Shown here one piece after another: positions 1 through 64,000 of a DNA stretch of 64,000 nt (position 1 is the first letter of the stretch; each line of letters opens with the position of its first letter). Origin of the DNA: Sphingomonadales bacterium. Lineage in GTDB: Bacteria > Pseudomonadota > Alphaproteobacteria > Sphingomonadales > Sphingomonadaceae. Location: NCBI GenBank assembly GCA_027483465.1, contig JAIXUQ010000067.1:1-64000 (forward strand). The letters run 5' to 3'. The notes beneath the pieces are model-generated. The model saw only the letters and a list, made by a program, of their open reading frames with translations. It did no database searches and was not told the origin of the DNA. The position numbers were made by a program, and so were the translations under genes.

Positions 1-177
1 AGGCGACAATGCGGAAAACCCGGACAGAAACGACAAAACTGTCAAAACTGGGCGGCCCTTGACGGGCGGGGCCGGGCGGACTAGGCGAGGCGTGGTATCG
101 GCGCCCGTCCTGGTGTGCCCGCGCTCGTCTGAGCCCATTCCACCCCCCCGTCTCGCGCCTGCCGCCAGAGGAAATCG
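1..177 (+). other. rho 5' leader / upstream region
   Basis: No convincing gene lies here. A weak sigma70-like pair is visible: TTGACG at 59-64 and TAGGCG at 82-87 with a 17-base spacer, which would give a leader of roughly 85 bases. A purine-rich AGAGGAAA just before the ATG at 178 is a plausible ribosome binding site. A short direct repeat containing AAAACTG occurs near 36-50. Long rho leaders are known to be autoregulated in other bacteria, but nothing in this sequence proves that here. Confidence 0.3.
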
Positions 178-1434
<1,257 letters not shown>

Positions 1435-1499
1435 CGAGGCGACGCGAACATAGCGCAGCTGTTTTCCGGTTCGCCGAACGGTCGGCCAGCGAACGAAAA

Positions 1500-1524
1500 G
1501 GGCGGCTCTCAAGCCGCCCTTTTT
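1500..1524. terminator. Intrinsic terminator between rho and the TlpA-like gene
   Basis: A perfect 8-bp stem (GGGCGGCT at 1500-1507, AGCCGCCC at 1512-1519) with a CTCA loop is followed by TTTTT and preceded by AAAA. It therefore reads as an intrinsic terminator on both strands. This suits the convergent arrangement of rho (+) and the thioredoxin-like gene (-). Confidence 0.85.
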
Positions 1525-1577
1525 GATTCGACTGACGGCGTGGCTCCACCGCTGGCCGCGCCCACCTGGCACCTCGC

Positions 1578-2135
1578 TTACCCGGTGATCGCCTTGCGCA
1601 CCTCGGCCGAGCCCCAGTCCAGCGTGCCCGATACCCGCCAGATTTCCTTGCCCTCTTCATCATAGAGGATCGTCACCGGCAGGCCTTTGGCCTTCACCGC
1701 CTCGGCATAGCTGCCCGGCTGGTCCAGCCCGGTTTCGATGTTGGCAAACTTGCCCTTGCCCCAGAATTTGTCGACCGCCTGCCAGCCTTCCATGTCCTGC
1801 GAAATCGGCAGCACCATCACCGGCACCTCGCCGGCCAGCTTGTCGAGCGCCGGCATCTCGGCGATGCACGGTGCGCACCAGGTCGCCCACAGATTGACCA
1901 GCATCTTCATGCCCTTGTGGTCGGCGAGGCGTTGCTTGGTGCCGCCCTTCATTTCCCAGGTCACGGCGGCCGGGCCGGGTTCGCCGGCGTGGCTGCGATC
2001 GATGGTGTTGATCGGCGCTTCCTGCGGCTTGGCAGCGGCGGTTGCCGGAGCAGCGGCAGGTGTCTCGGCCGGGGGCGCCGGGTTCTGGTTGCAGGCGGCC
2101 AGCACAAGGGCGGAAAGCAGGGCAAGTCGGCGCAT
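1578..2135 (-). CDS. TlpA/ResA-like thioredoxin-fold lipoprotein
   Basis: Membrane-anchored periplasmic thiol-disulfide oxidoreductase of the TlpA/ResA group. The N-terminus MRRLALLSALVLAACNQ is a lipoprotein signal with the lipobox cysteine at residue 15, followed by an Ala/Pro-rich linker. The thioredoxin fold contains the active-site motif WCAPC (Cys87, Cys90). At 185 aa it is of normal length. Such proteins usually reduce apocytochrome c heme-binding cysteines or other envelope disulfides; the substrate cannot be read from sequence. It is divergent from argH with about 100 bases between them. Confidence 0.9.
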   Translation of the reverse strand: MRRLALLSALVLAACNQNPAPPAETPAAAPATAAAKPQEAPINTIDRSHAGEPGPAAVTWEMKGGTKQRLADHKGMKMLVNLWATWCAPCIAEMPALDKLAGEVPVMVLPISQDMEGWQAVDKFWGKGKFANIETGLDQPGSYAEAVKAKGLPVTILYDEEGKEIWRVSGTLDWGSAEVRKAITG

Positions 2136-2236
2136 CGTCGGGATCCTCTAAAGGCAGGCTCACCGGATAAACAGCGCAGTGGCGGGCGGCAAGCGGCTGT
2201 GGCACTGCGGCAAGCGCAAGCAGGGGAGTGAAAGCC

Positions 2237-3757
2237 ATGGCGGTCTCACGGCGGGAGGCAATGAAACTGGCAGCGCTGGGCGGCGCGGTTGCGGCCGGTT
2301 GCGGGGGCAGCGGCAATGCCCTATCGGCGACCACCATGAGCAACGGGGTAGACAGCATGGCACCTGCGCCCGCCGGCGGTGCCAACAGCCTGTGGGGCGG
2401 CCGCTTTGGCGGCGGCCCCTCGGCGATCATGCAGCAGATCAACGCCTCCATCGGCGTGGACAAACGCCTGTGGCGCCAGGACATCCAGGGCAGCCGTGCT
2501 CATGTTGCCATGCTGGCCAAGCAGGGCATTGTCTCGGTCGATGACGCTGCCGCCATCGACCGCGGTTTGCAACAGATTGCCGCCGAGTATGAAGCCGGCA
2601 AGCTGGTCGAAAATCTGGCGCTGGAGGATATCCACCTCCATGTCGAGACAAGGCTGAAGGAGATCATCGGCCCCGCCGCTGGCCGCCTGCACACGGCGCG
2701 CAGCCGCAATGATCAGGTGGCGGTGGATTTCCGGCTGTGGGTGAAGGCCGCCTGTGCCGAAGCCGATACGGCGCTGAAGGGCTTGATCGGTGCGCTGCTG
2801 AAGCGTGCCGAGGAGCATGCCGACACGATCATGCCCGGCTTCACCCATCTGCAGGTGGCGCAGCCGGTGACGCTGGGCCACCATCTGATGGCCTATGTCG
2901 AAATGCTTGGTCGCGATCGCGGCCGCTTTGCCGACGCGATGCGGCGCATGGACGAATGCCCGCTGGGCGCCGCCGCGCTGGCCGGCACCAGCTTCCCGAT
3001 TGATCGCCAGATGACGGCGAAGGCCTTGGGTTTTGCCGGTGGGCCGACGCGCAACAGCCTCGACAGCGTGTCGGATCGGGATTTCGCGCTCGAATATCTC
3101 AGTGCCACCCACATGACCGGCCTGCACCTGTCGCGCCTGGCTGAGGAAATCATCATCTGGGCCAGCCAGCCCTATGGCTTCATCACCCTGCCCGATGCCT
3201 GGTCCACCGGCAGCAGCATCATGCCGCAAAAGCGCAACCCCGATGCCGCCGAACTGGTGCGTGCCAAGGCCGGTGAGTTTCTCGCCGCCTTCACCCGCCT
3301 GTCTGTTGTCATGAAGGGTCTGCCGCTCGCCTATTCGAAGGACATGCAGGACGACAAATCCACCGTGTTTGCCGCGTTTGATGATCTGGGCCTGTGCCTC
3401 GCCAGCATGACCGGAATGGTGGAGACCATCATTTTCAACAAGGCGAAGATGCGGGCGGCGGCCAATAGCGGCTTTTCCACGGCCACTGATCTGGCCGACT
3501 GGCTGGTGCGGGTTGCCAATGTGCCGTTCCGCGAAGCGCACGAGATTACCGGCAAATGCGTGAAGGCCGCCGAGGCCAAGGGCACCGATTTGAACGGTCT
3601 GACCGATGCCGAATTGAAGGCCATCGATGCACGCATCACCAAGGCGGTGCGTGACGTGCTGTCGGTGGAAGCCAGCGTGGCCAGCCGCACCAGCTTTGGC
3701 GGCACCGCGCCGGCCAATGTCCGCGCCGCGATCGCGGCCGCCCGGCAACGCCTGTGA
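2237..3757 (+). CDS. argH: Argininosuccinate lyase with an unusual Tat-lipoprotein-like N-terminus
   Basis: Cleaves argininosuccinate to arginine and fumarate, the last step of arginine synthesis. The core begins [12 protein letters not shown], and the fumarase/ASL signature [11 protein letters not shown] lies near residue 330. The family is normally about 460 aa and starts close to LWGGRF. Here the frame is open further upstream. The best Shine-Dalgarno, AGGGGAG at 2222-2228, sits 8 bases before ATG 2237, adding about 40 residues: SRREAMK followed by a small hydrophobic stretch and AAGC, resembling a twin-arginine lipoprotein signal. Internal starts at 2336 or 2357 would give a standard cytosolic enzyme; GGGG at 2345-2348 could serve 2357. 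Function is certain, start is not. Confidence 0.95.
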
Positions 3758-3993
3758 GGCGGGCGTTTGCCATGGCGGCGGTGCTGCTGCTTGCCGGTTG
3801 CGGCAAGCAGGGCGCGCTGGAGCCCAAGGCGGGCCGCCCCGCGCCGCAGCGCGGCGAAACCCAGGTGCGCGCTGCCACGCCGCAGGAAATGCTCAAGCTC
3901 GATCCGCAGGCGGTGCCACAGCGCGTCGACGACAACCAGGGCCCGTTGCCCGAACGCGGCAATGATCCCTTCAACCTGCCGCCTCCCCGATAA
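3754..3993 (+). CDS. Small LptM/YifL-like lipoprotein
   Basis: A 79-aa protein starting at a GTG that overlaps the argH stop. It has a short signal peptide and lipobox ([10 protein letters not shown]), then a Pro/Arg/Gln-rich tail with no globular domain, ending PFNLPPPR. Small lipoproteins of this kind sit directly before lysA in many proteobacteria. In E. coli the equivalent LptM (YifL) supports maturation of the LPS-exporting LptD complex. The role is inferred from size, lipobox and position; the sequence itself only supports 'lipoprotein'. Confidence 0.8.
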
Positions 3994-4006
3994 GGCCTGT
4001 TGAGCG

Positions 4007-5272
4007 ATGGACCATTTCCAGATCCGCGATGGCGTGATGCACGCCGAGGACGTCAGCCTGGCGGCGCTGGCCAAACAGGTGGGCACGCCGTTCTATTGCT
4101 ACAGCAGCGCCACCATGGAGCGGCACTTCACCGTGTTCCGCGAAGCCGTGGCCGGGCTGGGTGACGGCAATCCGCTGGTGGCCTTTGCGGTGAAGGCCAA
4201 TCCCAATCTGGCGGTGCTGGCCACGCTGGCGCGGCTGGGTGCTGGGGCTGATGTGGTTTCGGGCGGCGAACTGGCGCGGGCGCTGGCGGCCGGCGTGCCG
4301 GCGGACAGGATCGTTTTTTCAGGGGTGGGCAAGACCCGGGCTGAACTGGCTGCCGGGGTTGAAGCCGGCATCCTGCAATTCAATGTCGAATCCGAAGCCG
4401 AGATCGACATGCTGGCCGCGGTGGCCGCCGCCAAGGGCGCCACGGTGGAGATCGCCATCCGCATCAACCCGGCGGTGGACCCCAAGACCCATGGCAAGAT
4501 CAGCACCGGCGGCGCCGATGCCAAGTTCGGCATCCCGTGGGAGCGGCTGCCGGCGGCCTTTGCCCAGGCCGCTGCCCACCCCAATCTGCGCCCGGTGGGC
4601 CTGGCCGCGCATATCGGCAGCCAGTTGACCAAGCTGGAGCCGGTGGAGGACGCCATCCGCAAACTGGGCGATCTCGCCCGCCAGCTGGAGGCCGCCGGCC
4701 ACGAGATCAAGCGGATCGATGTGGGCGGCGGGCTGGGCGTGCCCTATCGGCGCGATCAGCCGGCGCCGCCCAGCCCGGCTGATTATGCCGCCATGGTGGC
4801 GCGCGCCACGGCCGGCTGGCCCTGGCGGCTGATGTTTGAACCGGGGCGGATGATCGTCGGCAATGCCGGGGTTCTGGTTTCCGAAGTCATCCTCACCAAA
4901 GAAGGCGCGTCGAGGCATTTCATCGTGGTGGATGCCGCAATGAACGATCTGCTGCGGCCCTCGCTCTACAATGCCTGGCACGACATTTTGGCGATCCACC
5001 CCAAGGCCGGTCGCATCATCGCCACCGTGGTTGGCCCGATCTGCGAAACCGGGGACACGTTCGCGGAGGACCGGGAGGTGGAGGACGTGGCAGCCGGTGA
5101 TCTGGTCGCCTTCATGACCGCGGGTGCCTATGGCGCGACCATGGCCAGCACCTATAACTCGCGGCCACTGGTGCCCGAAGTGATGGTGCGGGGGGCCGAA
5201 TGGGCCATTGTTTCCCAGCGCAACCAGCCGGCAGCGATGCTGGCACTGGATGCCAAGGCGCCATGGCTCTGA
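4007..5272 (+). CDS. lysA: Diaminopimelate decarboxylase
   Basis: PLP-dependent group IV decarboxylase converting meso-diaminopimelate to L-lysine. At 421 aa it is of normal length. The PLP-binding lysine lies in FAVKANPN (Lys63). HIGSQ and GGGLGVPY are the barrel phosphate-binding motifs, and the C-terminal GPICETGD contributes the active-site cysteine across the dimer. It lies 13 bases after the small lipoprotein gene, in the conserved argH-lipoprotein-lysA order. Confidence 0.97.
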   Translation: MDHFQIRDGVMHAEDVSLAALAKQVGTPFYCYSSATMERHFTVFREAVAGLGDGNPLVAFAVKANPNLAVLATLARLGAGADVVSGGELARALAAGVPADRIVFSGVGKTRAELAAGVEAGILQFNVESEAEIDMLAAVAAAKGATVEIAIRINPAVDPKTHGKISTGGADAKFGIPWERLPAAFAQAAAHPNLRPVGLAAHIGSQLTKLEPVEDAIRKLGDLARQLEAAGHEIKRIDVGGGLGVPYRRDQPAPPSPADYAAMVARATAGWPWRLMFEPGRMIVGNAGVLVSEVILTKEGASRHFIVVDAAMNDLLRPSLYNAWHDILAIHPKAGRIIATVVGPICETGDTFAEDREVEDVAAGDLVAFMTAGAYGATMASTYNSRPLVPEVMVRGAEWAIVSQRNQPAAMLALDAKAPWL

Positions 5273-5276
5273 TGCC

Positions 5277-6566
5277 ATGGCGGTAACGCCGGCCCCCGCT
5301 CCGGCGCCGGCCGGCCGCATCCTTGCCGCCAGCCTGGTGGGCACGGCGGTGGAGTTCTATGATTTCTACATTTATGCCACGGCCGCTGCGCTGGTGTTCG
5401 GGCCGTTGTTCTTCCCGGCCGAAAATGCCCAGGCACAGTTGCTGCTGAGCTTTGCCAGCTTTGCCGTTGCCTTTGTTGCCCGGCCGATCGGCGCCCTGGT
5501 GTTCGGCCATTATGGCGACCGGCTGGGGCGCAAATCCACACTGGTGGCCTCGCTGCTGCTGATGGGCGGCTCCACCTTTGCCATCACTTTCCTGCCGCCC
5601 TATGCCGCCATCGGCGTGGCGGCGCCGGCGATCCTGTGCCTGCTGCGCTTTGGGCAGGGTTTTGGCCTGGGCGGTGAATGGGGCGGCGCGGCGCTGCTGG
5701 CGGTGGAAAATGCCCCGCCCGGCTGGCGTGCCCGCTATGGCATGTTCCCGCAATTGGGCGCGCCGGTGGGCTTCATTGCGGCCAATGGCCTGTTTCTGGT
5801 GCTTGGCCTGTGGCTGGATGATGGCCAGTTCAGCAATTGGGGCTGGCGGCTGCCCTTTGCCGGCTCGATCCTGCTGGTGGGCATCGGCCTGTGGGTGCGG
5901 CTGACCATCCTGGAAACGCCGGCCTTTGCCGCCATGCTGGCACATGAAAAGCCGCCGGCCGTGCCGCTGGCCGAACTGGTGCGCCACCACGGCCGCGAAA
6001 CCATTTGCGGGGTGGCTGCCGCCGTCACCTGCTTTGCGATCTTCTATATCGCCACCGCCTTTGCATTGGGCTTTGGCACCACCCAACTGGGCTATGCTCG
6101 CAGCGAATTCCTGCAACTGCAACTGGGCGCGATCCTGTTTCTGGCCGCCGGCATCATCGCCGCCGGCTGGCTGGCCGATCGCACCAGCCCAGCGCGGGTG
6201 CTCATGCTGGGCAGCCTTGCCACCGTGGCGGTTGGCGCCGCGATGGGCCCGCTGATGGCCGGTGGCACCCAAGGCGTGTTTGCCTTCCTGTCGCTCAGCC
6301 TGTTTGTGATGGGCTTTGTCTATGGCCCGTTGGGCGCGTTCCTGCCTGGCCTGTTTCCGGCGCGGGTGCGCTACACCGGGGCATCGGTGGCGTTCAATCT
6401 GGGCGGCATCATTGGTGGCGGCCTCACGCCGGTGATCGGCCAGGCGCTCACCAGCCAATATGGCATTGCGGCGGTGGGCTGGTATCTGGGCGGCGCGGCG
6501 CTGGTTTCTGTGATAGGCCTTGCGCTCTTGCCCAAGGGGGCGGCGGCCGATAGCCTTGGCGGATGA
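5277..6566 (+). CDS. MFS transporter, metabolite:H+ symporter (MHS) type
   Basis: Inner-membrane secondary transporter of 429 aa with about 12 hydrophobic segments. Features typical of the MHS subgroup (proline/betaine, citrate, shikimate and related carriers) are visible. TAVEFYDFYIYATAAALVF forms the first helix, GHYGDRLGRK the loop 2-3 motif A, and RFGQGFGLGGEWGGAALL helix 4, with a C-half ending near residue 420. The start at 5277 is 4 bases after lysA, suggesting co-transcription. The substrate is unknown. Confidence 0.88.
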   Translation: MAVTPAPAPAPAGRILAASLVGTAVEFYDFYIYATAAALVFGPLFFPAENAQAQLLLSFASFAVAFVARPIGALVFGHYGDRLGRKSTLVASLLLMGGSTFAITFLPPYAAIGVAAPAILCLLRFGQGFGLGGEWGGAALLAVENAPPGWRARYGMFPQLGAPVGFIAANGLFLVLGLWLDDGQFSNWGWRLPFAGSILLVGIGLWVRLTILETPAFAAMLAHEKPPAVPLAELVRHHGRETICGVAAAVTCFAIFYIATAFALGFGTTQLGYARSEFLQLQLGAILFLAAGIIAAGWLADRTSPARVLMLGSLATVAVGAAMGPLMAGGTQGVFAFLSLSLFVMGFVYGPLGAFLPGLFPARVRYTGASVAFNLGGIIGGGLTPVIGQALTSQYGIAAVGWYLGGAALVSVIGLALLPKGAAADSLGG

Positions 6567-8731
6567 TCATCCGCTCCCTGCTGCTCGCCTCCGTTCTCGC
6601 CGTTCCGGCGCTGGCCTCCCCCGAAACCGATCGCTGGGCTGCCCGCCGGGCCGCAGTCACTATCACCCGTGATGAATGGGGCATCCCGCACATCAAGGGC
6701 AAGACCGATGCTGATGCGGTGTTCGGCATGATCTATGCCCAGGCCGAGGATGATTTCCACCGGGTGGAGACCAATTTCATCAACGCGCAGGGCCGGCTGG
6801 CCGAAGCCGAGGGCGAAGCCGCCATCTGGCGCGACCTCAGGATGAAGCTGTTCATCGATCCGGCCGAGTTGCAGGCCCAGTTCAAGACCGCACCCGGCTG
6901 GCTGAAGACGTTGTGCATCGCCTGGGCCGATGGCCTCAACCAGTATCTGGCCGCGCACCCCGAGGTGAAACCGCGGGTGATCAGCCATTTCGAGCCGTGG
7001 ATGGCACTGTCCTTCTCGGAAGGCAGCATCGGTGGCGATATCGAGAGCATCAATCTTGGTCGGCTGGAAAGCTTTTTCACCGGCCAGCCGGTGAAGCTGA
7101 CAGCCATTGAGCAGGGCAGCGAACTGGCTGAGCCGGCCGGGTCCAACGGCTTTGCGCTGGCGCCCAGCCGCAGCACCAGCGGCGACGCACTGTTGCTCAT
7201 CAACCCGCACACCAGTTTCTATTTCCGCAGCGAAGCCAAGGTGGAAAGCGGCCAGGGGCTGGATGCCTATGGCGCCAGCACCTGGGGGCAGTTCTTTGTC
7301 TATCAGGGCTTCAACCGCCATGTCGGCTGGATGCACACCTCGTCAGGCGTGGACAATATCGACGAATATGCGCTGACCGTGGAGAAGCGCGGCGGCAAGT
7401 GGCATTATCTGCACGGCACCACCTGGCGGCCGCTGGCCGAAAAGCTGATCAGCGTGCCCTACAAGGCCGCCGATGGCAGCATGAAGACCCGCGTGTTCAC
7501 CACTTGGCGTTCCCATCACGGCCCGGTGATCCGCGCCGAGAACGGCAAGTGGATCGCGGTGGCCCTGATGCATCGCCCGGTTGCCGCGCTGGAACAAAGC
7601 TTCCTGCGCACCAAGACCAGCGATCTGGCCTCCTATCTCAAGGTCGCCTCCCGCCGGGCCAATTCATCCAACGCCACGCTCTTTGCCAGCGACAAGGGCG
7701 AGATTGCCTATCTTCACCCGCAGTTCGTGCCGATCCGCAGCGACCGTTTCGATTGGCGCAAGCCCGTGGATGGCAGCGATCCGGCGACTGACTGGCAGGG
7801 CGAGCATGGCCTTGAGCAATTGCCCAGCGTGATCAACCCGCGGTCGGGCTTTGCCTTCAATGTCAACAACTGGCCATGGACGGCGGCGGGGCCGGACAGT
7901 CCGAAACAGGCGGCCTTTCCGAAATATATGGATGCCGCCGGCGAAAACCCACGCGGGCCCAATGCCTTGCGGCTGCTGAGCGGTGACCGCAAGTTCGATC
8001 TCGATGCGCTGCTGGCGGCGGCCTATGATCCGTTCCTGCAGGGCTTTGCCGATACCATCCCCGGCCTCGTCAAGGCATGGGATGCGCTGGCACCGGGCGA
8101 GCAGAAGGCGCGTCTTGCCGCCCCGGTCGCCACCTTCAAGGCATGGGACTATCGCAGCGGGGAAGCCTCGGTGGCGACCAGCATCGCCATGATGTGGGGC
8201 GACGAGATGGTGAAGCGTTTTGGCAAGTTCGCCCGTGATGATGAAGAGGCGGTGGTGCCCTATATCGCCAGCGACAAGGTGGCCGATGCCGATCGCCTGG
8301 CCGCGCTGGATACCGCCGTGGCCCGATTGGCCGGCGATTTTGGCGGCTGGGATGTCCCTTGGGGCCATATCAACCGCTTCCAGCGACTCACCGGCAATGT
8401 GAACCAGGTGTATGACGACAAGCTGCCGTCCACGCCGATCGGCTTTGCGAGCGGCAATTGGGGCAGTCTCGCGTCATTCGGCTCACGCCCGCGGGCGGGC
8501 ACCAGGCGCTGGTATGGCGATTATGGCAACAGCTTCGTCGCGGTCGTCCGCTTTGGCAAGGATGGGCCGGAAGCCCGGGCGGTCCATGCCGGCGGCATCA
8601 ACGCCAATCCGGCCAGTCCGCATTTCCGCGATCAGGCCGAACGCTATCGCAGCCATGATTTCCGCCCGGTCTATTTCACCGATGCGCAACTGGCAGGCCA
8701 TGTCGAGCGCAGCTATCGGCCGGGCGAGTAA
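6563..8731 (+). CDS. Penicillin acylase family N-terminal-nucleophile hydrolase
   Basis: Periplasmic amidase precursor of 722 aa that should self-cleave into alpha and beta chains. It has a signal peptide (residues 1-19, ending ALAS). The alpha part includes the conserved DEWGIPHIKG. The beta-chain N-terminus is the GSNGFAL motif with nucleophile Ser194, and the later FNVNNWPW region fits the family. Relatives act on penicillins, N-acyl-homoserine lactones (PvdQ/AhlM) or other amides; the substrate cannot be decided here. The start overlaps the transporter stop (ATGA), so the two are translationally coupled and might handle a shared metabolite (inference). Confidence 0.9.
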   Translation: MIIRSLLLASVLAVPALASPETDRWAARRAAVTITRDEWGIPHIKGKTDADAVFGMIYAQAEDDFHRVETNFINAQGRLAEAEGEAAIWRDLRMKLFIDPAELQAQFKTAPGWLKTLCIAWADGLNQYLAAHPEVKPRVISHFEPWMALSFSEGSIGGDIESINLGRLESFFTGQPVKLTAIEQGSELAEPAGSNGFALAPSRSTSGDALLLINPHTSFYFRSEAKVESGQGLDAYGASTWGQFFVYQGFNRHVGWMHTSSGVDNIDEYALTVEKRGGKWHYLHGTTWRPLAEKLISVPYKAADGSMKTRVFTTWRSHHGPVIRAENGKWIAVALMHRPVAALEQSFLRTKTSDLASYLKVASRRANSSNATLFASDKGEIAYLHPQFVPIRSDRFDWRKPVDGSDPATDWQGEHGLEQLPSVINPRSGFAFNVNNWPWTAAGPDSPKQAAFPKYMDAAGENPRGPNALRLLSGDRKFDLDALLAAAYDPFLQGFADTIPGLVKAWDALAPGEQKARLAAPVATFKAWDYRSGEASVATSIAMMWGDEMVKRFGKFARDDEEAVVPYIASDKVADADRLAALDTAVARLAGDFGGWDVPWGHINRFQRLTGNVNQVYDDKLPSTPIGFASGNWGSLASFGSRPRAGTRRWYGDYGNSFVAVVRFGKDGPEARAVHAGGINANPASPHFRDQAERYRSHDFRPVYFTDAQLAGHVERSYRPGE

Positions 8732-8747
8732 TGCCGGACGCGCTGCC

Positions 8748-11700
8748 TCATCTTGCGGCGGCCACCGTAAGGCCTGAGGCCGGCAGCGCAGCGCGGATAT
8801 CCGGGGCATACATGGCCTCGGCGCGGGCAGGGGGCAGGGTGAACCGGCCCTCGCTGCCCAACCGGAGCCGATATTCGATCACGGACGTGCCATTGAGTTC
8901 GCGCCAATAGGCTTGCATGGCGCCAGTGCGGCGATCCAGCCAGTCCGGCCCATTGCTGCCTATGGTGCCGGCATCAAGCAGTTCCGAACGGTTGGCAAGG
9001 CCGTTGCCGAGGATCGTGGCCCCGGCCGGCACCGGATCGATCAGCGCCACCCAGGCCGTGGGGGCGCTGGCCCTGAGCGTGAGGCGCACGGCCACGACAT
9101 CGCCCCGGCTCCAGCGACCGGGCACCGCCTGTGTGACGGGCCGCAGACTGCGCGTGAGGCTGAGCCCGGCGCTGGTGGCGCGGGTTTGCGGCACCCGGGC
9201 CTGCAGGGCCACTTGCGCCCATGGCTGGCCGCTGCCGCTGTGGCTGATGGCCAGTGTGCCGGCTGTCAGCGGCAGGCGGACCGGCGCCGGATCTCCGCCG
9301 GCAGGCCAGACAACGCGGACCGGCGGGCCGGCGAGGCTGATCTGGCTGGAGCCACGTACGGGGCCGGCTTCAAACCGGCCAGCAAAGGCCCGCATGGCCA
9401 GCGTGCCAAGCGCGTTGGCCGGCGTGGTGCGCCAATGGCCGCGCTGCCGGGCCTGCGCGAGGGCCCGGGCAAGGCGCGGGGCATCAGCCGCCCAACGGGT
9501 ATCGGCGCTGGCGATCAGCAGCAGCCGGGCCAACGCGGCATCGGGATCGGCCATCAGCGACCAGTCATCAGCGGGGCCAGCCAGTCGCATCACGGTGCCA
9601 CGATCATCCAGCCGGGCACGCAGGCGGGAATAAGTTACGGCCACTTCGCGGTTGTTGCCGCTGGCCCGCGCGATGGCCAGCCAATCCATCAACGCGGCCG
9701 GGCCCCAGGCATTGGGGGTGATGTTCAGCCCCGTGCGCATGCGGCCAACGGCAATGCCTTCACCGGCCAGTGCGGCAAGGGCAGCAAGGCGCGTCGCGTC
9801 AGCCGCCGGTGTCCGGCCATCGGCAATGGGGGTGAGCCCGGCAATCAGCCTGGTACGGGCTGTATCCGGCAGCGGCCACCCCGACAGGCGCGACAGGCGC
9901 AGCACATAGGCGGTCAGATCGGCATCGCCAGGCAGGCCGCTGCCGGGGAAATAGCGCAGCAACCCGCTGGAATCGGTCCAGGTGAGCAGGCCTGCGGCCT
10001 CCTCGTCCCAGCGCGCGCGGTCGCCGGTGGCAATGGCGCGTGACAGCCGCTGTTCGATGCAATCATGCGGATAGGCTGCCATATAGGCGGCGACACCCGG
10101 CAGGCTGGCGAGGCTGCGCAGCAGGCTGACATCCACATGGCCACCCCTGGCCCCGGCCGGCGGTTGCAGTGCCAGCGGCTGACCAGGGCGGATGAGGCTG
10201 GCGGCCACGACCTGTTCGGGGAACGCAGGCTCCACCATCTGGGCAATGGCAACGGAATCGCGGGCCCTGCCGGCGCTGGCGGTGAGGCGAATGCTGGCCT
10301 GGCCGGGCGGGCCAGCCACCAGCGGCCAGCGCAGTTCCGTGGCGCTGCCGGCCGCCAGCGCGATGCGCCGAGCGGGCAGTTGGTTGAGCGTGATATTGGC
10401 GACCATGGCCGTGCTGCTGGTGTTGCGCAGCGTGGCTGTGGCCACATACTTGTCGCCCTCGCGCACCAATGGCGGAATCCCGGGCAGGATCTGCAGATCC
10501 TGTGTGGTGCGCATGCTGGCGCTGCCGGTGCCAAACAGGCCGGGCCCGGCGCTGGCGATCGCCACCAGCCGGAAACCGGACAGGCTGTCGTTCAGTCGGA
10601 AGGGCACCAACGCCTCGCCGCGCGCATCAAGCTTGACGCGGCCCGCCCAGACAATGACTGGGGTGAAATCCCGGCGCGCCATCCCGGCCGTGGCGCCGCC
10701 GCTACCACCGGCCGCCACCGCCTTGGCCCCATAGTGGCGCTTGCCGACCACCTGGCCCTGCGCGGTGGCCATCACCACACCCAATGGCCGTGGTGCCATC
10801 ATGGCATCCAGCAGTTGCCAACTGTCGTTGGCCTTCAGCGCGAGCAGCGCCTCGTCCACAACGGCAAAGGCCACTTCGGCATCGGCTGGCAGGCGCTGGC
10901 CCCTGGGGGCTGTCACCCGGATGCGGGCACTGGCGTCCTCCCGCACCGCATGGCTGGGCCGGTCGGGCGTGACGCTCACGGCCAGACGATGGGCATCATG
11001 GCCCACCTTCAATTGCGCCATGCCGATCCGGTAACTCGGCCGGGCCAAGTCAACCAGCGCGGTGGGCGCGGCGCCGTCGCGGCTGAACCACGGCAGATTC
11101 CAGCGCCGGGCCATATCCGCCAGCCACAGCCGCCATCCCGCCACCCGCCCGCGCACGGCGAGCACGGAGACGTAGACATTGGGGGCATGGCGGCCGTTGA
11201 TCTTCAGCGTCACCACCGGCTCCTTGCCGGAAAGCCTCGTCACAAAACTGTCGATCACGCCGCCGCGCATGATGGTGACGAGTGCGGTTGCCTCGCGGAA
11301 TGGCATGCGCACAGCCAGCCGGGCGGTGCCGCCCACCGCCACCTCCGGGGATTCGGGTATCAGGTCCATCCGGTCGCCATTGTCGCCGCCAAACCACCAG
11401 TCATCGGCGCCGGCCAGCCACAGGCTCTGGCTGGCACGGGCTATGCGGCCGGCGCCGTCAGTCACCTCGGCAAGCGCGATCACCTCGCCCGACAGGCCGG
11501 GTTCCAGTTGGCATTGCGCCCGGCCACGGGCATCGCTGCGCACGGTGCAGCCATTCCTCAGCTCGCGGGTTTCCACCATATTGTCATAGGCATAAAAGCC
11601 GCCGACCAGCCGCTTGCGGGTGGAGATGATGCTGCGGGCGAAGAGGCGCACGCGGATGCTGCGGCCGGCCAGTGGCCGATTGTCCAGCCCCAGCACCACC

Positions 11701-14366
11701 AGCTTCAGCCGGGCATCATCGGATTTCATCAGCCAGCCATCGCTGGCAATGCCCACACGCAGCGCGGCCGGCTCCAGCGGCAGCCGGGTGATGCCGGTGG
11801 CAATTTCGCCATTGGCATCGGGATAGTCCATCTCCGCCACCAGCATCGAAGGGCGGGTGATCGGCGCCCAGCCGCCGGCCAGCACGCGCGCGGTGCCGTT
11901 GCGGCCAAGGTTCAGCGGCTCCTCGCGCGCCCGGATCGGGGCTCGGGCGGCCTCGCTCTCTTCCAGCCGGGCAAGGCCGGGTCTGATCGGTTCGGCGGCG
12001 AAGGTCCAGCCTGGATAACCGGCCAGTTCCACCTGGCGCGGCACCACCCTGGTCCGCAACGTGACCGGGGCATTGGCGGCTGATCCTCCGGAAAAATAGG
12101 TCAATGCCAGGTCCAGCGGCAGGCTGGCCGGGGCGACTGGCAGGGTCTTCGGCCCAGACAGACTGGCCCTCAGCGTCGGCAGCCGGAATTCCTCCACCTG
12201 CAGGCTGCCCACGCTGGTTTCATCGCCAGCACCGGTCTTGAGCCGCAGATCCCAATCGCCGGTGGCGGCGCCGGCCGGCAGTTGCAACTGCCCCACCGGA
12301 TCGGCACCGGAACCAAGCGGGATCGGCAGCACCGTATCTGACGGCCAGTGCCTGGCCGTGAGGCTGAGCGGCTCGGCGCGCGGCCGGGCAAGACCGGCAT
12401 CGCCCGCCTGCCGACGGAACAGCTTGAGATTGACCCGGTCTCCCGGCCGCGCCAGCGTGCAATCGAGCACCGCATGGGCGATCGGCCCGGCCCGGCTGCC
12501 ACCAAAAGGCAGATTGAAATCATAGGCCTGAATACCCTCACCCCAGCCGGAGAGGGTGAAGCTGTAATCATCGCCGGTGCGTGCACTCACCATCAGCGGC
12601 GGGCTTTCGCCGGCTTCGCAACTGCTCCAGCTGATCGGGCTGGGCAGGCGCCCGGCCGGCACGATCGCCCGGCCACTGGCATCGCTGCGCCCCTGCCACA
12701 ACAGGGCGCCGGTGCAACTGTTGGTCACCGCGAGACGGGCGCCTGCCACCGGCGCGGCATCTGAAAGCCGCGTGACCCACAGCAGCGAGGCGCCATCACC
12801 CCATTGGACATGCACGGCCATGTTGGTGACCAGCGCGGCTGTGCTGACATGATAGGACTGGTTTCGCCCCGACAGCGCCGCCCCCAGCGCCGGCGAGCTG
12901 ATTTCCACGATGTGCAGCCCGCGGCTTTTCAGCGGGATGCCCACCACCTGCATCGCCCCATCACGCGGGCGGCTGAGGCGGAATTGCCGGGCATCACGGC
13001 GGCCGGCCAGCAATTGGGTGGTGCCGGTCATGTCGATGCTGGCCACGCTGCCATCGGCCAGCGGCTCGCTGCGGATGTCGCGCTCGCTGGCGCGCGCCAC
13101 AGCGCGCAGCAGTTGTGCCACCGTGCGGTCATCATCCACCCGGATGCTGCGCACCGGCAGGCTCAGTGCGGCCGCCGGCAGCGGATTCTCCACCCCGCGC
13201 AGTGTCACCGGCAGGATGCCGCCTTCTTCGGCTTCCAGGATGCCAAAGCGGCCGGCGAACTTGGCCAGGGGCGGATAATCGCCTGTGGCCACCGCGAGCG
13301 GGAAGCGGCCCGCATTGGCCAGCGGCCGGCCGGCATCATCGCGCACGCCGGACGGCATCAGCAGCTGCAGCTGTGCCTGCGCCGGCCAAGGCCCCTTGAA
13401 ACGCACCTCGTTCAGGCTATTCGTGCGCTCGCCCGGGATTTCGGGGGCCAGGTTGCGGCCATTGGGCAGGCGCAAACGCGTGGCGAGCGCCTGCGCGCGC
13501 GCCACAGGGGCGGAGAATTCGACCCGGATCGAATCAAGCGGCGAACAGGCTGCGCCCGTGTTCACCCGATTGCAGGAAAGACTGGCCGTGAATGGCGCTC
13601 GCACCTGATAGCGGCGCTGCCAATCGGCGCCGGCAGCAAGGCCGTTGGCCGCCGCGATGTTGCCGCGCCAGCTGAGCCCCAGCATGCCCCCCGCCGGCAG
13701 CAGCCGGCGGCAGCGCACGGCCATGACATGGGCTGGCGCGGCCCGTTTGCCTTCGGCGTCCGGCCGCCAGCCAGCGCGTTCCAGAAACCAGTCAAAGCTC
13801 CAATCACCGCGACTGGATTTGATCAACGCGTCACGCGTGGCGGCCGGCAGCACATCCAGCGGCACTTTTTCGCCCACCCCATCGATCAGGCAGGCCGCAC
13901 CGCTGGCCAGGCTGGCGGCGCTGGGTTCGGCCTCGGTTGCGATCAGGAAAATCTGGTCCTCGGCCACAGCGCCGGCTTCGGGCAGCACGGCGCGGATCGC
14001 CGGGCCAGGGGTGCTGAAGCGGAAGGGGCCAACCGGAGGCAGGGGCCGGCCGGCGAGATCCCGAAGGCCGGGCACCAGCGTGAACTGGCAGGCCCGCCCG
14101 CCGGGCAGGGGTGCGGGCAGATCGACGGCGAAGCGTTGCGGATCAAGCCAACGGCCCTGGCCGCCGCGGGCGCAGGCACCAGCGATGGGGGGTGGCCCCT
14201 CAGCGCCCAGCGCAACCATCGGCGTGGCAAAGCGGACGACAATCTGCGTCGGTGCGGCCACCGTGCCACTCGGCGAGAATCCGGCAACGCCGGGCCGGGC
14301 CTGGCCGATCAGGGGCGTTGTCGCCAGGGCCAGTCCGGCAAGGGCCAGCTTGGACAGGCGGGGCAT
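8748..14366 (-). CDS. Bacterial alpha-2-macroglobulin, very long, with thioester motif
   Basis: Large periplasmic protease-trapping protein. The ATG at 14366 starts a signal peptide (MPRLSKLALAGLALATTPL), giving 1872 aa; an in-frame start at 14414 would add 16 residues. There is no lipobox cysteine, so it is unlikely to be a lipoprotein like E. coli YfhM (1653 aa). An N-terminal run of beta-sandwich (MG) domains with paired cysteines is followed by the MG2/bait and A2M core. The thioester motif CIEQ lies at about residue 1436 (codons 10061-10050), inside an alpha-helical toroid region. No pbpC, its usual partner, lies next to it. Confidence 0.9.
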   Translation of the reverse strand: MPRLSKLALAGLALATTPLIGQARPGVAGFSPSGTVAAPTQIVVRFATPMVALGAEGPPPIAGACARGGQGRWLDPQRFAVDLPAPLPGGRACQFTLVPGLRDLAGRPLPPVGPFRFSTPGPAIRAVLPEAGAVAEDQIFLIATEAEPSAASLASGAACLIDGVGEKVPLDVLPAATRDALIKSSRGDWSFDWFLERAGWRPDAEGKRAAPAHVMAVRCRRLLPAGGMLGLSWRGNIAAANGLAAGADWQRRYQVRAPFTASLSCNRVNTGAACSPLDSIRVEFSAPVARAQALATRLRLPNGRNLAPEIPGERTNSLNEVRFKGPWPAQAQLQLLMPSGVRDDAGRPLANAGRFPLAVATGDYPPLAKFAGRFGILEAEEGGILPVTLRGVENPLPAAALSLPVRSIRVDDDRTVAQLLRAVARASERDIRSEPLADGSVASIDMTGTTQLLAGRRDARQFRLSRPRDGAMQVVGIPLKSRGLHIVEISSPALGAALSGRNQSYHVSTAALVTNMAVHVQWGDGASLLWVTRLSDAAPVAGARLAVTNSCTGALLWQGRSDASGRAIVPAGRLPSPISWSSCEAGESPPLMVSARTGDDYSFTLSGWGEGIQAYDFNLPFGGSRAGPIAHAVLDCTLARPGDRVNLKLFRRQAGDAGLARPRAEPLSLTARHWPSDTVLPIPLGSGADPVGQLQLPAGAATGDWDLRLKTGAGDETSVGSLQVEEFRLPTLRASLSGPKTLPVAPASLPLDLALTYFSGGSAANAPVTLRTRVVPRQVELAGYPGWTFAAEPIRPGLARLEESEAARAPIRAREEPLNLGRNGTARVLAGGWAPITRPSMLVAEMDYPDANGEIATGITRLPLEPAALRVGIASDGWLMKSDDARLKLVVLGLDNRPLAGRSIRVRLFARSIISTRKRLVGGFYAYDNMVETRELRNGCTVRSDARGRAQCQLEPGLSGEVIALAEVTDGAGRIARASQSLWLAGADDWWFGGDNGDRMDLIPESPEVAVGGTARLAVRMPFREATALVTIMRGGVIDSFVTRLSGKEPVVTLKINGRHAPNVYVSVLAVRGRVAGWRLWLADMARRWNLPWFSRDGAAPTALVDLARPSYRIGMAQLKVGHDAHRLAVSVTPDRPSHAVREDASARIRVTAPRGQRLPADAEVAFAVVDEALLALKANDSWQLLDAMMAPRPLGVVMATAQGQVVGKRHYGAKAVAAGGSGGATAGMARRDFTPVIVWAGRVKLDARGEALVPFRLNDSLSGFRLVAIASAGPGLFGTGSASMRTTQDLQILPGIPPLVREGDKYVATATLRNTSSTAMVANITLNQLPARRIALAAGSATELRWPLVAGPPGQASIRLTASAGRARDSVAIAQMVEPAFPEQVVAASLIRPGQPLALQPPAGARGGHVDVSLLRSLASLPGVAAYMAAYPHDCIEQRLSRAIATGDRARWDEEAAGLLTWTDSSGLLRYFPGSGLPGDADLTAYVLRLSRLSGWPLPDTARTRLIAGLTPIADGRTPAADATRLAALAALAGEGIAVGRMRTGLNITPNAWGPAALMDWLAIARASGNNREVAVTYSRLRARLDDRGTVMRLAGPADDWSLMADPDAALARLLLIASADTRWAADAPRLARALAQARQRGHWRTTPANALGTLAMRAFAGRFEAGPVRGSSQISLAGPPVRVVWPAGGDPAPVRLPLTAGTLAISHSGSGQPWAQVALQARVPQTRATSAGLSLTRSLRPVTQAVPGRWSRGDVVAVRLTLRASAPTAWVALIDPVPAGATILGNGLANRSELLDAGTIGSNGPDWLDRRTGAMQAYWRELNGTSVIEYRLRLGSEGRFTLPPARAEAMYAPDIRAALPASGLTVAAAR

Positions 14367-14471
14367 GAGAGTCGACACGGCGATGAGCTTGCCGTGAAGC
14401 CCCATGCACAACAAGCGGTTGCCGGCAATTTATCCGAAGCGTATTGCATGAATAACACGGAAGGTGATCTC

Positions 14472-15410
14472 ATGCATCTTGTGCTCCGGCCTCTCGCTCT
14501 CGTGCCCATCGCACTGGCGCTGATTGCTGCCGCGCCGAAACCAGATGGGATCACGCTGCCTGCCGATGCGCCGATTGCGGCGAGCATCAACGGCGAGCCG
14601 GTCAGCCTTTCGCTCGCCACCGGCGGGGTGGATCGTATCACCCTCAATCCCGACACGGTGGCGCGGCTGGGCCTGAAGCCGGCGGGCCTGATGGGCAAGG
14701 CGCAGGTGCGCATCGGCCGCTCGAAAGTGCTGACCGGGCGCAACACGCCGGGCAAAGTGATGCTGGCCGGGCTGGCCTTCAACCAGCGGCTGTTCTGGTT
14801 CGAAGGCGCTGGCCCGATTGCGGAGCACGGCAGCATCGGCCCGATGGCGCTGCCCAAGGCGGTGGTGACGGTGGAGATCAAGCCCGGCGGTGGCAGTGGC
14901 GGCAGCGAATGGGCATTGCCCTTGTTTGGGGACATCAACAGCGGCAGCTATGGCGGCGTGCGCGGCGCTGGCTATGGCTTTGGGCTGAGCGTGGACGTGC
15001 GCGGGCGGCTGCCACTGCCGCTCGCCAGCGCTGCCGTTGGGGCTGATCTGGCAACTGCGCTGGGCGGGCGGCTGGAAGGCGAGGCGTGGGAGGAGGAGAT
15101 TTTCCTGGGCGTGCGCCGGCCGGTGCGCCGGCTGGTGCTGGATCGGCCGCTGCAACTGGGGCCGTTGCGCTTTGATGCCGTCGCGGTCAGGGTGAATGAC
15201 CGGCGCGATGCGACCGCGCAGCTTGCCAACGGCCAGGCGGCGCCGCCCGATGCCGATGATGATCCTTCGGAGATTGTGGTGGCCGCCGATACCGGCAAGC
15301 AGCGGCGGGTGGTGCGGGTGTTGACCCTGTCGCGCAGCCAGTTGGACGCGGCTGACTGTGCTTCGCTGGTGGTGGACAAGCCGGCAAAGCAGTTGCGGCT
15401 GCGCTGCTGA
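14472..15410 (+). CDS. Exported retropepsin-like protein with a degenerate active site
   Basis: A 312-aa protein with a signal peptide (MHLVLRPLALVPIALALIAAA). ATG 14472 is chosen because AAGGTGA lies 8 bases upstream; an ATG at 14448 is the alternative. The segment after residue 30 reads like an aspartyl-protease (retropepsin) half domain: a strand NGEPVSLSLATGG where the catalytic D-T-G would be expected, then TLNPDTVARLGLKP. The catalytic aspartate appears replaced (ATG instead of DTG), so it may be a non-enzymatic relative. It is divergent from the macroglobulin gene. Family membership is a judgement from pattern only. Confidence 0.6.
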   Translation: MHLVLRPLALVPIALALIAAAPKPDGITLPADAPIAASINGEPVSLSLATGGVDRITLNPDTVARLGLKPAGLMGKAQVRIGRSKVLTGRNTPGKVMLAGLAFNQRLFWFEGAGPIAEHGSIGPMALPKAVVTVEIKPGGGSGGSEWALPLFGDINSGSYGGVRGAGYGFGLSVDVRGRLPLPLASAAVGADLATALGGRLEGEAWEEEIFLGVRRPVRRLVLDRPLQLGPLRFDAVAVRVNDRRDATAQLANGQAAPPDADDDPSEIVVAADTGKQRRVVRVLTLSRSQLDAADCASLVVDKPAKQLRLRC

Positions 15411-15440
15411 CTTTTTTCTGTCATGCTGTGCGCCTAGGCG

Positions 15441-16514
15441 ATGTGCATGATGCGCCTTGCCCTTTTGCCCTTGATGGTTGTCCTGATGGCTGCTGCCCCG
15501 CCGAAACCTGCCCCGCCGCCGGCGCCGCCCCCGGCCCCCCCGATCATCATCGCCCATCGCGGCGCCAGTGCCGAGCGGCCGGAACATACGCTGGCCGCCT
15601 ACAGCCTGGCCATCGAACAAGGCGCCGATTTCATCGAGCCTGATCTGGTGCCCACCAAGGACCATCAGCTCGTGGCCCGGCATGAGAACGAGATTTCCAG
15701 CACCACCGACGTTGCGGCCCATCCCGAATTTGCCGCGCGCAAGACAACCAAGACCATCGATGGCGAGACGGTGACCGGCTGGTTCACCGAGGATTTCACT
15801 TTGGCAGAGCTAAAGACACTGCGCGCGCGTGAACGCTTGCCGCAGCTGCGCCCGGCCAATGCGGCCTATGATGGACAATTCGAGATCCCGACGCTTGCTG
15901 AAGTGATCGCGTTGGCCAAGGCGGCGACGGCGAAGACCGGGCGGGGCATCGGCATTTATCCCGAAACCAAGCATCCAAGTTATTTCAAGGGGTTGGGTTT
16001 GGCGATCGAGCCGGTGCTGCTGGCCGAACTGGCCCGGGCCGGCTGGACCACCGCCGCCGCGCCCGTGTTCATCCAGAGCTTCGAGGTGGATAATCTGAAG
16101 GCGCTGAAGCGCCAGACCGGCGTGCGGCTGATCCAGTTGATGGCGCCTGCGGGCAGAACCGCTGATGGCCACGACTATGCTGCCATGGCGACTGCGGCCG
16201 GGTTGAAGGCGGTGGCTGCCTATGCCTTTGGGGTTGGCCCGGAAAAGGCGCTGGTGATCCCGCGCGGGCCGGATGGCCGTTTGCTGGCGCCAACCCGTTT
16301 TGTGGCCGATGCCCATGCCGCCGGGCTGGAGGTGCATCCCTGGACCTTCCGGCCGGAGAATTTCTTCCTGCCAGCCGAACTGAAGGCCGGTACCGATCCG
16401 CACGGCATTGGCGATGGCGTCGCGGAAGTCCGGGCTTTTCTGGCCACCGGCATTGACGGCGTATTCAGTGATTCGACAGCCACCGCGGCAAAGGCGATTG
16501 CGCCGCCGCGCTGA
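15441..16514 (+). CDS. Glycerophosphodiester phosphodiesterase, periplasmic (GlpQ-like)
   Basis: Hydrolyses glycerophosphodiesters to sn-glycerol-3-phosphate and an alcohol. The 357-aa protein has a signal peptide (about residues 1-20) and a proline-rich linker, then the GDPD TIM barrel. Visible active-site residues are His39-Arg40 in IIIAHRGAS, Glu66 and Asp68 in DFIEPDLV, and His81 in ARHEN. IYPETKHPSYF and a C-terminal GIDGVFSD complete the family pattern. ATGs at 15447 and 15450 are alternative starts. It follows the retropepsin-like gene by 30 bases. Confidence 0.92.
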   Translation: MCMMRLALLPLMVVLMAAAPPKPAPPPAPPPAPPIIIAHRGASAERPEHTLAAYSLAIEQGADFIEPDLVPTKDHQLVARHENEISSTTDVAAHPEFAARKTTKTIDGETVTGWFTEDFTLAELKTLRARERLPQLRPANAAYDGQFEIPTLAEVIALAKAATAKTGRGIGIYPETKHPSYFKGLGLAIEPVLLAELARAGWTTAAAPVFIQSFEVDNLKALKRQTGVRLIQLMAPAGRTADGHDYAAMATAAGLKAVAAYAFGVGPEKALVIPRGPDGRLLAPTRFVADAHAAGLEVHPWTFRPENFFLPAELKAGTDPHGIGDGVAEVRAFLATGIDGVFSDSTATAAKAIAPPR

Positions 16515-16520
16515 GCGGCA

Positions 16521-16964
16521 TCAGCGGTCAGGCCAATCCAGCACGAAATTGATATGCGCAGCGGTGATCGGCCGGCTGCGATCGGCCTGCCAGGCGCTGG
16601 CATGGACGTTGACGACCCGGCGGCCGAGTTTGGTGATGCTAGCGGCGGCGCGGGTTTCGATTGGCGCGCCTTCGCGCATGAAATCGACCGTGACCGTGAC
16701 CGGGCGCACACGCGGCAGCGGCTCGCCTTCCGGTTGGGCAGCGATCACGGTGAGCAGCCCGGCCAGCTCAAGCAGGCCGGAAATGGCGCCGCCATGCAGC
16801 CGGCCGGGCGAGCCGATCAGCGTTTCGGCAAAGGGCATGATCAGTTGCAGTTCGCCATCCACCCGCTCGAACGATAGATCGAGCAAGGCGGCATAGGGCA
16901 GGAGATCGAGCCGGCCACTGTTCTGGCCCAACAGGGTCACAAGAGCGGGGTTGGTCATTGCCAC
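16521..16964 (-). CDS. PaaI-family hotdog thioesterase
   Basis: A 147-aa single hotdog domain with the PaaI-type motif GRLHGGAISGLLELAG, predicted to hydrolyse acyl-CoA thioesters in the cytoplasm. The start overlaps the end of the upstream hotdog gene (10 bases), so the two are coupled and may form a heteromer or act on related acyl-CoAs. The substrate cannot be inferred. Confidence 0.85.
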   Translation of the reverse strand: MAMTNPALVTLLGQNSGRLDLLPYAALLDLSFERVDGELQLIMPFAETLIGSPGRLHGGAISGLLELAGLLTVIAAQPEGEPLPRVRPVTVTVDFMREGAPIETRAAASITKLGRRVVNVHASAWQADRSRPITAAHINFVLDWPDR

Positions 16965-17407
16965 CCCCCTGCCAGTTTCGAGGCAGCGAACATGAAGGTG
17001 CCAGCCACATGGGCGATGGGATCGGCTGGATCGCCATCATGGGCAAGGCCACGCACGAACGCGATTTGCCGGGTCATCCGGTAGCATTCGCCGCGTGCTG
17101 TCACCGTTGCTTCCGGCTTGGGGCTGCGGACATAGTCAGTCCTGAGATCCAGCGTGGCGTGGGGTTCGAAGGCGCCGCGGGCCAGCATGGAGGCCATGCC
17201 AACACATGTGTCCATCAAGGTGATGATCGGGCCCGATGCCCACACGCCATGATCGGGATCGACCAGAAAGCGCGGAGAGAATGGCAGTTGCAGCTCCACC
17301 CAGCGGTCGCCGGCCGCAACAAAGCGCAGGCCAAGCTGCTTGTTATGGGGCACCCGGCCCACGAACGGACCCATGAACTGGCTGACCTGCTCGGCAAAGT
17401 TGCTCAT
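16955..17407 (-). CDS. PaaI-family hotdog thioesterase (second copy)
   Basis: A 150-aa hotdog-fold protein. The core helix region ASGPIITLMDTCVGMA and the strand ATLDLRTDYVRSP match PaaI/YdiI-like thioesterases, but the HGG seen in the neighbour is absent (ASG instead). Catalytic details may therefore differ. Its ATG overlaps the sufE stop by 4 bases (ATGA). The two adjacent hotdog genes look divergent rather than recent duplicates. Confidence 0.82.
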   Translation of the reverse strand: MSNFAEQVSQFMGPFVGRVPHNKQLGLRFVAAGDRWVELQLPFSPRFLVDPDHGVWASGPIITLMDTCVGMASMLARGAFEPHATLDLRTDYVRSPKPEATVTARGECYRMTRQIAFVRGLAHDGDPADPIAHVAGTFMFAASKLAGGWQ

Positions 17408-17814
17408 GCCTTCTCCTGGGCCAGCGCATCGATGCGGGCGATCATGGAGGCAAGGCCCTGCGTGCGGTTTGAGGAGAGATGCTTGGCCAGGCCGAGCCCA
17501 TCCAGCCTGGCGCGGATGGCGGCAGCGTCGATGGCCGCGGCAGGCTGGCCATCCACTAGCATCAGCACCAGAGCCACCAACCCCTTGACGATGGCGGCAT
17601 CGCTATCGGCGGCAAAGCGCAACACATCGCCGTCGCGGCGCGGGTGCAGCCACACCTGAGAGGCGCAGCCACGCACCTTGTTGGCGTCGGTTTTCAGGGC
17701 TGGGTCCATCGGCGGCAGGGCAGCGCCCAGCGCGATGATCAGGCGGTAACGGTCGTCCCAATCGTCGAAAGCTTCGAATTCGGCCTCGACATCGGCGAAG
17801 GTGGTGATTGCCAT
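17404..17814 (-). CDS. sufE: SufE-like cysteine desulfurase activator
   Basis: Sulfur acceptor that stimulates the SufS cysteine desulfurase in Fe-S cluster assembly. At 136 aa it is of usual length. The conserved cysteine (Cys50) lies in VRGCASQVW, followed by the FAADSDAAIVKGLVALVL helix typical of the family. It sits first in a three-gene leftward unit with the two thioesterases, about 80 bases after the Psp-associated genes, so read-through from that operon is possible. No other suf genes are nearby. Confidence 0.93.
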   Translation of the reverse strand: MAITTFADVEAEFEAFDDWDDRYRLIIALGAALPPMDPALKTDANKVRGCASQVWLHPRRDGDVLRFAADSDAAIVKGLVALVLMLVDGQPAAAIDAAAIRARLDGLGLAKHLSSNRTQGLASMIARIDALAQEKA

Positions 17815-17895
17815 GTCCGACGCCCATGCGGCGGCGGGACGGGGTGGTCAACCCCTGCGTCGGCCGCAGGTACGGCGCGTCGCAGGGAGCGATGG

Positions 17896-18144
17896 TTACA
17901 AATCCACGCCGGCGGCGATCGCTTCCAATTTTCGGATGCGCTCTTTCAGATCGGCCAGATCGATGCGCTGTCCCACGGCTGGCAGATCCGCGCTGGCCGC
18001 GGGGCGCACTTCAAGTTCGCGGGTCTTCAGCTTCAGCCAGCCGGCCCAGGCCCAGGCGGCCAGGCTGCCAATCATGGCCAGCCCAATCAGCGAGGCGGAG
18101 GACAGGATCATCAGGCTGTCGGCGGGAGGCACTGACGGGGGCAT
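17896..18144 (-). CDS. Small membrane/coiled-coil protein, Psp-locus associated (1)
   Basis: An 82-aa protein with one N-terminal transmembrane segment (about residues 11-34), then a charged helix ending LADLKERIRKLEAIAAGVDL. That ending resembles the C-terminal coil of PspB (in E. coli RIQALESILDAEHPNW). It is the last member of a run of small leftward genes after pspC. Function is unknown. It lacks the ATDxPxRLAxEI tail of its neighbours and is the most diverged. Confidence 0.7.
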   Translation of the reverse strand: MPPSVPPADSLMILSSASLIGLAMIGSLAAWAWAGWLKLKTRELEVRPAASADLPAVGQRIDLADLKERIRKLEAIAAGVDL

Positions 18145-18165
18145 GTTCAGTCTCCTTTCGTGGCT

Positions 18166-18423
18166 TCACTTGTCTTTCAGCGAATCGATTTCTTCGGCCA
18201 GGCGCCGGGCCGGATCGGTGGCCAGCCGTTCGAGCACGCGGATGCGCTCGTTCAACCGGGCGACTTCGGCATTGAGGCGCAGATTCTCAGCGGTGTCGCC
18301 AGCATCATTGCCTCGGCCCATCCGCTCCAGCGATTCCCTGCTGCGCCGGCCAGAGCGTCCGGACAGCACTTTCCCAATGGTGACAATCAACACGATCACC
18401 ACCACCATCTCAGCCCAGTTCAT
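18166..18423 (-). CDS. Small membrane/coiled-coil protein, Psp-locus associated (2)
   Basis: An 85-aa protein with an N-terminal hydrophobic segment (MNWAEMVVVIVLIVTIGKVL), a basic Arg/Ser linker, then a heptad helix with the tail RVLERLATDPARRLAEEIDS. The tail is nearly the same as in the next two upstream genes. Topology (short TM plus cytoplasmic coil) is like PspB. Probably a PspB-derived paralogue of unknown role. Confidence 0.75.
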   Translation of the reverse strand: MNWAEMVVVIVLIVTIGKVLSGRSGRRSRESLERMGRGNDAGDTAENLRLNAEVARLNERIRVLERLATDPARRLAEEIDSLKDK

Positions 18424-18467
18424 TGCGGCATCCTCCCATCACCGGCCGGGGGCGGGCCGGGGTCGTG

Positions 18468-18794
18468 TCAGTTCAACTGCTTGGTGGCCAGCGCGTCAAT
18501 TTCGGCTGCCAACCGGCTCGGCTGGTCGGTGGCGATGCGTTCCAGCACGGCCATGCGGTCCTTCAGGCTGCCCAATTCGGCACGCAGTTGGGCGTTTTCC
18601 TGGGATAGCAGCTTGATGCGTTCCATCGCCTCGCCGCCGCCATTGGGATAGAGCGGTTTGCCCCAGCTGTTTTCCAGCGGGTAGCCGTTCTTCACCTTCA
18701 GCCAGGTGGTGGCCACCCAGCCAGCCACGCCGGCAAAGACACCGATCGCCCCCACCGGCGCGATGGCATTGATGATCTCGGGGTTAAGGGCCAT
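18468..18794 (-). CDS. Small membrane/coiled-coil protein, Psp-locus associated (3)
   Basis: A 108-aa protein with a TM segment near residues 12-32 and a middle loop GYPLENSWGKPLYP that resembles the loop of the gene at 19072 (GYPITDDLGKTINP). A long coil follows, with the tail MAVLERIATDQPSRLAAEID. The shared loop and tail indicate duplication within the locus. Function is unknown; membrane-stress signalling is suggested only by context. Confidence 0.78.
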   Translation of the reverse strand: MALNPEIINAIAPVGAIGVFAGVAGWVATTWLKVKNGYPLENSWGKPLYPNGGGEAMERIKLLSQENAQLRAELGSLKDRMAVLERIATDQPSRLAAEIDALATKQLN

Positions 18795-18805
18795 GGGTCA
18801 GCCTT

Positions 18806-19075
18806 TCAATTCAATTGCTTGGGCTCATCGCGCAGGGCTTCGATCTGCACCGCGAGACCCTCGTTGCGATCAGTGACGATGCGGTTCAGCACCGCCACCC
18901 TTTCCTCCAGCACCGCAATGCGATTGGCATATTGGGCGGCCTGTTCGGCCGAATGCGTTGCGGTCAATTCCAGCTGGCGCTCCTTGAGCTTCAGCCATTT
19001 GGTGAACACCCCGGCCAGGATGGCGACGATGGGGATGGAGACACCCAGAATGGGGATGAGAAACGGCGACATCAA
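18806..19075 (-). CDS. Small membrane/coiled-coil protein, Psp-locus associated (4)
   Basis: An 89-aa protein: N-terminal TM (FLIPILGVSIPIVAILAGVF), a basic stretch KWLKLKERQLEL, then a coil ending VAVLNRIVTDRNEGLAVQIE. Its GVSIPIVAILA...WLK layout is close to PspB-like and DUF-type envelope-stress proteins. The start overlaps the stop of the upstream gene by 4 bases, so expression is coupled. Confidence 0.77.
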   Translation of the reverse strand: MMSPFLIPILGVSIPIVAILAGVFTKWLKLKERQLELTATHSAEQAAQYANRIAVLEERVAVLNRIVTDRNEGLAVQIEALRDEPKQLN

Positions 19076-19356
19076 CGCAAGCCTTCGATCTCGGCCAAGA
19101 GCCGGGTGGGTGGGTCGGTCGCGATGCGTTCCAGCACGTGCAGCCGTTGTTCCAGCCGGACAACGCGGTCCTGCAGCGCGCCGTTCTCGCTGATCAGCGC
19201 CGCCATTGTTGCCGATGTGTCTGGCGCGGGGTTGATCGTCTTGCCCAGGTCGTCAGTGATGGGATAGCCGTGGCGGGCGCGTATCCAGCTGGTGATCACC
19301 CAGCCGATCGTACTGATCGCCACCAGCACCGCGACGAATGTCTGTCCTTCGCTCAT
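19072..19356 (-). CDS. Small membrane/coiled-coil protein, Psp-locus associated (5)
   Basis: A 94-aa protein with one TM segment near the N-terminus (TFVAVLVAISTIGWVITSW), the loop GYPITDDLGKTINP, and a coil with the tail HVLERIATDPPTRLLAEIEG. It is the closest relative of the gene at 18468 in loop and tail. It lies 10 bases downstream of the pspC-type gene. No enzymatic motif is visible. Confidence 0.78.
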   Translation of the reverse strand: MSEGQTFVAVLVAISTIGWVITSWIRARHGYPITDDLGKTINPAPDTSATMAALISENGALQDRVVRLEQRLHVLERIATDPPTRLLAEIEGLR

Positions 19357-19366
19357 CGATGCCCCT

Positions 19367-19747
19367 TCAGCGCAGCTTTTCGATTTCGTCGGCCAGCTGG
19401 CGGCTGTCGCTGGTCAGGTGATATTCCAGATCGCGCAGGCGCCGATCGGCGTCGCGGAATTGGGCGTTCACATCGCGCAGGGTGCGCTTGGGCGCCACCC
19501 GCACATCCCGCCAGAATTCCAGCCGTTCGGGGGCTTCCTCATAGAGCGAGCGGGGCTTTTCATTGGCAATCCAGCCAACCACAAAATATGCCGGGATGAG
19601 CGCACCGCCGCCCATCACCACGCCCACGGCAAGCGCGGCGCGGACAAGTGTGACATCCCAGCCGAAGTAGTCGGCGATGCCCGCGCATACGCCCATGATC
19701 TTGCCGTTGCGCTTGTCGAGATAAAAGCGGGTGCGGCTTTCAGACAT
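19367..19747 (-). CDS. pspC: PspC-domain envelope-stress membrane protein with coiled-coil tail
   Basis: A 126-aa protein. The PspC domain occupies about residues 1-60: FYLDKRNGKIMGVCAGIADY, then a hydrophobic hairpin. A C-terminal cytoplasmic coil ends TSDSRQLADEIEKLR, echoing the tail of the neighbouring small proteins. In enterobacteria PspB and PspC sense envelope damage and release PspA from PspF. The start MSESRTRF (19747) is preferred because the domain begins there; the open frame extends upstream without plausible sequence. Confidence 0.9.
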   Translation of the reverse strand: MSESRTRFYLDKRNGKIMGVCAGIADYFGWDVTLVRAALAVGVVMGGGALIPAYFVVGWIANEKPRSLYEEAPERLEFWRDVRVAPKRTLRDVNAQFRDADRRLRDLEYHLTSDSRQLADEIEKLR

Positions 19748-19790
19748 TTTCGTGATCCCTGTTGGCCGGAGACGAGGCCGGCGGTGGAGT

Positions 19791-19979
19791 TTAGCGGAGG
19801 GACGGAGCAATAAAGCCGATCAGCAGATAGATCAGGATTGGCGATCCCACCCCGAACAGCGCGGCGACCACGAAAGCAATGCGCACAAGGCTGGCATCCC
19901 AGCCCATGTAGTCGGCGATGCCCGCGCATACGCCCATGATCTTGGCATCGCGCTTGTTCACGAGAAACTGGCGGCTCAT
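19791..19979 (-). CDS. Minimal PspC-domain protein
   Basis: A 62-aa protein that is essentially only a PspC domain: FLVNKRDAKIMGVCAGIADY, then a hydrophobic segment ending LLIGFIAPSLR. It shares the block KIMGVCAGIADY with the longer pspC next to it, so the pair arose by duplication. It lacks the coiled-coil tail, suggesting division of labour or competition between the two (inference). Confidence 0.87.
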   Translation of the reverse strand: MSRQFLVNKRDAKIMGVCAGIADYMGWDASLVRIAFVVAALFGVGSPILIYLLIGFIAPSLR

Positions 19980-20006
19980 TGCGGTGGCCCTCCCTGGGCC
20001 CAGGCT

Positions 20007-20276
20007 TCAGCGAAGTTGCCGGCGCTGTTCGGACAGATCGGCGATCCGGTTGTCCTTCCAGTTGGGATTGTCGGCAGCGACGATGCGTTCCACGGTTTCA
20101 ATGCGCTGATCGAGGCGACGGGCCAGATCGTGCAGCTCGTCGAGAAGGGCTTCATCCTCACGGCTGATGCCGGTTTGGCTCTTCCACTTGGTGATGTAGT
20201 GAAGGATCAGCCAAGGCAGGCCGATGAAGAGGCCGCCGATGCCAAAGACGATGGCGACAATGCCGGTCACGTCCAT
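20007..20276 (-). CDS. pspB: Phage shock protein B
   Basis: An 89-aa single-pass membrane protein: TM segment about residues 5-27 (GIVAIVFGIGGLFIGLPWLI), then a cytoplasmic coil DELHDLARRLDQRIETVERI followed by VAADNPNWKD. That ending matches the PspB ending (ILDAEHPNWRD in E. coli). It works with PspC to relay envelope stress to PspA. It lies 5 bases after pspA, in the same operon. Confidence 0.9.
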   Translation of the reverse strand: MDVTGIVAIVFGIGGLFIGLPWLILHYITKWKSQTGISREDEALLDELHDLARRLDQRIETVERIVAADNPNWKDNRIADLSEQRRQLR

Positions 20277-20281
20277 GGCGA

Positions 20282-20959
20282 TCAGCCTTCCGCCTTGCCG
20301 AGGCGGGCCTTCATGGCCGCCAGTTCGGCATCAACTTCATCATTGCCCTGCAGCGCGGCAAATTCATCCGCCAGGCTGCGCGTGCCGCCGGGACCGGCAA
20401 GGCCAAGCGCATCCGCCCGGCCCTCAGCCATGTCAGCACGGCGTTCCAGCACCTCGAAGCGGCTGAAGGCTTCCTCCACGCGCGGGCCGCGGATCATGTC
20501 GCGCAGCCGCGAGCGCTGGGTGGCGCTTTCGATGCGGTTGAGCAGCGCGTTCTGGCGGCTGCGCGCTTCGCGCAGCTTGCTTTCCAGCTTGGCGATATCG
20601 GCTTCGTTGAGCGCCAGCGTCTCGTTCAGCAGGTCAACCTCGGCTTGGGTGGTGTCGATAAAGGCCTTGGCCTTGTTCTTTTCCACCAGTGCGGCCTTGG
20701 CCAGATCCTCGCGGCCCTTTGACAGCGCCAGTTCGGCCTTGTCCTGCCAGTCCTGGGCGGCCTGTTCAGCCTTGATGATGGCGCGCTTCATTTCCTTCTG
20801 ATCGGCGATGGTGCGGGCGGCGGACGCGCGAACCTCAACCAGCGTTTCCTCCATCTCCATGATGATCATGCGGATCATCTTGGCCGGGTCTTCAGCCCGG
20901 TCGAGCAGGTCGGTCACGTTGGCAGCGATGATGTCGCGGGTTCGCGAGAAAATGCCCAT
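20282..20959 (-). CDS. pspA: Phage shock protein A (PspA/IM30 family)
   Basis: Peripheral inner-membrane protein that inhibits PspF and, as oligomers, supports damaged membranes (ESCRT-III relative). At 225 aa it matches the family. The start MGIFSRTRDIIAANVTDLLD is canonical, so ATG 20959 is chosen over upstream in-frame codons. The remainder is almost all coiled coil. About 110 bases separate it from the exported mini-protein gene upstream; both probably come from the sigma54-type promoter near 21270. Confidence 0.96.
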   Translation of the reverse strand: MGIFSRTRDIIAANVTDLLDRAEDPAKMIRMIIMEMEETLVEVRASAARTIADQKEMKRAIIKAEQAAQDWQDKAELALSKGREDLAKAALVEKNKAKAFIDTTQAEVDLLNETLALNEADIAKLESKLREARSRQNALLNRIESATQRSRLRDMIRGPRVEEAFSRFEVLERRADMAEGRADALGLAGPGGTRSLADEFAALQGNDEVDAELAAMKARLGKAEG

Positions 20960-21069
20960 CGGTCGGATCTCCAGAAATTCAAACTTGGCGGCGCCATTGG
21001 TGGCCGGGGCATTGTCCGGGTTGAGGGGGCGGGTCATCGGAATCAGCACCCCGGCCACCGTATCGAGGC

Positions 21070-21207
21070 TCACGCCACGATATCGCTGTTTGCCGCCGGC
21101 GTCACCATGGCCGGCAGGGTGGCCGCGGCGACGAAGGTGGAGCCGATCAGCAGAGCGGCGACGAGCGCCATCATGGTGCGGCCGAACTGGGGAACGTTGA
21201 TGGTCAT
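21070..21207 (-). CDS. 45-aa exported mini-protein upstream of pspA
   Basis: A short frame reading MTINVPQFGRTMMALVAALL, then IGSTFVAAATLPAMV and a tail ending SDIVA. It has a signal-peptide shape: short polar N-terminus with one arginine, a hydrophobic core, and an AAA-type cleavage region. GGAGA lies 7 bases before the ATG (21207). It is the first gene after the sigma54-type promoter and before pspA, so it should respond to PspF. I do not recognise a named family. Export with a tiny remaining peptide, or retention as a single-pass peptide, are both possible. Confidence 0.65.
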   Translation of the reverse strand: MTINVPQFGRTMMALVAALLIGSTFVAAATLPAMVTPAANSDIVA

Positions 21208-21260
21208 TGTTGGTCTCCATTGCATTTGTTGGGCGGCGGGGCCGCTCATGCCAACTGCAT

Positions 21261-21276
21261 TGCATTGGTCGTGCCA
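21261..21276 (-). promoter_or_regulatory. Sigma54-type -24/-12 promoter for the psp operon
   Basis: On the minus strand the sequence is TGGCACGACCAATGCA. It has the invariant GG and GC doublets with exactly 10 bases between them, and matches the consensus TGGCACG-N4-TTGCW except A for the first T of the -12 box. The predicted start is about 43 bases upstream of the mini-protein ATG. A PspF-type activator is encoded divergently next to it, which is the expected arrangement. Confidence 0.8.
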
Positions 21277-21357
21277 ACTGCGCGCAGATCGCCAACATGC
21301 TGAAATTTTGCGGGAAAAAATTTTTGGCTGTCAAACCATCGGCCAATACTTGCCAAA

Positions 21358-21378
21358 AATTGGGAAAAATGCCCAATT
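21358..21378. repeat. Perfect inverted repeat just upstream of pspF
   Basis: AATTGGG at 21358-21364 and CCCAATT at 21372-21378 form perfect 7-bp arms around a 7-base AT-rich spacer. It lies about 85-100 bases upstream of the sigma54-type promoter and immediately before the pspF start. That position suits either a PspF enhancer site with autoregulation of pspF, or a leader hairpin. The surrounding 21301-21375 is clearly AT-rich for this genome. Confidence 0.5.
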
Positions 21379-21384
21379 CCTCGT

Positions 21385-22419
21385 ATGGCCGCTCCAGTCC
21401 AGATGATTGGCTCCTCGTTCAGCTTCCTCGATGTGGTCGAGCAGGCATCGGCGGCGGCTGCTCTGAATCGGCCTGTGCTGGTGATTGGGGAGCGCGGCAC
21501 TGGCAAGGAGCTGATTGCCGATCGCCTGCACCGCCTCAGCCCGCGCTGGTCCCAGCCCTTGATCAGCCTGAATTGTGCGGCACTGCCGGAAAACCTGATT
21601 GATGCCGAACTCTTTGGTTACGAGGCCGGCGCTTTCACTGGGGCCCAGCGTGCCCGCGCCGGGCGATTCGAGGATGCCGATGGCGGAACCTTGTTCCTCG
21701 ACGAGATCGGCACGCTCTCATCCCAAGCACAAGAACGGCTGCTGCGCGTTGTTGAATATGGCGAACTCTCCCGCTTGGGATCGAACAAGACGGTGAGGGT
21801 GGATGTCCGGCTGGTGGGCGCCACTAACGAGGATCTGCCTGCCATGGTGGAGCGCGGGCGCTTTCGGGCCGATCTGCTTGACCGGTTGAGCTTTGAAGTG
21901 ATCACGCTGCCGCCGCTGCGCGAGCGTGCTGAGGACATCGAATTGCTGGCCACCCATTTCGCCCGCCGCATGGCCGCGGAGTTGAACTGGCCACGCTTTC
22001 CCGGCTTTGCCCCGCGCGTGCTGGAACAGATGCTGGCATGGCATTGGCCGGGCAATGTGCGCGAACTGAAGAATGTGGTGGAGCGCGCCCTGTATCGCTG
22101 GGGAGATGCCGAACGGCCGGTGGGGCAACTGGTGATCGATCCGTTCGAATCGCCGTGGCGACCCACGCCGATGCCCGGCAGTGTGGCCGCCGCACCCTTT
22201 GCGCCGGCTGTTGTGCCGTCCCTTGGGCCGGCCGCCGCGGCTACGCCGGCTGAGCCGGTCTCCGATCTGCGTGCGGCCGTAGCGGCATATGAAAAACAGC
22301 TGCTCGAAGCCGCATTGGAGCGCAACCGCCACAATCAACGCCGCACGGCTGCGGCACTTGGACTGAGTTATGACCAACTGCGCCATGCCCTGAAACGGCA
22401 TGGACTGATGGGGGAATGA
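21385..22419 (+). CDS. pspF: Phage shock operon transcriptional activator PspF
   Basis: Sigma54-dependent enhancer-binding AAA+ protein without an N-terminal receiver domain, as is typical of PspF (344 aa). Walker A is GERGTGKE (residues 35-42). The sigma54-contacting loop GAFTGA is at residues 82-87, with Walker B TLFLDEIG. An Ala/Pro linker leads to a C-terminal Fis-type helix-turn-helix (RRTAAALGLSYDQLRHALKR). It is divergent from pspA, which it should activate and whose product should inhibit it. Confidence 0.95.
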   Translation: MAAPVQMIGSSFSFLDVVEQASAAAALNRPVLVIGERGTGKELIADRLHRLSPRWSQPLISLNCAALPENLIDAELFGYEAGAFTGAQRARAGRFEDADGGTLFLDEIGTLSSQAQERLLRVVEYGELSRLGSNKTVRVDVRLVGATNEDLPAMVERGRFRADLLDRLSFEVITLPPLRERAEDIELLATHFARRMAAELNWPRFPGFAPRVLEQMLAWHWPGNVRELKNVVERALYRWGDAERPVGQLVIDPFESPWRPTPMPGSVAAAPFAPAVVPSLGPAAAATPAEPVSDLRAAVAAYEKQLLEAALERNRHNQRRTAAALGLSYDQLRHALKRHGLMGE

Positions 22420-22424
22420 AGGCG

Positions 22425-23048
22425 TCAGTCCAACTTGAGCCCGTGCTTCGTCAGCAGGGGGGCCTGTGCCAGGGTGAAGGCGAAAATGGCGATGGTGACG
22501 CCCCAGACCTTGAAGCTGAGCCAGTCATCATAGGACAGCAGACGCCGCGCTGCTTCATTGGCGACGAGCAGGCCGAGGAAGAACAGCGCCCAGTTGCGAG
22601 TGAGCAGGCGCCAGCCACGATCCGCGAGGCCGGGCATGGCCTCGCCCATCACCAATTGCAGCGTGGGCCGGCCGGTGACGAGCCCGCCAAATAACAGCGC
22701 TGAAAAGACGCCATAGATGATGGTTGGCTTCAACTGGATGAAGGCCTTGTCTTGCAGCCAGATGGTGAGGCCTCCGAACAGCACAACGATGAGGGTGGTG
22801 AAGACCATCGCCGGCGGCAGATGTCGGGTCTTGGCCCAGTGCCAGACGGCTGCGATCAGGCTGGCCGCGACGAAAATGCCGGTTCCCACCATCGCGCTGG
22901 CCAGGTCCGCATCATGCAGGCCAGGCAGATCACCGTGCTCAAACAGCGCCTTTCCGGCCTTGCTGCCGGCAAAAAACAGCAGCAGCGGGCCAAAATTGAT
23001 GGCCAGATTGCTGGTGGTAGAGAGGTGCGGGCGAACAGGGGCAGCCAT
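22425..23048 (-). CDS. YciB/IspZ-like septation-associated inner membrane protein
   Basis: A 207-aa polytopic inner-membrane protein of the IspZ/YciB family. It begins NLAINFGPLLLFF and contains the conserved WLQDKAFIQLKPTIIYG, and has about five to six TM helices. YciB interacts with cell-envelope and division proteins in E. coli; loss affects septation in Shigella. ATG 23048 is chosen because MAAPVRPHLS leads directly into the conserved helix. It is convergent with pspF. Confidence 0.93.
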   Translation of the reverse strand: MAAPVRPHLSTTSNLAINFGPLLLFFAGSKAGKALFEHGDLPGLHDADLASAMVGTGIFVAASLIAAVWHWAKTRHLPPAMVFTTLIVVLFGGLTIWLQDKAFIQLKPTIIYGVFSALLFGGLVTGRPTLQLVMGEAMPGLADRGWRLLTRNWALFFLGLLVANEAARRLLSYDDWLSFKVWGVTIAIFAFTLAQAPLLTKHGLKLD

Positions 23049-23120
23049 GGCGGCGCCATAGCCGGATTTGCCCGGCTTCGCCAGTTGCGGCGGAGCCGAG
23101 CGGCGGTTAAGCCTGCCAGC

Positions 23121-23693
23121 GTGAGCGAAGCGCTGGAAATCATCGATTTGGCCTGCCAGCGCGGCGGCCGGCTGCTTTTTGAAGGCGTGTCTGCCCAGGT
23201 GGTCCCCGGGGGGGCGTTGCAACTGGTTGGCCCCAACGGCACGGGCAAATCCACGCTGCTGCGGCTGTTGGCCGGGCTGCTGCAACCGGCGGCGGGTGCT
23301 ATCCGTTATTCCGGTCGTCGTGCCTTTGCGGGGCACGAGGTGGCGTTGAAGCCGCGTCAACCGCTAGGGGTAGAACTTGCGCATTGGGCCCGGCTTGATG
23401 GCGGCCTGACCCGTCTGCCGGCAGCGATGACGGCGATGAACATCACGGCGCTGGCCGAAGTGCCTTGCCGTTTGCTTTCCTCCGGCCAACGGCGGCGGGC
23501 CGCCATCGCACGGGTGATTGCTGCCGGGGCCCCGCTCTGGCTGCTCGATGAACCGACAGCCGGCCTGGATTCGGCTTCGGCCGCCCTGCTGGCCGCTGCC
23601 ATGGCAGCGCATCGGGCGGCAGGCGGACTGATTGTGGCGGCCGTGCATGGCGACATTGGCCTTGATGGCGCAGCGCAGTTGAGGCTGGGCTGA
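23121..23693 (+). CDS. ccmA: Heme exporter ATP-binding subunit CcmA
   Basis: ABC ATPase of the CcmABCD heme-handling complex for c-type cytochrome maturation. The GTG start gives 190 aa. Walker A is GPNGTGKST (residues 37-45), the signature is LSSGQRRR, and Walker B is LWLLDEPTAGLD. It drives release of heme-loaded CcmE from CcmCD. Its stop overlaps the ccmB start by one base (TGATG). Confidence 0.93.
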   Translation: MSEALEIIDLACQRGGRLLFEGVSAQVVPGGALQLVGPNGTGKSTLLRLLAGLLQPAAGAIRYSGRRAFAGHEVALKPRQPLGVELAHWARLDGGLTRLPAAMTAMNITALAEVPCRLLSSGQRRRAAIARVIAAGAPLWLLDEPTAGLDSASAALLAAAMAAHRAAGGLIVAAVHGDIGLDGAAQLRLG

Positions 23694-24319
23694 TGCTCTG
23701 GGCATTGTTCCGCCGCGATGTCGTGTTGATTTCCCGATCGCCGGCCCTGTGGCTGCCGGTGATGTTCTTCGTGCTCGCGGCCGCGCTGTTTCCCTTCGCG
23801 GTTGGGCCTGATGCCCGGCTCCTGGCCCGCATTGCACCGGGCATCATCTGGGTGGCGGCGCTTCTGGCCAGCCTGTTGCCGGTGGAGACGTTGCTCGCCC
23901 CTGATCTGGACGATGGCACCATCGATCAACTGATTACCCGCGGGATTGCGTTGGAACTCGTGTGCGCTGCCCGCATCGCGGCCCATTGGCTGGGCTTTGC
24001 GGTACCGCTGCTGGCCGCCCTGCCAGTGGCCGGGGTGCTGCTGGGAGTAGATTTTGCGACGGCGCAACGGATGGCCTTCGCGCTGTTGCTCGGCACACCG
24101 GCGCTGGCAAGCTTGGCTGTCGTGGCCGGCGCTCTCACCGCCGGCTTGAAGGGCGGCGGCGCGCTGGCTGGGCTGATCGTGTTGCCGTTGGCATTGCCGG
24201 TTTTGATCTTCGGCGTTGGCAGTGATGTTGCCGGCGCCTTTCGTCTGCTTGCCGCCGCCAGCCTGGTGGCGTTGGCCGTGGGACCCTTTGCGGCCGCTGC
24301 TGCGCTCAAGCCGGCCTGA
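23693..24319 (+). CDS. ccmB: Heme exporter membrane subunit CcmB
   Basis: A 208-aa protein with six TM helices, starting MLWALFRRDVVLISRSP. The conserved segment LLAPDLDDGTIDQLI is typical of CcmB. It pairs with CcmA. The remaining ccm genes (C-I) are not adjacent, so the maturation system is split in this genome. Confidence 0.94.
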   Translation: MLWALFRRDVVLISRSPALWLPVMFFVLAAALFPFAVGPDARLLARIAPGIIWVAALLASLLPVETLLAPDLDDGTIDQLITRGIALELVCAARIAAHWLGFAVPLLAALPVAGVLLGVDFATAQRMAFALLLGTPALASLAVVAGALTAGLKGGGALAGLIVLPLALPVLIFGVGSDVAGAFRLLAAASLVALAVGPFAAAAALKPA

Positions 24320-24437
24320 ACGCCAACCGGCCTTGTGCGCCGCAAGATGAGATCGTGCACGCTGGCCGCAACGGCGTGATTGCCGCCAACATGATGTGGT
24401 GGTAATGAATATTTACAGATAACTTCCTGGGGTGGTG

Positions 24438-24650
24438 ATGCTCCGTAACTTGGCCGTGATTTTGGGGTTCGCGCTGATCACCATCGCTTGTGACGAGGTG
24501 CGCAAGCCGACGATCGATGAGGCCGGGACATCGGCGAAAACACCCCAGCTGGGACGTCCGATGGCTCCCACTGACAGCTTCACCGATCTGCCGCCTGTGG
24601 AGCCCCCCGTGAACCAGCCTTCGTCTGGCAAAGAGCCGCCCGTCCGCTGA
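24438..24650 (+). CDS. Small lipoprotein of unknown function
   Basis: A 70-aa protein from ATG 24438 (a GTG at 24432 is also in frame). It has a short signal with lipobox ITIACDEV, then a Pro/Ser/Thr-rich unstructured tail. No domain is recognised. It is 118 bases after ccmB and may be transcribed separately. Asp at +2 after the cysteine would favour inner-membrane retention under the E. coli Lol rule, which may not hold here. Confidence 0.65.
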   Translation: MLRNLAVILGFALITIACDEVRKPTIDEAGTSAKTPQLGRPMAPTDSFTDLPPVEPPVNQPSSGKEPPVR

Positions 24651-24672
24651 ACAGCAAAGCGGTGACGTCGGA

Positions 24673-25164
24673 TTAGAACGGCCCATTCAATTCGACGATA
24701 GCCCTGTTCAGCATGGCGGCAAAACTGACCCACGCCCAGTATGGCAGCAGCAGTACCGCAGCTGGTCGGGATATGCGCCACAACACCACGATCAGGATGG
24801 CGATACTGCTCCACAGCACGCCCACCTCAAGCGCAGCATAATCAGGCCGGTGCAGGCGGAAGAAGAGAAAGCTCCACAGCAGGTTGAGAAAGCCGTTCAA
24901 GGCAAACAGGCCGATTATCGATTCGGCTTGGGAACGGGTGCGTGCCGCCAACCAGGCAGTCGCCCCCGAAATGGTACACAGCCCGAAAATCACCGTCCAA
25001 GCGGGGCCGAACAGCCAGGTGGGCGGCGCCCAATCTGGCTGTCTCAGCGCCATGTACCAAGGGCCGATATCGGTGATGGTGGCGCCAACTGCAGCGGTGA
25101 AGCTGGCTGCCACCGCCGCAACCGCAGCGGGCAGCACCCACGCCTGTTCCGACAATCGCGCCAT
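24673..25164 (-). CDS. tspO: TspO/MBR family tryptophan-rich sensory protein
   Basis: A 163-aa protein with five TM helices that binds porphyrins. Family motifs are visible: MALRQPDWAPPTWLFGPAWT and LNLLWSFLFF, plus conserved tryptophans. In Rhodobacter TspO (formerly CrtK) modulates expression of pigment genes in response to oxygen via the outer membrane. ATG 25164 is chosen to match family length. It is the last gene of the bchG-transporter-bchP unit, 52 bases after bchP. Confidence 0.93.
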   Translation of the reverse strand: MARLSEQAWVLPAAVAAVAASFTAAVGATITDIGPWYMALRQPDWAPPTWLFGPAWTVIFGLCTISGATAWLAARTRSQAESIIGLFALNGFLNLLWSFLFFRLHRPDYAALEVGVLWSSIAILIVVLWRISRPAAVLLLPYWAWVSFAAMLNRAIVELNGPF

Positions 25165-25216
25165 CACGATCCTTCCTGCCAGCCGGCGGACGCGGCGGGT
25201 GAGGATCCTGGGCGGA

Positions 25217-26464
25217 TCAGGCCTGCGCGCGTTTGCCGGCGTTGTTGCCTTCGCGGACCCCGCCACCCGAAAGAATGCCGGTGATCAACTGTACCGAGTC
25301 TTTCAGGAAGATGCGGACATGGGCAAGCGGTTTCCGCCTGACCAGTTCCTTGTTCATATAGGCTTCCCAGGTCAATTCCTGGATATCCTTGTCCATGCAC
25401 AGCTTGACGAACTTCTCGCGCATCGTGTCGGAACGGTACCACCACCATTGCATGATGCCCAGCACGGTGAACACCGTGCCATGGCCTTTCAGGAACCGCT
25501 TGCGGGCCAGCGCCAACCGGGCAGGATCGCCAGTGCGCACGGCCTCCGCGGCAGCCTTGGCGGCTTCACGGCCTGCGGTCATGGCGTAGAAAATGCCTTC
25601 TCCGCTGGCCGGGGCAACTGTGCCGGCGGCGTCGCCAGCGACCACCACGTCCTTGCCATTGTCCCACTTTTTGCGCGGACGCAGCGGGATGGGGGCGCCT
25701 TCCACGCGCACGGTCTTGCAGGTGGCTTCATCCATGCCCAGTTCGCCGCGCAGCTTGGCCACGGCCTTTCGCAGTTCAAAGCCCTGCACCGCGCTGCCGG
25801 TACCGATGCTGGTTTTGGAGCCGTGCGGAAACACCCAGGCATAAAAATCGGGGCTATGCTTGCCCTGATAGAAGACATCGCAGCGATTGCCTTCAAAGCC
25901 CTTGAAGCCTTCGGGCGGGCTTTCCACGACTTCGTGATAGGCTGCCACAAACGGCAGTTTCTCTTCGGGCAGTGCCGCACGGGCGACAGCGGAATTGCAG
26001 CCATCGCAGCCGATGAGCATTTTTGTGCGCACCCTCACCGGTTCGGAGCCGCGTGCCGCCCCTTTGGGCCGATAGCAAACGATGGCAGTGCCATCGGCAT
26101 CGCGCTCGAGCATCTCGAACGTGCCATCGCGGCGGTCGGCGCCGTTGCGGGCGGCGCGTGCCCGCAGCCATTCATCGAACACATCGCGATCAACCATGCC
26201 GACCCAGCCGCCTTCGCCCACCGGCATGTCCACCTTTTTGTCTTTGGGGCTGATCATGCGGGCGCTGTTGGCCGTGGTGCAAAGCAGTTCCATGGGCACA
26301 TCGAAGTCCTTGAGCAGCCGCGGCGGCACAGCGCCGCCACAAGGCTTGATGCGTCCCATGCGATCCAGCAGCATCACCTTGAAACCCTGCAAGGCAAGAT
26401 CATTGGCTGCGGTTGCCCCCGAAGGCCCGCCGCCCACCACCACCATATCGAACGTCTCGGTCAT
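25217..26464 (-). CDS. bchP: Geranylgeranyl diphosphate / geranylgeranyl-bacteriochlorophyll reductase
   Basis: FAD-dependent reductase that hydrogenates the geranylgeranyl tail to phytyl on bacteriochlorophyll a. The 415-aa protein begins with a Rossmann dinucleotide fold VVVGGGPSGATAANDLA. It carries the conserved IKPCGGAVPPRLL, a second FAD motif VVVAGDAAGTVAPASGEGI, and the C-terminal WEAYMNKEL. The start overlaps the transporter stop by 4 bases, so it is coupled in the bchG operon. Confidence 0.97.
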   Translation of the reverse strand: MTETFDMVVVGGGPSGATAANDLALQGFKVMLLDRMGRIKPCGGAVPPRLLKDFDVPMELLCTTANSARMISPKDKKVDMPVGEGGWVGMVDRDVFDEWLRARAARNGADRRDGTFEMLERDADGTAIVCYRPKGAARGSEPVRVRTKMLIGCDGCNSAVARAALPEEKLPFVAAYHEVVESPPEGFKGFEGNRCDVFYQGKHSPDFYAWVFPHGSKTSIGTGSAVQGFELRKAVAKLRGELGMDEATCKTVRVEGAPIPLRPRKKWDNGKDVVVAGDAAGTVAPASGEGIFYAMTAGREAAKAAAEAVRTGDPARLALARKRFLKGHGTVFTVLGIMQWWWYRSDTMREKFVKLCMDKDIQELTWEAYMNKELVRRKPLAHVRIFLKDSVQLITGILSGGGVREGNNAGKRAQA

Positions 26465-27768
26465 GCCAGTGCCTCCTGCGAAGTGGGCCTGCCCGCCTGT
26501 TGCCCCATGCGGTCATTGAGTTTCAGTGCGATAAACGCTGCCACCAGGAACAACCCGGCTTCGGCGGCAAACACCAGTTCGAACGCGCGCCCGGTATCGG
26601 CCAGCAGGCTGCGCAGCCGGTCGACTGCCAGCGCGCCCACAAAACCGCCGATGCCAAAGGCTGCTGCCTGCGATGCACCCCACAGGCCCATCCTGATGCC
26701 TTCGTGCCCAGGCCCCCCACGCCCGGCCAGTTCCAGCATCGAGCCAATGGCAGCAACCGCAAACATGCCGTTGGCAAAACCCAGGACAGCCACATTCAAT
26801 GCGAGCGGCCACCCCGGGCCGGCACGGGCTGCCATGGCAAGGCTGGCCAGCGCCAGCCCGGAGGCCATGCAGCCGGCCACAATCCAGCGCTTGAGCTTCA
26901 GGCCGGCCTTGCCACCAAAGGCATGGCCGCCAAGCCCCACCAGGATCATCCCTGCCAGGACACCTTGATGCTGCACGCCGGACAGGCTTGTGGACTGGCC
27001 CGGGGTCATGTTGAAGACCAAACCGGCAAACGGCTCAAGGATCAGATCCTGCATCGAATAGGCCAGCATTGAAAAGAACACGAAGATGCTGAACAGCCGG
27101 GTGAGCGGATCTGCCCAGATGCCGGCGATGGCTTCGCCAAAGGGTGCAGCCTCTCGCCTTTCCTCGGTCACCGGCGTGCCCTCAACGCCCCATACTGCCA
27201 GGCAGGTGAGGGCAAATGCAGCGGCGACCACGCCCGCTGCCACCTTGAACAAGCGTTCGGGGCTGAATGGATCGAGCAACTGGCCGGCCACACCGGCTGA
27301 AATCACGATGCCGATGATCATCATGATCCATGTCAGGCTGGCTGCGGCGGGCCGGCGGCTTTCGGCTGTCCGGCTGGCCAGCAACGCCAGCAACGAGGTG
27401 CCTGCCGCCCCCACCCCAATGCCGATCATGGCATAGGCCAACACGAGCGCAGCAAAGGCCGGCCAGAATGGGCCCTGCAATTTTGTGGTGATGAACGTGG
27501 CGAGCAGACCGCCGGCGCCCAGCACGGCCATGCCGCCGATGATCCATGGCGTCCGTCGCCAGCCCGCATCACTGCCATGTCCCCATTTCGGTCGTGACAG
27601 CTGCACGCCATAATGAAAGGCGACCAAACCGGCAGGCAGGGCCGCAGCCATCGCATATTCCACCACCATGATGCGATTGAGCAGCGACGAGGCGAGCATG
27701 ACGATCGCTCCGAGTGCACTCTGCACCAGACCAAGTCGGGCGATACCGAGCCATTTGAGCGGCGCCAT
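26461..27768 (-). CDS. BCD/PucC-family bacteriochlorophyll delivery transporter
   Basis: A 435-aa polytopic membrane protein of the PucC/LhaA/Orf428 group (MFS-like, 12 TM), implicated in light-harvesting complex assembly and pigment delivery. It starts MAPLKWLGIARLGLVQSALG and contains LNRIMVVEYAMAAALPAGLV and GMFAVAAIGSMLELA, typical of the group. Its position between bchG and bchP matches Orf428 of Rhodobacter. It is the only PucC-type gene in the window; no lhaA follows bchM. Confidence 0.93.
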   Translation of the reverse strand: MAPLKWLGIARLGLVQSALGAIVMLASSLLNRIMVVEYAMAAALPAGLVAFHYGVQLSRPKWGHGSDAGWRRTPWIIGGMAVLGAGGLLATFITTKLQGPFWPAFAALVLAYAMIGIGVGAAGTSLLALLASRTAESRRPAAASLTWIMMIIGIVISAGVAGQLLDPFSPERLFKVAAGVVAAAFALTCLAVWGVEGTPVTEERREAAPFGEAIAGIWADPLTRLFSIFVFFSMLAYSMQDLILEPFAGLVFNMTPGQSTSLSGVQHQGVLAGMILVGLGGHAFGGKAGLKLKRWIVAGCMASGLALASLAMAARAGPGWPLALNVAVLGFANGMFAVAAIGSMLELAGRGGPGHEGIRMGLWGASQAAAFGIGGFVGALAVDRLRSLLADTGRAFELVFAAEAGLFLVAAFIALKLNDRMGQQAGRPTSQEALA

Positions 27769-28703
27769 CACACGATCACCGACAGACCAAAAGCACTGGT
27801 GAGCATGCCCAGCACGTACAGCGTCGTGCCAGTGGCGTTGTAGAATGGGGCATTGGCGGCTGGCGCCGCCAGCACCCGCTGCATCAATACAACTTGCATC
27901 GTCAGCGAGAAGGCCACCATCGCCGCTGGCCAGGCCAGGCCCCAGCGGGCGAGCAAAATGATGACCACCACTTGTGGGAGTGCCATCGTCCAACAGGCGA
28001 TCTCGGCGGCGTTGCGTTCACCCAATTGCACCGGCAGCGAATTGACCCCCGATTGCGCATCGCCCTTCACAGCCTTGAAATCATTGAGCACCATGATGCC
28101 GTGCGCGCCCAGAGCATACATGCACAACACCCAGATGATGCGGCTGTCGGGCACGCCGCCCGCCATCACGGCAGCACCGGTGAACCAGCTAACCCCTTCA
28201 TAGGCCGCTGCACAAACAAGCGGGCCGAGCCATCCATCGGCTTTGAAGCGGAGAGGCGGCGCCGAATAGGCCCAGGCCATGGCCACGCCGACAATGGTAG
28301 CGATGCCCACCACCGGCCCGATCACAAAGCCAACGACAAGGCTGATGATGCTTCCCAGAATGGCGATATAAAGGCCCCAGCGGCCGGGGATGCGGCCCGA
28401 CGGGATGGGGCGCTGCGGCTCGTTGATCGCATCGACATGGCGATCGAACCAATCGTTGATCGCTTGGCTGTTGCCGCAGACGAGCGGCCCCGCCAGCAGC
28501 ATGCCGGCGATCAGGAAGCCCACCCGATCTGCCAGTGGCACGCCTGAGGACACGACCCCACACATGAAGGCCCACATTGGCGGAAACCAAGTCACCGGCT
28601 TCAGCAGTTCAACCACGGCGCGAGGGCGCGGCAACCCTGCAGACGGCAGGCCGGGGCCAGCAGGCAGCGCATCACCAGCGCGCGGCGGGGGGACATGTTC
28701 CAT
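27768..28703 (-). CDS. bchG: Bacteriochlorophyll synthase (UbiA-type prenyltransferase)
   Basis: Esterifies bacteriochlorophyllide a with geranylgeranyl or phytyl diphosphate at the membrane. The 311-aa protein has eight to nine TM helices. The Asp-rich substrate motif NDWFDRHVDAINEP and the adjacent QRPIPSGRIPG are diagnostic. It begins with a Pro-rich cytosolic tail. The stop overlaps the next gene's start (TGATG). Upstream lie a PpsR-like half-palindrome and a perfect 10-bp inverted repeat. Confidence 0.97.
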   Translation of the reverse strand: MEHVPPPRAGDALPAGPGLPSAGLPRPRAVVELLKPVTWFPPMWAFMCGVVSSGVPLADRVGFLIAGMLLAGPLVCGNSQAINDWFDRHVDAINEPQRPIPSGRIPGRWGLYIAILGSIISLVVGFVIGPVVGIATIVGVAMAWAYSAPPLRFKADGWLGPLVCAAAYEGVSWFTGAAVMAGGVPDSRIIWVLCMYALGAHGIMVLNDFKAVKGDAQSGVNSLPVQLGERNAAEIACWTMALPQVVVIILLARWGLAWPAAMVAFSLTMQVVLMQRVLAAPAANAPFYNATGTTLYVLGMLTSAFGLSVIV

Positions 28704-28706
28704 GAG

Positions 28707-28739
28707 TGTAAGTTAGTCTTGACGCCTTGAAGGCGTCAA
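28707..28739 (-). promoter_or_regulatory. Putative PpsR-like site and 10-bp inverted repeat upstream of bchG
   Basis: Positions 28707-28724 read TGT-N12-ACG, one base off the PpsR/CrtJ consensus TGT-N12-ACA. Overlapping it at 28719-28739 is a perfect inverted repeat with 10-bp arms (TTGACGCCTT / AAGGCGTCAA) around one central G. It lies only 4-36 bases before bchG. It could be an operator, or the hairpin of a weak terminator after ppsR; no U-tract follows it in the direction of transcription. Confidence 0.5.
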
Positions 28740-28804
28740 CTTCGACAGACAGTTGGCAGCGAAAGCGCCGCGATTTGCCGCGCCGCCACCGATCGCGCCG
28801 TTCG

Positions 28805-30277
28805 TCACCCGGTGCTGTGGCCGTCGCTGCTGTTGTCGTTGCTGCTGTCGGTATCGCCCAGATTGGCCAGGCCCAGATTGCCGAGTCCATGCCGGTGAAG
28901 TTTGGAATAGAGGCTTTGGCGGGACAGGCCGAGAATTTCGGCTGCCGACGCACGGTTATCATCGGTGTAATTCAGTGCCGCCTCGATGCAGAGCCGCTCG
29001 ATGAGGTCGGTCGATTCGCGCACGATGTCCTTCAATGAGACCCGGCCCACCAAGTCGGTGAGTTGGCTCATCGGCAGCGAGGTTCCTGGCGCCTGGCTTG
29101 CATCGCGCACCGCTGGCCGGATTGAGAAGCCGTGACGAAGTTGTTCGGCTTCGCCGCTCGAAACAGCCGAGACCTCGACCGGTTCACCGTCGCTCGCCGC
29201 TGGATCGCCGCTGCCTGATCGAACGATCGTGGCAAAGCCACGCACGGTGCCATGATCCCGCAACGCCGTTGTGAGGACGCCCAGATCAATCCCCGGTCGG
29301 CCAAGGTACCGGCTGATGGGCTGACCCACAAGATCCGCTGCGCGGGCAAGGCCAACCAGATCGAGGAAGGCACCGTTGCCGGCTATGATGTCAAAATTAT
29401 CGTCAGTCAGGACAAAGGCGTCAGGCATTCGCTCCATCGCTTCGGCGAGCGGCTCACTTTCCGCCGGCGCGGCAAGATCCAGCGGTGCCAACCGAATCAG
29501 CAGCCTGTTGTCTCGATCCTGGCGAAACAGGCTGGCGCTCATGGCAAAAAACTGGCCACTGGCCAGTCGCAGCCGGGCAGGATGGCGCTGGTCGCTGGCG
29601 GCAAGTGCGCCCAGGGTGGCAATGGTGCCGTCGTGATCGTCGGGGTGCACCAGAGCGGCGAAATTTTGTCCTGTCAGCGCTTGTGCCGCAAGACCGGTGG
29701 CCCGGCGCGCGGCGGCATTTGCCTCCAGCACGCGGCGGCTGGCGGCATCGATGATGAAAATGGGTTCGGCGGCTGTGTCGAACAGCAGGCGGTGCCGCGT
29801 TTCGAGCTGGCGCAACCGCATCGAGTCGCGCTCCATCGCTTGCTGTGCACGGACCAAGCGTTGTTGTAGGCTGGCCGCAGCGCGCTGGTCGCGGGCAATG
29901 GCCAGCCGGCGGTTGCCCGGCAATGGCAGGGTGAGCCATTTCAGCGGCAACTCGTTGGTGCTGCCATGATGATTGGCTTCGCGCCAACGCGGCGCAATCG
30001 CTTCATTCATCAACGCATCGATCTTGTTCTGGCTGTCGGCCAGGGCTGTCTCGTGCCAGTCCATGCCCTCCCAGCCAGCAACCTCACCTGGCTCTATGTC
30101 GCCGCTGCCAACATGAACCTGATCGATTCGGCCGTTGGCGGCTACTACAAGCACCAGATCTGCCGCTGCCAGCAGGGCTGCCAGTGCACTGTCGGGGCGG
30201 CTGGCCACCAGGGCGGCAAGATCAATGGCCCCATCGCTGGGCAGGGCGCTGATGTGATTATAGTTTCTTGCATCCAT
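28805..30277 (-). CDS. ppsR: Photosynthesis gene repressor PpsR/CrtJ
   Basis: PAS-domain transcription regulator that represses bch, crt and puf genes under oxygen. The 490-aa protein has an N-terminal domain, a Q-linker-like coil around residues 125-160, two PAS domains (one starting LLFDTAAEPIFIIDAASRRV), and a C-terminal Fis-type helix-turn-helix (ASAAEILGLSRQSLYSKLHR). I see one cysteine only (in IERLCIEAALNY, at the start of the HTH region), so an intramolecular disulfide is not possible. A Ser/Asp/Asn-rich tail ends the protein. Confidence 0.95.
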   Translation of the reverse strand: MDARNYNHISALPSDGAIDLAALVASRPDSALAALLAAADLVLVVAANGRIDQVHVGSGDIEPGEVAGWEGMDWHETALADSQNKIDALMNEAIAPRWREANHHGSTNELPLKWLTLPLPGNRRLAIARDQRAAASLQQRLVRAQQAMERDSMRLRQLETRHRLLFDTAAEPIFIIDAASRRVLEANAAARRATGLAAQALTGQNFAALVHPDDHDGTIATLGALAASDQRHPARLRLASGQFFAMSASLFRQDRDNRLLIRLAPLDLAAPAESEPLAEAMERMPDAFVLTDDNFDIIAGNGAFLDLVGLARAADLVGQPISRYLGRPGIDLGVLTTALRDHGTVRGFATIVRSGSGDPAASDGEPVEVSAVSSGEAEQLRHGFSIRPAVRDASQAPGTSLPMSQLTDLVGRVSLKDIVRESTDLIERLCIEAALNYTDDNRASAAEILGLSRQSLYSKLHRHGLGNLGLANLGDTDSSNDNSSDGHSTG

Positions 30278-30331
30278 GCCGTTGCTCTCCGGCCCCCATA
30301 TCCTGCCCAGGTTGCCCAGTTCCGTCCCGCT

Positions 30332-31219
30332 TCATGCCCCTTCGGCAGCCGCGCGCACCGGCAACCGCCCGATCAGAAACTGCTCTGCCAGCGCCACCGC
30401 ATGTGCAGCATCGCGGGCTGCCGCATCTGCGCCCACACGCCGTGCGACCGCGGCCTCGCCGTTCACCGCTGCGCCGCCCACGATAATGAGCAGCGGCTGC
30501 TTCACCGCCCGGCGCACTGAAGCAATCGTGCGAGGCAGGCTGGCCAGAACACGCTGGCTGCCAGCTGAAAGACCGATGACGTCAAAATCGTCCTGTGCCA
30601 CCAGGGTCAACAGCGCATTTTCATCTAATGCCGGCCCCGACCGCGTGGCCCAACCGGCACGGCGAAAGCCGTGTTCCACCATCATTGCGCCCAGCACATG
30701 TTGTTCACCGGGCGCTGGCAGGATCAGGGCATGGCGTTGCATGACACTGGGCAAGCCTGCTCCAGGTTCGCGGGCAGACAAAGCATGAACCAAAGTCTGG
30801 CAGCGCCAGACACCCAAGGTCACATCAACGAAGTCAATTTCGTCAGCCAGCCACCAATCGCCAAGCAACCTAGCAGCCGGTGCCACCAGGAATTCCATCA
30901 GCCTTTGCGCCGTGTGTCCGGCATCGTGGAGAGCGTCTACCTCAGCCTGCAATGCGGCGGCGTCATCGTCGATAAGGGCGCGGGCGAATCTCGGCACAAG
31001 GTAGTTGGGAAGGACCGACCCCTCAGCCGTGCCCTCCGCCTTGCGGCCGGCCAGCAGACGCGGGATTATGTCGGCCTCGATCAACCGCACCAGTGCGTCC
31101 CGGTCTGAGGACACAGGGATGGGGCCAGCGGAGCCAAAAGCAGCCTGCCGGGCGCGTTTCCAGCCGTTGGTGGCGGCGCTTGTCGCATCCGCCACAATGT
31201 CCATCATGGACGTCATCAC
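30332..31219 (-). CDS. ppaA: PpsR antirepressor PpaA/AerR, cobalamin-binding type
   Basis: A 295-aa cytosolic regulator with a C-terminal B12-binding (SCHIC-like) domain. The histidine motif is EQHVLG (His174), in the place of DxHxxG of B12 proteins, followed by VIGLSAGSQ and LLIIVGGAAVNG strands. AerR/PpaA interacts with CrtJ/PpsR and links light-sensitive cobalamin to derepression of photosynthesis genes. Located directly upstream of ppsR in the same direction and divergent from bchF, the standard arrangement. Confidence 0.93.
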   Translation of the reverse strand: MMTSMMDIVADATSAATNGWKRARQAAFGSAGPIPVSSDRDALVRLIEADIIPRLLAGRKAEGTAEGSVLPNYLVPRFARALIDDDAAALQAEVDALHDAGHTAQRLMEFLVAPAARLLGDWWLADEIDFVDVTLGVWRCQTLVHALSAREPGAGLPSVMQRHALILPAPGEQHVLGAMMVEHGFRRAGWATRSGPALDENALLTLVAQDDFDVIGLSAGSQRVLASLPRTIASVRRAVKQPLLIIVGGAAVNGEAAVARRVGADAAARDAAHAVALAEQFLIGRLPVRAAAEGA

Positions 31220-31285
31220 CTGTTCCCGTCACCGCTTGGATGACGGCTCCCGCGTCGGTCACGCGTCGGCCATGGATTGCCGATC

Positions 31286-31303
31286 TGTCGCGACAGACTG
31301 ACA
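31286..31303. promoter_or_regulatory. PpsR/CrtJ binding site (TGT-N12-ACA)
   Basis: TGTCGCGACAGACTGACA matches the TGT-N12-ACA consensus exactly and retains the TGTC/TGACA outer halves. It lies 67 bases upstream of ppaA and 227 bases upstream of bchF, so it may act on either promoter. PpsR usually binds two sites cooperatively; I could not find an equally good second copy in this interval. Confidence 0.7.
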
Positions 31304-31373
31304 CAGGCTATGCCACTCCTGATCAACTGGCAACCGCTTGATTTGCCATTTCACGCTGATTTCGCAGGCGCGA

Positions 31374-31388
31374 TGTTGCGGCGCAACA
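31374..31388. repeat. Perfect 7-bp inverted repeat between ppaA and bchF
   Basis: TGTTGCG and CGCAACA flank a single G. The outer TGT...ACA resembles PpsR half-sites but with a 9-base interior rather than 12, so it is more likely another regulator's operator. No hairpin-plus-U-tract is present. Confidence 0.4.
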
Positions 31389-31529
31389 CGGCGCACTTGG
31401 AAACACGTCGCAACCTGCCGGGGCCCTGCCACGATGACAAGCCAGCATGACAGGCGCTGGCGCAATGCCGGTTGACACGCGGGGGGGGAGTGATAGGGAA
31501 AATTGCGTAATCTTTGAGGGGTAGAGGGT

Positions 31530-33403
<1,874 letters not shown>

Positions 33404-33406
33404 CCC

Positions 33407-34958
33407 ATGCAGCTCACCGTCTGGACATATGAAGGCCCGCCCCATGTGGGGGCGATGCGGGTGGCGACGGCCATGAAAGGCTTGCACTATGTTCTGCATG
33501 CTCCGCAAGGCGATACCTATGCGGACCTTCTTTTCACGATGATCGAGCGGCGGGACCACCGGCCGCCCGTGACCTACACCACCTTCCAGGCGCGCGATCT
33601 CGGCAAGGACACGGCCGAACTGTTCAAGACGGCGGCGCGTGATGCCTATGAACGGTTTCGACCGCAGGCGATGATCGTCGGGGCAAGCTGCACCGCTGAG
33701 CTGATTCAGGATGACCCCGCCGGGCTTGCCGAGACCATGGGCCTTGATTGTCCGGTGATCCCGCTGGAACTGCCCAGCTATAGCCGCAAGGAAAATTGGG
33801 GCGCTTCGGAAACATTCTACCAATTGGTGCGTGGTCTGGCCGACAAGCAACGCCGGCCACCACCGGCGGTGGGTGAGGCTGGGCCCCGGCGCCCGCGCGC
33901 CAACATTCTTGGGCCGACAGCACTCGGTTTTCGGCATCGCGACGATGTGGTGGAAATCACCCGACTGCTCAGCCAGTTGGGCATTGATGTGCATGTGGTG
34001 GCGCCGATGGCGGCGGCTCCAGCTGATCTGGTCCGTCTGGGCGAGGCCGATTTCAACATCTGCCTTTATCCCGAAATTGCTGCACAGGCTTGCGGCTGGC
34101 TTGAACGCACCTTTCGGCAGAAGACCGTGAAGACCGTGCCGATCGGCTTGAATGCCACCCGCGAATTCGTGTCGGAAGTGTGCCAGGTTGCAGGCGTGAT
34201 GATGCCTGGCGCCGTTGACCAGGGCCGCATGGGCTGGTGGTCGCGCTCGGTTGATTCCACCTACCTCACGGGCAAGCGGGTTTTCATTTTCGGCGATGCC
34301 ACGCATGCGGTGGCTGCAGCGCGGGTCGCAGCGGAAGAGCTTGGCTTCAAAGTGGTGGGACTGGGCTGTTACAACCGTGAATTCGCGCGCGAAATCAGGG
34401 CGGCGGCCGAGAAATATGGTGTCGATCCGCTGATCACCGATGATTATCTGGAAGTCGAAGACGCGATTGCCGCTGCTGCACCGGAACTTGTGCTGGGCAC
34501 CCAGATGGAGCGTCATATCGCCAAGCGGCTGCGGCTTCCTTGTGCGGTGATCTCTGCCCCGGTGCACGTCCAGGATTTCCCGGCGCGCTACAGCCCGCAG
34601 ATGGGCTTCGAGGGCGCCAATGTCCTGTTTGATACCTGGGTGCATCCGCTGGTGATGGGCTTGGAGGAACATCTGTTGACGATGTTCCGCGAAGATTTCG
34701 AGTTTTCCGATGCCGCTGGTCCAAGCCATCTTGGACATGCGGCGCCGGCGCATGTGCCGGCTGCGGCTGACGCGCCTCCGCTATCGGTGCCACCTGCGAC
34801 ACCGGAACCTGGCGGCTGGACCGAAGAAGCCCTTGCTGAATTGGGCAAAATTCCGTTTTTTGTGCGCGGCAAAGCCCGCCGCAATACCGAACGCTATGCC
34901 GCTGAGCATGGCGTTGCCACCATCACCCGCGAGACCTTGTACGAGGCCAAAGCCCATT

Positions 34959-34969
<11 letters not shown>
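33407..34969 (+). CDS. bchB: Dark-operative protochlorophyllide reductase subunit B
   Basis: Partner of BchN, 520 aa. The unusual aspartate cluster ligand (Asp36 in QGDTYADLL) and the fourth ligand Cys95 (GASCTAEL) are both present at the canonical positions. The C-terminal DUF-type domain (PCP reductase tail) contains [19 protein letters not shown] Pro/Ala-rich linker lies before it. The last 11 bases overlap bchH. Confidence 0.98.
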
Positions 34970-40271
<5,302 letters not shown>

Positions 40272-40275
<4 letters not shown>

Positions 40276-40544
40276 CCGATGCGCCACCGTTCGTCTGCGA
40301 CATCTGGCCACAGGGTGTGGCAAACGTCGTTATGGGGGCGCAGGGCAAAGTGACGATTTTGCTGCGATGGGCAGGAAATGTTGCTTTTCTGTCATGCGCT
40401 GCACTAACAGGTCTGCTAAAGCCGGTGCCGCTGGCTTTGTCAGGGAATCGCAGGGTCATCCCGCAGGCGCGGCGGGGCATGGCCATGGTGACCGCGCCGG
40501 TTTGCTGCAGCCAAGCGCAGGGTGCAGCAGGCTATGGTTCTTGA
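40272..40544 (+). CDS. Doubtful 90-aa frame between bchM and puhA
   Basis: An open frame starting at an ATG that overlaps the bchM stop (ATGA), the usual sign of coupling in this operon. The first 35 or so codons have a coding-like bias; the rest does not, and the product (MTDAPPFVCDIWPQ...) matches nothing I know. It occupies the place where lhaA stands in other phototrophs but shows no LhaA features. It may be non-coding DNA holding the puhA promoter. Confidence 0.25.
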
Positions 40545-40559
40545 GGGGAGATGCCTCGC

Positions 40560-41339
40560 ATGTCGAATGTTCATCTGGTTGGCGGCCTGGACATCGCCGA
40601 ACTGACCTTCTTTGCCTTCTTCCTCTTTTTCCTCGGGCTGGTCTGGTATCTCCGTGGTGAGGATCGGCGCGAAGGCTATCCGGTCGAAGATGACCTGACG
40701 GGTGCTGGGCATGGCGGCGTCGAAACCGACGCACTGTTCTTCAAGCCAGCCAAGACCTTCAAGCTGCCCCATGGCCTGGGCGAAGTTACCACCCCAACCG
40801 CCAATGCCCGCGATCCATTGCCAGCCAACGTGCTGCCGCGCGCTTGGGCTGGTGAACCCCTTGACGTTGTTGGCGACAAGTTGACCTCCGGCGTCGGCCC
40901 GGCGTCGATCGCGCAGCGTGCAGACCGCCCTGACCTCGACATGCACGGCCAGCCGCGCATCGTTCCCACCCGCTTGGTCAGCCATCCCGTCAGCGTCCAT
41001 CAGAACGATGTCGATCCCCGTGGCCTCCCTGTATATGGCCTTGATGGTGCAACGGCGGGCACGGTCAAGGAGCTTTGGATGGACCGGGCCGAATCATGCC
41101 TGCGCTACCTCGAAGTTGAACTGACCCGCGGCGCCGGCACCGTCCTGATGCCCATCACTATGGTCCGTGTTGGGCGTGCTGGCGTCTCGACGGATGCAAT
41201 CACCGCAGCGCAGATTGCCGGCGTGCCGCGCACCAAGTCTGCCGATCAGGTGACCCTGCTCGAAGAAGAGAAGATCACCGCTTATTTTGGTGCCGGTTAT
41301 TTGTGGGCGACGCCTGAACGGGCCGAACCGCTCATCTGA
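40560..41339 (+). CDS. puhA: Photosynthetic reaction centre subunit H
   Basis: Caps the cytoplasmic face of the reaction centre and shapes proton delivery to QB. The 259-aa protein has a single N-terminal TM helix (IAELTFFAFFLFFLGLVWYL), then the PRC-barrel domain with DVDPRGLPVYGLDG. The ATG at 40560 is chosen over 40551 because AGGGGAG (40543-40549) is correctly spaced only to the former. It is the first gene of the puh-acsF unit. Confidence 0.97.
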   Translation: MSNVHLVGGLDIAELTFFAFFLFFLGLVWYLRGEDRREGYPVEDDLTGAGHGGVETDALFFKPAKTFKLPHGLGEVTTPTANARDPLPANVLPRAWAGEPLDVVGDKLTSGVGPASIAQRADRPDLDMHGQPRIVPTRLVSHPVSVHQNDVDPRGLPVYGLDGATAGTVKELWMDRAESCLRYLEVELTRGAGTVLMPITMVRVGRAGVSTDAITAAQIAGVPRTKSADQVTLLEEEKITAYFGAGYLWATPERAEPLI

Positions 41340-41420
41340 TCCTGCTCGCCACCGTTGCCAAGGCCAATTGAGCCACGACGGCCAGATCGCGGACAGAAGC
41401 GCACGGAGCTGCAAGTGTCG

Positions 41421-42035
41421 ATGGAATATGAGGACGAGCCAATCCCCGGGTTGCCGGGGCGGCTGCCGCCGGGGGAGAATATCCTTTGGCAAGGCACGCC
41501 TGATTGGCGCGGGGTTGCGCGTGGTGTGTTCCACACGCGGCTCGTTGCCGGCTGGTTCCTTTTCGTTGCCAGCCTCGCCTTTCTTGCTGGCGGTACGGGC
41601 CTCACAGGTGCGCTTGTCACGCTGGCGGTTGCGCCGCTCGGCCTGGGGATCCTCGCGATCCTGGCGCGCGCTCAGGCAAAGTCGACCATCTACACCTTGA
41701 CCAACAAGCGGGTGGTGCTGCGCTTTGGCGTTGCCCTGCCAAAATGTGTGAATGTCCCGCTGTCCTTGGTTGGCCGCGCCGATGCCAAGCCGGCCGGCGC
41801 TGGCTTGGTAGACGTGTCGCTCACCCCGACCGTTCGCTTCCCACTGGCCTATCTTCAAATGTGGCCGCATGTGCGCCCATGGAAATTTGGGTCGCCGCAA
41901 CCGATGCTGCGCGCGGTGCCCGACGCCTTTGTGCCCCTGCTCGCGGATGCGCTGCTCAAGTCCGATCCGGCAGGAAAGGTTGCGGAGAGCCCGGAACCCA
42001 ATGGCTCGGCTGCCATGCTAGGAGCGGCCGCATGA
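41421..42035 (+). CDS. puhB: Photosynthetic complex assembly protein PuhB
   Basis: A 204-aa membrane protein needed for reaction-centre assembly in Rhodobacter. It has ENILWQGTPDWRGVARGVFH, typical of bacterial PH-like membrane proteins, two or three TM segments, and IYTLTNKRVVLRFG. A GTG at 41415 is the alternative start, with GGAG spaced 6 bases from it. The stop overlaps puhC (ATGA). Confidence 0.93.
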   Translation: MEYEDEPIPGLPGRLPPGENILWQGTPDWRGVARGVFHTRLVAGWFLFVASLAFLAGGTGLTGALVTLAVAPLGLGILAILARAQAKSTIYTLTNKRVVLRFGVALPKCVNVPLSLVGRADAKPAGAGLVDVSLTPTVRFPLAYLQMWPHVRPWKFGSPQPMLRAVPDAFVPLLADALLKSDPAGKVAESPEPNGSAAMLGAAA

Positions 42036-42589
42036 GCGGCGAGTTTACCAACGAGCGCTTCCCCAAGTCTGCGCTCTATGCCGCAGGCGCTCTGATTGCT
42101 GCGTCGATCGTCACCGTCGGCAGCATCAGGGTTGGCGTGCTGCCGGCGCCAGAAACAGCACCCCAGTCCCGCGAGCGCCGTCAGGTTGCCACGATTGCCA
42201 CGCGCGATTTCCGGTTCGAGGATAGGGCTGATGGTGCTTTGCTTGTCTTCGACGTTGCGGCTGACCGATTGGTGTTCATTTTCCCGCCCGGCAGCAACAC
42301 CGGCTTCATTCGCGGGGTCATGCGCGGCCTCATGCGAGAGCGGCGCCTGCATGAAGTGGCTCGTACTGGCCCGGTGACCGTTGCCCAATGGGCCGATGGT
42401 GCCCTGACCCTGACCGATAAATCCACCGGACGAATCATCGAACTTGGTAGTTTCGGTCATACCAACCGAGCTGCATTTGCGCAGCTCTTGGTTCCTTATG
42501 CCCCAGGTGGAGGTGGGGTCCCGGCTGAGCCCATCACCGGCAAGGCGCCCGAGGCAGCGACCATGCCATTTCTTGCGGGAGACGGCTGA
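42032..42589 (+). CDS. puhC: Photosynthetic complex assembly protein PuhC
   Basis: A 185-aa protein with one N-terminal TM helix (ALYAAGALIAASIVTVGSIR) and a periplasmic domain with TRDFRFEDRADGALLVFD and RGVMRGLMRERR. Deletion of puhC in Rhodobacter capsulatus impairs reaction-centre/LH1 core assembly. It is coupled at both ends: ATGA with puhB and TGATG with the next gene. Confidence 0.93.
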   Translation: MSGEFTNERFPKSALYAAGALIAASIVTVGSIRVGVLPAPETAPQSRERRQVATIATRDFRFEDRADGALLVFDVAADRLVFIFPPGSNTGFIRGVMRGLMRERRLHEVARTGPVTVAQWADGALTLTDKSTGRIIELGSFGHTNRAAFAQLLVPYAPGGGGVPAEPITGKAPEAATMPFLAGDG

Positions 42590-42882
42590 TGGGGCTGTTC
42601 ACGCGTGACCGGCTTGACACCCAATGCACGATCCTGATCGAGCACACGTTCGACAATCTCCACGCGCATGTCGAGCTTGACGGCAATGTGGAATTGGGCC
42701 CGGGTGATCAGGTGAAGGTGCATGGCGCGGCCGTGAAACTGCCGTTTGGCGAGAGCCTGACCCTGCGCCGCGACGTGACTGTTTGGAAGGCAACGCCTTT
42801 CGAGCGGCTGTGGACAAAGCTCAAGGCTCAGTTGGAATTGACTGAATTGTACGAAATCACCTTCAGCTCGGAGAAGCCGTGA
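42589..42882 (+). CDS. Conserved-position small protein between puhC and acsF
   Basis: A 97-aa soluble protein with no TM segment or signal. It looks beta-rich in the middle ([20 protein letters not shown], then [14 protein letters not shown]) with a helical C-terminus. A small gene stands at this place in many purple-bacterial photosynthesis clusters; I do not know a verified function. Start and stop overlap its neighbours, so it is surely expressed with them. Confidence 0.8.
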
Positions 42883-43967
42883 TGAATGCCGTGACCTCAA
42901 TCCAGGCCGGCGGTGCCGTGGAGATCACCAAAGAAGACGCAATGGCGATCGCGCGGCAAGAAACCGTGCTGAGCCCGCGTTTCTACACCACCGATTATGC
43001 CGCCATGGATCGGATTGATGTCAGCCGGGTGCGGGCCGAGTGGGACAGCCTGATTGCCGAGATGCAGGCTGATCCCAACAGGAAGCATTTCAAGCGCACG
43101 CCCGAATTTGATGGCGTTATTGCTGCCATGGATCCAGAGCTGAAGCCCGAATTCATCGATTTCCTGGTCTCCTCGATGACCTCGGAATTCTCCGGCTGCA
43201 TTCTTTATGCCGAGATCACCAAGCGCATGAAGAATCCCGACGCCAAGGCGCTGTTCAAGCTGATGGCTCGCGACGAGAGCCGTCATGCTGGTTTCATCAA
43301 CGACAGCCTGAAGGATGCCGGTATCGGCATCGATCTTGGTTTCCTGACCAAGACCAAGAAATACACGTATTTCCGGCCGAAGTTCATTTTCTATGCCACT
43401 TATCTGTCGGAAAAGATTGGCTACGCCCGCTACATCACCATCCATCGTCATCTGGAGCAGCATCCCGAGCGGCGCTTTCACCCGATCTTCAAATGGTTCC
43501 AGGAATGGTGCAACGACGAATTCCGTCACGGTGAGGCATTTGCACTGCTGATGCGGGCTGATCCCAAGCTGACTTCGGGCCTTAATGTGCTGTGGATACG
43601 CTTCTTCCTGAATGCGGTTTACGCGACCATGTATGTACGCGATCACAAGCGGCCTGCCCTTTACAAGCATTTCGGCATCAACCCGACCGAGTTCGGCTTC
43701 CGCGTGTTCCGCATCACCACAGACATTACGCGGCAGGTTTTCCCGATTGGGCTGCAGACCGATGCGCCGAGTTACCGTGCGCTGCTGGAGACGATGCGCG
43801 AGACGAGTGACGCCATTGACGCTGCCGTTGCTCAAGGCGGTGTGGTTGGCAAGCTGAAGCGCGTCGGGTTGTCGTTGAAGGCAGCGGCAACCTTTGTCCG
43901 CCTCTATTTTCATCCGGTGGACAAGCTAGAAGTCACTCCCAACGTGCGCCTCGCGCCTGTGTGGTGA
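42882..43967 (+). CDS. acsF: Mg-protoporphyrin IX monomethyl ester (oxidative) cyclase
   Basis: Di-iron, O2-dependent enzyme that forms ring E (aerobic cyclase). The 361-aa protein has the ferritin-like iron ligands in [12 protein letters not shown] (Glu102), DESRHAGF (Glu132, His135), and the second pair in [13 protein letters not shown]. Presence of acsF shows bacteriochlorophyll is made in air. ATG 42882 fits GGAGAAG 6 bases upstream; GTG 42879 is also in frame. Confidence 0.97.
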
Positions 43968-43983
43968 GCCGGTAGGCGCCATC

Positions 43984-44844
43984 GTGACCGAGTTCGCACT
44001 GCCTCTGCTGTTCGCCACCGTGCTGTGGTTTGTCGCCACCGGTTTTGTCCTGTGGCTGGACAAGCTGCCCAGCCATACGTGGCCGATCAGCATTACCATG
44101 GCCACCATGGCTTCCGGTTTTGCCATGGGCGGGATCATTGCCACGGCAGAGGAAACCAGCCCTTGGGCGGCCTATGTGGCGTTTGCCTGCGCACTCGTGT
44201 TGTGGGGCTGGCACGAATTGTCGTTTCTGATGGGATTTGTCACCGGGCCAAACCGGGAGCCGTGCCCACCTGATGCACGCGGTTGGCGGCGGTTCCGGCT
44301 GGCGGCCGCAACATTGATTTATCATGAGGTGGCGATGTTCCTTTGTCTGATTGCGCTTGCCGCGGCGACATGGGGCAAGGCCAACCAGACCGCGACGCTG
44401 ACATTCCTCTTGTTGTTCGTCATGCGGCTTTCCGCGAAGTTCAATATCTTCGCTGGCGTGCCTCACCTGTCCACCGAAATGATGCCGGACCACATGCGCT
44501 ATCTGGCAAGCTATTTTCGCATTGCCCCGCCGCGCTGGTTTTTCCTTGCATCGGTGTCGGGCATCGCCGTGCTGGCTGCGTGGTTGGCTGACAAGGCGCT
44601 GTCCAGCCAGGATGGGATCGCTACTGGTTATGCACTGGCGTTCGCGCTGGTCGCCTTGGCATTTCTTGAACATGGATTTCTTGTCGTCCCCTGGCAGGAT
44701 ACCGCCATGTTCCGCTGGGCCATGCCCGAACACTTGCGCCAGCCGGCGCGCTCCACTGTCAAGCCCGCAATGACAGAGTCGGCGAATGTGTCAGCCCAGC
44801 CTGACACGAATCCACTTGCGGTGCGACAAAATGCCGTGCAATGA
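43984..44844 (+). CDS. puhE: Photosynthetic complex assembly protein PuhE
   Basis: A 286-aa polytopic membrane protein (about 7 TM helices) that modulates bacteriochlorophyll production and complex assembly in Rhodobacter. Features include WGWHELSFLMGFVTGP, FNIFAGVPHLSTEMMPDHMR and YLASYFR, diagnostic of this family. GTG start. Its C-terminal codons contain an exact PpsR-type palindrome that lies upstream of hemA. Confidence 0.94.
   Translation: MTEFALPLLFATVLWFVATGFVLWLDKLPSHTWPISITMATMASGFAMGGIIATAEETSPWAAYVAFACALVLWGWHELSFLMGFVTGPNREPCPPDARGWRRFRLAAATLIYHEVAMFLCLIALAAATWGKANQTATLTFLLLFVMRLSAKFNIFAGVPHLSTEMMPDHMRYLASYFRIAPPRWFFLASVSGIAVLAAWLADKALSSQDGIATGYALAFALVALAFLEHGFLVVPWQDTAMFRWAMPEHLRQPARSTVKPAMTESANVSAQPDTNPLAVRQNAVQ
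44789..44806. promoter_or_regulatory. PpsR/CrtJ binding site upstream of hemA, inside puhE
   Basis: TGTCAGCCCAGCCTGACA is an exact TGT-N12-ACA match with fully symmetrical TGTCA/TGACA halves; the symmetry extends to GTGTCAG / CTGACAC (44788-44807). It sits 58 bases before the hemA ATG, in coding sequence for the puhE C-terminus. PpsR/CrtJ is known to control tetrapyrrole genes including hemA in some purple bacteria. Confidence 0.75.
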
Positions 44845-44864
44845 ACGGCGCCGGGAGAAGATGA

Positions 44865-46088
44865 ATGGACTTTGAAGCTCACTTCCAGGCGGCGCTGGAC
44901 GGCTTGAAAGAACGCGGAAATTACCGCGTGTTCGCCGAACTTCAGCGGCACAAGGGTGACTATCCGCATGCGACACGCTACCTAGATGATGGCCGCACGC
45001 AGGACGTTACGGTTTGGTGCTCAAACGACTATCTCGGTATGGGTCAGCACCCCGATGTGCTTCGGGCCATGCACGAAGAGTTGGACAAATCGGGCGCTGG
45101 TGCCGGAGGCACGCGCAACATCTCCGGTACGATGCATGTCCATCGCCAACTGGAGCTGGAGTTGGCCGATCTGCATAACAAGGAAGACGCCCTCCTGTTC
45201 ACCTCGGGCTACGTGTCGAATTGGGCAGCGCTGTCGACTCTGGCCAGCAAGATCCCGGGCTGCGTGGTCTTTTCGGATGCACTCAACCACGCATCGATGA
45301 TCGAAGGCATTCGTCACAGCCGTGCCAAATGTCACGTCTTCAAGCACAATGATGCCGAGGATTTGGACCGGCTGCTCAGCCAATATGGCCCGGATGTTCC
45401 AAAGCTGGTCGCGTTCGAAAGCGTTTATTCGATGGATGGCGATATCGCACCCATCAAGGAGATTTGCGACGTCGCTGATAAGCACGGCGCCATGACCTAC
45501 ATCGACGAAGTCCACGCTGTTGGCATGTACGGCCCACGCGGCGGAGGCGTTGCTGAGCGCGAAGGCCTGATGGGCCGACTTACGGTAATCGAAGGGACAC
45601 TCGCCAAGGCATACGGAGTGGTCGGCGGCTATATCGCCGGGTCCAAGGCGCTCTGTGATTTCGTGCGCAGCTTCGCTTCTGGGTTCATTTTCACCACAGC
45701 GCTGCCGCCGGCGATTGCCGCTGGCGCCCTGGCGTCGGTGAAACATCTGAAGGCCAGTCCGTTTGAACGCAAACGCCAGCAGGAGCGGGTAGCCAAGGTC
45801 CGTGCCGCTCTGCGTGCTACTGGCATTCCGCAGCTCGACAATCCCAGTCACATCATCCCGGTGATGGTGGGTGATGCCAAAAAGGCCAAGATGATCAGCG
45901 ATTGGCTGATGGAGCATCATGGCATCTATGTGCAGCCCATCAACTATCCGACCGTGCCCGTGGGCACCGAGCGGTTGCGCATCACGCCTGGGCCAGTGCA
46001 CAGCGATGACGATATTGATCGTCTGGTGAAGGCGCTGTCTGACATCTGGGGTCAATGTGCGTTGCACCGCGTGGAAGCGGCGGCCTGA
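44865..46088 (+). CDS. hemA: 5-aminolevulinate synthase
   Basis: PLP-dependent condensation of glycine and succinyl-CoA, the first tetrapyrrole step in alphaproteobacteria. The 407-aa protein has the PLP lysine at Lys248 ([10 protein letters not shown]), as in Rhodobacter HemA, the [11 protein letters not shown] block, and [14 protein letters not shown] hairpin terminator follows. It closes the photosynthesis operon and supplies it with precursor. Confidence 0.98.
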
Positions 46089-46113
46089 ACCACACCATAC
46101 CCGTGATCTTGAA

Positions 46114-46144
46114 TGGCCCGGCAGCTCCGCTGTCGGGCCATTTG
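46114..46144 (+). terminator. Hairpin terminator after hemA
   Basis: TGGCCCGGCA (46114-46123) pairs with TGTCGGGCCA (46131-46140) through 9 Watson-Crick pairs and one G-T, with a 7-base loop, followed by TTTGCTT. The U-tract is short, so termination may be partial. Confidence 0.6.
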
Positions 46145-46219
46145 CTTGCAACCGGCCTCTTGTCTGTTGGCCACGATCTGATTACCGCAATGTCATGTTA
46201 ATCCACCAGGAGCGCTGAC

Positions 46220-47188
46220 GTGGCCCTTGACGCCCTTTTGCAGCCGGTGGTGCTGTTCTTCTTGCTCGGAGCCTTGGCAGCCCTGGTCCGTTCCGATCTT
46301 GCGATCCCGGAAGCGGTGGCAAAGGGCATTTCCCTTTACCTCATGATGTCGATTGGGCTGCGCGGCGGTGGCGAAGTGAGTGAAAGCGGCTTCACCCATG
46401 ATATGTTGATGGCAGGCGGTGCCGGGTTGGCGCTCAGTTTCCTGCTGCCACTTCCAGCCTTTTGGCTGCTGCGCAAAGTTGGCCAGCTGGATCGCACCAA
46501 CGCCGCTGCGGTGGCCGCGCACTATGGCTCGGTGAGCGTGGTCACTTTCGCCACAGGTTCGGAAATTCTCCGTCAGGCCGGCATGGCCCCGGCGGGCTTC
46601 ATGGTGGCGGTGCTAGCTGTCATGGAGACCCCGGCGATCATCACGGGCTTGCTGCTGGCGCGGGCCCAATCCGCCGGCAGCTTGGCACCCCGTGGCGGGC
46701 TTTTGCACGAGACCTTCCTTAATGGCTCCGTGATCTTGCTGCTGGGCAGTTTTGTCATCGGGCTGGTTGCCGGCAAACCCGGCATGGCGCCCATTGCGCC
46801 AGTGTTTGATGTGCCATTCCGCGGTATGCTGTGCATCTTCCTGCTCGACATGGGCCTGATCGCCGCGCGGCGTTTGCTTGATCGGCGTGCATTGGGTGCG
46901 CGCACCGCGCTGCTGGCGTTGCTCTTGCCGCTCATCAACGGCACGCTTGGCGTGGTCATTGGTGTTGAGTTGGGACTAGGCGCCGGTTCGGCAGCAGCGC
47001 TCGGCATTTTGGCTGGCTCCGCCAGTTACATTGCCGTGCCGGCCGTGATGCGGCTGGCGCTTCCCGCCGCTGATCCCGGCCTCTATCTCGGCATGAGTCT
47101 GGCGGTTACCTTTCCGTTCAACCTGACCATTGGCATTGCCTATTATGGTTGGCTGGCCGCTCACGTCTGGCCATTGATCCGGGGATAG
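46220..47188 (+). CDS. sbtA: SbtA-like sodium-dependent bicarbonate transporter
   Basis: A 322-aa inner-membrane protein with about 10 TM helices in two inverted repeats. The conserved GLRGGGEVSESGF and ALAVMETPAIITGLLLA-type sequences are typical of SbtA (formerly DUF897). GTG start with GGAG upstream. Cyanobacterial SbtA (about 370 aa) imports HCO3- with Na+; proteobacterial relatives are shorter. It is 6 bases before an SbtB/PII-like gene, which supports the call. Confidence 0.88.
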   Translation: MALDALLQPVVLFFLLGALAALVRSDLAIPEAVAKGISLYLMMSIGLRGGGEVSESGFTHDMLMAGGAGLALSFLLPLPAFWLLRKVGQLDRTNAAAVAAHYGSVSVVTFATGSEILRQAGMAPAGFMVAVLAVMETPAIITGLLLARAQSAGSLAPRGGLLHETFLNGSVILLLGSFVIGLVAGKPGMAPIAPVFDVPFRGMLCIFLLDMGLIAARRLLDRRALGARTALLALLLPLINGTLGVVIGVELGLGAGSAAALGILAGSASYIAVPAVMRLALPAADPGLYLGMSLAVTFPFNLTIGIAYYGWLAAHVWPLIRG

Positions 47189-47194
47189 TCTGGG

Positions 47195-47509
47195 ATGACC
47201 ACCACCACCCACCGCCGCCGCATCGAAGTCCTGGCCGACGAACCGCTGATATCGGTGATCGTCCGTCTCGCCGCCGAGGCCGGCATAGGCCATTATACGC
47301 TGCTGCCCACCTTGGGCGGCGCTGGCGCGCATGGTCGTTGGCGGGATGACCAATTGTCGGGCGCCACAGCCAAGGTGATGTTTCTGGCCATCACCAGCCG
47401 CGATCATGCCGATGCATTCATCGACCGGCTGGCACCGCTGCTGGAAAGCCATCACCTCATGCTGATGTCCAGTGATGTCGAGGTGGTGCGCAGCGGCAAG
47501 TTCGATTGA
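47195..47509 (+). CDS. sbtB: SbtB-like PII signalling protein
   Basis: A 104-aa ferredoxin-like PII protein. It has a strand RRIEVLADEPLISVIVRLAA, the T-loop start GHYTLLPTLGGAGAHGRW, and the C-terminal strand SSDVEVVRSGKF. SbtB binds adenine nucleotides and controls SbtA. The redox-active C-terminal CGPxGC loop of cyanobacterial SbtB is missing. Pairing with SbtA is the main evidence for substrate. Confidence 0.85.
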   Translation: MTTTTHRRRIEVLADEPLISVIVRLAAEAGIGHYTLLPTLGGAGAHGRWRDDQLSGATAKVMFLAITSRDHADAFIDRLAPLLESHHLMLMSSDVEVVRSGKFD

Positions 47510-47633
47510 GCGACTGTTGCGCTGCAGCAACGTCTTCAAATTGCAAAACTTCATACACGCTTCTGCCATCGAACCGGCATCAATCTGCAATCTCCACCTG
47601 TGATGGGGGCCCGTCGATCACAGGAGATACGCG

Positions 47634-49928
47634 ATGACGATGAACGAACTGCGGCTTGCCCTGCTGGCCACCACGCTGATCGCCGCCCCGGCCATGGCCC
47701 GTGACGAGGTCGATGCGGAAGCCACAGCCAGCGAAGAAGCCGAGATTGTCGTTTATGGTAAGGGCGAAGTCCGACAGGTCACCGAGATCAAGGCTGACGA
47801 TATCAAGCTGACCGTGCCGGGCGCCAGCCCGTTCATCGCCATCCAGAAGCTGCCGGGTGTCAACTTCCAATCGGCCGACCCGTTCGGCGTGTATGAATGG
47901 TCGACCCGCATCACGCTGCGCGGCTTCAACCAGAATCAGCTGGGCTTCACGCTGGACGGGGTGCCGCTGGGTGACATGAGCTATGGCAACACCAACGGCC
48001 TGCACATCAGCCGCGCCATCATTGCCGACAATATCGGCCGCACCCGGGTGAGCCAGGGCGCCGGCGCGCTCGGCACCGCCTCCACCTCCAACCTTGGCGG
48101 CACCATCGAATTCTTCAGCCGTGCACCGCAGGACGAATTGGGCATCGCAGCCAACGCCACTTATGGCGATAACGAAACGCTGCGTCTGTTCGGCACGCTC
48201 GATACCGGCGATCTGGGCGGCTTCAAGGCCTATATCAGCGCCGCGCATCTGACCGCCGACAAGTGGAAGGGCGTGGGCGTGCAGCGTGCCACGCAGGTGA
48301 ACGCCAAGGCGGTGGCGACCCTGGCTGAAGACGTGACCTTCACGGCTTTTGTGAACTTCACTGACCGTAAGGAAAATGATTATCAGGACTTCAGCCAGGA
48401 TATGCTGAATCGGCTTGGCCCGTTCTGGGACAATATCTCAGGCGATTGGCCGCTGGCGGTGCGCGTGGCGTTCATCGGCGCCAACCGCGGCGATACCGGC
48501 GTCTCTGTCGCGGCCAACAATTTCGGCACCAGCTATCCGACACCGATCCGCACCGTTGACGACGCCTATTTCGATGCCGCGGGCCTGCGTCGCGACTGGC
48601 TGGCCGGCGGCCGGCTTGAAGGCAGGTTATCCGATCGGGTCACTGCTGGCGTCCAGCTCTATTACCATAGCAACAAGGGCCAGGGTTCGTGGATCACGCC
48701 CTATCGCGCCAGCCCGGGTGGGCTGCCGTTGAGCTTCCGCACCACCGAGTATGAAATCAGCCGTGTCGGTGTGCTCGGCGATGTCACTGCCACGCTGGGC
48801 GCCAACACGCTTCGGCTCAACATGTGGTACGAGAATAATGACTTCGAGCAGGCCCGTCGCTTCTACGACATGGGCACCAGCCAGACCACGCCGCTGACCA
48901 GCGCGCTCACCTATCAGTCGAACCCGTTCTTCACCCAGTGGAATAACGACTACAACACCCGCACCTTCCAATATGCGGTGCAGGATCAGTGGGATGTCAC
49001 CGATGCTTTCTCGGTGAGCGTTGGGTTCAAGGGGCAGAGCGTCAAGCTGCGCGCCGCCGCCATCAACCCGGTGCCGGGCCCGCTCGCGCTGGGCCGCATC
49101 AAGTCAGAAGACCTGTTCATGCCGCAGGTCGGCCTGCTCTACAAACTGGGTGGCGGCAATGAGCTGTTCGCCAACTTCACCGAAAACCAGCGCGCTTTCA
49201 CGGCTGCAGCCACCACCGGTCCGTTTGCCACGTCAGCTGCCGGCTTTGCGGTGATCTCCAGCCAACTGCGGCCGGAGAAGACCAACACGTTTGAAGCCGG
49301 CTTCCGGTTTGGCCAAGGCAATCTGAGTGGTGTGATCGCCGCCTATCTGGTCAATTTCTCCAACCGGCTCCTGTCGATCCCGCAGGGCCCGGGCATTGTT
49401 GGCAACGCCTCGCTGCTGTCAAACGTGGGCGACGTGCGTTCTCTCGGCGCGGAAATCGGCCTGCAGTGGCAGCCAGTCAAGGCGCTGACCGTTACGGCGT
49501 CCTATGCCTACAACGAAAACACCTATCGTGATGATGTGGTGAATGCGGCCGGCACCGTGGTGCAGGCGATCCGCGGCCGGACCGTGGTCGACAGCCCGCG
49601 CAGCATCGCCAACCTGGAACTGGCCTATGATGATGGCAGTCTCTACGCCCGCGCCAATGCCAATGCCATGTCGGGCCGCTTCTTCACCTTCTCCAACGAT
49701 CGCTCGGTCGGCGGGCGCGTGGTGGTGGATGGCAAGATCGGCTATCGGATCAGCAGCGACAGCCGCTGGCTGAACGGCTTGGCTGTCGAAGCATCGGCAA
49801 GCAATCTGTTTGACCGTCGCTATGTGGCCACCATCGGTTCCAACGGGTTTGGCTTTAGCGGCGACAACCAGACGCTGCTGCCGGCCGCGCCGCGCCAGTT
49901 CTTCGTGACGCTGCGCAAGGACTTCTGA
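47634..49928 (+). CDS. TonB-dependent outer-membrane receptor
   Basis: A 764-aa protein with a signal peptide (residues 1-22, ending AMA), a TonB box-like EIVVYG, a plug domain (LRGFNQNQLGFTLDGVPLGD, SQGAGALGTASTSNLGGTIE) and a 22-strand barrel ending in the aromatic KDF. AGGAGA lies 10 bases before ATG 47634; ATG 47640 is the alternative. Its substrate is unknown. The 124 bases upstream contain GTTGC/GCAAC (47516-47531), a possible weak hairpin after sbtB. Confidence 0.95.
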   Translation: MTMNELRLALLATTLIAAPAMARDEVDAEATASEEAEIVVYGKGEVRQVTEIKADDIKLTVPGASPFIAIQKLPGVNFQSADPFGVYEWSTRITLRGFNQNQLGFTLDGVPLGDMSYGNTNGLHISRAIIADNIGRTRVSQGAGALGTASTSNLGGTIEFFSRAPQDELGIAANATYGDNETLRLFGTLDTGDLGGFKAYISAAHLTADKWKGVGVQRATQVNAKAVATLAEDVTFTAFVNFTDRKENDYQDFSQDMLNRLGPFWDNISGDWPLAVRVAFIGANRGDTGVSVAANNFGTSYPTPIRTVDDAYFDAAGLRRDWLAGGRLEGRLSDRVTAGVQLYYHSNKGQGSWITPYRASPGGLPLSFRTTEYEISRVGVLGDVTATLGANTLRLNMWYENNDFEQARRFYDMGTSQTTPLTSALTYQSNPFFTQWNNDYNTRTFQYAVQDQWDVTDAFSVSVGFKGQSVKLRAAAINPVPGPLALGRIKSEDLFMPQVGLLYKLGGGNELFANFTENQRAFTAAATTGPFATSAAGFAVISSQLRPEKTNTFEAGFRFGQGNLSGVIAAYLVNFSNRLLSIPQGPGIVGNASLLSNVGDVRSLGAEIGLQWQPVKALTVTASYAYNENTYRDDVVNAAGTVVQAIRGRTVVDSPRSIANLELAYDDGSLYARANANAMSGRFFTFSNDRSVGGRVVVDGKIGYRISSDSRWLNGLAVEASASNLFDRRYVATIGSNGFGFSGDNQTLLPAAPRQFFVTLRKDF

Positions 49929-49936
49929 GGTCTGCC

Positions 49937-49984
49937 AAAAAAGTGTTGGGCGGGTTGGCGCAGCGCGAAGCCAGCCCGTCCTTT
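49937..49984. terminator. Bidirectional terminator between TonB receptor and injection-system operon
   Basis: A 12-bp imperfect stem (GGGCGGGTTGGC at 49948-49959 with GCCAGCCCGTCC at 49970-49981, two G-T pairs) is flanked by AAAAAA on the left and TTT on the right. It reads as a terminator for the receptor (+) and, on the other strand, with a TTTTTT tract, for the leftward operon. Confidence 0.7.
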
Positions 49985-52788
49985 CACTCGAACAGGATTT
50001 CCACGCGGCGGTTGCCAGTGGGCGTTGTGGCACCGACATTCTCCTGGTTGCCCATGGCTTCCACCCGCACCATCTGGGCTGGCACGCCCAACCGTACCAG
50101 TTCGGCCTCGATCGCGGCAGCTCTGCGCTGGCTCAGGGCCAGTTGCTGTTGCGGTGTACCGGCGCCATCGTCATGCCCGCGCACCACCACGGTCTTGCCA
50201 GTGGTGCGCTGCTGGTCGGCCAGTTCCTTCAGCATGGCCGCCACATTGGCATTGTTGGCCAGGCGGCCAACGAGGCTGCCCAGTTCAAAACCCAGCTCAG
50301 CCTTTTTTTCGCTCTTCGGCCCGGGGGACATGATCAGGAACAGCTCAAGATCGCCGGCGCGTACGGGTTCCCGTTCATCCAACAGCAGCTCCCGGCGGGT
50401 AATGCCCGCACTTGTGCCCAGATGTTGGCCATTGAACCAGATTGGCCGCCCGGTCTTTTCGTCAGTGCCAAACACGAGCGCGCCCCGCACGCGGATACGA
50501 CACAATACCGGGCCTGCATCGGGAAAGGCCCATCCCAGCCGCTTGAGCTCGTCGGACAGTTGGCCGGTGACACGACTGCCAAAGCCGTGACGCAGGGCTG
50601 ATTGCAGAAACAGCCGTGTCAGCCGGTTTGGGCTCCAGACGATATCGCCACCACTGATCTTGACCTGACCAGCCAAGCGCGTGGTGCGGGTGGCGAATGG
50701 CTGGGTAAAGCCGGATTGTACTGCCGACGTGCCCGCGGCTTCCAACCAGTGTCGCTTGTCCGGATCCGTGGTCGGGTAGGGTAGATCAAGCGCCACCTCT
50801 ACCAGCGGATCATCAGCCCGTGGCTGGCAATCCAGGCTCTTTGCGTCGGTAGCGAAAACGATGTTCTCCAGGATATCGACAGCATTGATGATCAGGCCGT
50901 TGAGGATGAGCTTCTCGTCCACCAGATCGATGGGCTTGGGCCCACCGGTCAGTCTGATCTGGCGGATACAGATGCTGGGTGGTTTGCGGTCGTCAAGGGC
51001 GGCGCACAGCCGTTCCAGGGCATCCTGCACCGTGTTTGCCGGGGCCAGCGTCGGACAGTTTCCCGGGGGCTGAAATGACGTTTGCCCGGCACTGTCGAAC
51101 CGGGCGCTGAATTGCACGGCAGGTGTCGCAGCCGGCTGCCCGGCCTCCAGCAGCACTGCCTCGATCCGGTGCGAGTCTCCCTGGCGGCCTGCATCAATGG
51201 CCCAGTTCACGCTGCACAGACCATCCATGCCGGTGATCGCCTCGCGGCCTTGCCCCGCCTGCACCATTACGCCATCCACCTGCACCGAGGGATGGCCAAC
51301 CGGCACCTGCCAACGGACGCGGGCCCCTGCAACTGGGTTGGCACCGCGCATCACGGCGACGCGCAAGGCGTGCGGCAGCGGCCGGAAGCTGCCCGGGCCG
51401 GCGTGCGCAGCGAACAGCGATTGGCCATCACCGCCACGGTACAGCAGCGCGCGATCGCTAAGGCTGGCAAAGGCGACACGGCAATCAACAGTGCCTGCTG
51501 CGCCCGCGGCGCTGGCGATGGCCAGCGGTGCATAGCGCCACGGTGGCCCCATCGGCGGCAGTGCTTGCGGGTTGGGCGTTTCGATATCAGGCCAGGCAAT
51601 GCTGCCATCGGCGCGCACGGCGGCGCTCCACCAATCGCCACGGCGCAGGCGGGCACCGGCTTGGGCGGCAATCTGGATTGCAATGCCGTCTCCCAGGTCA
51701 AAACTGCCGCCGGCTGCTGGCACCACCCGCACGCCCTCGCCATCGGGCCAGGCATCCCACAGCCGCAGATACCAGCGGCCGTTGCCGTTCACCCCGGTGG
51801 CGGCAATCGCCCCGGCCGCGGCCTCCACCAGTTGCACGCTGTCATCGTCCGCCTCGCCAATCCGAAACAGCCGGGTGCTGGCCATGGCTCCGCTGGCGTC
51901 AATATCGTCACCTTGCCGAACCAGTTCTGCCCATGCGCCCGGCGCGAACCAATTCAGCGGATCGAGCGCCGGCGGTTGCACGCTCACCCGTGTCCCGTTC
52001 ACGCCTGAAACACGCACCATCAGGCTGCCATTGCGCCGAGAAAACTTCAGCCGCAGCCCATCGATGCCAAAGCGCGGATCGTGTGGACCCGGGCTGTCCG
52101 CCAGCGCAATGCCGCCATCGACTTCAATCCGGTAAAGGAGGTTCTCAAACCGACTGTGCCCGCCAGTTGGGGTGAGCGAGCACGGATCGGCCGCCGGGGG
52201 TGCAACCGGCAGCGAGAAGGCAAGCCGGCCGCTGGAAGCGACAGACATGGCGATCCAGGCCGGATGAGCCATCACCGTCTCGCATGTTGGCGCGGGCACC
52301 CCCGGCAGTGGCACCGGTACGACCTGCCAATCCACAATCGCACGGCCTGATGCCTGCGCATCTCCCAGCGCCACATCGGTCAGTCCGGGCTCTTCGGCTG
52401 GATCAACATGGCGAACCAGTGCCCGCAGCGCCACGGCGAACGCGCCGGGGGCAATGGCACCGGCCCAAGGGTTGGGCTGATTGGCCAGCGTTGCCGGTGC
52501 GGCATTCACCACCTGCCAGCCATCCAGATAGGCTGTGCCAGCCGCAATGGTGATGCCCGCGCCGCCGCCCGCAACGGCAAAGCCATTGGAGCCGCCTGGC
52601 ACCAGCAGTCGTCCGGGGCTCCCAAGCATGTGAGCGTCGGCGCTTTCCAGCCGGCCCAGCAGCAGGGCCGCGCCATCGTTCACATCGGTATCAAGCAGCA
52701 CCTGCCCCTGCCGCGCCACCACAGAACGCAACGGGCGGGATTCCCGCACCGGAGCATGGGGACGGCTGGCATCATTGCGCATGGTCAT
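49984..52788 (-). CDS. Large CIS-cluster protein with N-terminal DUF6519-like and C-terminal OmpA domains
   Basis: Last gene of the contractile injection system operon, 934 aa, no signal peptide. The N-terminus has RPLRSVVARQGQVLLDTDVN, matching the DUF6519-type 'QGRVQLDADWNE' start found in tail-associated proteins, then a carbohydrate/beta-sandwich-like middle. Residues 840-934 form an OmpA-type peptidoglycan-binding domain: VVVRGHDDGAGTP, LALSQRRAAAIEAELVRLG, and terminal NRRVEILFE. It could tether the particle to the cell wall. Domain naming for the N-terminal part is by pattern only; the OmpA call is strong. Confidence 0.8.
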   Translation of the reverse strand: MTMRNDASRPHAPVRESRPLRSVVARQGQVLLDTDVNDGAALLLGRLESADAHMLGSPGRLLVPGGSNGFAVAGGGAGITIAAGTAYLDGWQVVNAAPATLANQPNPWAGAIAPGAFAVALRALVRHVDPAEEPGLTDVALGDAQASGRAIVDWQVVPVPLPGVPAPTCETVMAHPAWIAMSVASSGRLAFSLPVAPPAADPCSLTPTGGHSRFENLLYRIEVDGGIALADSPGPHDPRFGIDGLRLKFSRRNGSLMVRVSGVNGTRVSVQPPALDPLNWFAPGAWAELVRQGDDIDASGAMASTRLFRIGEADDDSVQLVEAAAGAIAATGVNGNGRWYLRLWDAWPDGEGVRVVPAAGGSFDLGDGIAIQIAAQAGARLRRGDWWSAAVRADGSIAWPDIETPNPQALPPMGPPWRYAPLAIASAAGAAGTVDCRVAFASLSDRALLYRGGDGQSLFAAHAGPGSFRPLPHALRVAVMRGANPVAGARVRWQVPVGHPSVQVDGVMVQAGQGREAITGMDGLCSVNWAIDAGRQGDSHRIEAVLLEAGQPAATPAVQFSARFDSAGQTSFQPPGNCPTLAPANTVQDALERLCAALDDRKPPSICIRQIRLTGGPKPIDLVDEKLILNGLIINAVDILENIVFATDAKSLDCQPRADDPLVEVALDLPYPTTDPDKRHWLEAAGTSAVQSGFTQPFATRTTRLAGQVKISGGDIVWSPNRLTRLFLQSALRHGFGSRVTGQLSDELKRLGWAFPDAGPVLCRIRVRGALVFGTDEKTGRPIWFNGQHLGTSAGITRRELLLDEREPVRAGDLELFLIMSPGPKSEKKAELGFELGSLVGRLANNANVAAMLKELADQQRTTGKTVVVRGHDDGAGTPQQQLALSQRRAAAIEAELVRLGVPAQMVRVEAMGNQENVGATTPTGNRRVEILFE

Positions 52789-55163
52789 GGCCGGTTCCTC
52801 CGGTTGGCCGCAGCGGTGCTGCGGGTGTCGTCGATGATGCCGGCGGCCAGCCCCACGGCGAGCGATTCGGCAAAGAGCCGCCGCACATTGGCCAGGCGCA
52901 AGCCCTCGGCACTGCGGGCAAAGGCGCCCATCTCGGCATCGCCCTCGCCCCCCAACCGCAAGCCAGGGCTGGCCAATGGGTGCAGCATCGCCACGCTCGG
53001 CTCGTCCAAGTCAGTGTCAAGAAAGCGCGGCGCCACACCCAGACGTACCGCCAGCGCCTCGCTTGCCAGCAGTGGGCTGCCCTTGGCAGCGGCGGCCGCA
53101 CTGAGCGCAAGATCGGGCTGGCAGCGGAAGCGCCGCGGCACCTGGCTGTCGGCTGGAACATGGGAGTAGCGCACGCAGCCGACCTGGGTGCGGGCCACAG
53201 TGACGGGTTGGGTGAACAGGATGTTGGTGGCCTCAAGCGACTTCACGCGCACCGGCCCGATCAGGGTGACGTTGGCCAGATCCGCGTCCAGGGCGGGTGT
53301 ATCCAGCACCTGGTTGGGGGAGCCATCGCGCGCCAGCACAGTGTCCCGGATGCTGATGCGGCCAGTGGCATTGACCTGTGGGACCCGCACCCGGCCCGAA
53401 ATGCAATCCGAAAGCCGCAGCGTGCCGCCGGCCAGTGCGGTGGTCACCTCGATGCCCGGCGCATTGCCCGGTGCCCGCGCTGTGCAGTGGCGCAACCACA
53501 GATCGGAAACGGCGCTGCCCGAAAGGCGCAGCCCGGCAGCCAGCCACAGCCCGTCAAGCACAATCCGCCCTGCCCGTCCACCTGCGGGCGGGGCTGCGAC
53601 AGGCAGCAGGCGCAGCGGCACATCAATGATCGCCATGCGGTCTCGCCGCACGATATGGCCATGACGGGCGGGATCATCCGCCACGCCCGGCCGCACCACA
53701 CGCGGTCGCCATTGTGCGGCAATTATATGCAACTCGCTGTCGGGCCGAGTGTTGACAAGAATTTCCACCGCTCCTGCCTCACGGTCGCAGCGGGTACAAA
53801 TCAGCAGACCGCGCGGCCAGCCACCGCCGTGCTGGTTCCAATCGGCCACGGCATCGGCCAAGCTGGGCACGCGCCGCACCTGATCGGTGGGTGCACCATT
53901 GCCCGGCTGGCTGGAATCGATGATGCGAATGAAATGCGCCAGTTCCGGCGTGTCCACGATGTCGAAAGGCACGTCATCGCTGTTGCGTTCCTGCGGTCCG
54001 GCGCCAATGGCACGGCCGCGCCCGCTGGCATGGGCAACACGCACCCCAGTCACTTCTGCAGCACCGGCCGGCAGGCCCAACCGCCCGGTCACTGGATCAA
54101 TCACACATTCCACCGGACCCCCATCGGCTTGATCAAGTGGCCGGCCGGCAGGCAGGGCTTCAAGATTGGCGATCCTGATGGCGGCAGCGTGTACACGGCG
54201 CCACGTACCACCGCGCGCAACGAACACTGTGAACGGGGCATCATCTGCAAACCAGGGTTCGCCGGGCAGGCGGGGCAGGCGATTGGCCGCTGCGGCCTGC
54301 CGGCGTTCGCGACACTCCAGGTGCAATGGCAGCCGCGCGAGCCGACCGGGCAAGGCTTGATCCGTGTTGCGCACGTTGGAGCTGGCGCTGCGTCGATCCG
54401 GGTTGAACAGCCGGATCACGCCGCCTGGCATGGCCGCCAATTGCCAAAGACCTGGCATGTTGCCCCACGGCGCCGCTGCCGGGACCCCGGCCAATACGGC
54501 ATCGTCCAGCCCGTCTCCTGGCGGCGCTGCCCAAGTTGGTACGACACCGCGCCGAACATGCACGCCCACATGCGGCACATGATGCCGCCCACTGGGGCCG
54601 TGTGTCCGCCCGGAAATCCCGCGCAGATTGGCCAGCCGAGGCAAGCGATCCAGTGCGGTGCCGGCTTGACCAGCCGTCTCGCCGAGCCGCAATCTGGCCA
54701 CGCCAGGGCGGTCGGCGCGCACGTCAATCAGATTTTCGGTGCGTGCCAGCCGCTGAAAATACTCCACCACCATCACCGGCAGCCCGCTGACATCGCCAGC
54801 CAACCCTTCCAGCGCAGCGGCCGTGCCCTTGCCTGCCCGGCGCGCCAGCGTGTTGGCAACATACGCCCGCAGATCATGGCCGGCCCCAGCCGGCAGCGGC
54901 GCCAATGGCGTGGCTGCCACCACTTCCGCGAGATCATCAAGGCCAGCCGCATCGGCGGTTTCAACGAACATGGCATCGGCCATGGCATCCAGCGCATCAT
55001 CAAGTTCCACAATCCCGCTGGCCATGACGGCCACCAGTGCGGCCAAGGGATCGCCTTCTGCTGCATCGCGGCTGCGCAGATGGGCAGGCAGCAGGCCAAA
55101 CAGCCGCTGGCGGGCGGTTTCCAGGCGCGCGCTGGCCAGCAGATCATCGTCAATATCGCTCAT
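52785..55163 (-). CDS. Tail/baseplate protein with beta-helix C-terminus
   Basis: A 792-aa structural protein. Residues 1-150 (FGLLPAHLRSRD, DALDAMADAMFVETADA) resemble the phage tail gpI/Afp12-like wedge domain. The middle part contains the block GRTHGPSGRHHVPHVGVHV. The C-terminal third is a run of short beta-strands of beta-helix type, with GCVRYSHVPADSQVPRRFRC. ATG 55163 overlaps the upstream stop. It may form a wedge plus receptor-like fibre. No catalytic residues are recognised. Confidence 0.75.
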   Translation of the reverse strand: MSDIDDDLLASARLETARQRLFGLLPAHLRSRDAAEGDPLAALVAVMASGIVELDDALDAMADAMFVETADAAGLDDLAEVVAATPLAPLPAGAGHDLRAYVANTLARRAGKGTAAALEGLAGDVSGLPVMVVEYFQRLARTENLIDVRADRPGVARLRLGETAGQAGTALDRLPRLANLRGISGRTHGPSGRHHVPHVGVHVRRGVVPTWAAPPGDGLDDAVLAGVPAAAPWGNMPGLWQLAAMPGGVIRLFNPDRRSASSNVRNTDQALPGRLARLPLHLECRERRQAAAANRLPRLPGEPWFADDAPFTVFVARGGTWRRVHAAAIRIANLEALPAGRPLDQADGGPVECVIDPVTGRLGLPAGAAEVTGVRVAHASGRGRAIGAGPQERNSDDVPFDIVDTPELAHFIRIIDSSQPGNGAPTDQVRRVPSLADAVADWNQHGGGWPRGLLICTRCDREAGAVEILVNTRPDSELHIIAAQWRPRVVRPGVADDPARHGHIVRRDRMAIIDVPLRLLPVAAPPAGGRAGRIVLDGLWLAAGLRLSGSAVSDLWLRHCTARAPGNAPGIEVTTALAGGTLRLSDCISGRVRVPQVNATGRISIRDTVLARDGSPNQVLDTPALDADLANVTLIGPVRVKSLEATNILFTQPVTVARTQVGCVRYSHVPADSQVPRRFRCQPDLALSAAAAAKGSPLLASEALAVRLGVAPRFLDTDLDEPSVAMLHPLASPGLRLGGEGDAEMGAFARSAEGLRLANVRRLFAESLAVGLAAGIIDDTRSTAAANRRNRP

Positions 55164-57652
55164 GGCGATCGCTCCTGAAACCCAATCGCATCGGCATCGA
55201 TGGCAAGCAGACCAGCAAGTGATACCGTCCATTGCCCATTCGCGCCCTTCACTGACTGTGGGCCGGGGCTCAGCAGCCGGCCCTGATCGGGCCCAACCGA
55301 GCCGAGGCTGAAACGGGTCAGCGCGCAATGGCGAACCCCCGGCGTGCCCTGCACGGTGGCAAGTACGGCGGATGCCGCCAGGCCCTCGGCAAACCCGCGC
55401 GCGGCCGGACCGAAGGCGGCTGCCAGCCGGCCGCGCACGGCCTCTTCCACGTCTGTTCGCAGCAAAGCCGGATCAATGGCCAACGCCAGGTTCACCGTGG
55501 CCACCAGTGGCTGAAAGCCCTGAACGGTCACTGCCGCGCCCGGCAGTCCAGCCGCCCGCAGCGCAGCCGCCAGCGCCCGGCACGCATCGGCGCCCGGAGG
55601 CGCCAGGCGGCTGCTGGCAATGGTGACGACCACGATCCGGCGCATGCCCAGCATCACTTCGCTGGCCAGGGCCTTGCCAATGCCGCGCCAGCCTTCGGCA
55701 AAGGCCTGATAATCAGAAAGCGTGACCACGCGTTCAAAGCTGCGCAGGCGGCGTGGCGCAGCGCTACGCATCACTGCCAGCGACTCGGCATCGCTGCCGC
55801 CATCGGCTGCCATTGGGTTCGTCACGCTGCGAACGCCCGGCACTGGCGCCAGCAACGTGGTCAACCGGCCAGCCGCCACATTTCCAGCAGCGCCGGCGCC
55901 GTGGCGATACCGGGCGGTTATGGCTGCACCGCTGGGCAGGCGCCCGGCAAACAGCAACTCCGCCTTGCCATCCTCGCGCGGTGTGAGCATCGCGGCCGTC
56001 GCCGTTTCCGGCAGACCATGCAAATGTTCGGCAATCTCGTAGCGACGTCCGCCAACCCGCACCTCCAGCGCCGGGGCAAAGCCGGCATTGGTGGCCGCCG
56101 GCACCATGCTGACCGGCCCTCTGCTCAGCACAACGCGCTGGCCGCTGCGGTTGGCATCACCCATGCCCAGCAGTTCGGCGCCGGCCGCACTCGATTCGCC
56201 ATGGCTGGCCGCAACAACATTCCCAAGTACGGAAAGGCCCACGGCGAGGAAGGGCGTCTCGACCGGCGCAGTGAAGATCAACAATGTCGTGCCATCTGCA
56301 CGCTGTTCGGCGCGCAGCAGAGCCAAGGCCTCTTGCGCTGGTCCCGTCGCTGTGCGGCCCGTGAGTAGCAGCCTGCGGCCGCTGGGCAGCGCATGTCGCC
56401 CTACAACTGCAAGGCGATCCGGGGTGGCGGCATTGGGCAGGCGCTCATCCTGTGGGCGGGCCAGCAGGGCTTCACGGGCGGTTTCAAGCAAGATGGATGT
56501 GCTGCGCACGGCCGCCGGCGGATAGGTCGGCGGTTGCTGCTTGAAATCCAAACCTTGAAAAGTGGTGCGGGTCACCCGGCCAGAAAGCCCAAAGCCACTG
56601 CGGCCACGCTCTGTGGTCGATACCACGCGCAGCGGCAGGGCCTCGTTTGGCCCGACCAATACTGCAAGGCGGCCGAGCATCAATTCAAGCCGACCGCCAT
56701 CGATATCGATAACGTTGCCGGCGGCGGGATCAGCATCAAGAGTGAGATTTCGCCATTCCGGTGGAATGGCCGCGGCATTGATCGCTGCCACCACCGGATC
56801 AACAACGCCGGCCGGTCCGGGCTTCAGCAGCAGCAGCGGATCGGGTGCAGCGGCACCAAAGGGCGTTGCCTGTCGGCCAAGCACGATGACTTTGCGCCGG
56901 TCGTGCCCAGCCGCTGCTGCACCACCGACCAGCGGCCGATGCTCTATCAGGCTGATCCGGCTGTGGGGTGGATCGGCCTCGGGCCGCCGATCCACGGCAT
57001 CGGCGCGCGCCAGCACCCAACCGGCACCATCGGCAAACAGCAGATAATCGCCTGGCTGGATAAGCGTGTTGCCGGCAACCTCAATCATGGCGGTTGCCAG
57101 GTTGACCGCCGGCACAGCCTGCGCCAGCACCGGCTCCAGCCTGGACCACTCAGGCCGCGCCACCAGTTCGGCCTCGGTTTCGAAATTGAGCGGCAACTCG
57201 CCAGGTGCGGGCACCGAAGCGACCCGGTTGCCGGCGGGGATGACAACCTCTGCCGGCGCGCCGGGAAAGCCATCCAGACTGAAAGCCAGCCAAGTGGTTG
57301 CCGACAAGGCCGGCCGCGGCCGATAGCCGGTGAGCGCCACCAGCGCGGTGACTGAAGCGCGGTCCTGGCTGCGCGCCAAGGTCCCATCGTCAGCCAGTTT
57401 TGCGGCATTCCAGGCCAAAACGTGAAGGCTGCCTGCAAACGCATCCAACAGCGCGATCGCAGGGTCGTCTGCCGCCCGGGTGGTGAGCCCGGCCAAGGGC
57501 CGCCGCCCGCCGATCGTCACCCGGCTGATGCGGCCCAACAGGCGCTCACGCACGGCGCCATGCGCCCAGCGCCGGGCATCAAGTGGCCCGGGTGGCGGGG
57601 CCGAGCCTGCACAATCCGGGCAAGTGCCGCAGGCGCATACAGCGTCGCTCAT
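55160..57652 (-). CDS. Putative baseplate assembly protein (baseplate J-like, second)
   Basis: An 830-aa protein of the large baseplate component family found in eCIS (Afp11/12-type). The N-terminal CxCGTCPDC cysteine pair may bind metal. It has LNLDADPAAGN-like beta segments and a C-terminal J-like part: NPMAADGGSDAESLAVMRSA, RVVTLSDYQAFAEGW, and VQGTPGVRHCALTRF. It builds the wedge ring that holds the spike. Coupled on both sides. Confidence 0.85.
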   Translation of the reverse strand: MSDAVCACGTCPDCAGSAPPPGPLDARRWAHGAVRERLLGRISRVTIGGRRPLAGLTTRAADDPAIALLDAFAGSLHVLAWNAAKLADDGTLARSQDRASVTALVALTGYRPRPALSATTWLAFSLDGFPGAPAEVVIPAGNRVASVPAPGELPLNFETEAELVARPEWSRLEPVLAQAVPAVNLATAMIEVAGNTLIQPGDYLLFADGAGWVLARADAVDRRPEADPPHSRISLIEHRPLVGGAAAAGHDRRKVIVLGRQATPFGAAAPDPLLLLKPGPAGVVDPVVAAINAAAIPPEWRNLTLDADPAAGNVIDIDGGRLELMLGRLAVLVGPNEALPLRVVSTTERGRSGFGLSGRVTRTTFQGLDFKQQPPTYPPAAVRSTSILLETAREALLARPQDERLPNAATPDRLAVVGRHALPSGRRLLLTGRTATGPAQEALALLRAEQRADGTTLLIFTAPVETPFLAVGLSVLGNVVAASHGESSAAGAELLGMGDANRSGQRVVLSRGPVSMVPAATNAGFAPALEVRVGGRRYEIAEHLHGLPETATAAMLTPREDGKAELLFAGRLPSGAAITARYRHGAGAAGNVAAGRLTTLLAPVPGVRSVTNPMAADGGSDAESLAVMRSAAPRRLRSFERVVTLSDYQAFAEGWRGIGKALASEVMLGMRRIVVVTIASSRLAPPGADACRALAAALRAAGLPGAAVTVQGFQPLVATVNLALAIDPALLRTDVEEAVRGRLAAAFGPAARGFAEGLAASAVLATVQGTPGVRHCALTRFSLGSVGPDQGRLLSPGPQSVKGANGQWTVSLAGLLAIDADAIGFQERSP

Positions 57653-60153
57653 CGGCCGCCTCCCATGCTGATGGCGAGCCGCCCCCGTTCGGGCAGGCTG
57701 GGATCATCTGCCAGCTCCAGCACCTCGGCACCGCGGGGAACAATGGCCCCGGCAGCCAATTCACCGGCTGGCAAGCGTCCAAATCGCTGGAATCGCGTGA
57801 TTTCCACGCTCTGTACCCCCTCAACCGCCATCACCGCTGCAACCAGAGCCGAGAATTGCAGCGCGGCGCCAAAGCTGAACCTGTCGGGATGGAAGAACCC
57901 AGGTTGTCCGCCATTTCCGACCGGGCGCAAGGCGGCGCGCACGCGGCGGCCGACCTCGCTGGCCAGCCTTCCCGGCTGGGCGCAAATGAACAGGCCGATA
58001 TCCAGCGGCACCGGCACGGCGCCGCGCACCGCCACATCCATCGCCATCGGTCGATAGCGGTCCAGGTGGGCAGCAATCTCAGCCCGGAATGCGGCTGTAA
58101 CCGGCAAACCACCAACGCGATCGACATACACCAGCATGGTCTGGAAGGCACCTGTCCAGCGGGGCACGGCTAGAGCCGCCGATACCTCAGGGTGCCGGCA
58201 CGCCACCTCGATCCAGTCGGCTGACGTGACGGCCCGCTGCTGGCGCCGATAGGCATGGGGGGCGTTGCGCCGCACGCTGGCAGTGAGTTCCGGCGCTGCC
58301 CCGCCGCTGGCCGGCAGCGGATTGCTGATCCTCAGCCGGCCCGCGGCCAGGCCAGCTGCGAGGGCATCGCTCACCACCGCATGACCCAAGGCATCGCTGC
58401 CGATATTGCCTGCGTTGCCGCTGCCAAAACGACCCGACACAGCGAAAAGACCGCCCGGTTCTGGCGCCAGCCCGGCCAGGCCATCGCCAAAGCGAAGCGT
58501 TGCCCGCCCCTCATGGCCGGCTTCCACGACGAAATCACGGCTGAAAGGGCCCGATTCGAGCAGGTCGGCTCTGGCCGTCCAGTTGGCAAACACGTCGATC
58601 AGCCGCAGCTCGGGCAAGGCCTGCGCCGCATCGGTGGCACACAGGCCTGCGGCTGCGGTTCCAGGCCGGGCAGCCGGCATGGCCCGGGCCAGATCGGCGC
58701 GGCTCAGGACCGGGCGCCAGCGTTCGCCCGCTATGGGCGCCGGCGGATCAAGCCGCGGTGCCAGCGCCGCCATGTCAGCAGTAGGCAGGCCAAGCGCTGA
58801 GGCTGGTGGCAGCGAGACGCCATGATCAGCCAAGAGAATGTTGCCAGCCGCCTCGGCCCAGATGGCGCCTGGCCCGGCCAGGGCGGCCACATCGGCGGAT
58901 GGGGCCAGCACCAGATCAAAGCCCAAGGCATCCGCCTGATCCCAGGCCACGTCGATCAAGACTGTGCCCGGCGGTGCCAGCGGATCGATCACCGGTGTCA
59001 CCGCGGTTAACCGCACCACCTGGCGATGGTTGGGCCGCGCATCGGCAGCTTGCCCGGTGATGGGCGACCGCAGTTCGGCCAGCAGCAACAGATCGCCCGC
59101 TGCCAACATGCCGTTGCCGCCGCTGCCATCCACCAGCGTGGCGGCAGTGGCGCCCGCCGGCAGCCGGCATTCGCCATCGGACCAGTTGTGAAAGGCGATG
59201 TGGCTCTGCCAAGCCCACAGGGCCTGATCAGTGATCGTTTCAAACGCCAATGGTGCCCCGGCCAGCAGCAGCGGCCAGCGGCTGGCAGGTACCACTGCCG
59301 GCAGATCGGCATGAGTCAGCAGCAGCGGCGTGGCGGCCGGCAACAGCATGCCATCAGCGGCAAGACCAAGGCCGGCAACGAAATCGGCCCGGATGAAGGT
59401 GCGTGCGCTGGCGCCTTCACCGGGACGATAACTGACCAGTCGGGCATGGCGGGCAATGGACGTGCGGCTGCGGGCTGTGCCGATGAAGGCTTCTGTGCCG
59501 ATCCAGTCCAGGCGGTAAGACAGCCGATCGCCTTCCAGCGCGAGCGCCTCCACCAGCGTGGTGGTGAGATCTGCCGGCATCTCCTCGTCGCCGGCAAAAC
59601 CAGGAATCAGGCCGGCCAGTCGATCCAGCAGCAGTTGGCGCAAGCCTGGCCAGTCCCGGGCGCGATAATCGAAATCGGGCGCGGGCCAATCCGGATCGGC
59701 ATTGCCGCAGTCTGGCTGGCAATCGCTGTCACTGGGGCAATTGATCTTGAAATTGATCGTCACCGTCGCCAATCGAGGGTCCATGAAAGGCGGCGGCTGG
59801 GCCTGATCCGGCCCAGTCACGATCTCCAACTGGTAGTCCGAGAAATCCGTTGGCTGGCCGCCTGCTATCGTCACCACCCAGGCGCTGACATTCCCGTTGC
59901 CATCAAGCTGGTTGGCTACGGCTTGCGGCCGTGGTGGCGCAAATCGCACTCCACCGGTGATCCGGATATTGGCCGTGGTGATACTGGCCTGGACCGGAGG
60001 CAGCGGATTGACCAGCACCAGCGTGATCAGGCTGGGCAGCGCGACCGTGGCGCCGGCCGCGACCTCGGCAAAGTCGATCCCGGTCAGATCCGGCCGCGCC
60101 TTCAGGGCCCGGCGGCGCCCTTCATCGCAGCAGACATAGCGGGCGCCGCTCAT
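57649..60153 (-). CDS. Putative baseplate assembly protein (baseplate J-like, first)
   Basis: An 834-aa protein. The N-terminus YVCCDEGRRRALKARPDLTG followed by IDFAEV is a hallmark of the large baseplate assembly proteins next to eCIS gp25 genes, as is INFKINCPSDSDC. The C-terminal part contains a J-like DWIEVACRHPEV and a wedge-type end. It is expected to be the Afp11 counterpart that contacts gp25. Confidence 0.87.
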   Translation of the reverse strand: MSGARYVCCDEGRRRALKARPDLTGIDFAEVAAGATVALPSLITLVLVNPLPPVQASITTANIRITGGVRFAPPRPQAVANQLDGNGNVSAWVVTIAGGQPTDFSDYQLEIVTGPDQAQPPPFMDPRLATVTINFKINCPSDSDCQPDCGNADPDWPAPDFDYRARDWPGLRQLLLDRLAGLIPGFAGDEEMPADLTTTLVEALALEGDRLSYRLDWIGTEAFIGTARSRTSIARHARLVSYRPGEGASARTFIRADFVAGLGLAADGMLLPAATPLLLTHADLPAVVPASRWPLLLAGAPLAFETITDQALWAWQSHIAFHNWSDGECRLPAGATAATLVDGSGGNGMLAAGDLLLLAELRSPITGQAADARPNHRQVVRLTAVTPVIDPLAPPGTVLIDVAWDQADALGFDLVLAPSADVAALAGPGAIWAEAAGNILLADHGVSLPPASALGLPTADMAALAPRLDPPAPIAGERWRPVLSRADLARAMPAARPGTAAAGLCATDAAQALPELRLIDVFANWTARADLLESGPFSRDFVVEAGHEGRATLRFGDGLAGLAPEPGGLFAVSGRFGSGNAGNIGSDALGHAVVSDALAAGLAAGRLRISNPLPASGGAAPELTASVRRNAPHAYRRQQRAVTSADWIEVACRHPEVSAALAVPRWTGAFQTMLVYVDRVGGLPVTAAFRAEIAAHLDRYRPMAMDVAVRGAVPVPLDIGLFICAQPGRLASEVGRRVRAALRPVGNGGQPGFFHPDRFSFGAALQFSALVAAVMAVEGVQSVEITRFQRFGRLPAGELAAGAIVPRGAEVLELADDPSLPERGRLAISMGGGR

Positions 60154-60521
60154 CGTATGCGCTCCAGGGTCAGTTGGTTGCTGCTGCCATCATTGGCTAG
60201 CCGGTAATCGACGGTGATGATGAGCACCCCGCGATCCTCGTCAAAATGGCTGGCCAATCCTTCAAGTGCCAGCCACCGGCCCAATTGCTGGCTGATGCTC
60301 GCGGCCAGCGCGGCTTCGAGAGCGAACCCGGCCGGGCCATTGCCGGCGCCAAACAGCATTTGCTGTGCAGGGCTGCCGAAATCATTGCGCATCACCCGCT
60401 CACCCGGGATGGTGAGGATAAGCTGTTCCAGCATCTGCCGCACATGCGCGGCGCTGCCCGGTGTCACTGCCAGGCTGCGGCCATCGTTACCCGGACGAAA
60501 GGGAAAGGCCAGCCGGCTCAT
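60150..60521 (-). CDS. GPW/gp25 family baseplate protein
   Basis: A 123-aa baseplate wedge protein related to phage T4 gp25/P2 gpW. The conserved core LILTIPGERVMRNDFGSP, the FAL helix and C-terminal VDYRLANDGSSNQLT are typical. It joins sheath to baseplate. ATG 60521 is chosen to begin MSRLAFPFRPG, just before the domain; it overlaps the upstream gene by 4 bases. Confidence 0.93.
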   Translation of the reverse strand: MSRLAFPFRPGNDGRSLAVTPGSAAHVRQMLEQLILTIPGERVMRNDFGSPAQQMLFGAGNGPAGFALEAALAASISQQLGRWLALEGLASHFDEDRGVLIITVDYRLANDGSSNQLTLERIR

Positions 60522-60862
60522 GTTGCGATCACCCTTGCCTGGCAAACGAGGACACTGGGCGGCCCCCCGGGGATCTGCTCTGCCGAAAGACACAGCGCCA
60601 CACTGGGATTGATCAGCACCGGTTGGCCCAGAACAGTCACACGCGTGGCGGCGACCATCCAGCGTGTGGAGATGCATGGCTGCGGCTTCGGCCCCCCAGG
60701 GGTGGGAATTTGAAACGGGCAGCCGGCGACCGGGCCGGGGTCGCTGATCACCGCCACCGGCCGGCCTGAAAGCAGCACGCGTGGAACCGGTGCGGCGAGG
60801 TTGAGGCTGCCGCCATGTGGGCACATCACCACAGCCCCGGCATGAAGAACCGGACCTGGCAT
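60518..60862 (-). CDS. PAAR-like spike tip protein
   Basis: A 114-aa protein beginning MPGPVLHAGAVVMCPHGG, followed by a small-residue-rich beta region with CPFQIPTPGG and several cysteines/histidines that may coordinate metal at the tip. It occupies the Afp10 position between spike and gp25. Its start overlaps the gp5-like gene's stop. Confidence 0.8.
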   Translation of the reverse strand: MPGPVLHAGAVVMCPHGGSLNLAAPVPRVLLSGRPVAVISDPGPVAGCPFQIPTPGGPKPQPCISTRWMVAATRVTVLGQPVLINPSVALCLSAEQIPGGPPSVLVCQARVIAT

Positions 60863-61374
60863 CAGGTTACCACCAGCGCGCCGGCGTTCACCGTCACGCT
60901 TGGCCCAGCCAGCGCAATGCTGGCGCCTTGGCCATTGCTGATGACAATCCCGGCCGCGCCAATGACGATGCTGGCGCCAGTAGGCGTGGTGATCATCAAC
61001 TGCGCGGCCGGATTGTCCGACATGGTGAGCATCACGCCCGATGTTGTCTGCAGATGGATATTCGGCGTGATCGGTGACGGCCCTGCCATGGCCAGCACAG
61101 GCACCATGCCCGGCTGCGGCCAAAATCCGCCCGACCAGATCGGGTAATCCGGATCGCCTGCTTCAAATTCCACCCACACCTGCGATCCAACGGGCGGCAG
61201 CGCGATGATACCGGCATTGGGTCCCGCCAGCGGCACGCAGGGCGCGGCCCAGGTTGACGGAAACAGGCCGTACCGATCCCCCAATTGCACTTGGATGCGG
61301 CCCTGCAGCTGGGGATCGACATTGTTGATCACCGAAGCGCGATACTTGCCGAAAAAACGGGGGCCCTCGCTCAT
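60862..61374 (-). CDS. Phage spike (gp5/gpV/VgrG C-terminal part)-like protein
   Basis: A 170-aa protein with an OB-fold start (FFGKYRASVINNVDPQLQGR, IQVQLGD) and the motif PPVGSQVWVEFEAGDPDYPI, typical of gp5/VgrG/gpV. A repetitive beta-helix region follows. It lacks the gp27 part, which is supplied by the next upstream gene; the two genes equal one VgrG. Confidence 0.9.
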   Translation of the reverse strand: MSEGPRFFGKYRASVINNVDPQLQGRIQVQLGDRYGLFPSTWAAPCVPLAGPNAGIIALPPVGSQVWVEFEAGDPDYPIWSGGFWPQPGMVPVLAMAGPSPITPNIHLQTTSGVMLTMSDNPAAQLMITTPTGASIVIGAAGIVISNGQGASIALAGPSVTVNAGALVVT

Positions 61375-62525
61375 GCCGGCACCTGTGGGACTGTGGGCAG
61401 CAGGCCGTCGCGGCTCAGCTGAAAGCTTTGCGACCAGCGTCCGCGCGCCAGACTATGGGTCACGGAGCGGACATGCCATAGCCCGTCATGCGCGAGCCCG
61501 GCGCCACGCACGCCCACCAATTGGCGGGCATCCAATGGCCGGCCATAGCGTGTCAGGTCTATCTGGCCGGTGGCGGTCACCGGATCGGTGCGGGCACCGG
61601 CAGCCAACAGCGCCTCAAGCACTTCGGGGGCGGTCTTGCGTTCGGTTTCCAGTAACCGTAACCGAGACGGGATCAGCGGCCGGGCCGCCAGTGGCGGCTT
61701 CAGCAGGCCGATGCTGGGCATCGGCAGCGGAATGGAGACTGGCCCGGCTTTGACGTGGGCATAGGTCAATTCCGCGGCAGTGCCATCCATGCTGAACTGC
61801 ACGCTGGCTGCATTACCGGCTGCGCCCAAATCGATGTTGATGGCCGGTTGCGGGATGCCGACCCGGATCGGTGGACCCCAATAGACTGTGTTGGTCCCAG
61901 GCGCCGGCCCAGGGGTGGCATAGAATTCATGGCCGGCCGCCGCTGCCAGCGCGGTTGCATATTGAAAATCGGTGCCCTGCTGCTGGGCGTAACGCTCGGT
62001 CGGGCTGGCGGCCATCGAAAATGGGGAGGGAATGGTGGCAGGGATAACGCCAAACATCGCATATTTGGCGAGCATCGCGGCCACGCGGGCGAATGGGGGC
62101 AAGGCCGGCCACGGCATCCCGGTAAAGTCGATCAAATCCATGTAACCGGTCACATCTTCGCCAGTGAGCGTTAGGCGATGTTCTCCCGGGCGGTTGCTGG
62201 CGGCCACCTCCTGCTTGCGGATCGGGCCATCGGCCAATACGTGCGGAATGCCATTCAAGGTCGCCACCAGAATCACCCGGATCAGCGGATCGAAATAGCC
62301 GGCCGGCAACAGCTGCGTGGCAATGGGCGATGTGCCGGAATAGACAAGTTCCAGCTGAAATCCCGAGCGCTGGCCGATGGCGCGGGTGATCTGTGCCCCT
62401 TCAATCGCCTGCACCACCGAGGCCGGCACTGGTGCCACAGCCACCGGCCCCATCAGCAGCGACAGGCTGATATTGGCCAGGCTGGGCCCGGTGCCATCCA
62501 GCAGGCTGAGGGGCGCGCTAGCCAT
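61371..62525 (-). CDS. gp27/gpD-like spike hub protein
   Basis: A 384-aa protein corresponding to the gp27 half of VgrG/Afp8. It shows IEGAQITRAIGQRSGFQLEL and LADGPIRKQEV, plus GEDVTGYMDLI in the first domain, and a second domain from about residue 180 with TDFQYATALAAAAGHEF (late control D-like). It forms the hub on the tube. Coupled to the gp5-like gene (ATGA). Confidence 0.87.
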   Translation of the reverse strand: MASAPLSLLDGTGPSLANISLSLLMGPVAVAPVPASVVQAIEGAQITRAIGQRSGFQLELVYSGTSPIATQLLPAGYFDPLIRVILVATLNGIPHVLADGPIRKQEVAASNRPGEHRLTLTGEDVTGYMDLIDFTGMPWPALPPFARVAAMLAKYAMFGVIPATIPSPFSMAASPTERYAQQQGTDFQYATALAAAAGHEFYATPGPAPGTNTVYWGPPIRVGIPQPAINIDLGAAGNAASVQFSMDGTAAELTYAHVKAGPVSIPLPMPSIGLLKPPLAARPLIPSRLRLLETERKTAPEVLEALLAAGARTDPVTATGQIDLTRYGRPLDARQLVGVRGAGLAHDGLWHVRSVTHSLARGRWSQSFQLSRDGLLPTVPQVPA

Positions 62526-62832
62526 TGCTGGCCACTTCCAGCGGCAGTGGCAGCAACAGGCGGCGGCCAGACGCCCGCGTCAGGCTGTCGGGATCATCGC
62601 TCCCGCTGGCATCGGCTATGCGCCAGTAGAGGAGCGGATCGCCATAGCCGGCGGCCGCCACCTGATCGAGCCGGTCGCCCTCGCGGCAAACATGATGGGC
62701 AAAGGCGCGATAGTGGCCGGTGTCGGGGATAAGGCGCCGCCCGAGGCAGTTTATCTCCCGGCCATCAGCAAGGGTGACGCGTTGCTGGCTGATCCCGTGA
62801 TAGCGGCTGTTCAAGGCAAAATTGTCGGTCAT
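62518..62832 (-). CDS. LysM / tail protein X-like CIS protein
   Basis: A 104-aa protein with a LysM-type C-terminal half: VCREGDRLDQVAAAGYGDPL, then LYWRIADAS, as in phage tail protein X and Afp7-associated LysM modules. It probably bridges tube and hub. ATG 62832 overlaps the upstream stop (TGATG). Confidence 0.8.
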   Translation of the reverse strand: MTDNFALNSRYHGISQQRVTLADGREINCLGRRLIPDTGHYRAFAHHVCREGDRLDQVAAAGYGDPLLYWRIADASGSDDPDSLTRASGRRLLLPLPLEVASNG

Positions 62833-63455
62833 CACACCCCCGTCAGGCCCAGGCGGCCAAGGCTGACGCCGGCCCGGCCGGCTGCGGTTTCGCGGGCGCG
62901 CAATGCTTCGAGGAACAGGGCGGCGCCCTTGCTGCCCGGTGCCAGGTCATCGCTGGTCAGCACCCTGACCGAGATCGACACACGGGCGCGGATGGGTTGC
63001 AGACTGGTGTCGAACATCTCTTCCACCAGGCCAATATCCGTCAGCCGCACCGGCAGAATGCGCCGAGGCCCCAGCGCCAGCAGCACCAGTGGTGCCGGTG
63101 CCGGCAGCAATTCCAGCGTGCCGCTGGCCGCCAGCCGGATTTCGGCCTCCAGGCTTGCGGCGGTGGGGCTGATGATGGTTTCCAGCGCGGCCAGATCGGC
63201 CGTGATGTTGCGGGGCGGGCTGTGGTGCGTGCCATCAAATTCGGCTTCCAGCTTGATGGTTTCCACTGGCGGCCCGGCCAGCCGCAGCGCCTCCAGCCGG
63301 TCGCCGCCTTCGCTGCTGGCGCGCGGCACCAGGCTCCGGGTGAGGGTGTCGGGATTGAACTGGAATGCGATCGACCGTTGCAGTGTCCGCCCGGCGGCGT
63401 CGAACAGGATGAAGCCGCCCGAAAGGGTTGCAGGGGAGAGCGGTGATGCACTCAT
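62832..63455 (-). CDS. CIS tube-associated protein (Afp7-like)
   Basis: A 207-aa protein of the contractile-injection-system tube/LysM family. The N-terminus SIAFQFNPDTLTRSLVPRAS is the familiar 'FQFNPxTLxRS' motif, followed by VETIKLEAEFDGT. The typical C-terminal LysM is here separated as the next gene. Likely connects inner tube with the hub. The start overlaps the upstream stop. Confidence 0.88.
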   Translation of the reverse strand: MSASPLSPATLSGGFILFDAAGRTLQRSIAFQFNPDTLTRSLVPRASSEGGDRLEALRLAGPPVETIKLEAEFDGTHHSPPRNITADLAALETIISPTAASLEAEIRLAASGTLELLPAPAPLVLLALGPRRILPVRLTDIGLVEEMFDTSLQPIRARVSISVRVLTSDDLAPGSKGAALFLEALRARETAAGRAGVSLGRLGLTGV

Positions 63456-64000
63456 CAGCTCTTCTTCCCCCCGGTCACCACGTCCTTGACGATCTCGAGC
63501 GGATCGAAGGATTTGGGCTCATATTCGATGCTCGACAGATCGGGCAGCTTCAGGCCGTTGCGGCTGTAGACCAACTCGCCGATGCTGAGCTTGAATGTTG
63601 GCCCCAGCGGGCGCTTCATGCTGGCCACCGGATAGGTCCATTTGTGCTCGAACATGCCGCCAACCGCATAGATTGCGGCATCGAGATTGACGCCCAGTTC
63701 CACCTGCGGAGACATTTCAGCCCCCGCCTTCGCCTTGAAGATGAAGCCTTCGGCCTCGTTGTAGGTGGCTGTGGTGACAAACGCTGCCTTGCCCGGCAGG
63801 GACAGATTGGCGAACAGATCAACCCCGCCGCGCAGACCGGCCAGATCAAGCGCCACTGAAACGCCTAGCCCGGCACCAAACGTGCCCTTCAACTGCGCGT
63901 AGAACGGCGCCTCAAGCGTGGCGGTGGCGCTGGCACTGATCTGCGGATCCTGCTCGAAGGGAAACAATGATCCAGTGAACAGGATATCCTTCAGCACCGC
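63455..64000 (-). CDS. Unrecognised CIS-cluster protein, 5' part beyond the window
   Basis: An incomplete frame that stays open to the right edge; at least 181 residues are visible. It has many alternating hydrophobic/polar beta-strands (ATATLEAPFYAQLKGTFGAG, FIFKAKAGAEM) and a basic tail VVTGGKKS. A GTG at 63997 is in frame but the sequence before it is also open. It could be a large CIS structural or cargo-linked protein; no family is recognised. Confidence 0.6.
   Translation of the reverse strand, partial: AVLKDILFTGSLFPFEQDPQISASATATLEAPFYAQLKGTFGAGLGVSVALDLAGLRGGVDLFANLSLPGKAAFVTTATYNEAEGFIFKAKAGAEMSPQVELGVNLDAAIYAVGGMFEHKWTYPVASMKRPLGPTFKLSIGELVYSRNGLKLPDLSSIEYEPKSFDPLEIVKDVVTGGKKS

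What the first reader, a model, noticed from the sequence alone, without database searches (positions are those of the whole stretch)
49984..64000. eCIS-like contractile injection system operon next to a photosynthesis gene cluster
Ten leftward genes with overlapping starts and stops encode a tube-linked protein, LysM protein, gp27-like hub, gp5-like spike, PAAR-like tip, gp25, two baseplate-J-type proteins, a wedge/beta-helix protein and an OmpA-ended protein. Seen directly: the motifs and gene overlaps. Known: this order follows Afp/PVC-type systems and not tailed-phage order (no capsid, lysis or integrase genes). Inference: a chromosomal, host-maintained device in an alphaproteobacterium. 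Cyanobacteria have thylakoid-attached systems, so a CIS beside phototrophy genes is notable, though the link may be accidental.
Basis: partly seen in the sequence, partly recalled or inferred. Interest (0 to 1): 0.75.

Follow-up and report, generated by a model that had tools for sequence, protein, structure and literature searches.

The report
Injection-machine operon inside photosynthesis genes
A complete, intact set of genes for a phage-tail-like protein syringe sits inside the photosynthesis gene cluster of this bacterium; it is a known kind of machine that arrived by horizontal transfer, its place beside the photosynthesis genes looks accidental, and its one real oddity is a fibre protein that ends in a cell-wall-binding type of domain.

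Summary
The leftward operon continues on contig C65 and, through a 119-bp end overlap, on contig C48: 18 genes (49984-73510) including sheath, tube, Pvc16, AAA+ ATPase and eCIS_core. It is an extracellular contractile injection system (eCIS) of the DUF6519 ("eBAP5") subtype, in the same order as one on a Streptomyces plasmid. In a sheath+tube tree it groups with Actinomycetota, Pseudogemmobacter and Novosphingobium copies, far from a copy in its own genus: horizontally acquired.

It lies cleanly between a TonB-receptor gene and bchI. Four of eleven genus relatives fetched have only 97-132 bp there. None of 20 other eCIS-bearing genomes, 10 of them phototrophs, showed photosynthesis genes beside the eCIS in the stretches read, so the link to phototrophy looks accidental and the thylakoid-CIS analogy is not supported.

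The unusual part is the last gene. Its DUF6519 fibre-type protein carries an extra ~105-aa OmpA/Pal-like domain, seen in none of six close homologues and in no other of 26 homologue entries scanned (C-terminus in hand for 18). Peptidoglycan is thus its likely docking ligand (inferred). New variant of a known kind.

The parts
49984..52788 (-). fibre-type protein, DUF6519 (eBAP5) part plus C-terminal OmpA/Pal-like domain (OmpA part about 49984-50340)
   Evidence: Pfam PF20129 2.2e-11 and PF00691 2e-12; extra C-terminal ~105 aa absent from 6 close homologues; OmpA in 1 of 26 homologue entries scanned
52785..55163 (-). baseplate wedge / tail protein I-like (792 aa from ATG)
   Evidence: TIGR02242 6.3e-4, below its cut-off; PHROG baseplate wedge 1.6e-4; 46.7% identical to the gene in the Streptomyces plasmid operon
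55160..57652 (-). baseplate J-type protein 2
   Evidence: PF04865 4e-14, TIGR02243 3.8e-46
57649..60153 (-). baseplate J-type protein 1
   Evidence: PF04865 7.8e-7, TIGR02243 4.4e-58
60150..60521 (-). gp25 baseplate wedge protein (start chosen by the position of the match; the listed GTG ORF runs to 60824)
   Evidence: PF04965 1.2e-8
60518..60862 (-). PAAR-like spike tip, 114 aa
   Evidence: label by reading the translation; a gene of similar size sits at the same place in the Streptomyces plasmid operon; no PHROG hit
60862..61374 (-). spike, gp5/VgrG OB-fold type
   Evidence: PF04717 1.9e-20
61371..62525 (-). hub, gp27-like (label by position)
   Evidence: no Pfam or PDB sequence hit; conserved position, 62.9% identical to the Streptomyces plasmid gene
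62518..62832 (-). LysM-like small baseplate protein
   Evidence: motif by reading; PHROG baseplate wedge 7.9e-4; relatives
62832..63455 (-). CIS_tube family protein
   Evidence: PF19266 E 0.008, below cut-off; relatives
63455..64000 (-). 3' part of the 1075-aa eCIS_core (DUF4157) protein with HNH-like motif; continues on contig C65 to 66682
   Evidence: PF13699 1.5e-28, HNH 0.047, below cut-off; HNH-like residues conserved in 8 of 8 aligned
47634..49928 (+). left flank: TonB-dependent receptor gene of the photosynthesis cluster, whose stop codon marks the insertion border
   Evidence: PF00593 7e-32; blastn border at 49929 against G001
49929..49990 (.). GC-rich hairpin between the convergent TonB-receptor gene and eCIS operon, possible bidirectional terminator
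   Evidence: -29.1 kcal/mol, z -3.45

Best explanation
It is a complete eCIS operon of the DUF6519/eBAP5 subtype. It came in by horizontal transfer as a self-contained block of about 24 kb and 18 genes, and settled between a TonB-receptor gene and bchI inside the photosynthesis gene cluster. Shown: gene content, order, intact frames, borders, phylogeny, absence at the same site in close relatives. Inferred mechanism: sheath and tube assemble in the cytoplasm on a baseplate (hub, spike, PAAR tip, gp25, two J proteins, wedge) with the help of the AAA+ ATPase and the Pvc16 cap. The eCIS_core protein is cargo or a loading factor. The particle acts after release or lysis of the producer. The fibre-type protein ends in an OmpA/Pal-like domain, so docking is most likely to peptidoglycan, either on a lysed Gram-negative sacculus or on the producer's own wall. 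The neighbouring photosynthesis genes are an accident of insertion.
For: Sheath on C48, tube PF06841 2.7e-43, AAA, Pvc16 and eCIS_core. Exact 119-bp overlap of the C65 and C48 ends, found full length at only those two places. Clean borders against relative G001; TonB-receptor-to-bchI gap 97-132 bp in G001, G015, G019, G007 versus 23,880 bp here. Same 18-gene layout on Streptomyces plasmid NZ_CP108040.1; 15 of 16 proteins compared match it at 40-84% identity. Tree: clade of 8, support 1.0, distances 0.42-0.54 against at least 1.19 to every other tip; own-genus copy G002 at 1.54. 10 of 20 other eCIS carriers have BchL, none with photosynthesis genes in the stretches read beside the eCIS. OmpA domain: PF00691 2e-12; Foldseek hits to Pal, OprF and T6SS TagL peptidoglycan-binding domains; Asp of GH-x-D and Arg of RRA aligned to Pal.
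Against: No expression or particle data. Murein binding is inferred from a domain whose model is modest (mean pLDDT 60.7, single sequence). The DUF6519 protein is conserved over residues 1-820 across phyla, so it may be a fixed baseplate part rather than an exchangeable receptor-binding fibre. The Pro-rich gene product (69495-70259) matched nothing in the Streptomyces plasmid or the 80 named loci by tblastn. Clade order inside the 8 is weak (0.444 for G000 with G236 and L091). The C65-C48 join rests on an end overlap, not on long reads.
Confidence: 0.75

Rival explanations
1. The eCIS is functionally tied to phototrophy: co-regulated with bchIDO through the shared 295-bp divergent region, or anchored to photosynthetic membranes like the Anabaena thylakoid CIS.
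For: The sheath and bchI genes diverge from one 295-bp region; 10 of 20 eCIS-bearing relatives are phototrophs; CIS-like particles of the phototroph Roseiflexus were absent from anaerobic cultures (PMC12998442, passage). A crude hydropathy scan does not exclude membrane contact: 8 of 16 proteins have a 19-residue mean above 1.6 (highest 1.89).
Against: No eCIS-bearing relative had PGC genes in the stretches fetched; where eCIS and bchL share a contig they are 124 kb or more apart (7 genomes). No TGT-N12-ACA site in the divergent region; 9 such sites in 80 kb against 7.9 expected. No sigma-70-type promoter match there. The fibre-type gene is DUF6519/eBAP5, not the eBAP4 crown of tCIS.
Confidence: 0.08
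2. A defective tailed prophage or R-type tailocin.
For: Sheath, tube and baseplate genes are of phage-tail ancestry; phage tube proteins match the tube weakly (6 of 50,697 phage records, at most 33.7% identity).
Against: No capsid, terminase, lysis or integrase model among the block and flank genes scanned. AAA+ ATPase, Pvc16 and eCIS_core are eCIS hallmarks. 80 of 80 named loci share sheath, tube and the next gene.
Confidence: 0.02
3. Assembly chimaera or contaminating contig.
For: The block spans two contigs of a draft genome of 118 contigs.
Against: Each insertion border lies inside a contig: left in C65 at 49930, right in C48 between sheath and bchI. The flanks align with G001, G015 and others. 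The 119-mer occurs full length at only these two contig ends. The gene crossing the join is an open frame; its relatives match from about residue 39 on, so they support the order sheath-tube-next gene (80 of 80 loci) rather than the exact joint.
Confidence: 0.04
4. The OmpA-like tail is not a wall-binding tip but an inert or structural fusion picked up at the cassette edge on insertion.
For: It sits at the very edge of the inserted block (49984-50340), is absent from close homologues, and the host has other OmpA-domain genes, best 41.8% identical.
Against: It is intact, in frame, keeps the Pal-type Asp and Arg and matches known peptidoglycan binders.
Confidence: 0.35

Closest known systems
eCIS of Streptomyces sp. 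NBC_00299 linear plasmid NZ_CP108040.1
   Same: 18 genes in the same order; 15 of 16 proteins compared match at 40-84% identity
   Different: On a plasmid typed as mobilizable, not in a PGC; its DUF6519 protein aligns to residues 1-821 and lacks the OmpA domain; the Pro-rich protein did not match; the PAAR-like and 67-aa genes were paired by position (the latter also by eye)
eBAP5 (DUF6519) eCIS subtype, PMC12923769 (passages seen)
   Same: DUF6519 protein encoded in the operon; clade rich in Actinomycetota
   Different: OmpA and peptidoglycan do not occur in that paper's main text; the C-termini it describes are beta-helix, lectin or hemagglutinin with macroglobulin shafts
Afp / PVC
   Same: Sheath matches Pvc2 1.1e-39 and Afp3 5.9e-34, tube matches Afp1 1.5e-4; Pvc16 and AAA+ ATPase present
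   Different: Single sheath gene, separate hub and spike, different gene order (Afp order recalled), no Afp13-type fibre seen; other solved sheaths (8bky, 9ezm, 8bl4) match better
Anabaena thylakoid CIS (tCIS), PMC8894136 (passages seen)
   Same: Tube relative (7b5h, 6.8e-13); producer is a phototroph
   Different: No crown-type (eBAP4) fibre among the Pfam matches; different eCIS subtype; membrane anchoring not settled here
T6SS TagL / Pal / OprF peptidoglycan-binding domains
   Same: Fold of the C-terminal domain
   Different: There the domain sits on envelope proteins; here it ends an eCIS fibre-type protein

Membership tests
eCIS | contractile sheath and inner tube genes in the operon | tested here: met
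   sheath C-terminal PF17482 9.4e-11, tube PF06841 2.7e-43
eCIS | baseplate set: gp25, J proteins, spike, PAAR tip | tested here: met
   PAAR-like by reading only
eCIS | AAA+ ATPase and Pvc16/DUF4255, with eCIS_core (DUF4157) | tested here: met
   PF00004 4.2e-21, PF14065 3.6e-30, PF13699 1.5e-28
eCIS | no capsid, terminase, lysis or integrase genes | tested here: met
   none among the operon and flanking genes scanned; not a scan of every ORF
eCIS | particles released and acting outside the producer | not testable with these tools
   needs microscopy
eBAP5 subtype of eCIS (PMC12923769) | DUF6519 fibre-type protein encoded in the operon | tested here: met
   PF20129 2.2e-11; the whole-genome scan with the same model missed this copy
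eBAP5 subtype of eCIS (PMC12923769) | groups with Actinomycetota-rich eCIS | tested here: met
   clade of 8, support 1.0, four Actinomycetota
thylakoid CIS (tCIS) | crown-type (eBAP4) fibres and baseplate extensions that anchor in a membrane | tested here: inconclusive
   the fibre-type gene found is DUF6519; no eBAP4 model and no dedicated membrane predictor was run; hydropathy scan ambiguous
type VI secretion system | TssJLM membrane complex | not tested
   no search for tss genes elsewhere in the genome; none among the operon's Pfam hits
tailed prophage or tailocin | phage head, packaging or lysis genes nearby | tested here: not met
   none among genes scanned
OmpA/Pal peptidoglycan-binding domain | fold and conserved Asp/Arg (role of these residues recalled) | tested here: met
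   PF00691 2e-12, Pal alignment, Foldseek
OmpA/Pal peptidoglycan-binding domain | binds peptidoglycan | not testable with these tools
   bench test

The most novel reading that the evidence does not exclude
An eCIS whose fibre-type protein has gained an OmpA/Pal tip is a murein-tethered injection device: it docks on peptidoglycan, as the TagL domain does for the T6SS, so particles stay on the wall of the lysed producer or strike wall-exposed Gram-negative neighbours. Its divergent region shared with bchIDO could time production to pigment synthesis.
Probability: 0.12. Interest if true: 0.75.

Novelty: new variant of a known kind. Interest (0 to 1): 0.4.

Why it matters
It gives a clean before-and-after picture of eCIS mobility: a full 18-gene device of a type shared with Streptomyces and Arthrobacter, dropped into a photosynthesis gene cluster with the empty site preserved in near relatives, and no integrase or transposase gene seen in the block. 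It also offers a testable receptor hypothesis (peptidoglycan) for an eCIS subtype for which I know of no identified target. It argues against reading function into the photosynthesis neighbourhood.

Tried and rejected
Light/redox control by PpsR-type sites: TGT-N12-ACA (motif recalled) is no commoner than chance and absent from the divergent region. Promoter or terminator scan of that region: nothing. Mobility signature: no direct or inverted repeat of 10 bp or more between 300-bp pieces at the two borders; ARAGORN's tRNA-Leu at 58673-58768 lies inside a J gene and has no Rfam match. Membrane anchor: only a crude hydropathy scan was run; 8 of 16 proteins pass 1.6 (cut-off recalled), highest 1.89, so the question stays open. 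PDB sequence search for the hub: nothing. Fold of the eCIS_core protein, done on the homologue in L085 (mean pLDDT 70.5, pTM 0.34): all-beta C-terminal half. Best PDB Foldseek hits are LptD and VDAC barrels, with TM-scores of 0.33 or less and rmsd 18 or more in the 50 rows shown; in the viral library the highest TM-score shown is 0.39 over 152 columns at E 0.11. Too weak to name. PADLOC hits of the ATPase to IetA/TRIP13 reflect the AAA fold.

Rows left out: the tree used 90 of 93 candidate relatives (L198, L129, L140 dropped for short sheath matches) plus the window; 7 of the 15 family carriers (G094, G028, G005, G085, G155, G141, G308) were never entered because they gave no sheath match.

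Papers: PMC12923769, PMC8894136 and PMC12998442 were seen as passages; others, including PMC8651086 and the rest, only in listings. Searches that returned 0 papers: 'contractile injection system' + 'photosynthesis gene cluster'; + 'aerobic anoxygenic phototroph'; 'eCIS' + 'bacteriochlorophyll'; 'eCIS' + 'OmpA' + 'baseplate'; 'contractile injection system' + 'OmpA' + 'tail fiber' + 'peptidoglycan-binding'. 'DUF6519' returned 1 paper.
Full report
Observation. The ten leftward genes are real. The window is contig C65:1-64000 of a 3.58-Mb draft genome in 118 contigs. The operon runs on to the end of C65 at 70912. A search of the genome for the sheath family hit contig C48, and the start of C48 overlaps the end of C65 by exactly 119 bp; this stretch is found full length only at those two ends (one further 42-base partial match at 81%). 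In joined coordinates (window numbering continued) the operon is: sheath 71471-73510, tube 70930-71451, DUF6760-like gene 70256-70924, Pro-rich gene 69495-70259, Pvc16 68738-69478, AAA+ ATPase 66879-68741, a 67-aa gene about 66679-66882, eCIS_core 63455-66682, CIS_tube type 62832-63455, LysM-like 62518-62832, hub 61371-62525, spike 60862-61374, PAAR-like 60518-60862, gp25 60150-60521, J 57649-60153, J 55160-57652, wedge 52785-55163, DUF6519-OmpA 49984-52788. The frames are open and most neighbours overlap.

Surroundings. Left of the block is a photosynthesis gene cluster: bchF, bchN, bchB, bchH, bchL, bchM, puhA, a Rubrerythrin-family acsF-type gene, a DUF3623 (puhE-type) gene, an aminotransferase (5-aminolevulinate synthase type), a bicarbonate transporter and a TonB-dependent receptor. 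Right of it, on C48, are bchI and bchD (Mg-chelatase types) and an alpha/beta hydrolase (bchO type). Gene names beyond the Pfam families are inferred. The rest of C48 (beyond about 6700) was not scanned with Pfam.

Insertion. blastn against G001 places the borders at 49929 and 73789, with 78 bp between the two matches in G001. I fetched the site for 11 of the 21 other genus genomes with a bchD match. Of these, 4 (G001, G015, G019, G007) have 97-132 bp between TonB-receptor and bchI matches, and 3 (G008, G002, G004) have 962-2275 bp of other sequence. In 3 (G021, G012, G016) the receptor was not found and bchI follows 1,970-4,232 bp after the aminotransferase. In 1 (G010) no left flank gene was on the fetched stretch. 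The slot is therefore variable within the genus. The island's GC is 0.668, between its left (0.608) and right (0.704) flanks.

Distribution. Tube hits: 16 of 298 family genomes and 5 of 385 class genomes (E at most 1e-30), own genome included in both. In the genus, 8 of 24 genomes, own included, have a sheath match. G002 carries a colinear eCIS about 759 kb from its bchL. For the 15 other family carriers I read up to about 18 kb on the sheath side and, where possible, a 20-kb stretch beyond the operon. Four were cut short by contig ends on the sheath side (G138, G202, G028, G126); for the far side G085 and G138 gave nothing and G144 only 1.8 kb. No PGC protein scored 80 bits or more except two 34%-identical aminotransferase matches. 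For the 4 class carriers the only hit was a 44-residue partial bchM match (E 1e-4, L196). Of these 19 plus G002, 10 of 20 have BchL. On the same contig the distances are 124 kb or more (G002, G278, G191, G224, G155, G308, G361). In 3 (G005, G085, G094) the two lie on different contigs, so there adjacency is excluded only for the stretches read. In 80 named loci (the best 80 of 582 relatives) no PGC protein matched at E 1e-10 and 70 bits; there mainly the sheath-side flank was tested, since 10 kb does not reach the other end of the operon.

Phylogeny. In a sheath+tube tree of 91 sequences the window copy falls in a clade of 8 (support 1.0) with Kineococcus, Arthrobacter, Kitasatospora, Streptomyces, Pseudogemmobacter, Novosphingobium and G236. 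Distances are 0.42-0.54 against at least 1.19 to all others. The sample is not even: the named loci were picked by tube similarity, and 7 family carriers without a sheath match were left out. Tube homologues occur on 17 of 72,556 plasmid records. The closest is a Streptomyces linear plasmid with the same 18-gene layout; 15 of 16 proteins compared match it at 40-84%, the Pro-rich one does not, and the PAAR-like and 67-aa genes were paired by position (the latter also by eye). Horizontal spread of eCIS subtypes is already described (PMC12923769, passages).

The last gene. DUF6519 is the eBAP5 baseplate-anchoring domain of eCIS fibres (PMC12923769, passages). Here it is followed by a C-terminal OmpA domain. 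Six homologues at 42-46% identity end without it, at about residue 820 of the window protein. Pfam was run on 26 entries: the window protein and 25 relatives. 25 of 26 match DUF6519 and 1, the window's, matches OmpA. Two entries (L189, L194) are one gene, and 8 entries run off the fetched stretch, so the C-terminus was in hand for 18. A genome scan with the DUF6519 model found 5 of 398 phylum genomes but missed the window's own copy, so that count is a lower bound. A single-sequence model of the last 138 residues has mean pLDDT 60.7 and matches Pal, OprF, YiaD and TagL peptidoglycan-binding domains. The sequence aligns to Pal with the Asp and Arg retained (their role in diaminopimelate binding is recalled).

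Mechanism. Shown: parts, order, intactness, borders. Inferred: cytoplasmic assembly, lysis-dependent release, murein docking, eCIS_core as payload. Within its clade the eCIS_core protein is not a variable cargo: long relatives (1053-1198 aa, starts uncertain) sit at the same place in seven other operons that I picked because they matched at full length. An HNH-like D-H...E...G...N.Q...N...G pattern is conserved in 8 of 8, though the window copy lacks a cysteine just before it that the others share. Pfam HNH is weak: 0.047 here, in 4 of 7 relatives with best 0.013. Elsewhere only the N-terminal eCIS_core stretch matches, for example in G002 and several of the 59 of 80 named loci with a hit.

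Verdict. A complete eCIS of a recognised subtype in an unusual place, with one domain fusion that I did not find in print in the searches named.

Noticed in passing
contig C65 63455-66682 (3' part in window 63455-64000): 1075-aa eCIS_core (DUF4157) protein with HELAH motif, HNH-like motif and (in a homologue's model) all-beta C-terminal half; long form conserved in eight operons across phyla, so a fixed component there rather than a variable toxin.
   Followed up: partly
window 49929 to bchI (joined 73806); L020-L026, L034, L036, L037: The gap upstream of bchI is a variable slot in the genus: about 100 bp in four relatives, 1-2.3 kb of other sequence in three, receptor gene missing in three.
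   Followed up: partly
window 46220-47185: A Na+-dependent bicarbonate transporter (Sbt_1, 3.9e-107) sits within the photosynthesis gene cluster.
   Followed up: no
window 26464-27993 and 39565-41336: bchM is followed directly by puhA, and a PUCC-family (lhaA-type) gene lies elsewhere on the opposite strand.
   Followed up: no
window 8748-14414: Bacterial alpha-2-macroglobulin-type gene, 1888 aa.
   Followed up: no
window 58673-58768: ARAGORN reports a tRNA-Leu (CAG) inside a baseplate J gene, without Rfam support; probably false.
   Followed up: yes
L103 and L120: Relatives of the eCIS tube, 81-82% identical, occur in archaeal MAGs labelled Methanosarcinales and ANME-2; binning error not excluded.
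   Followed up: no
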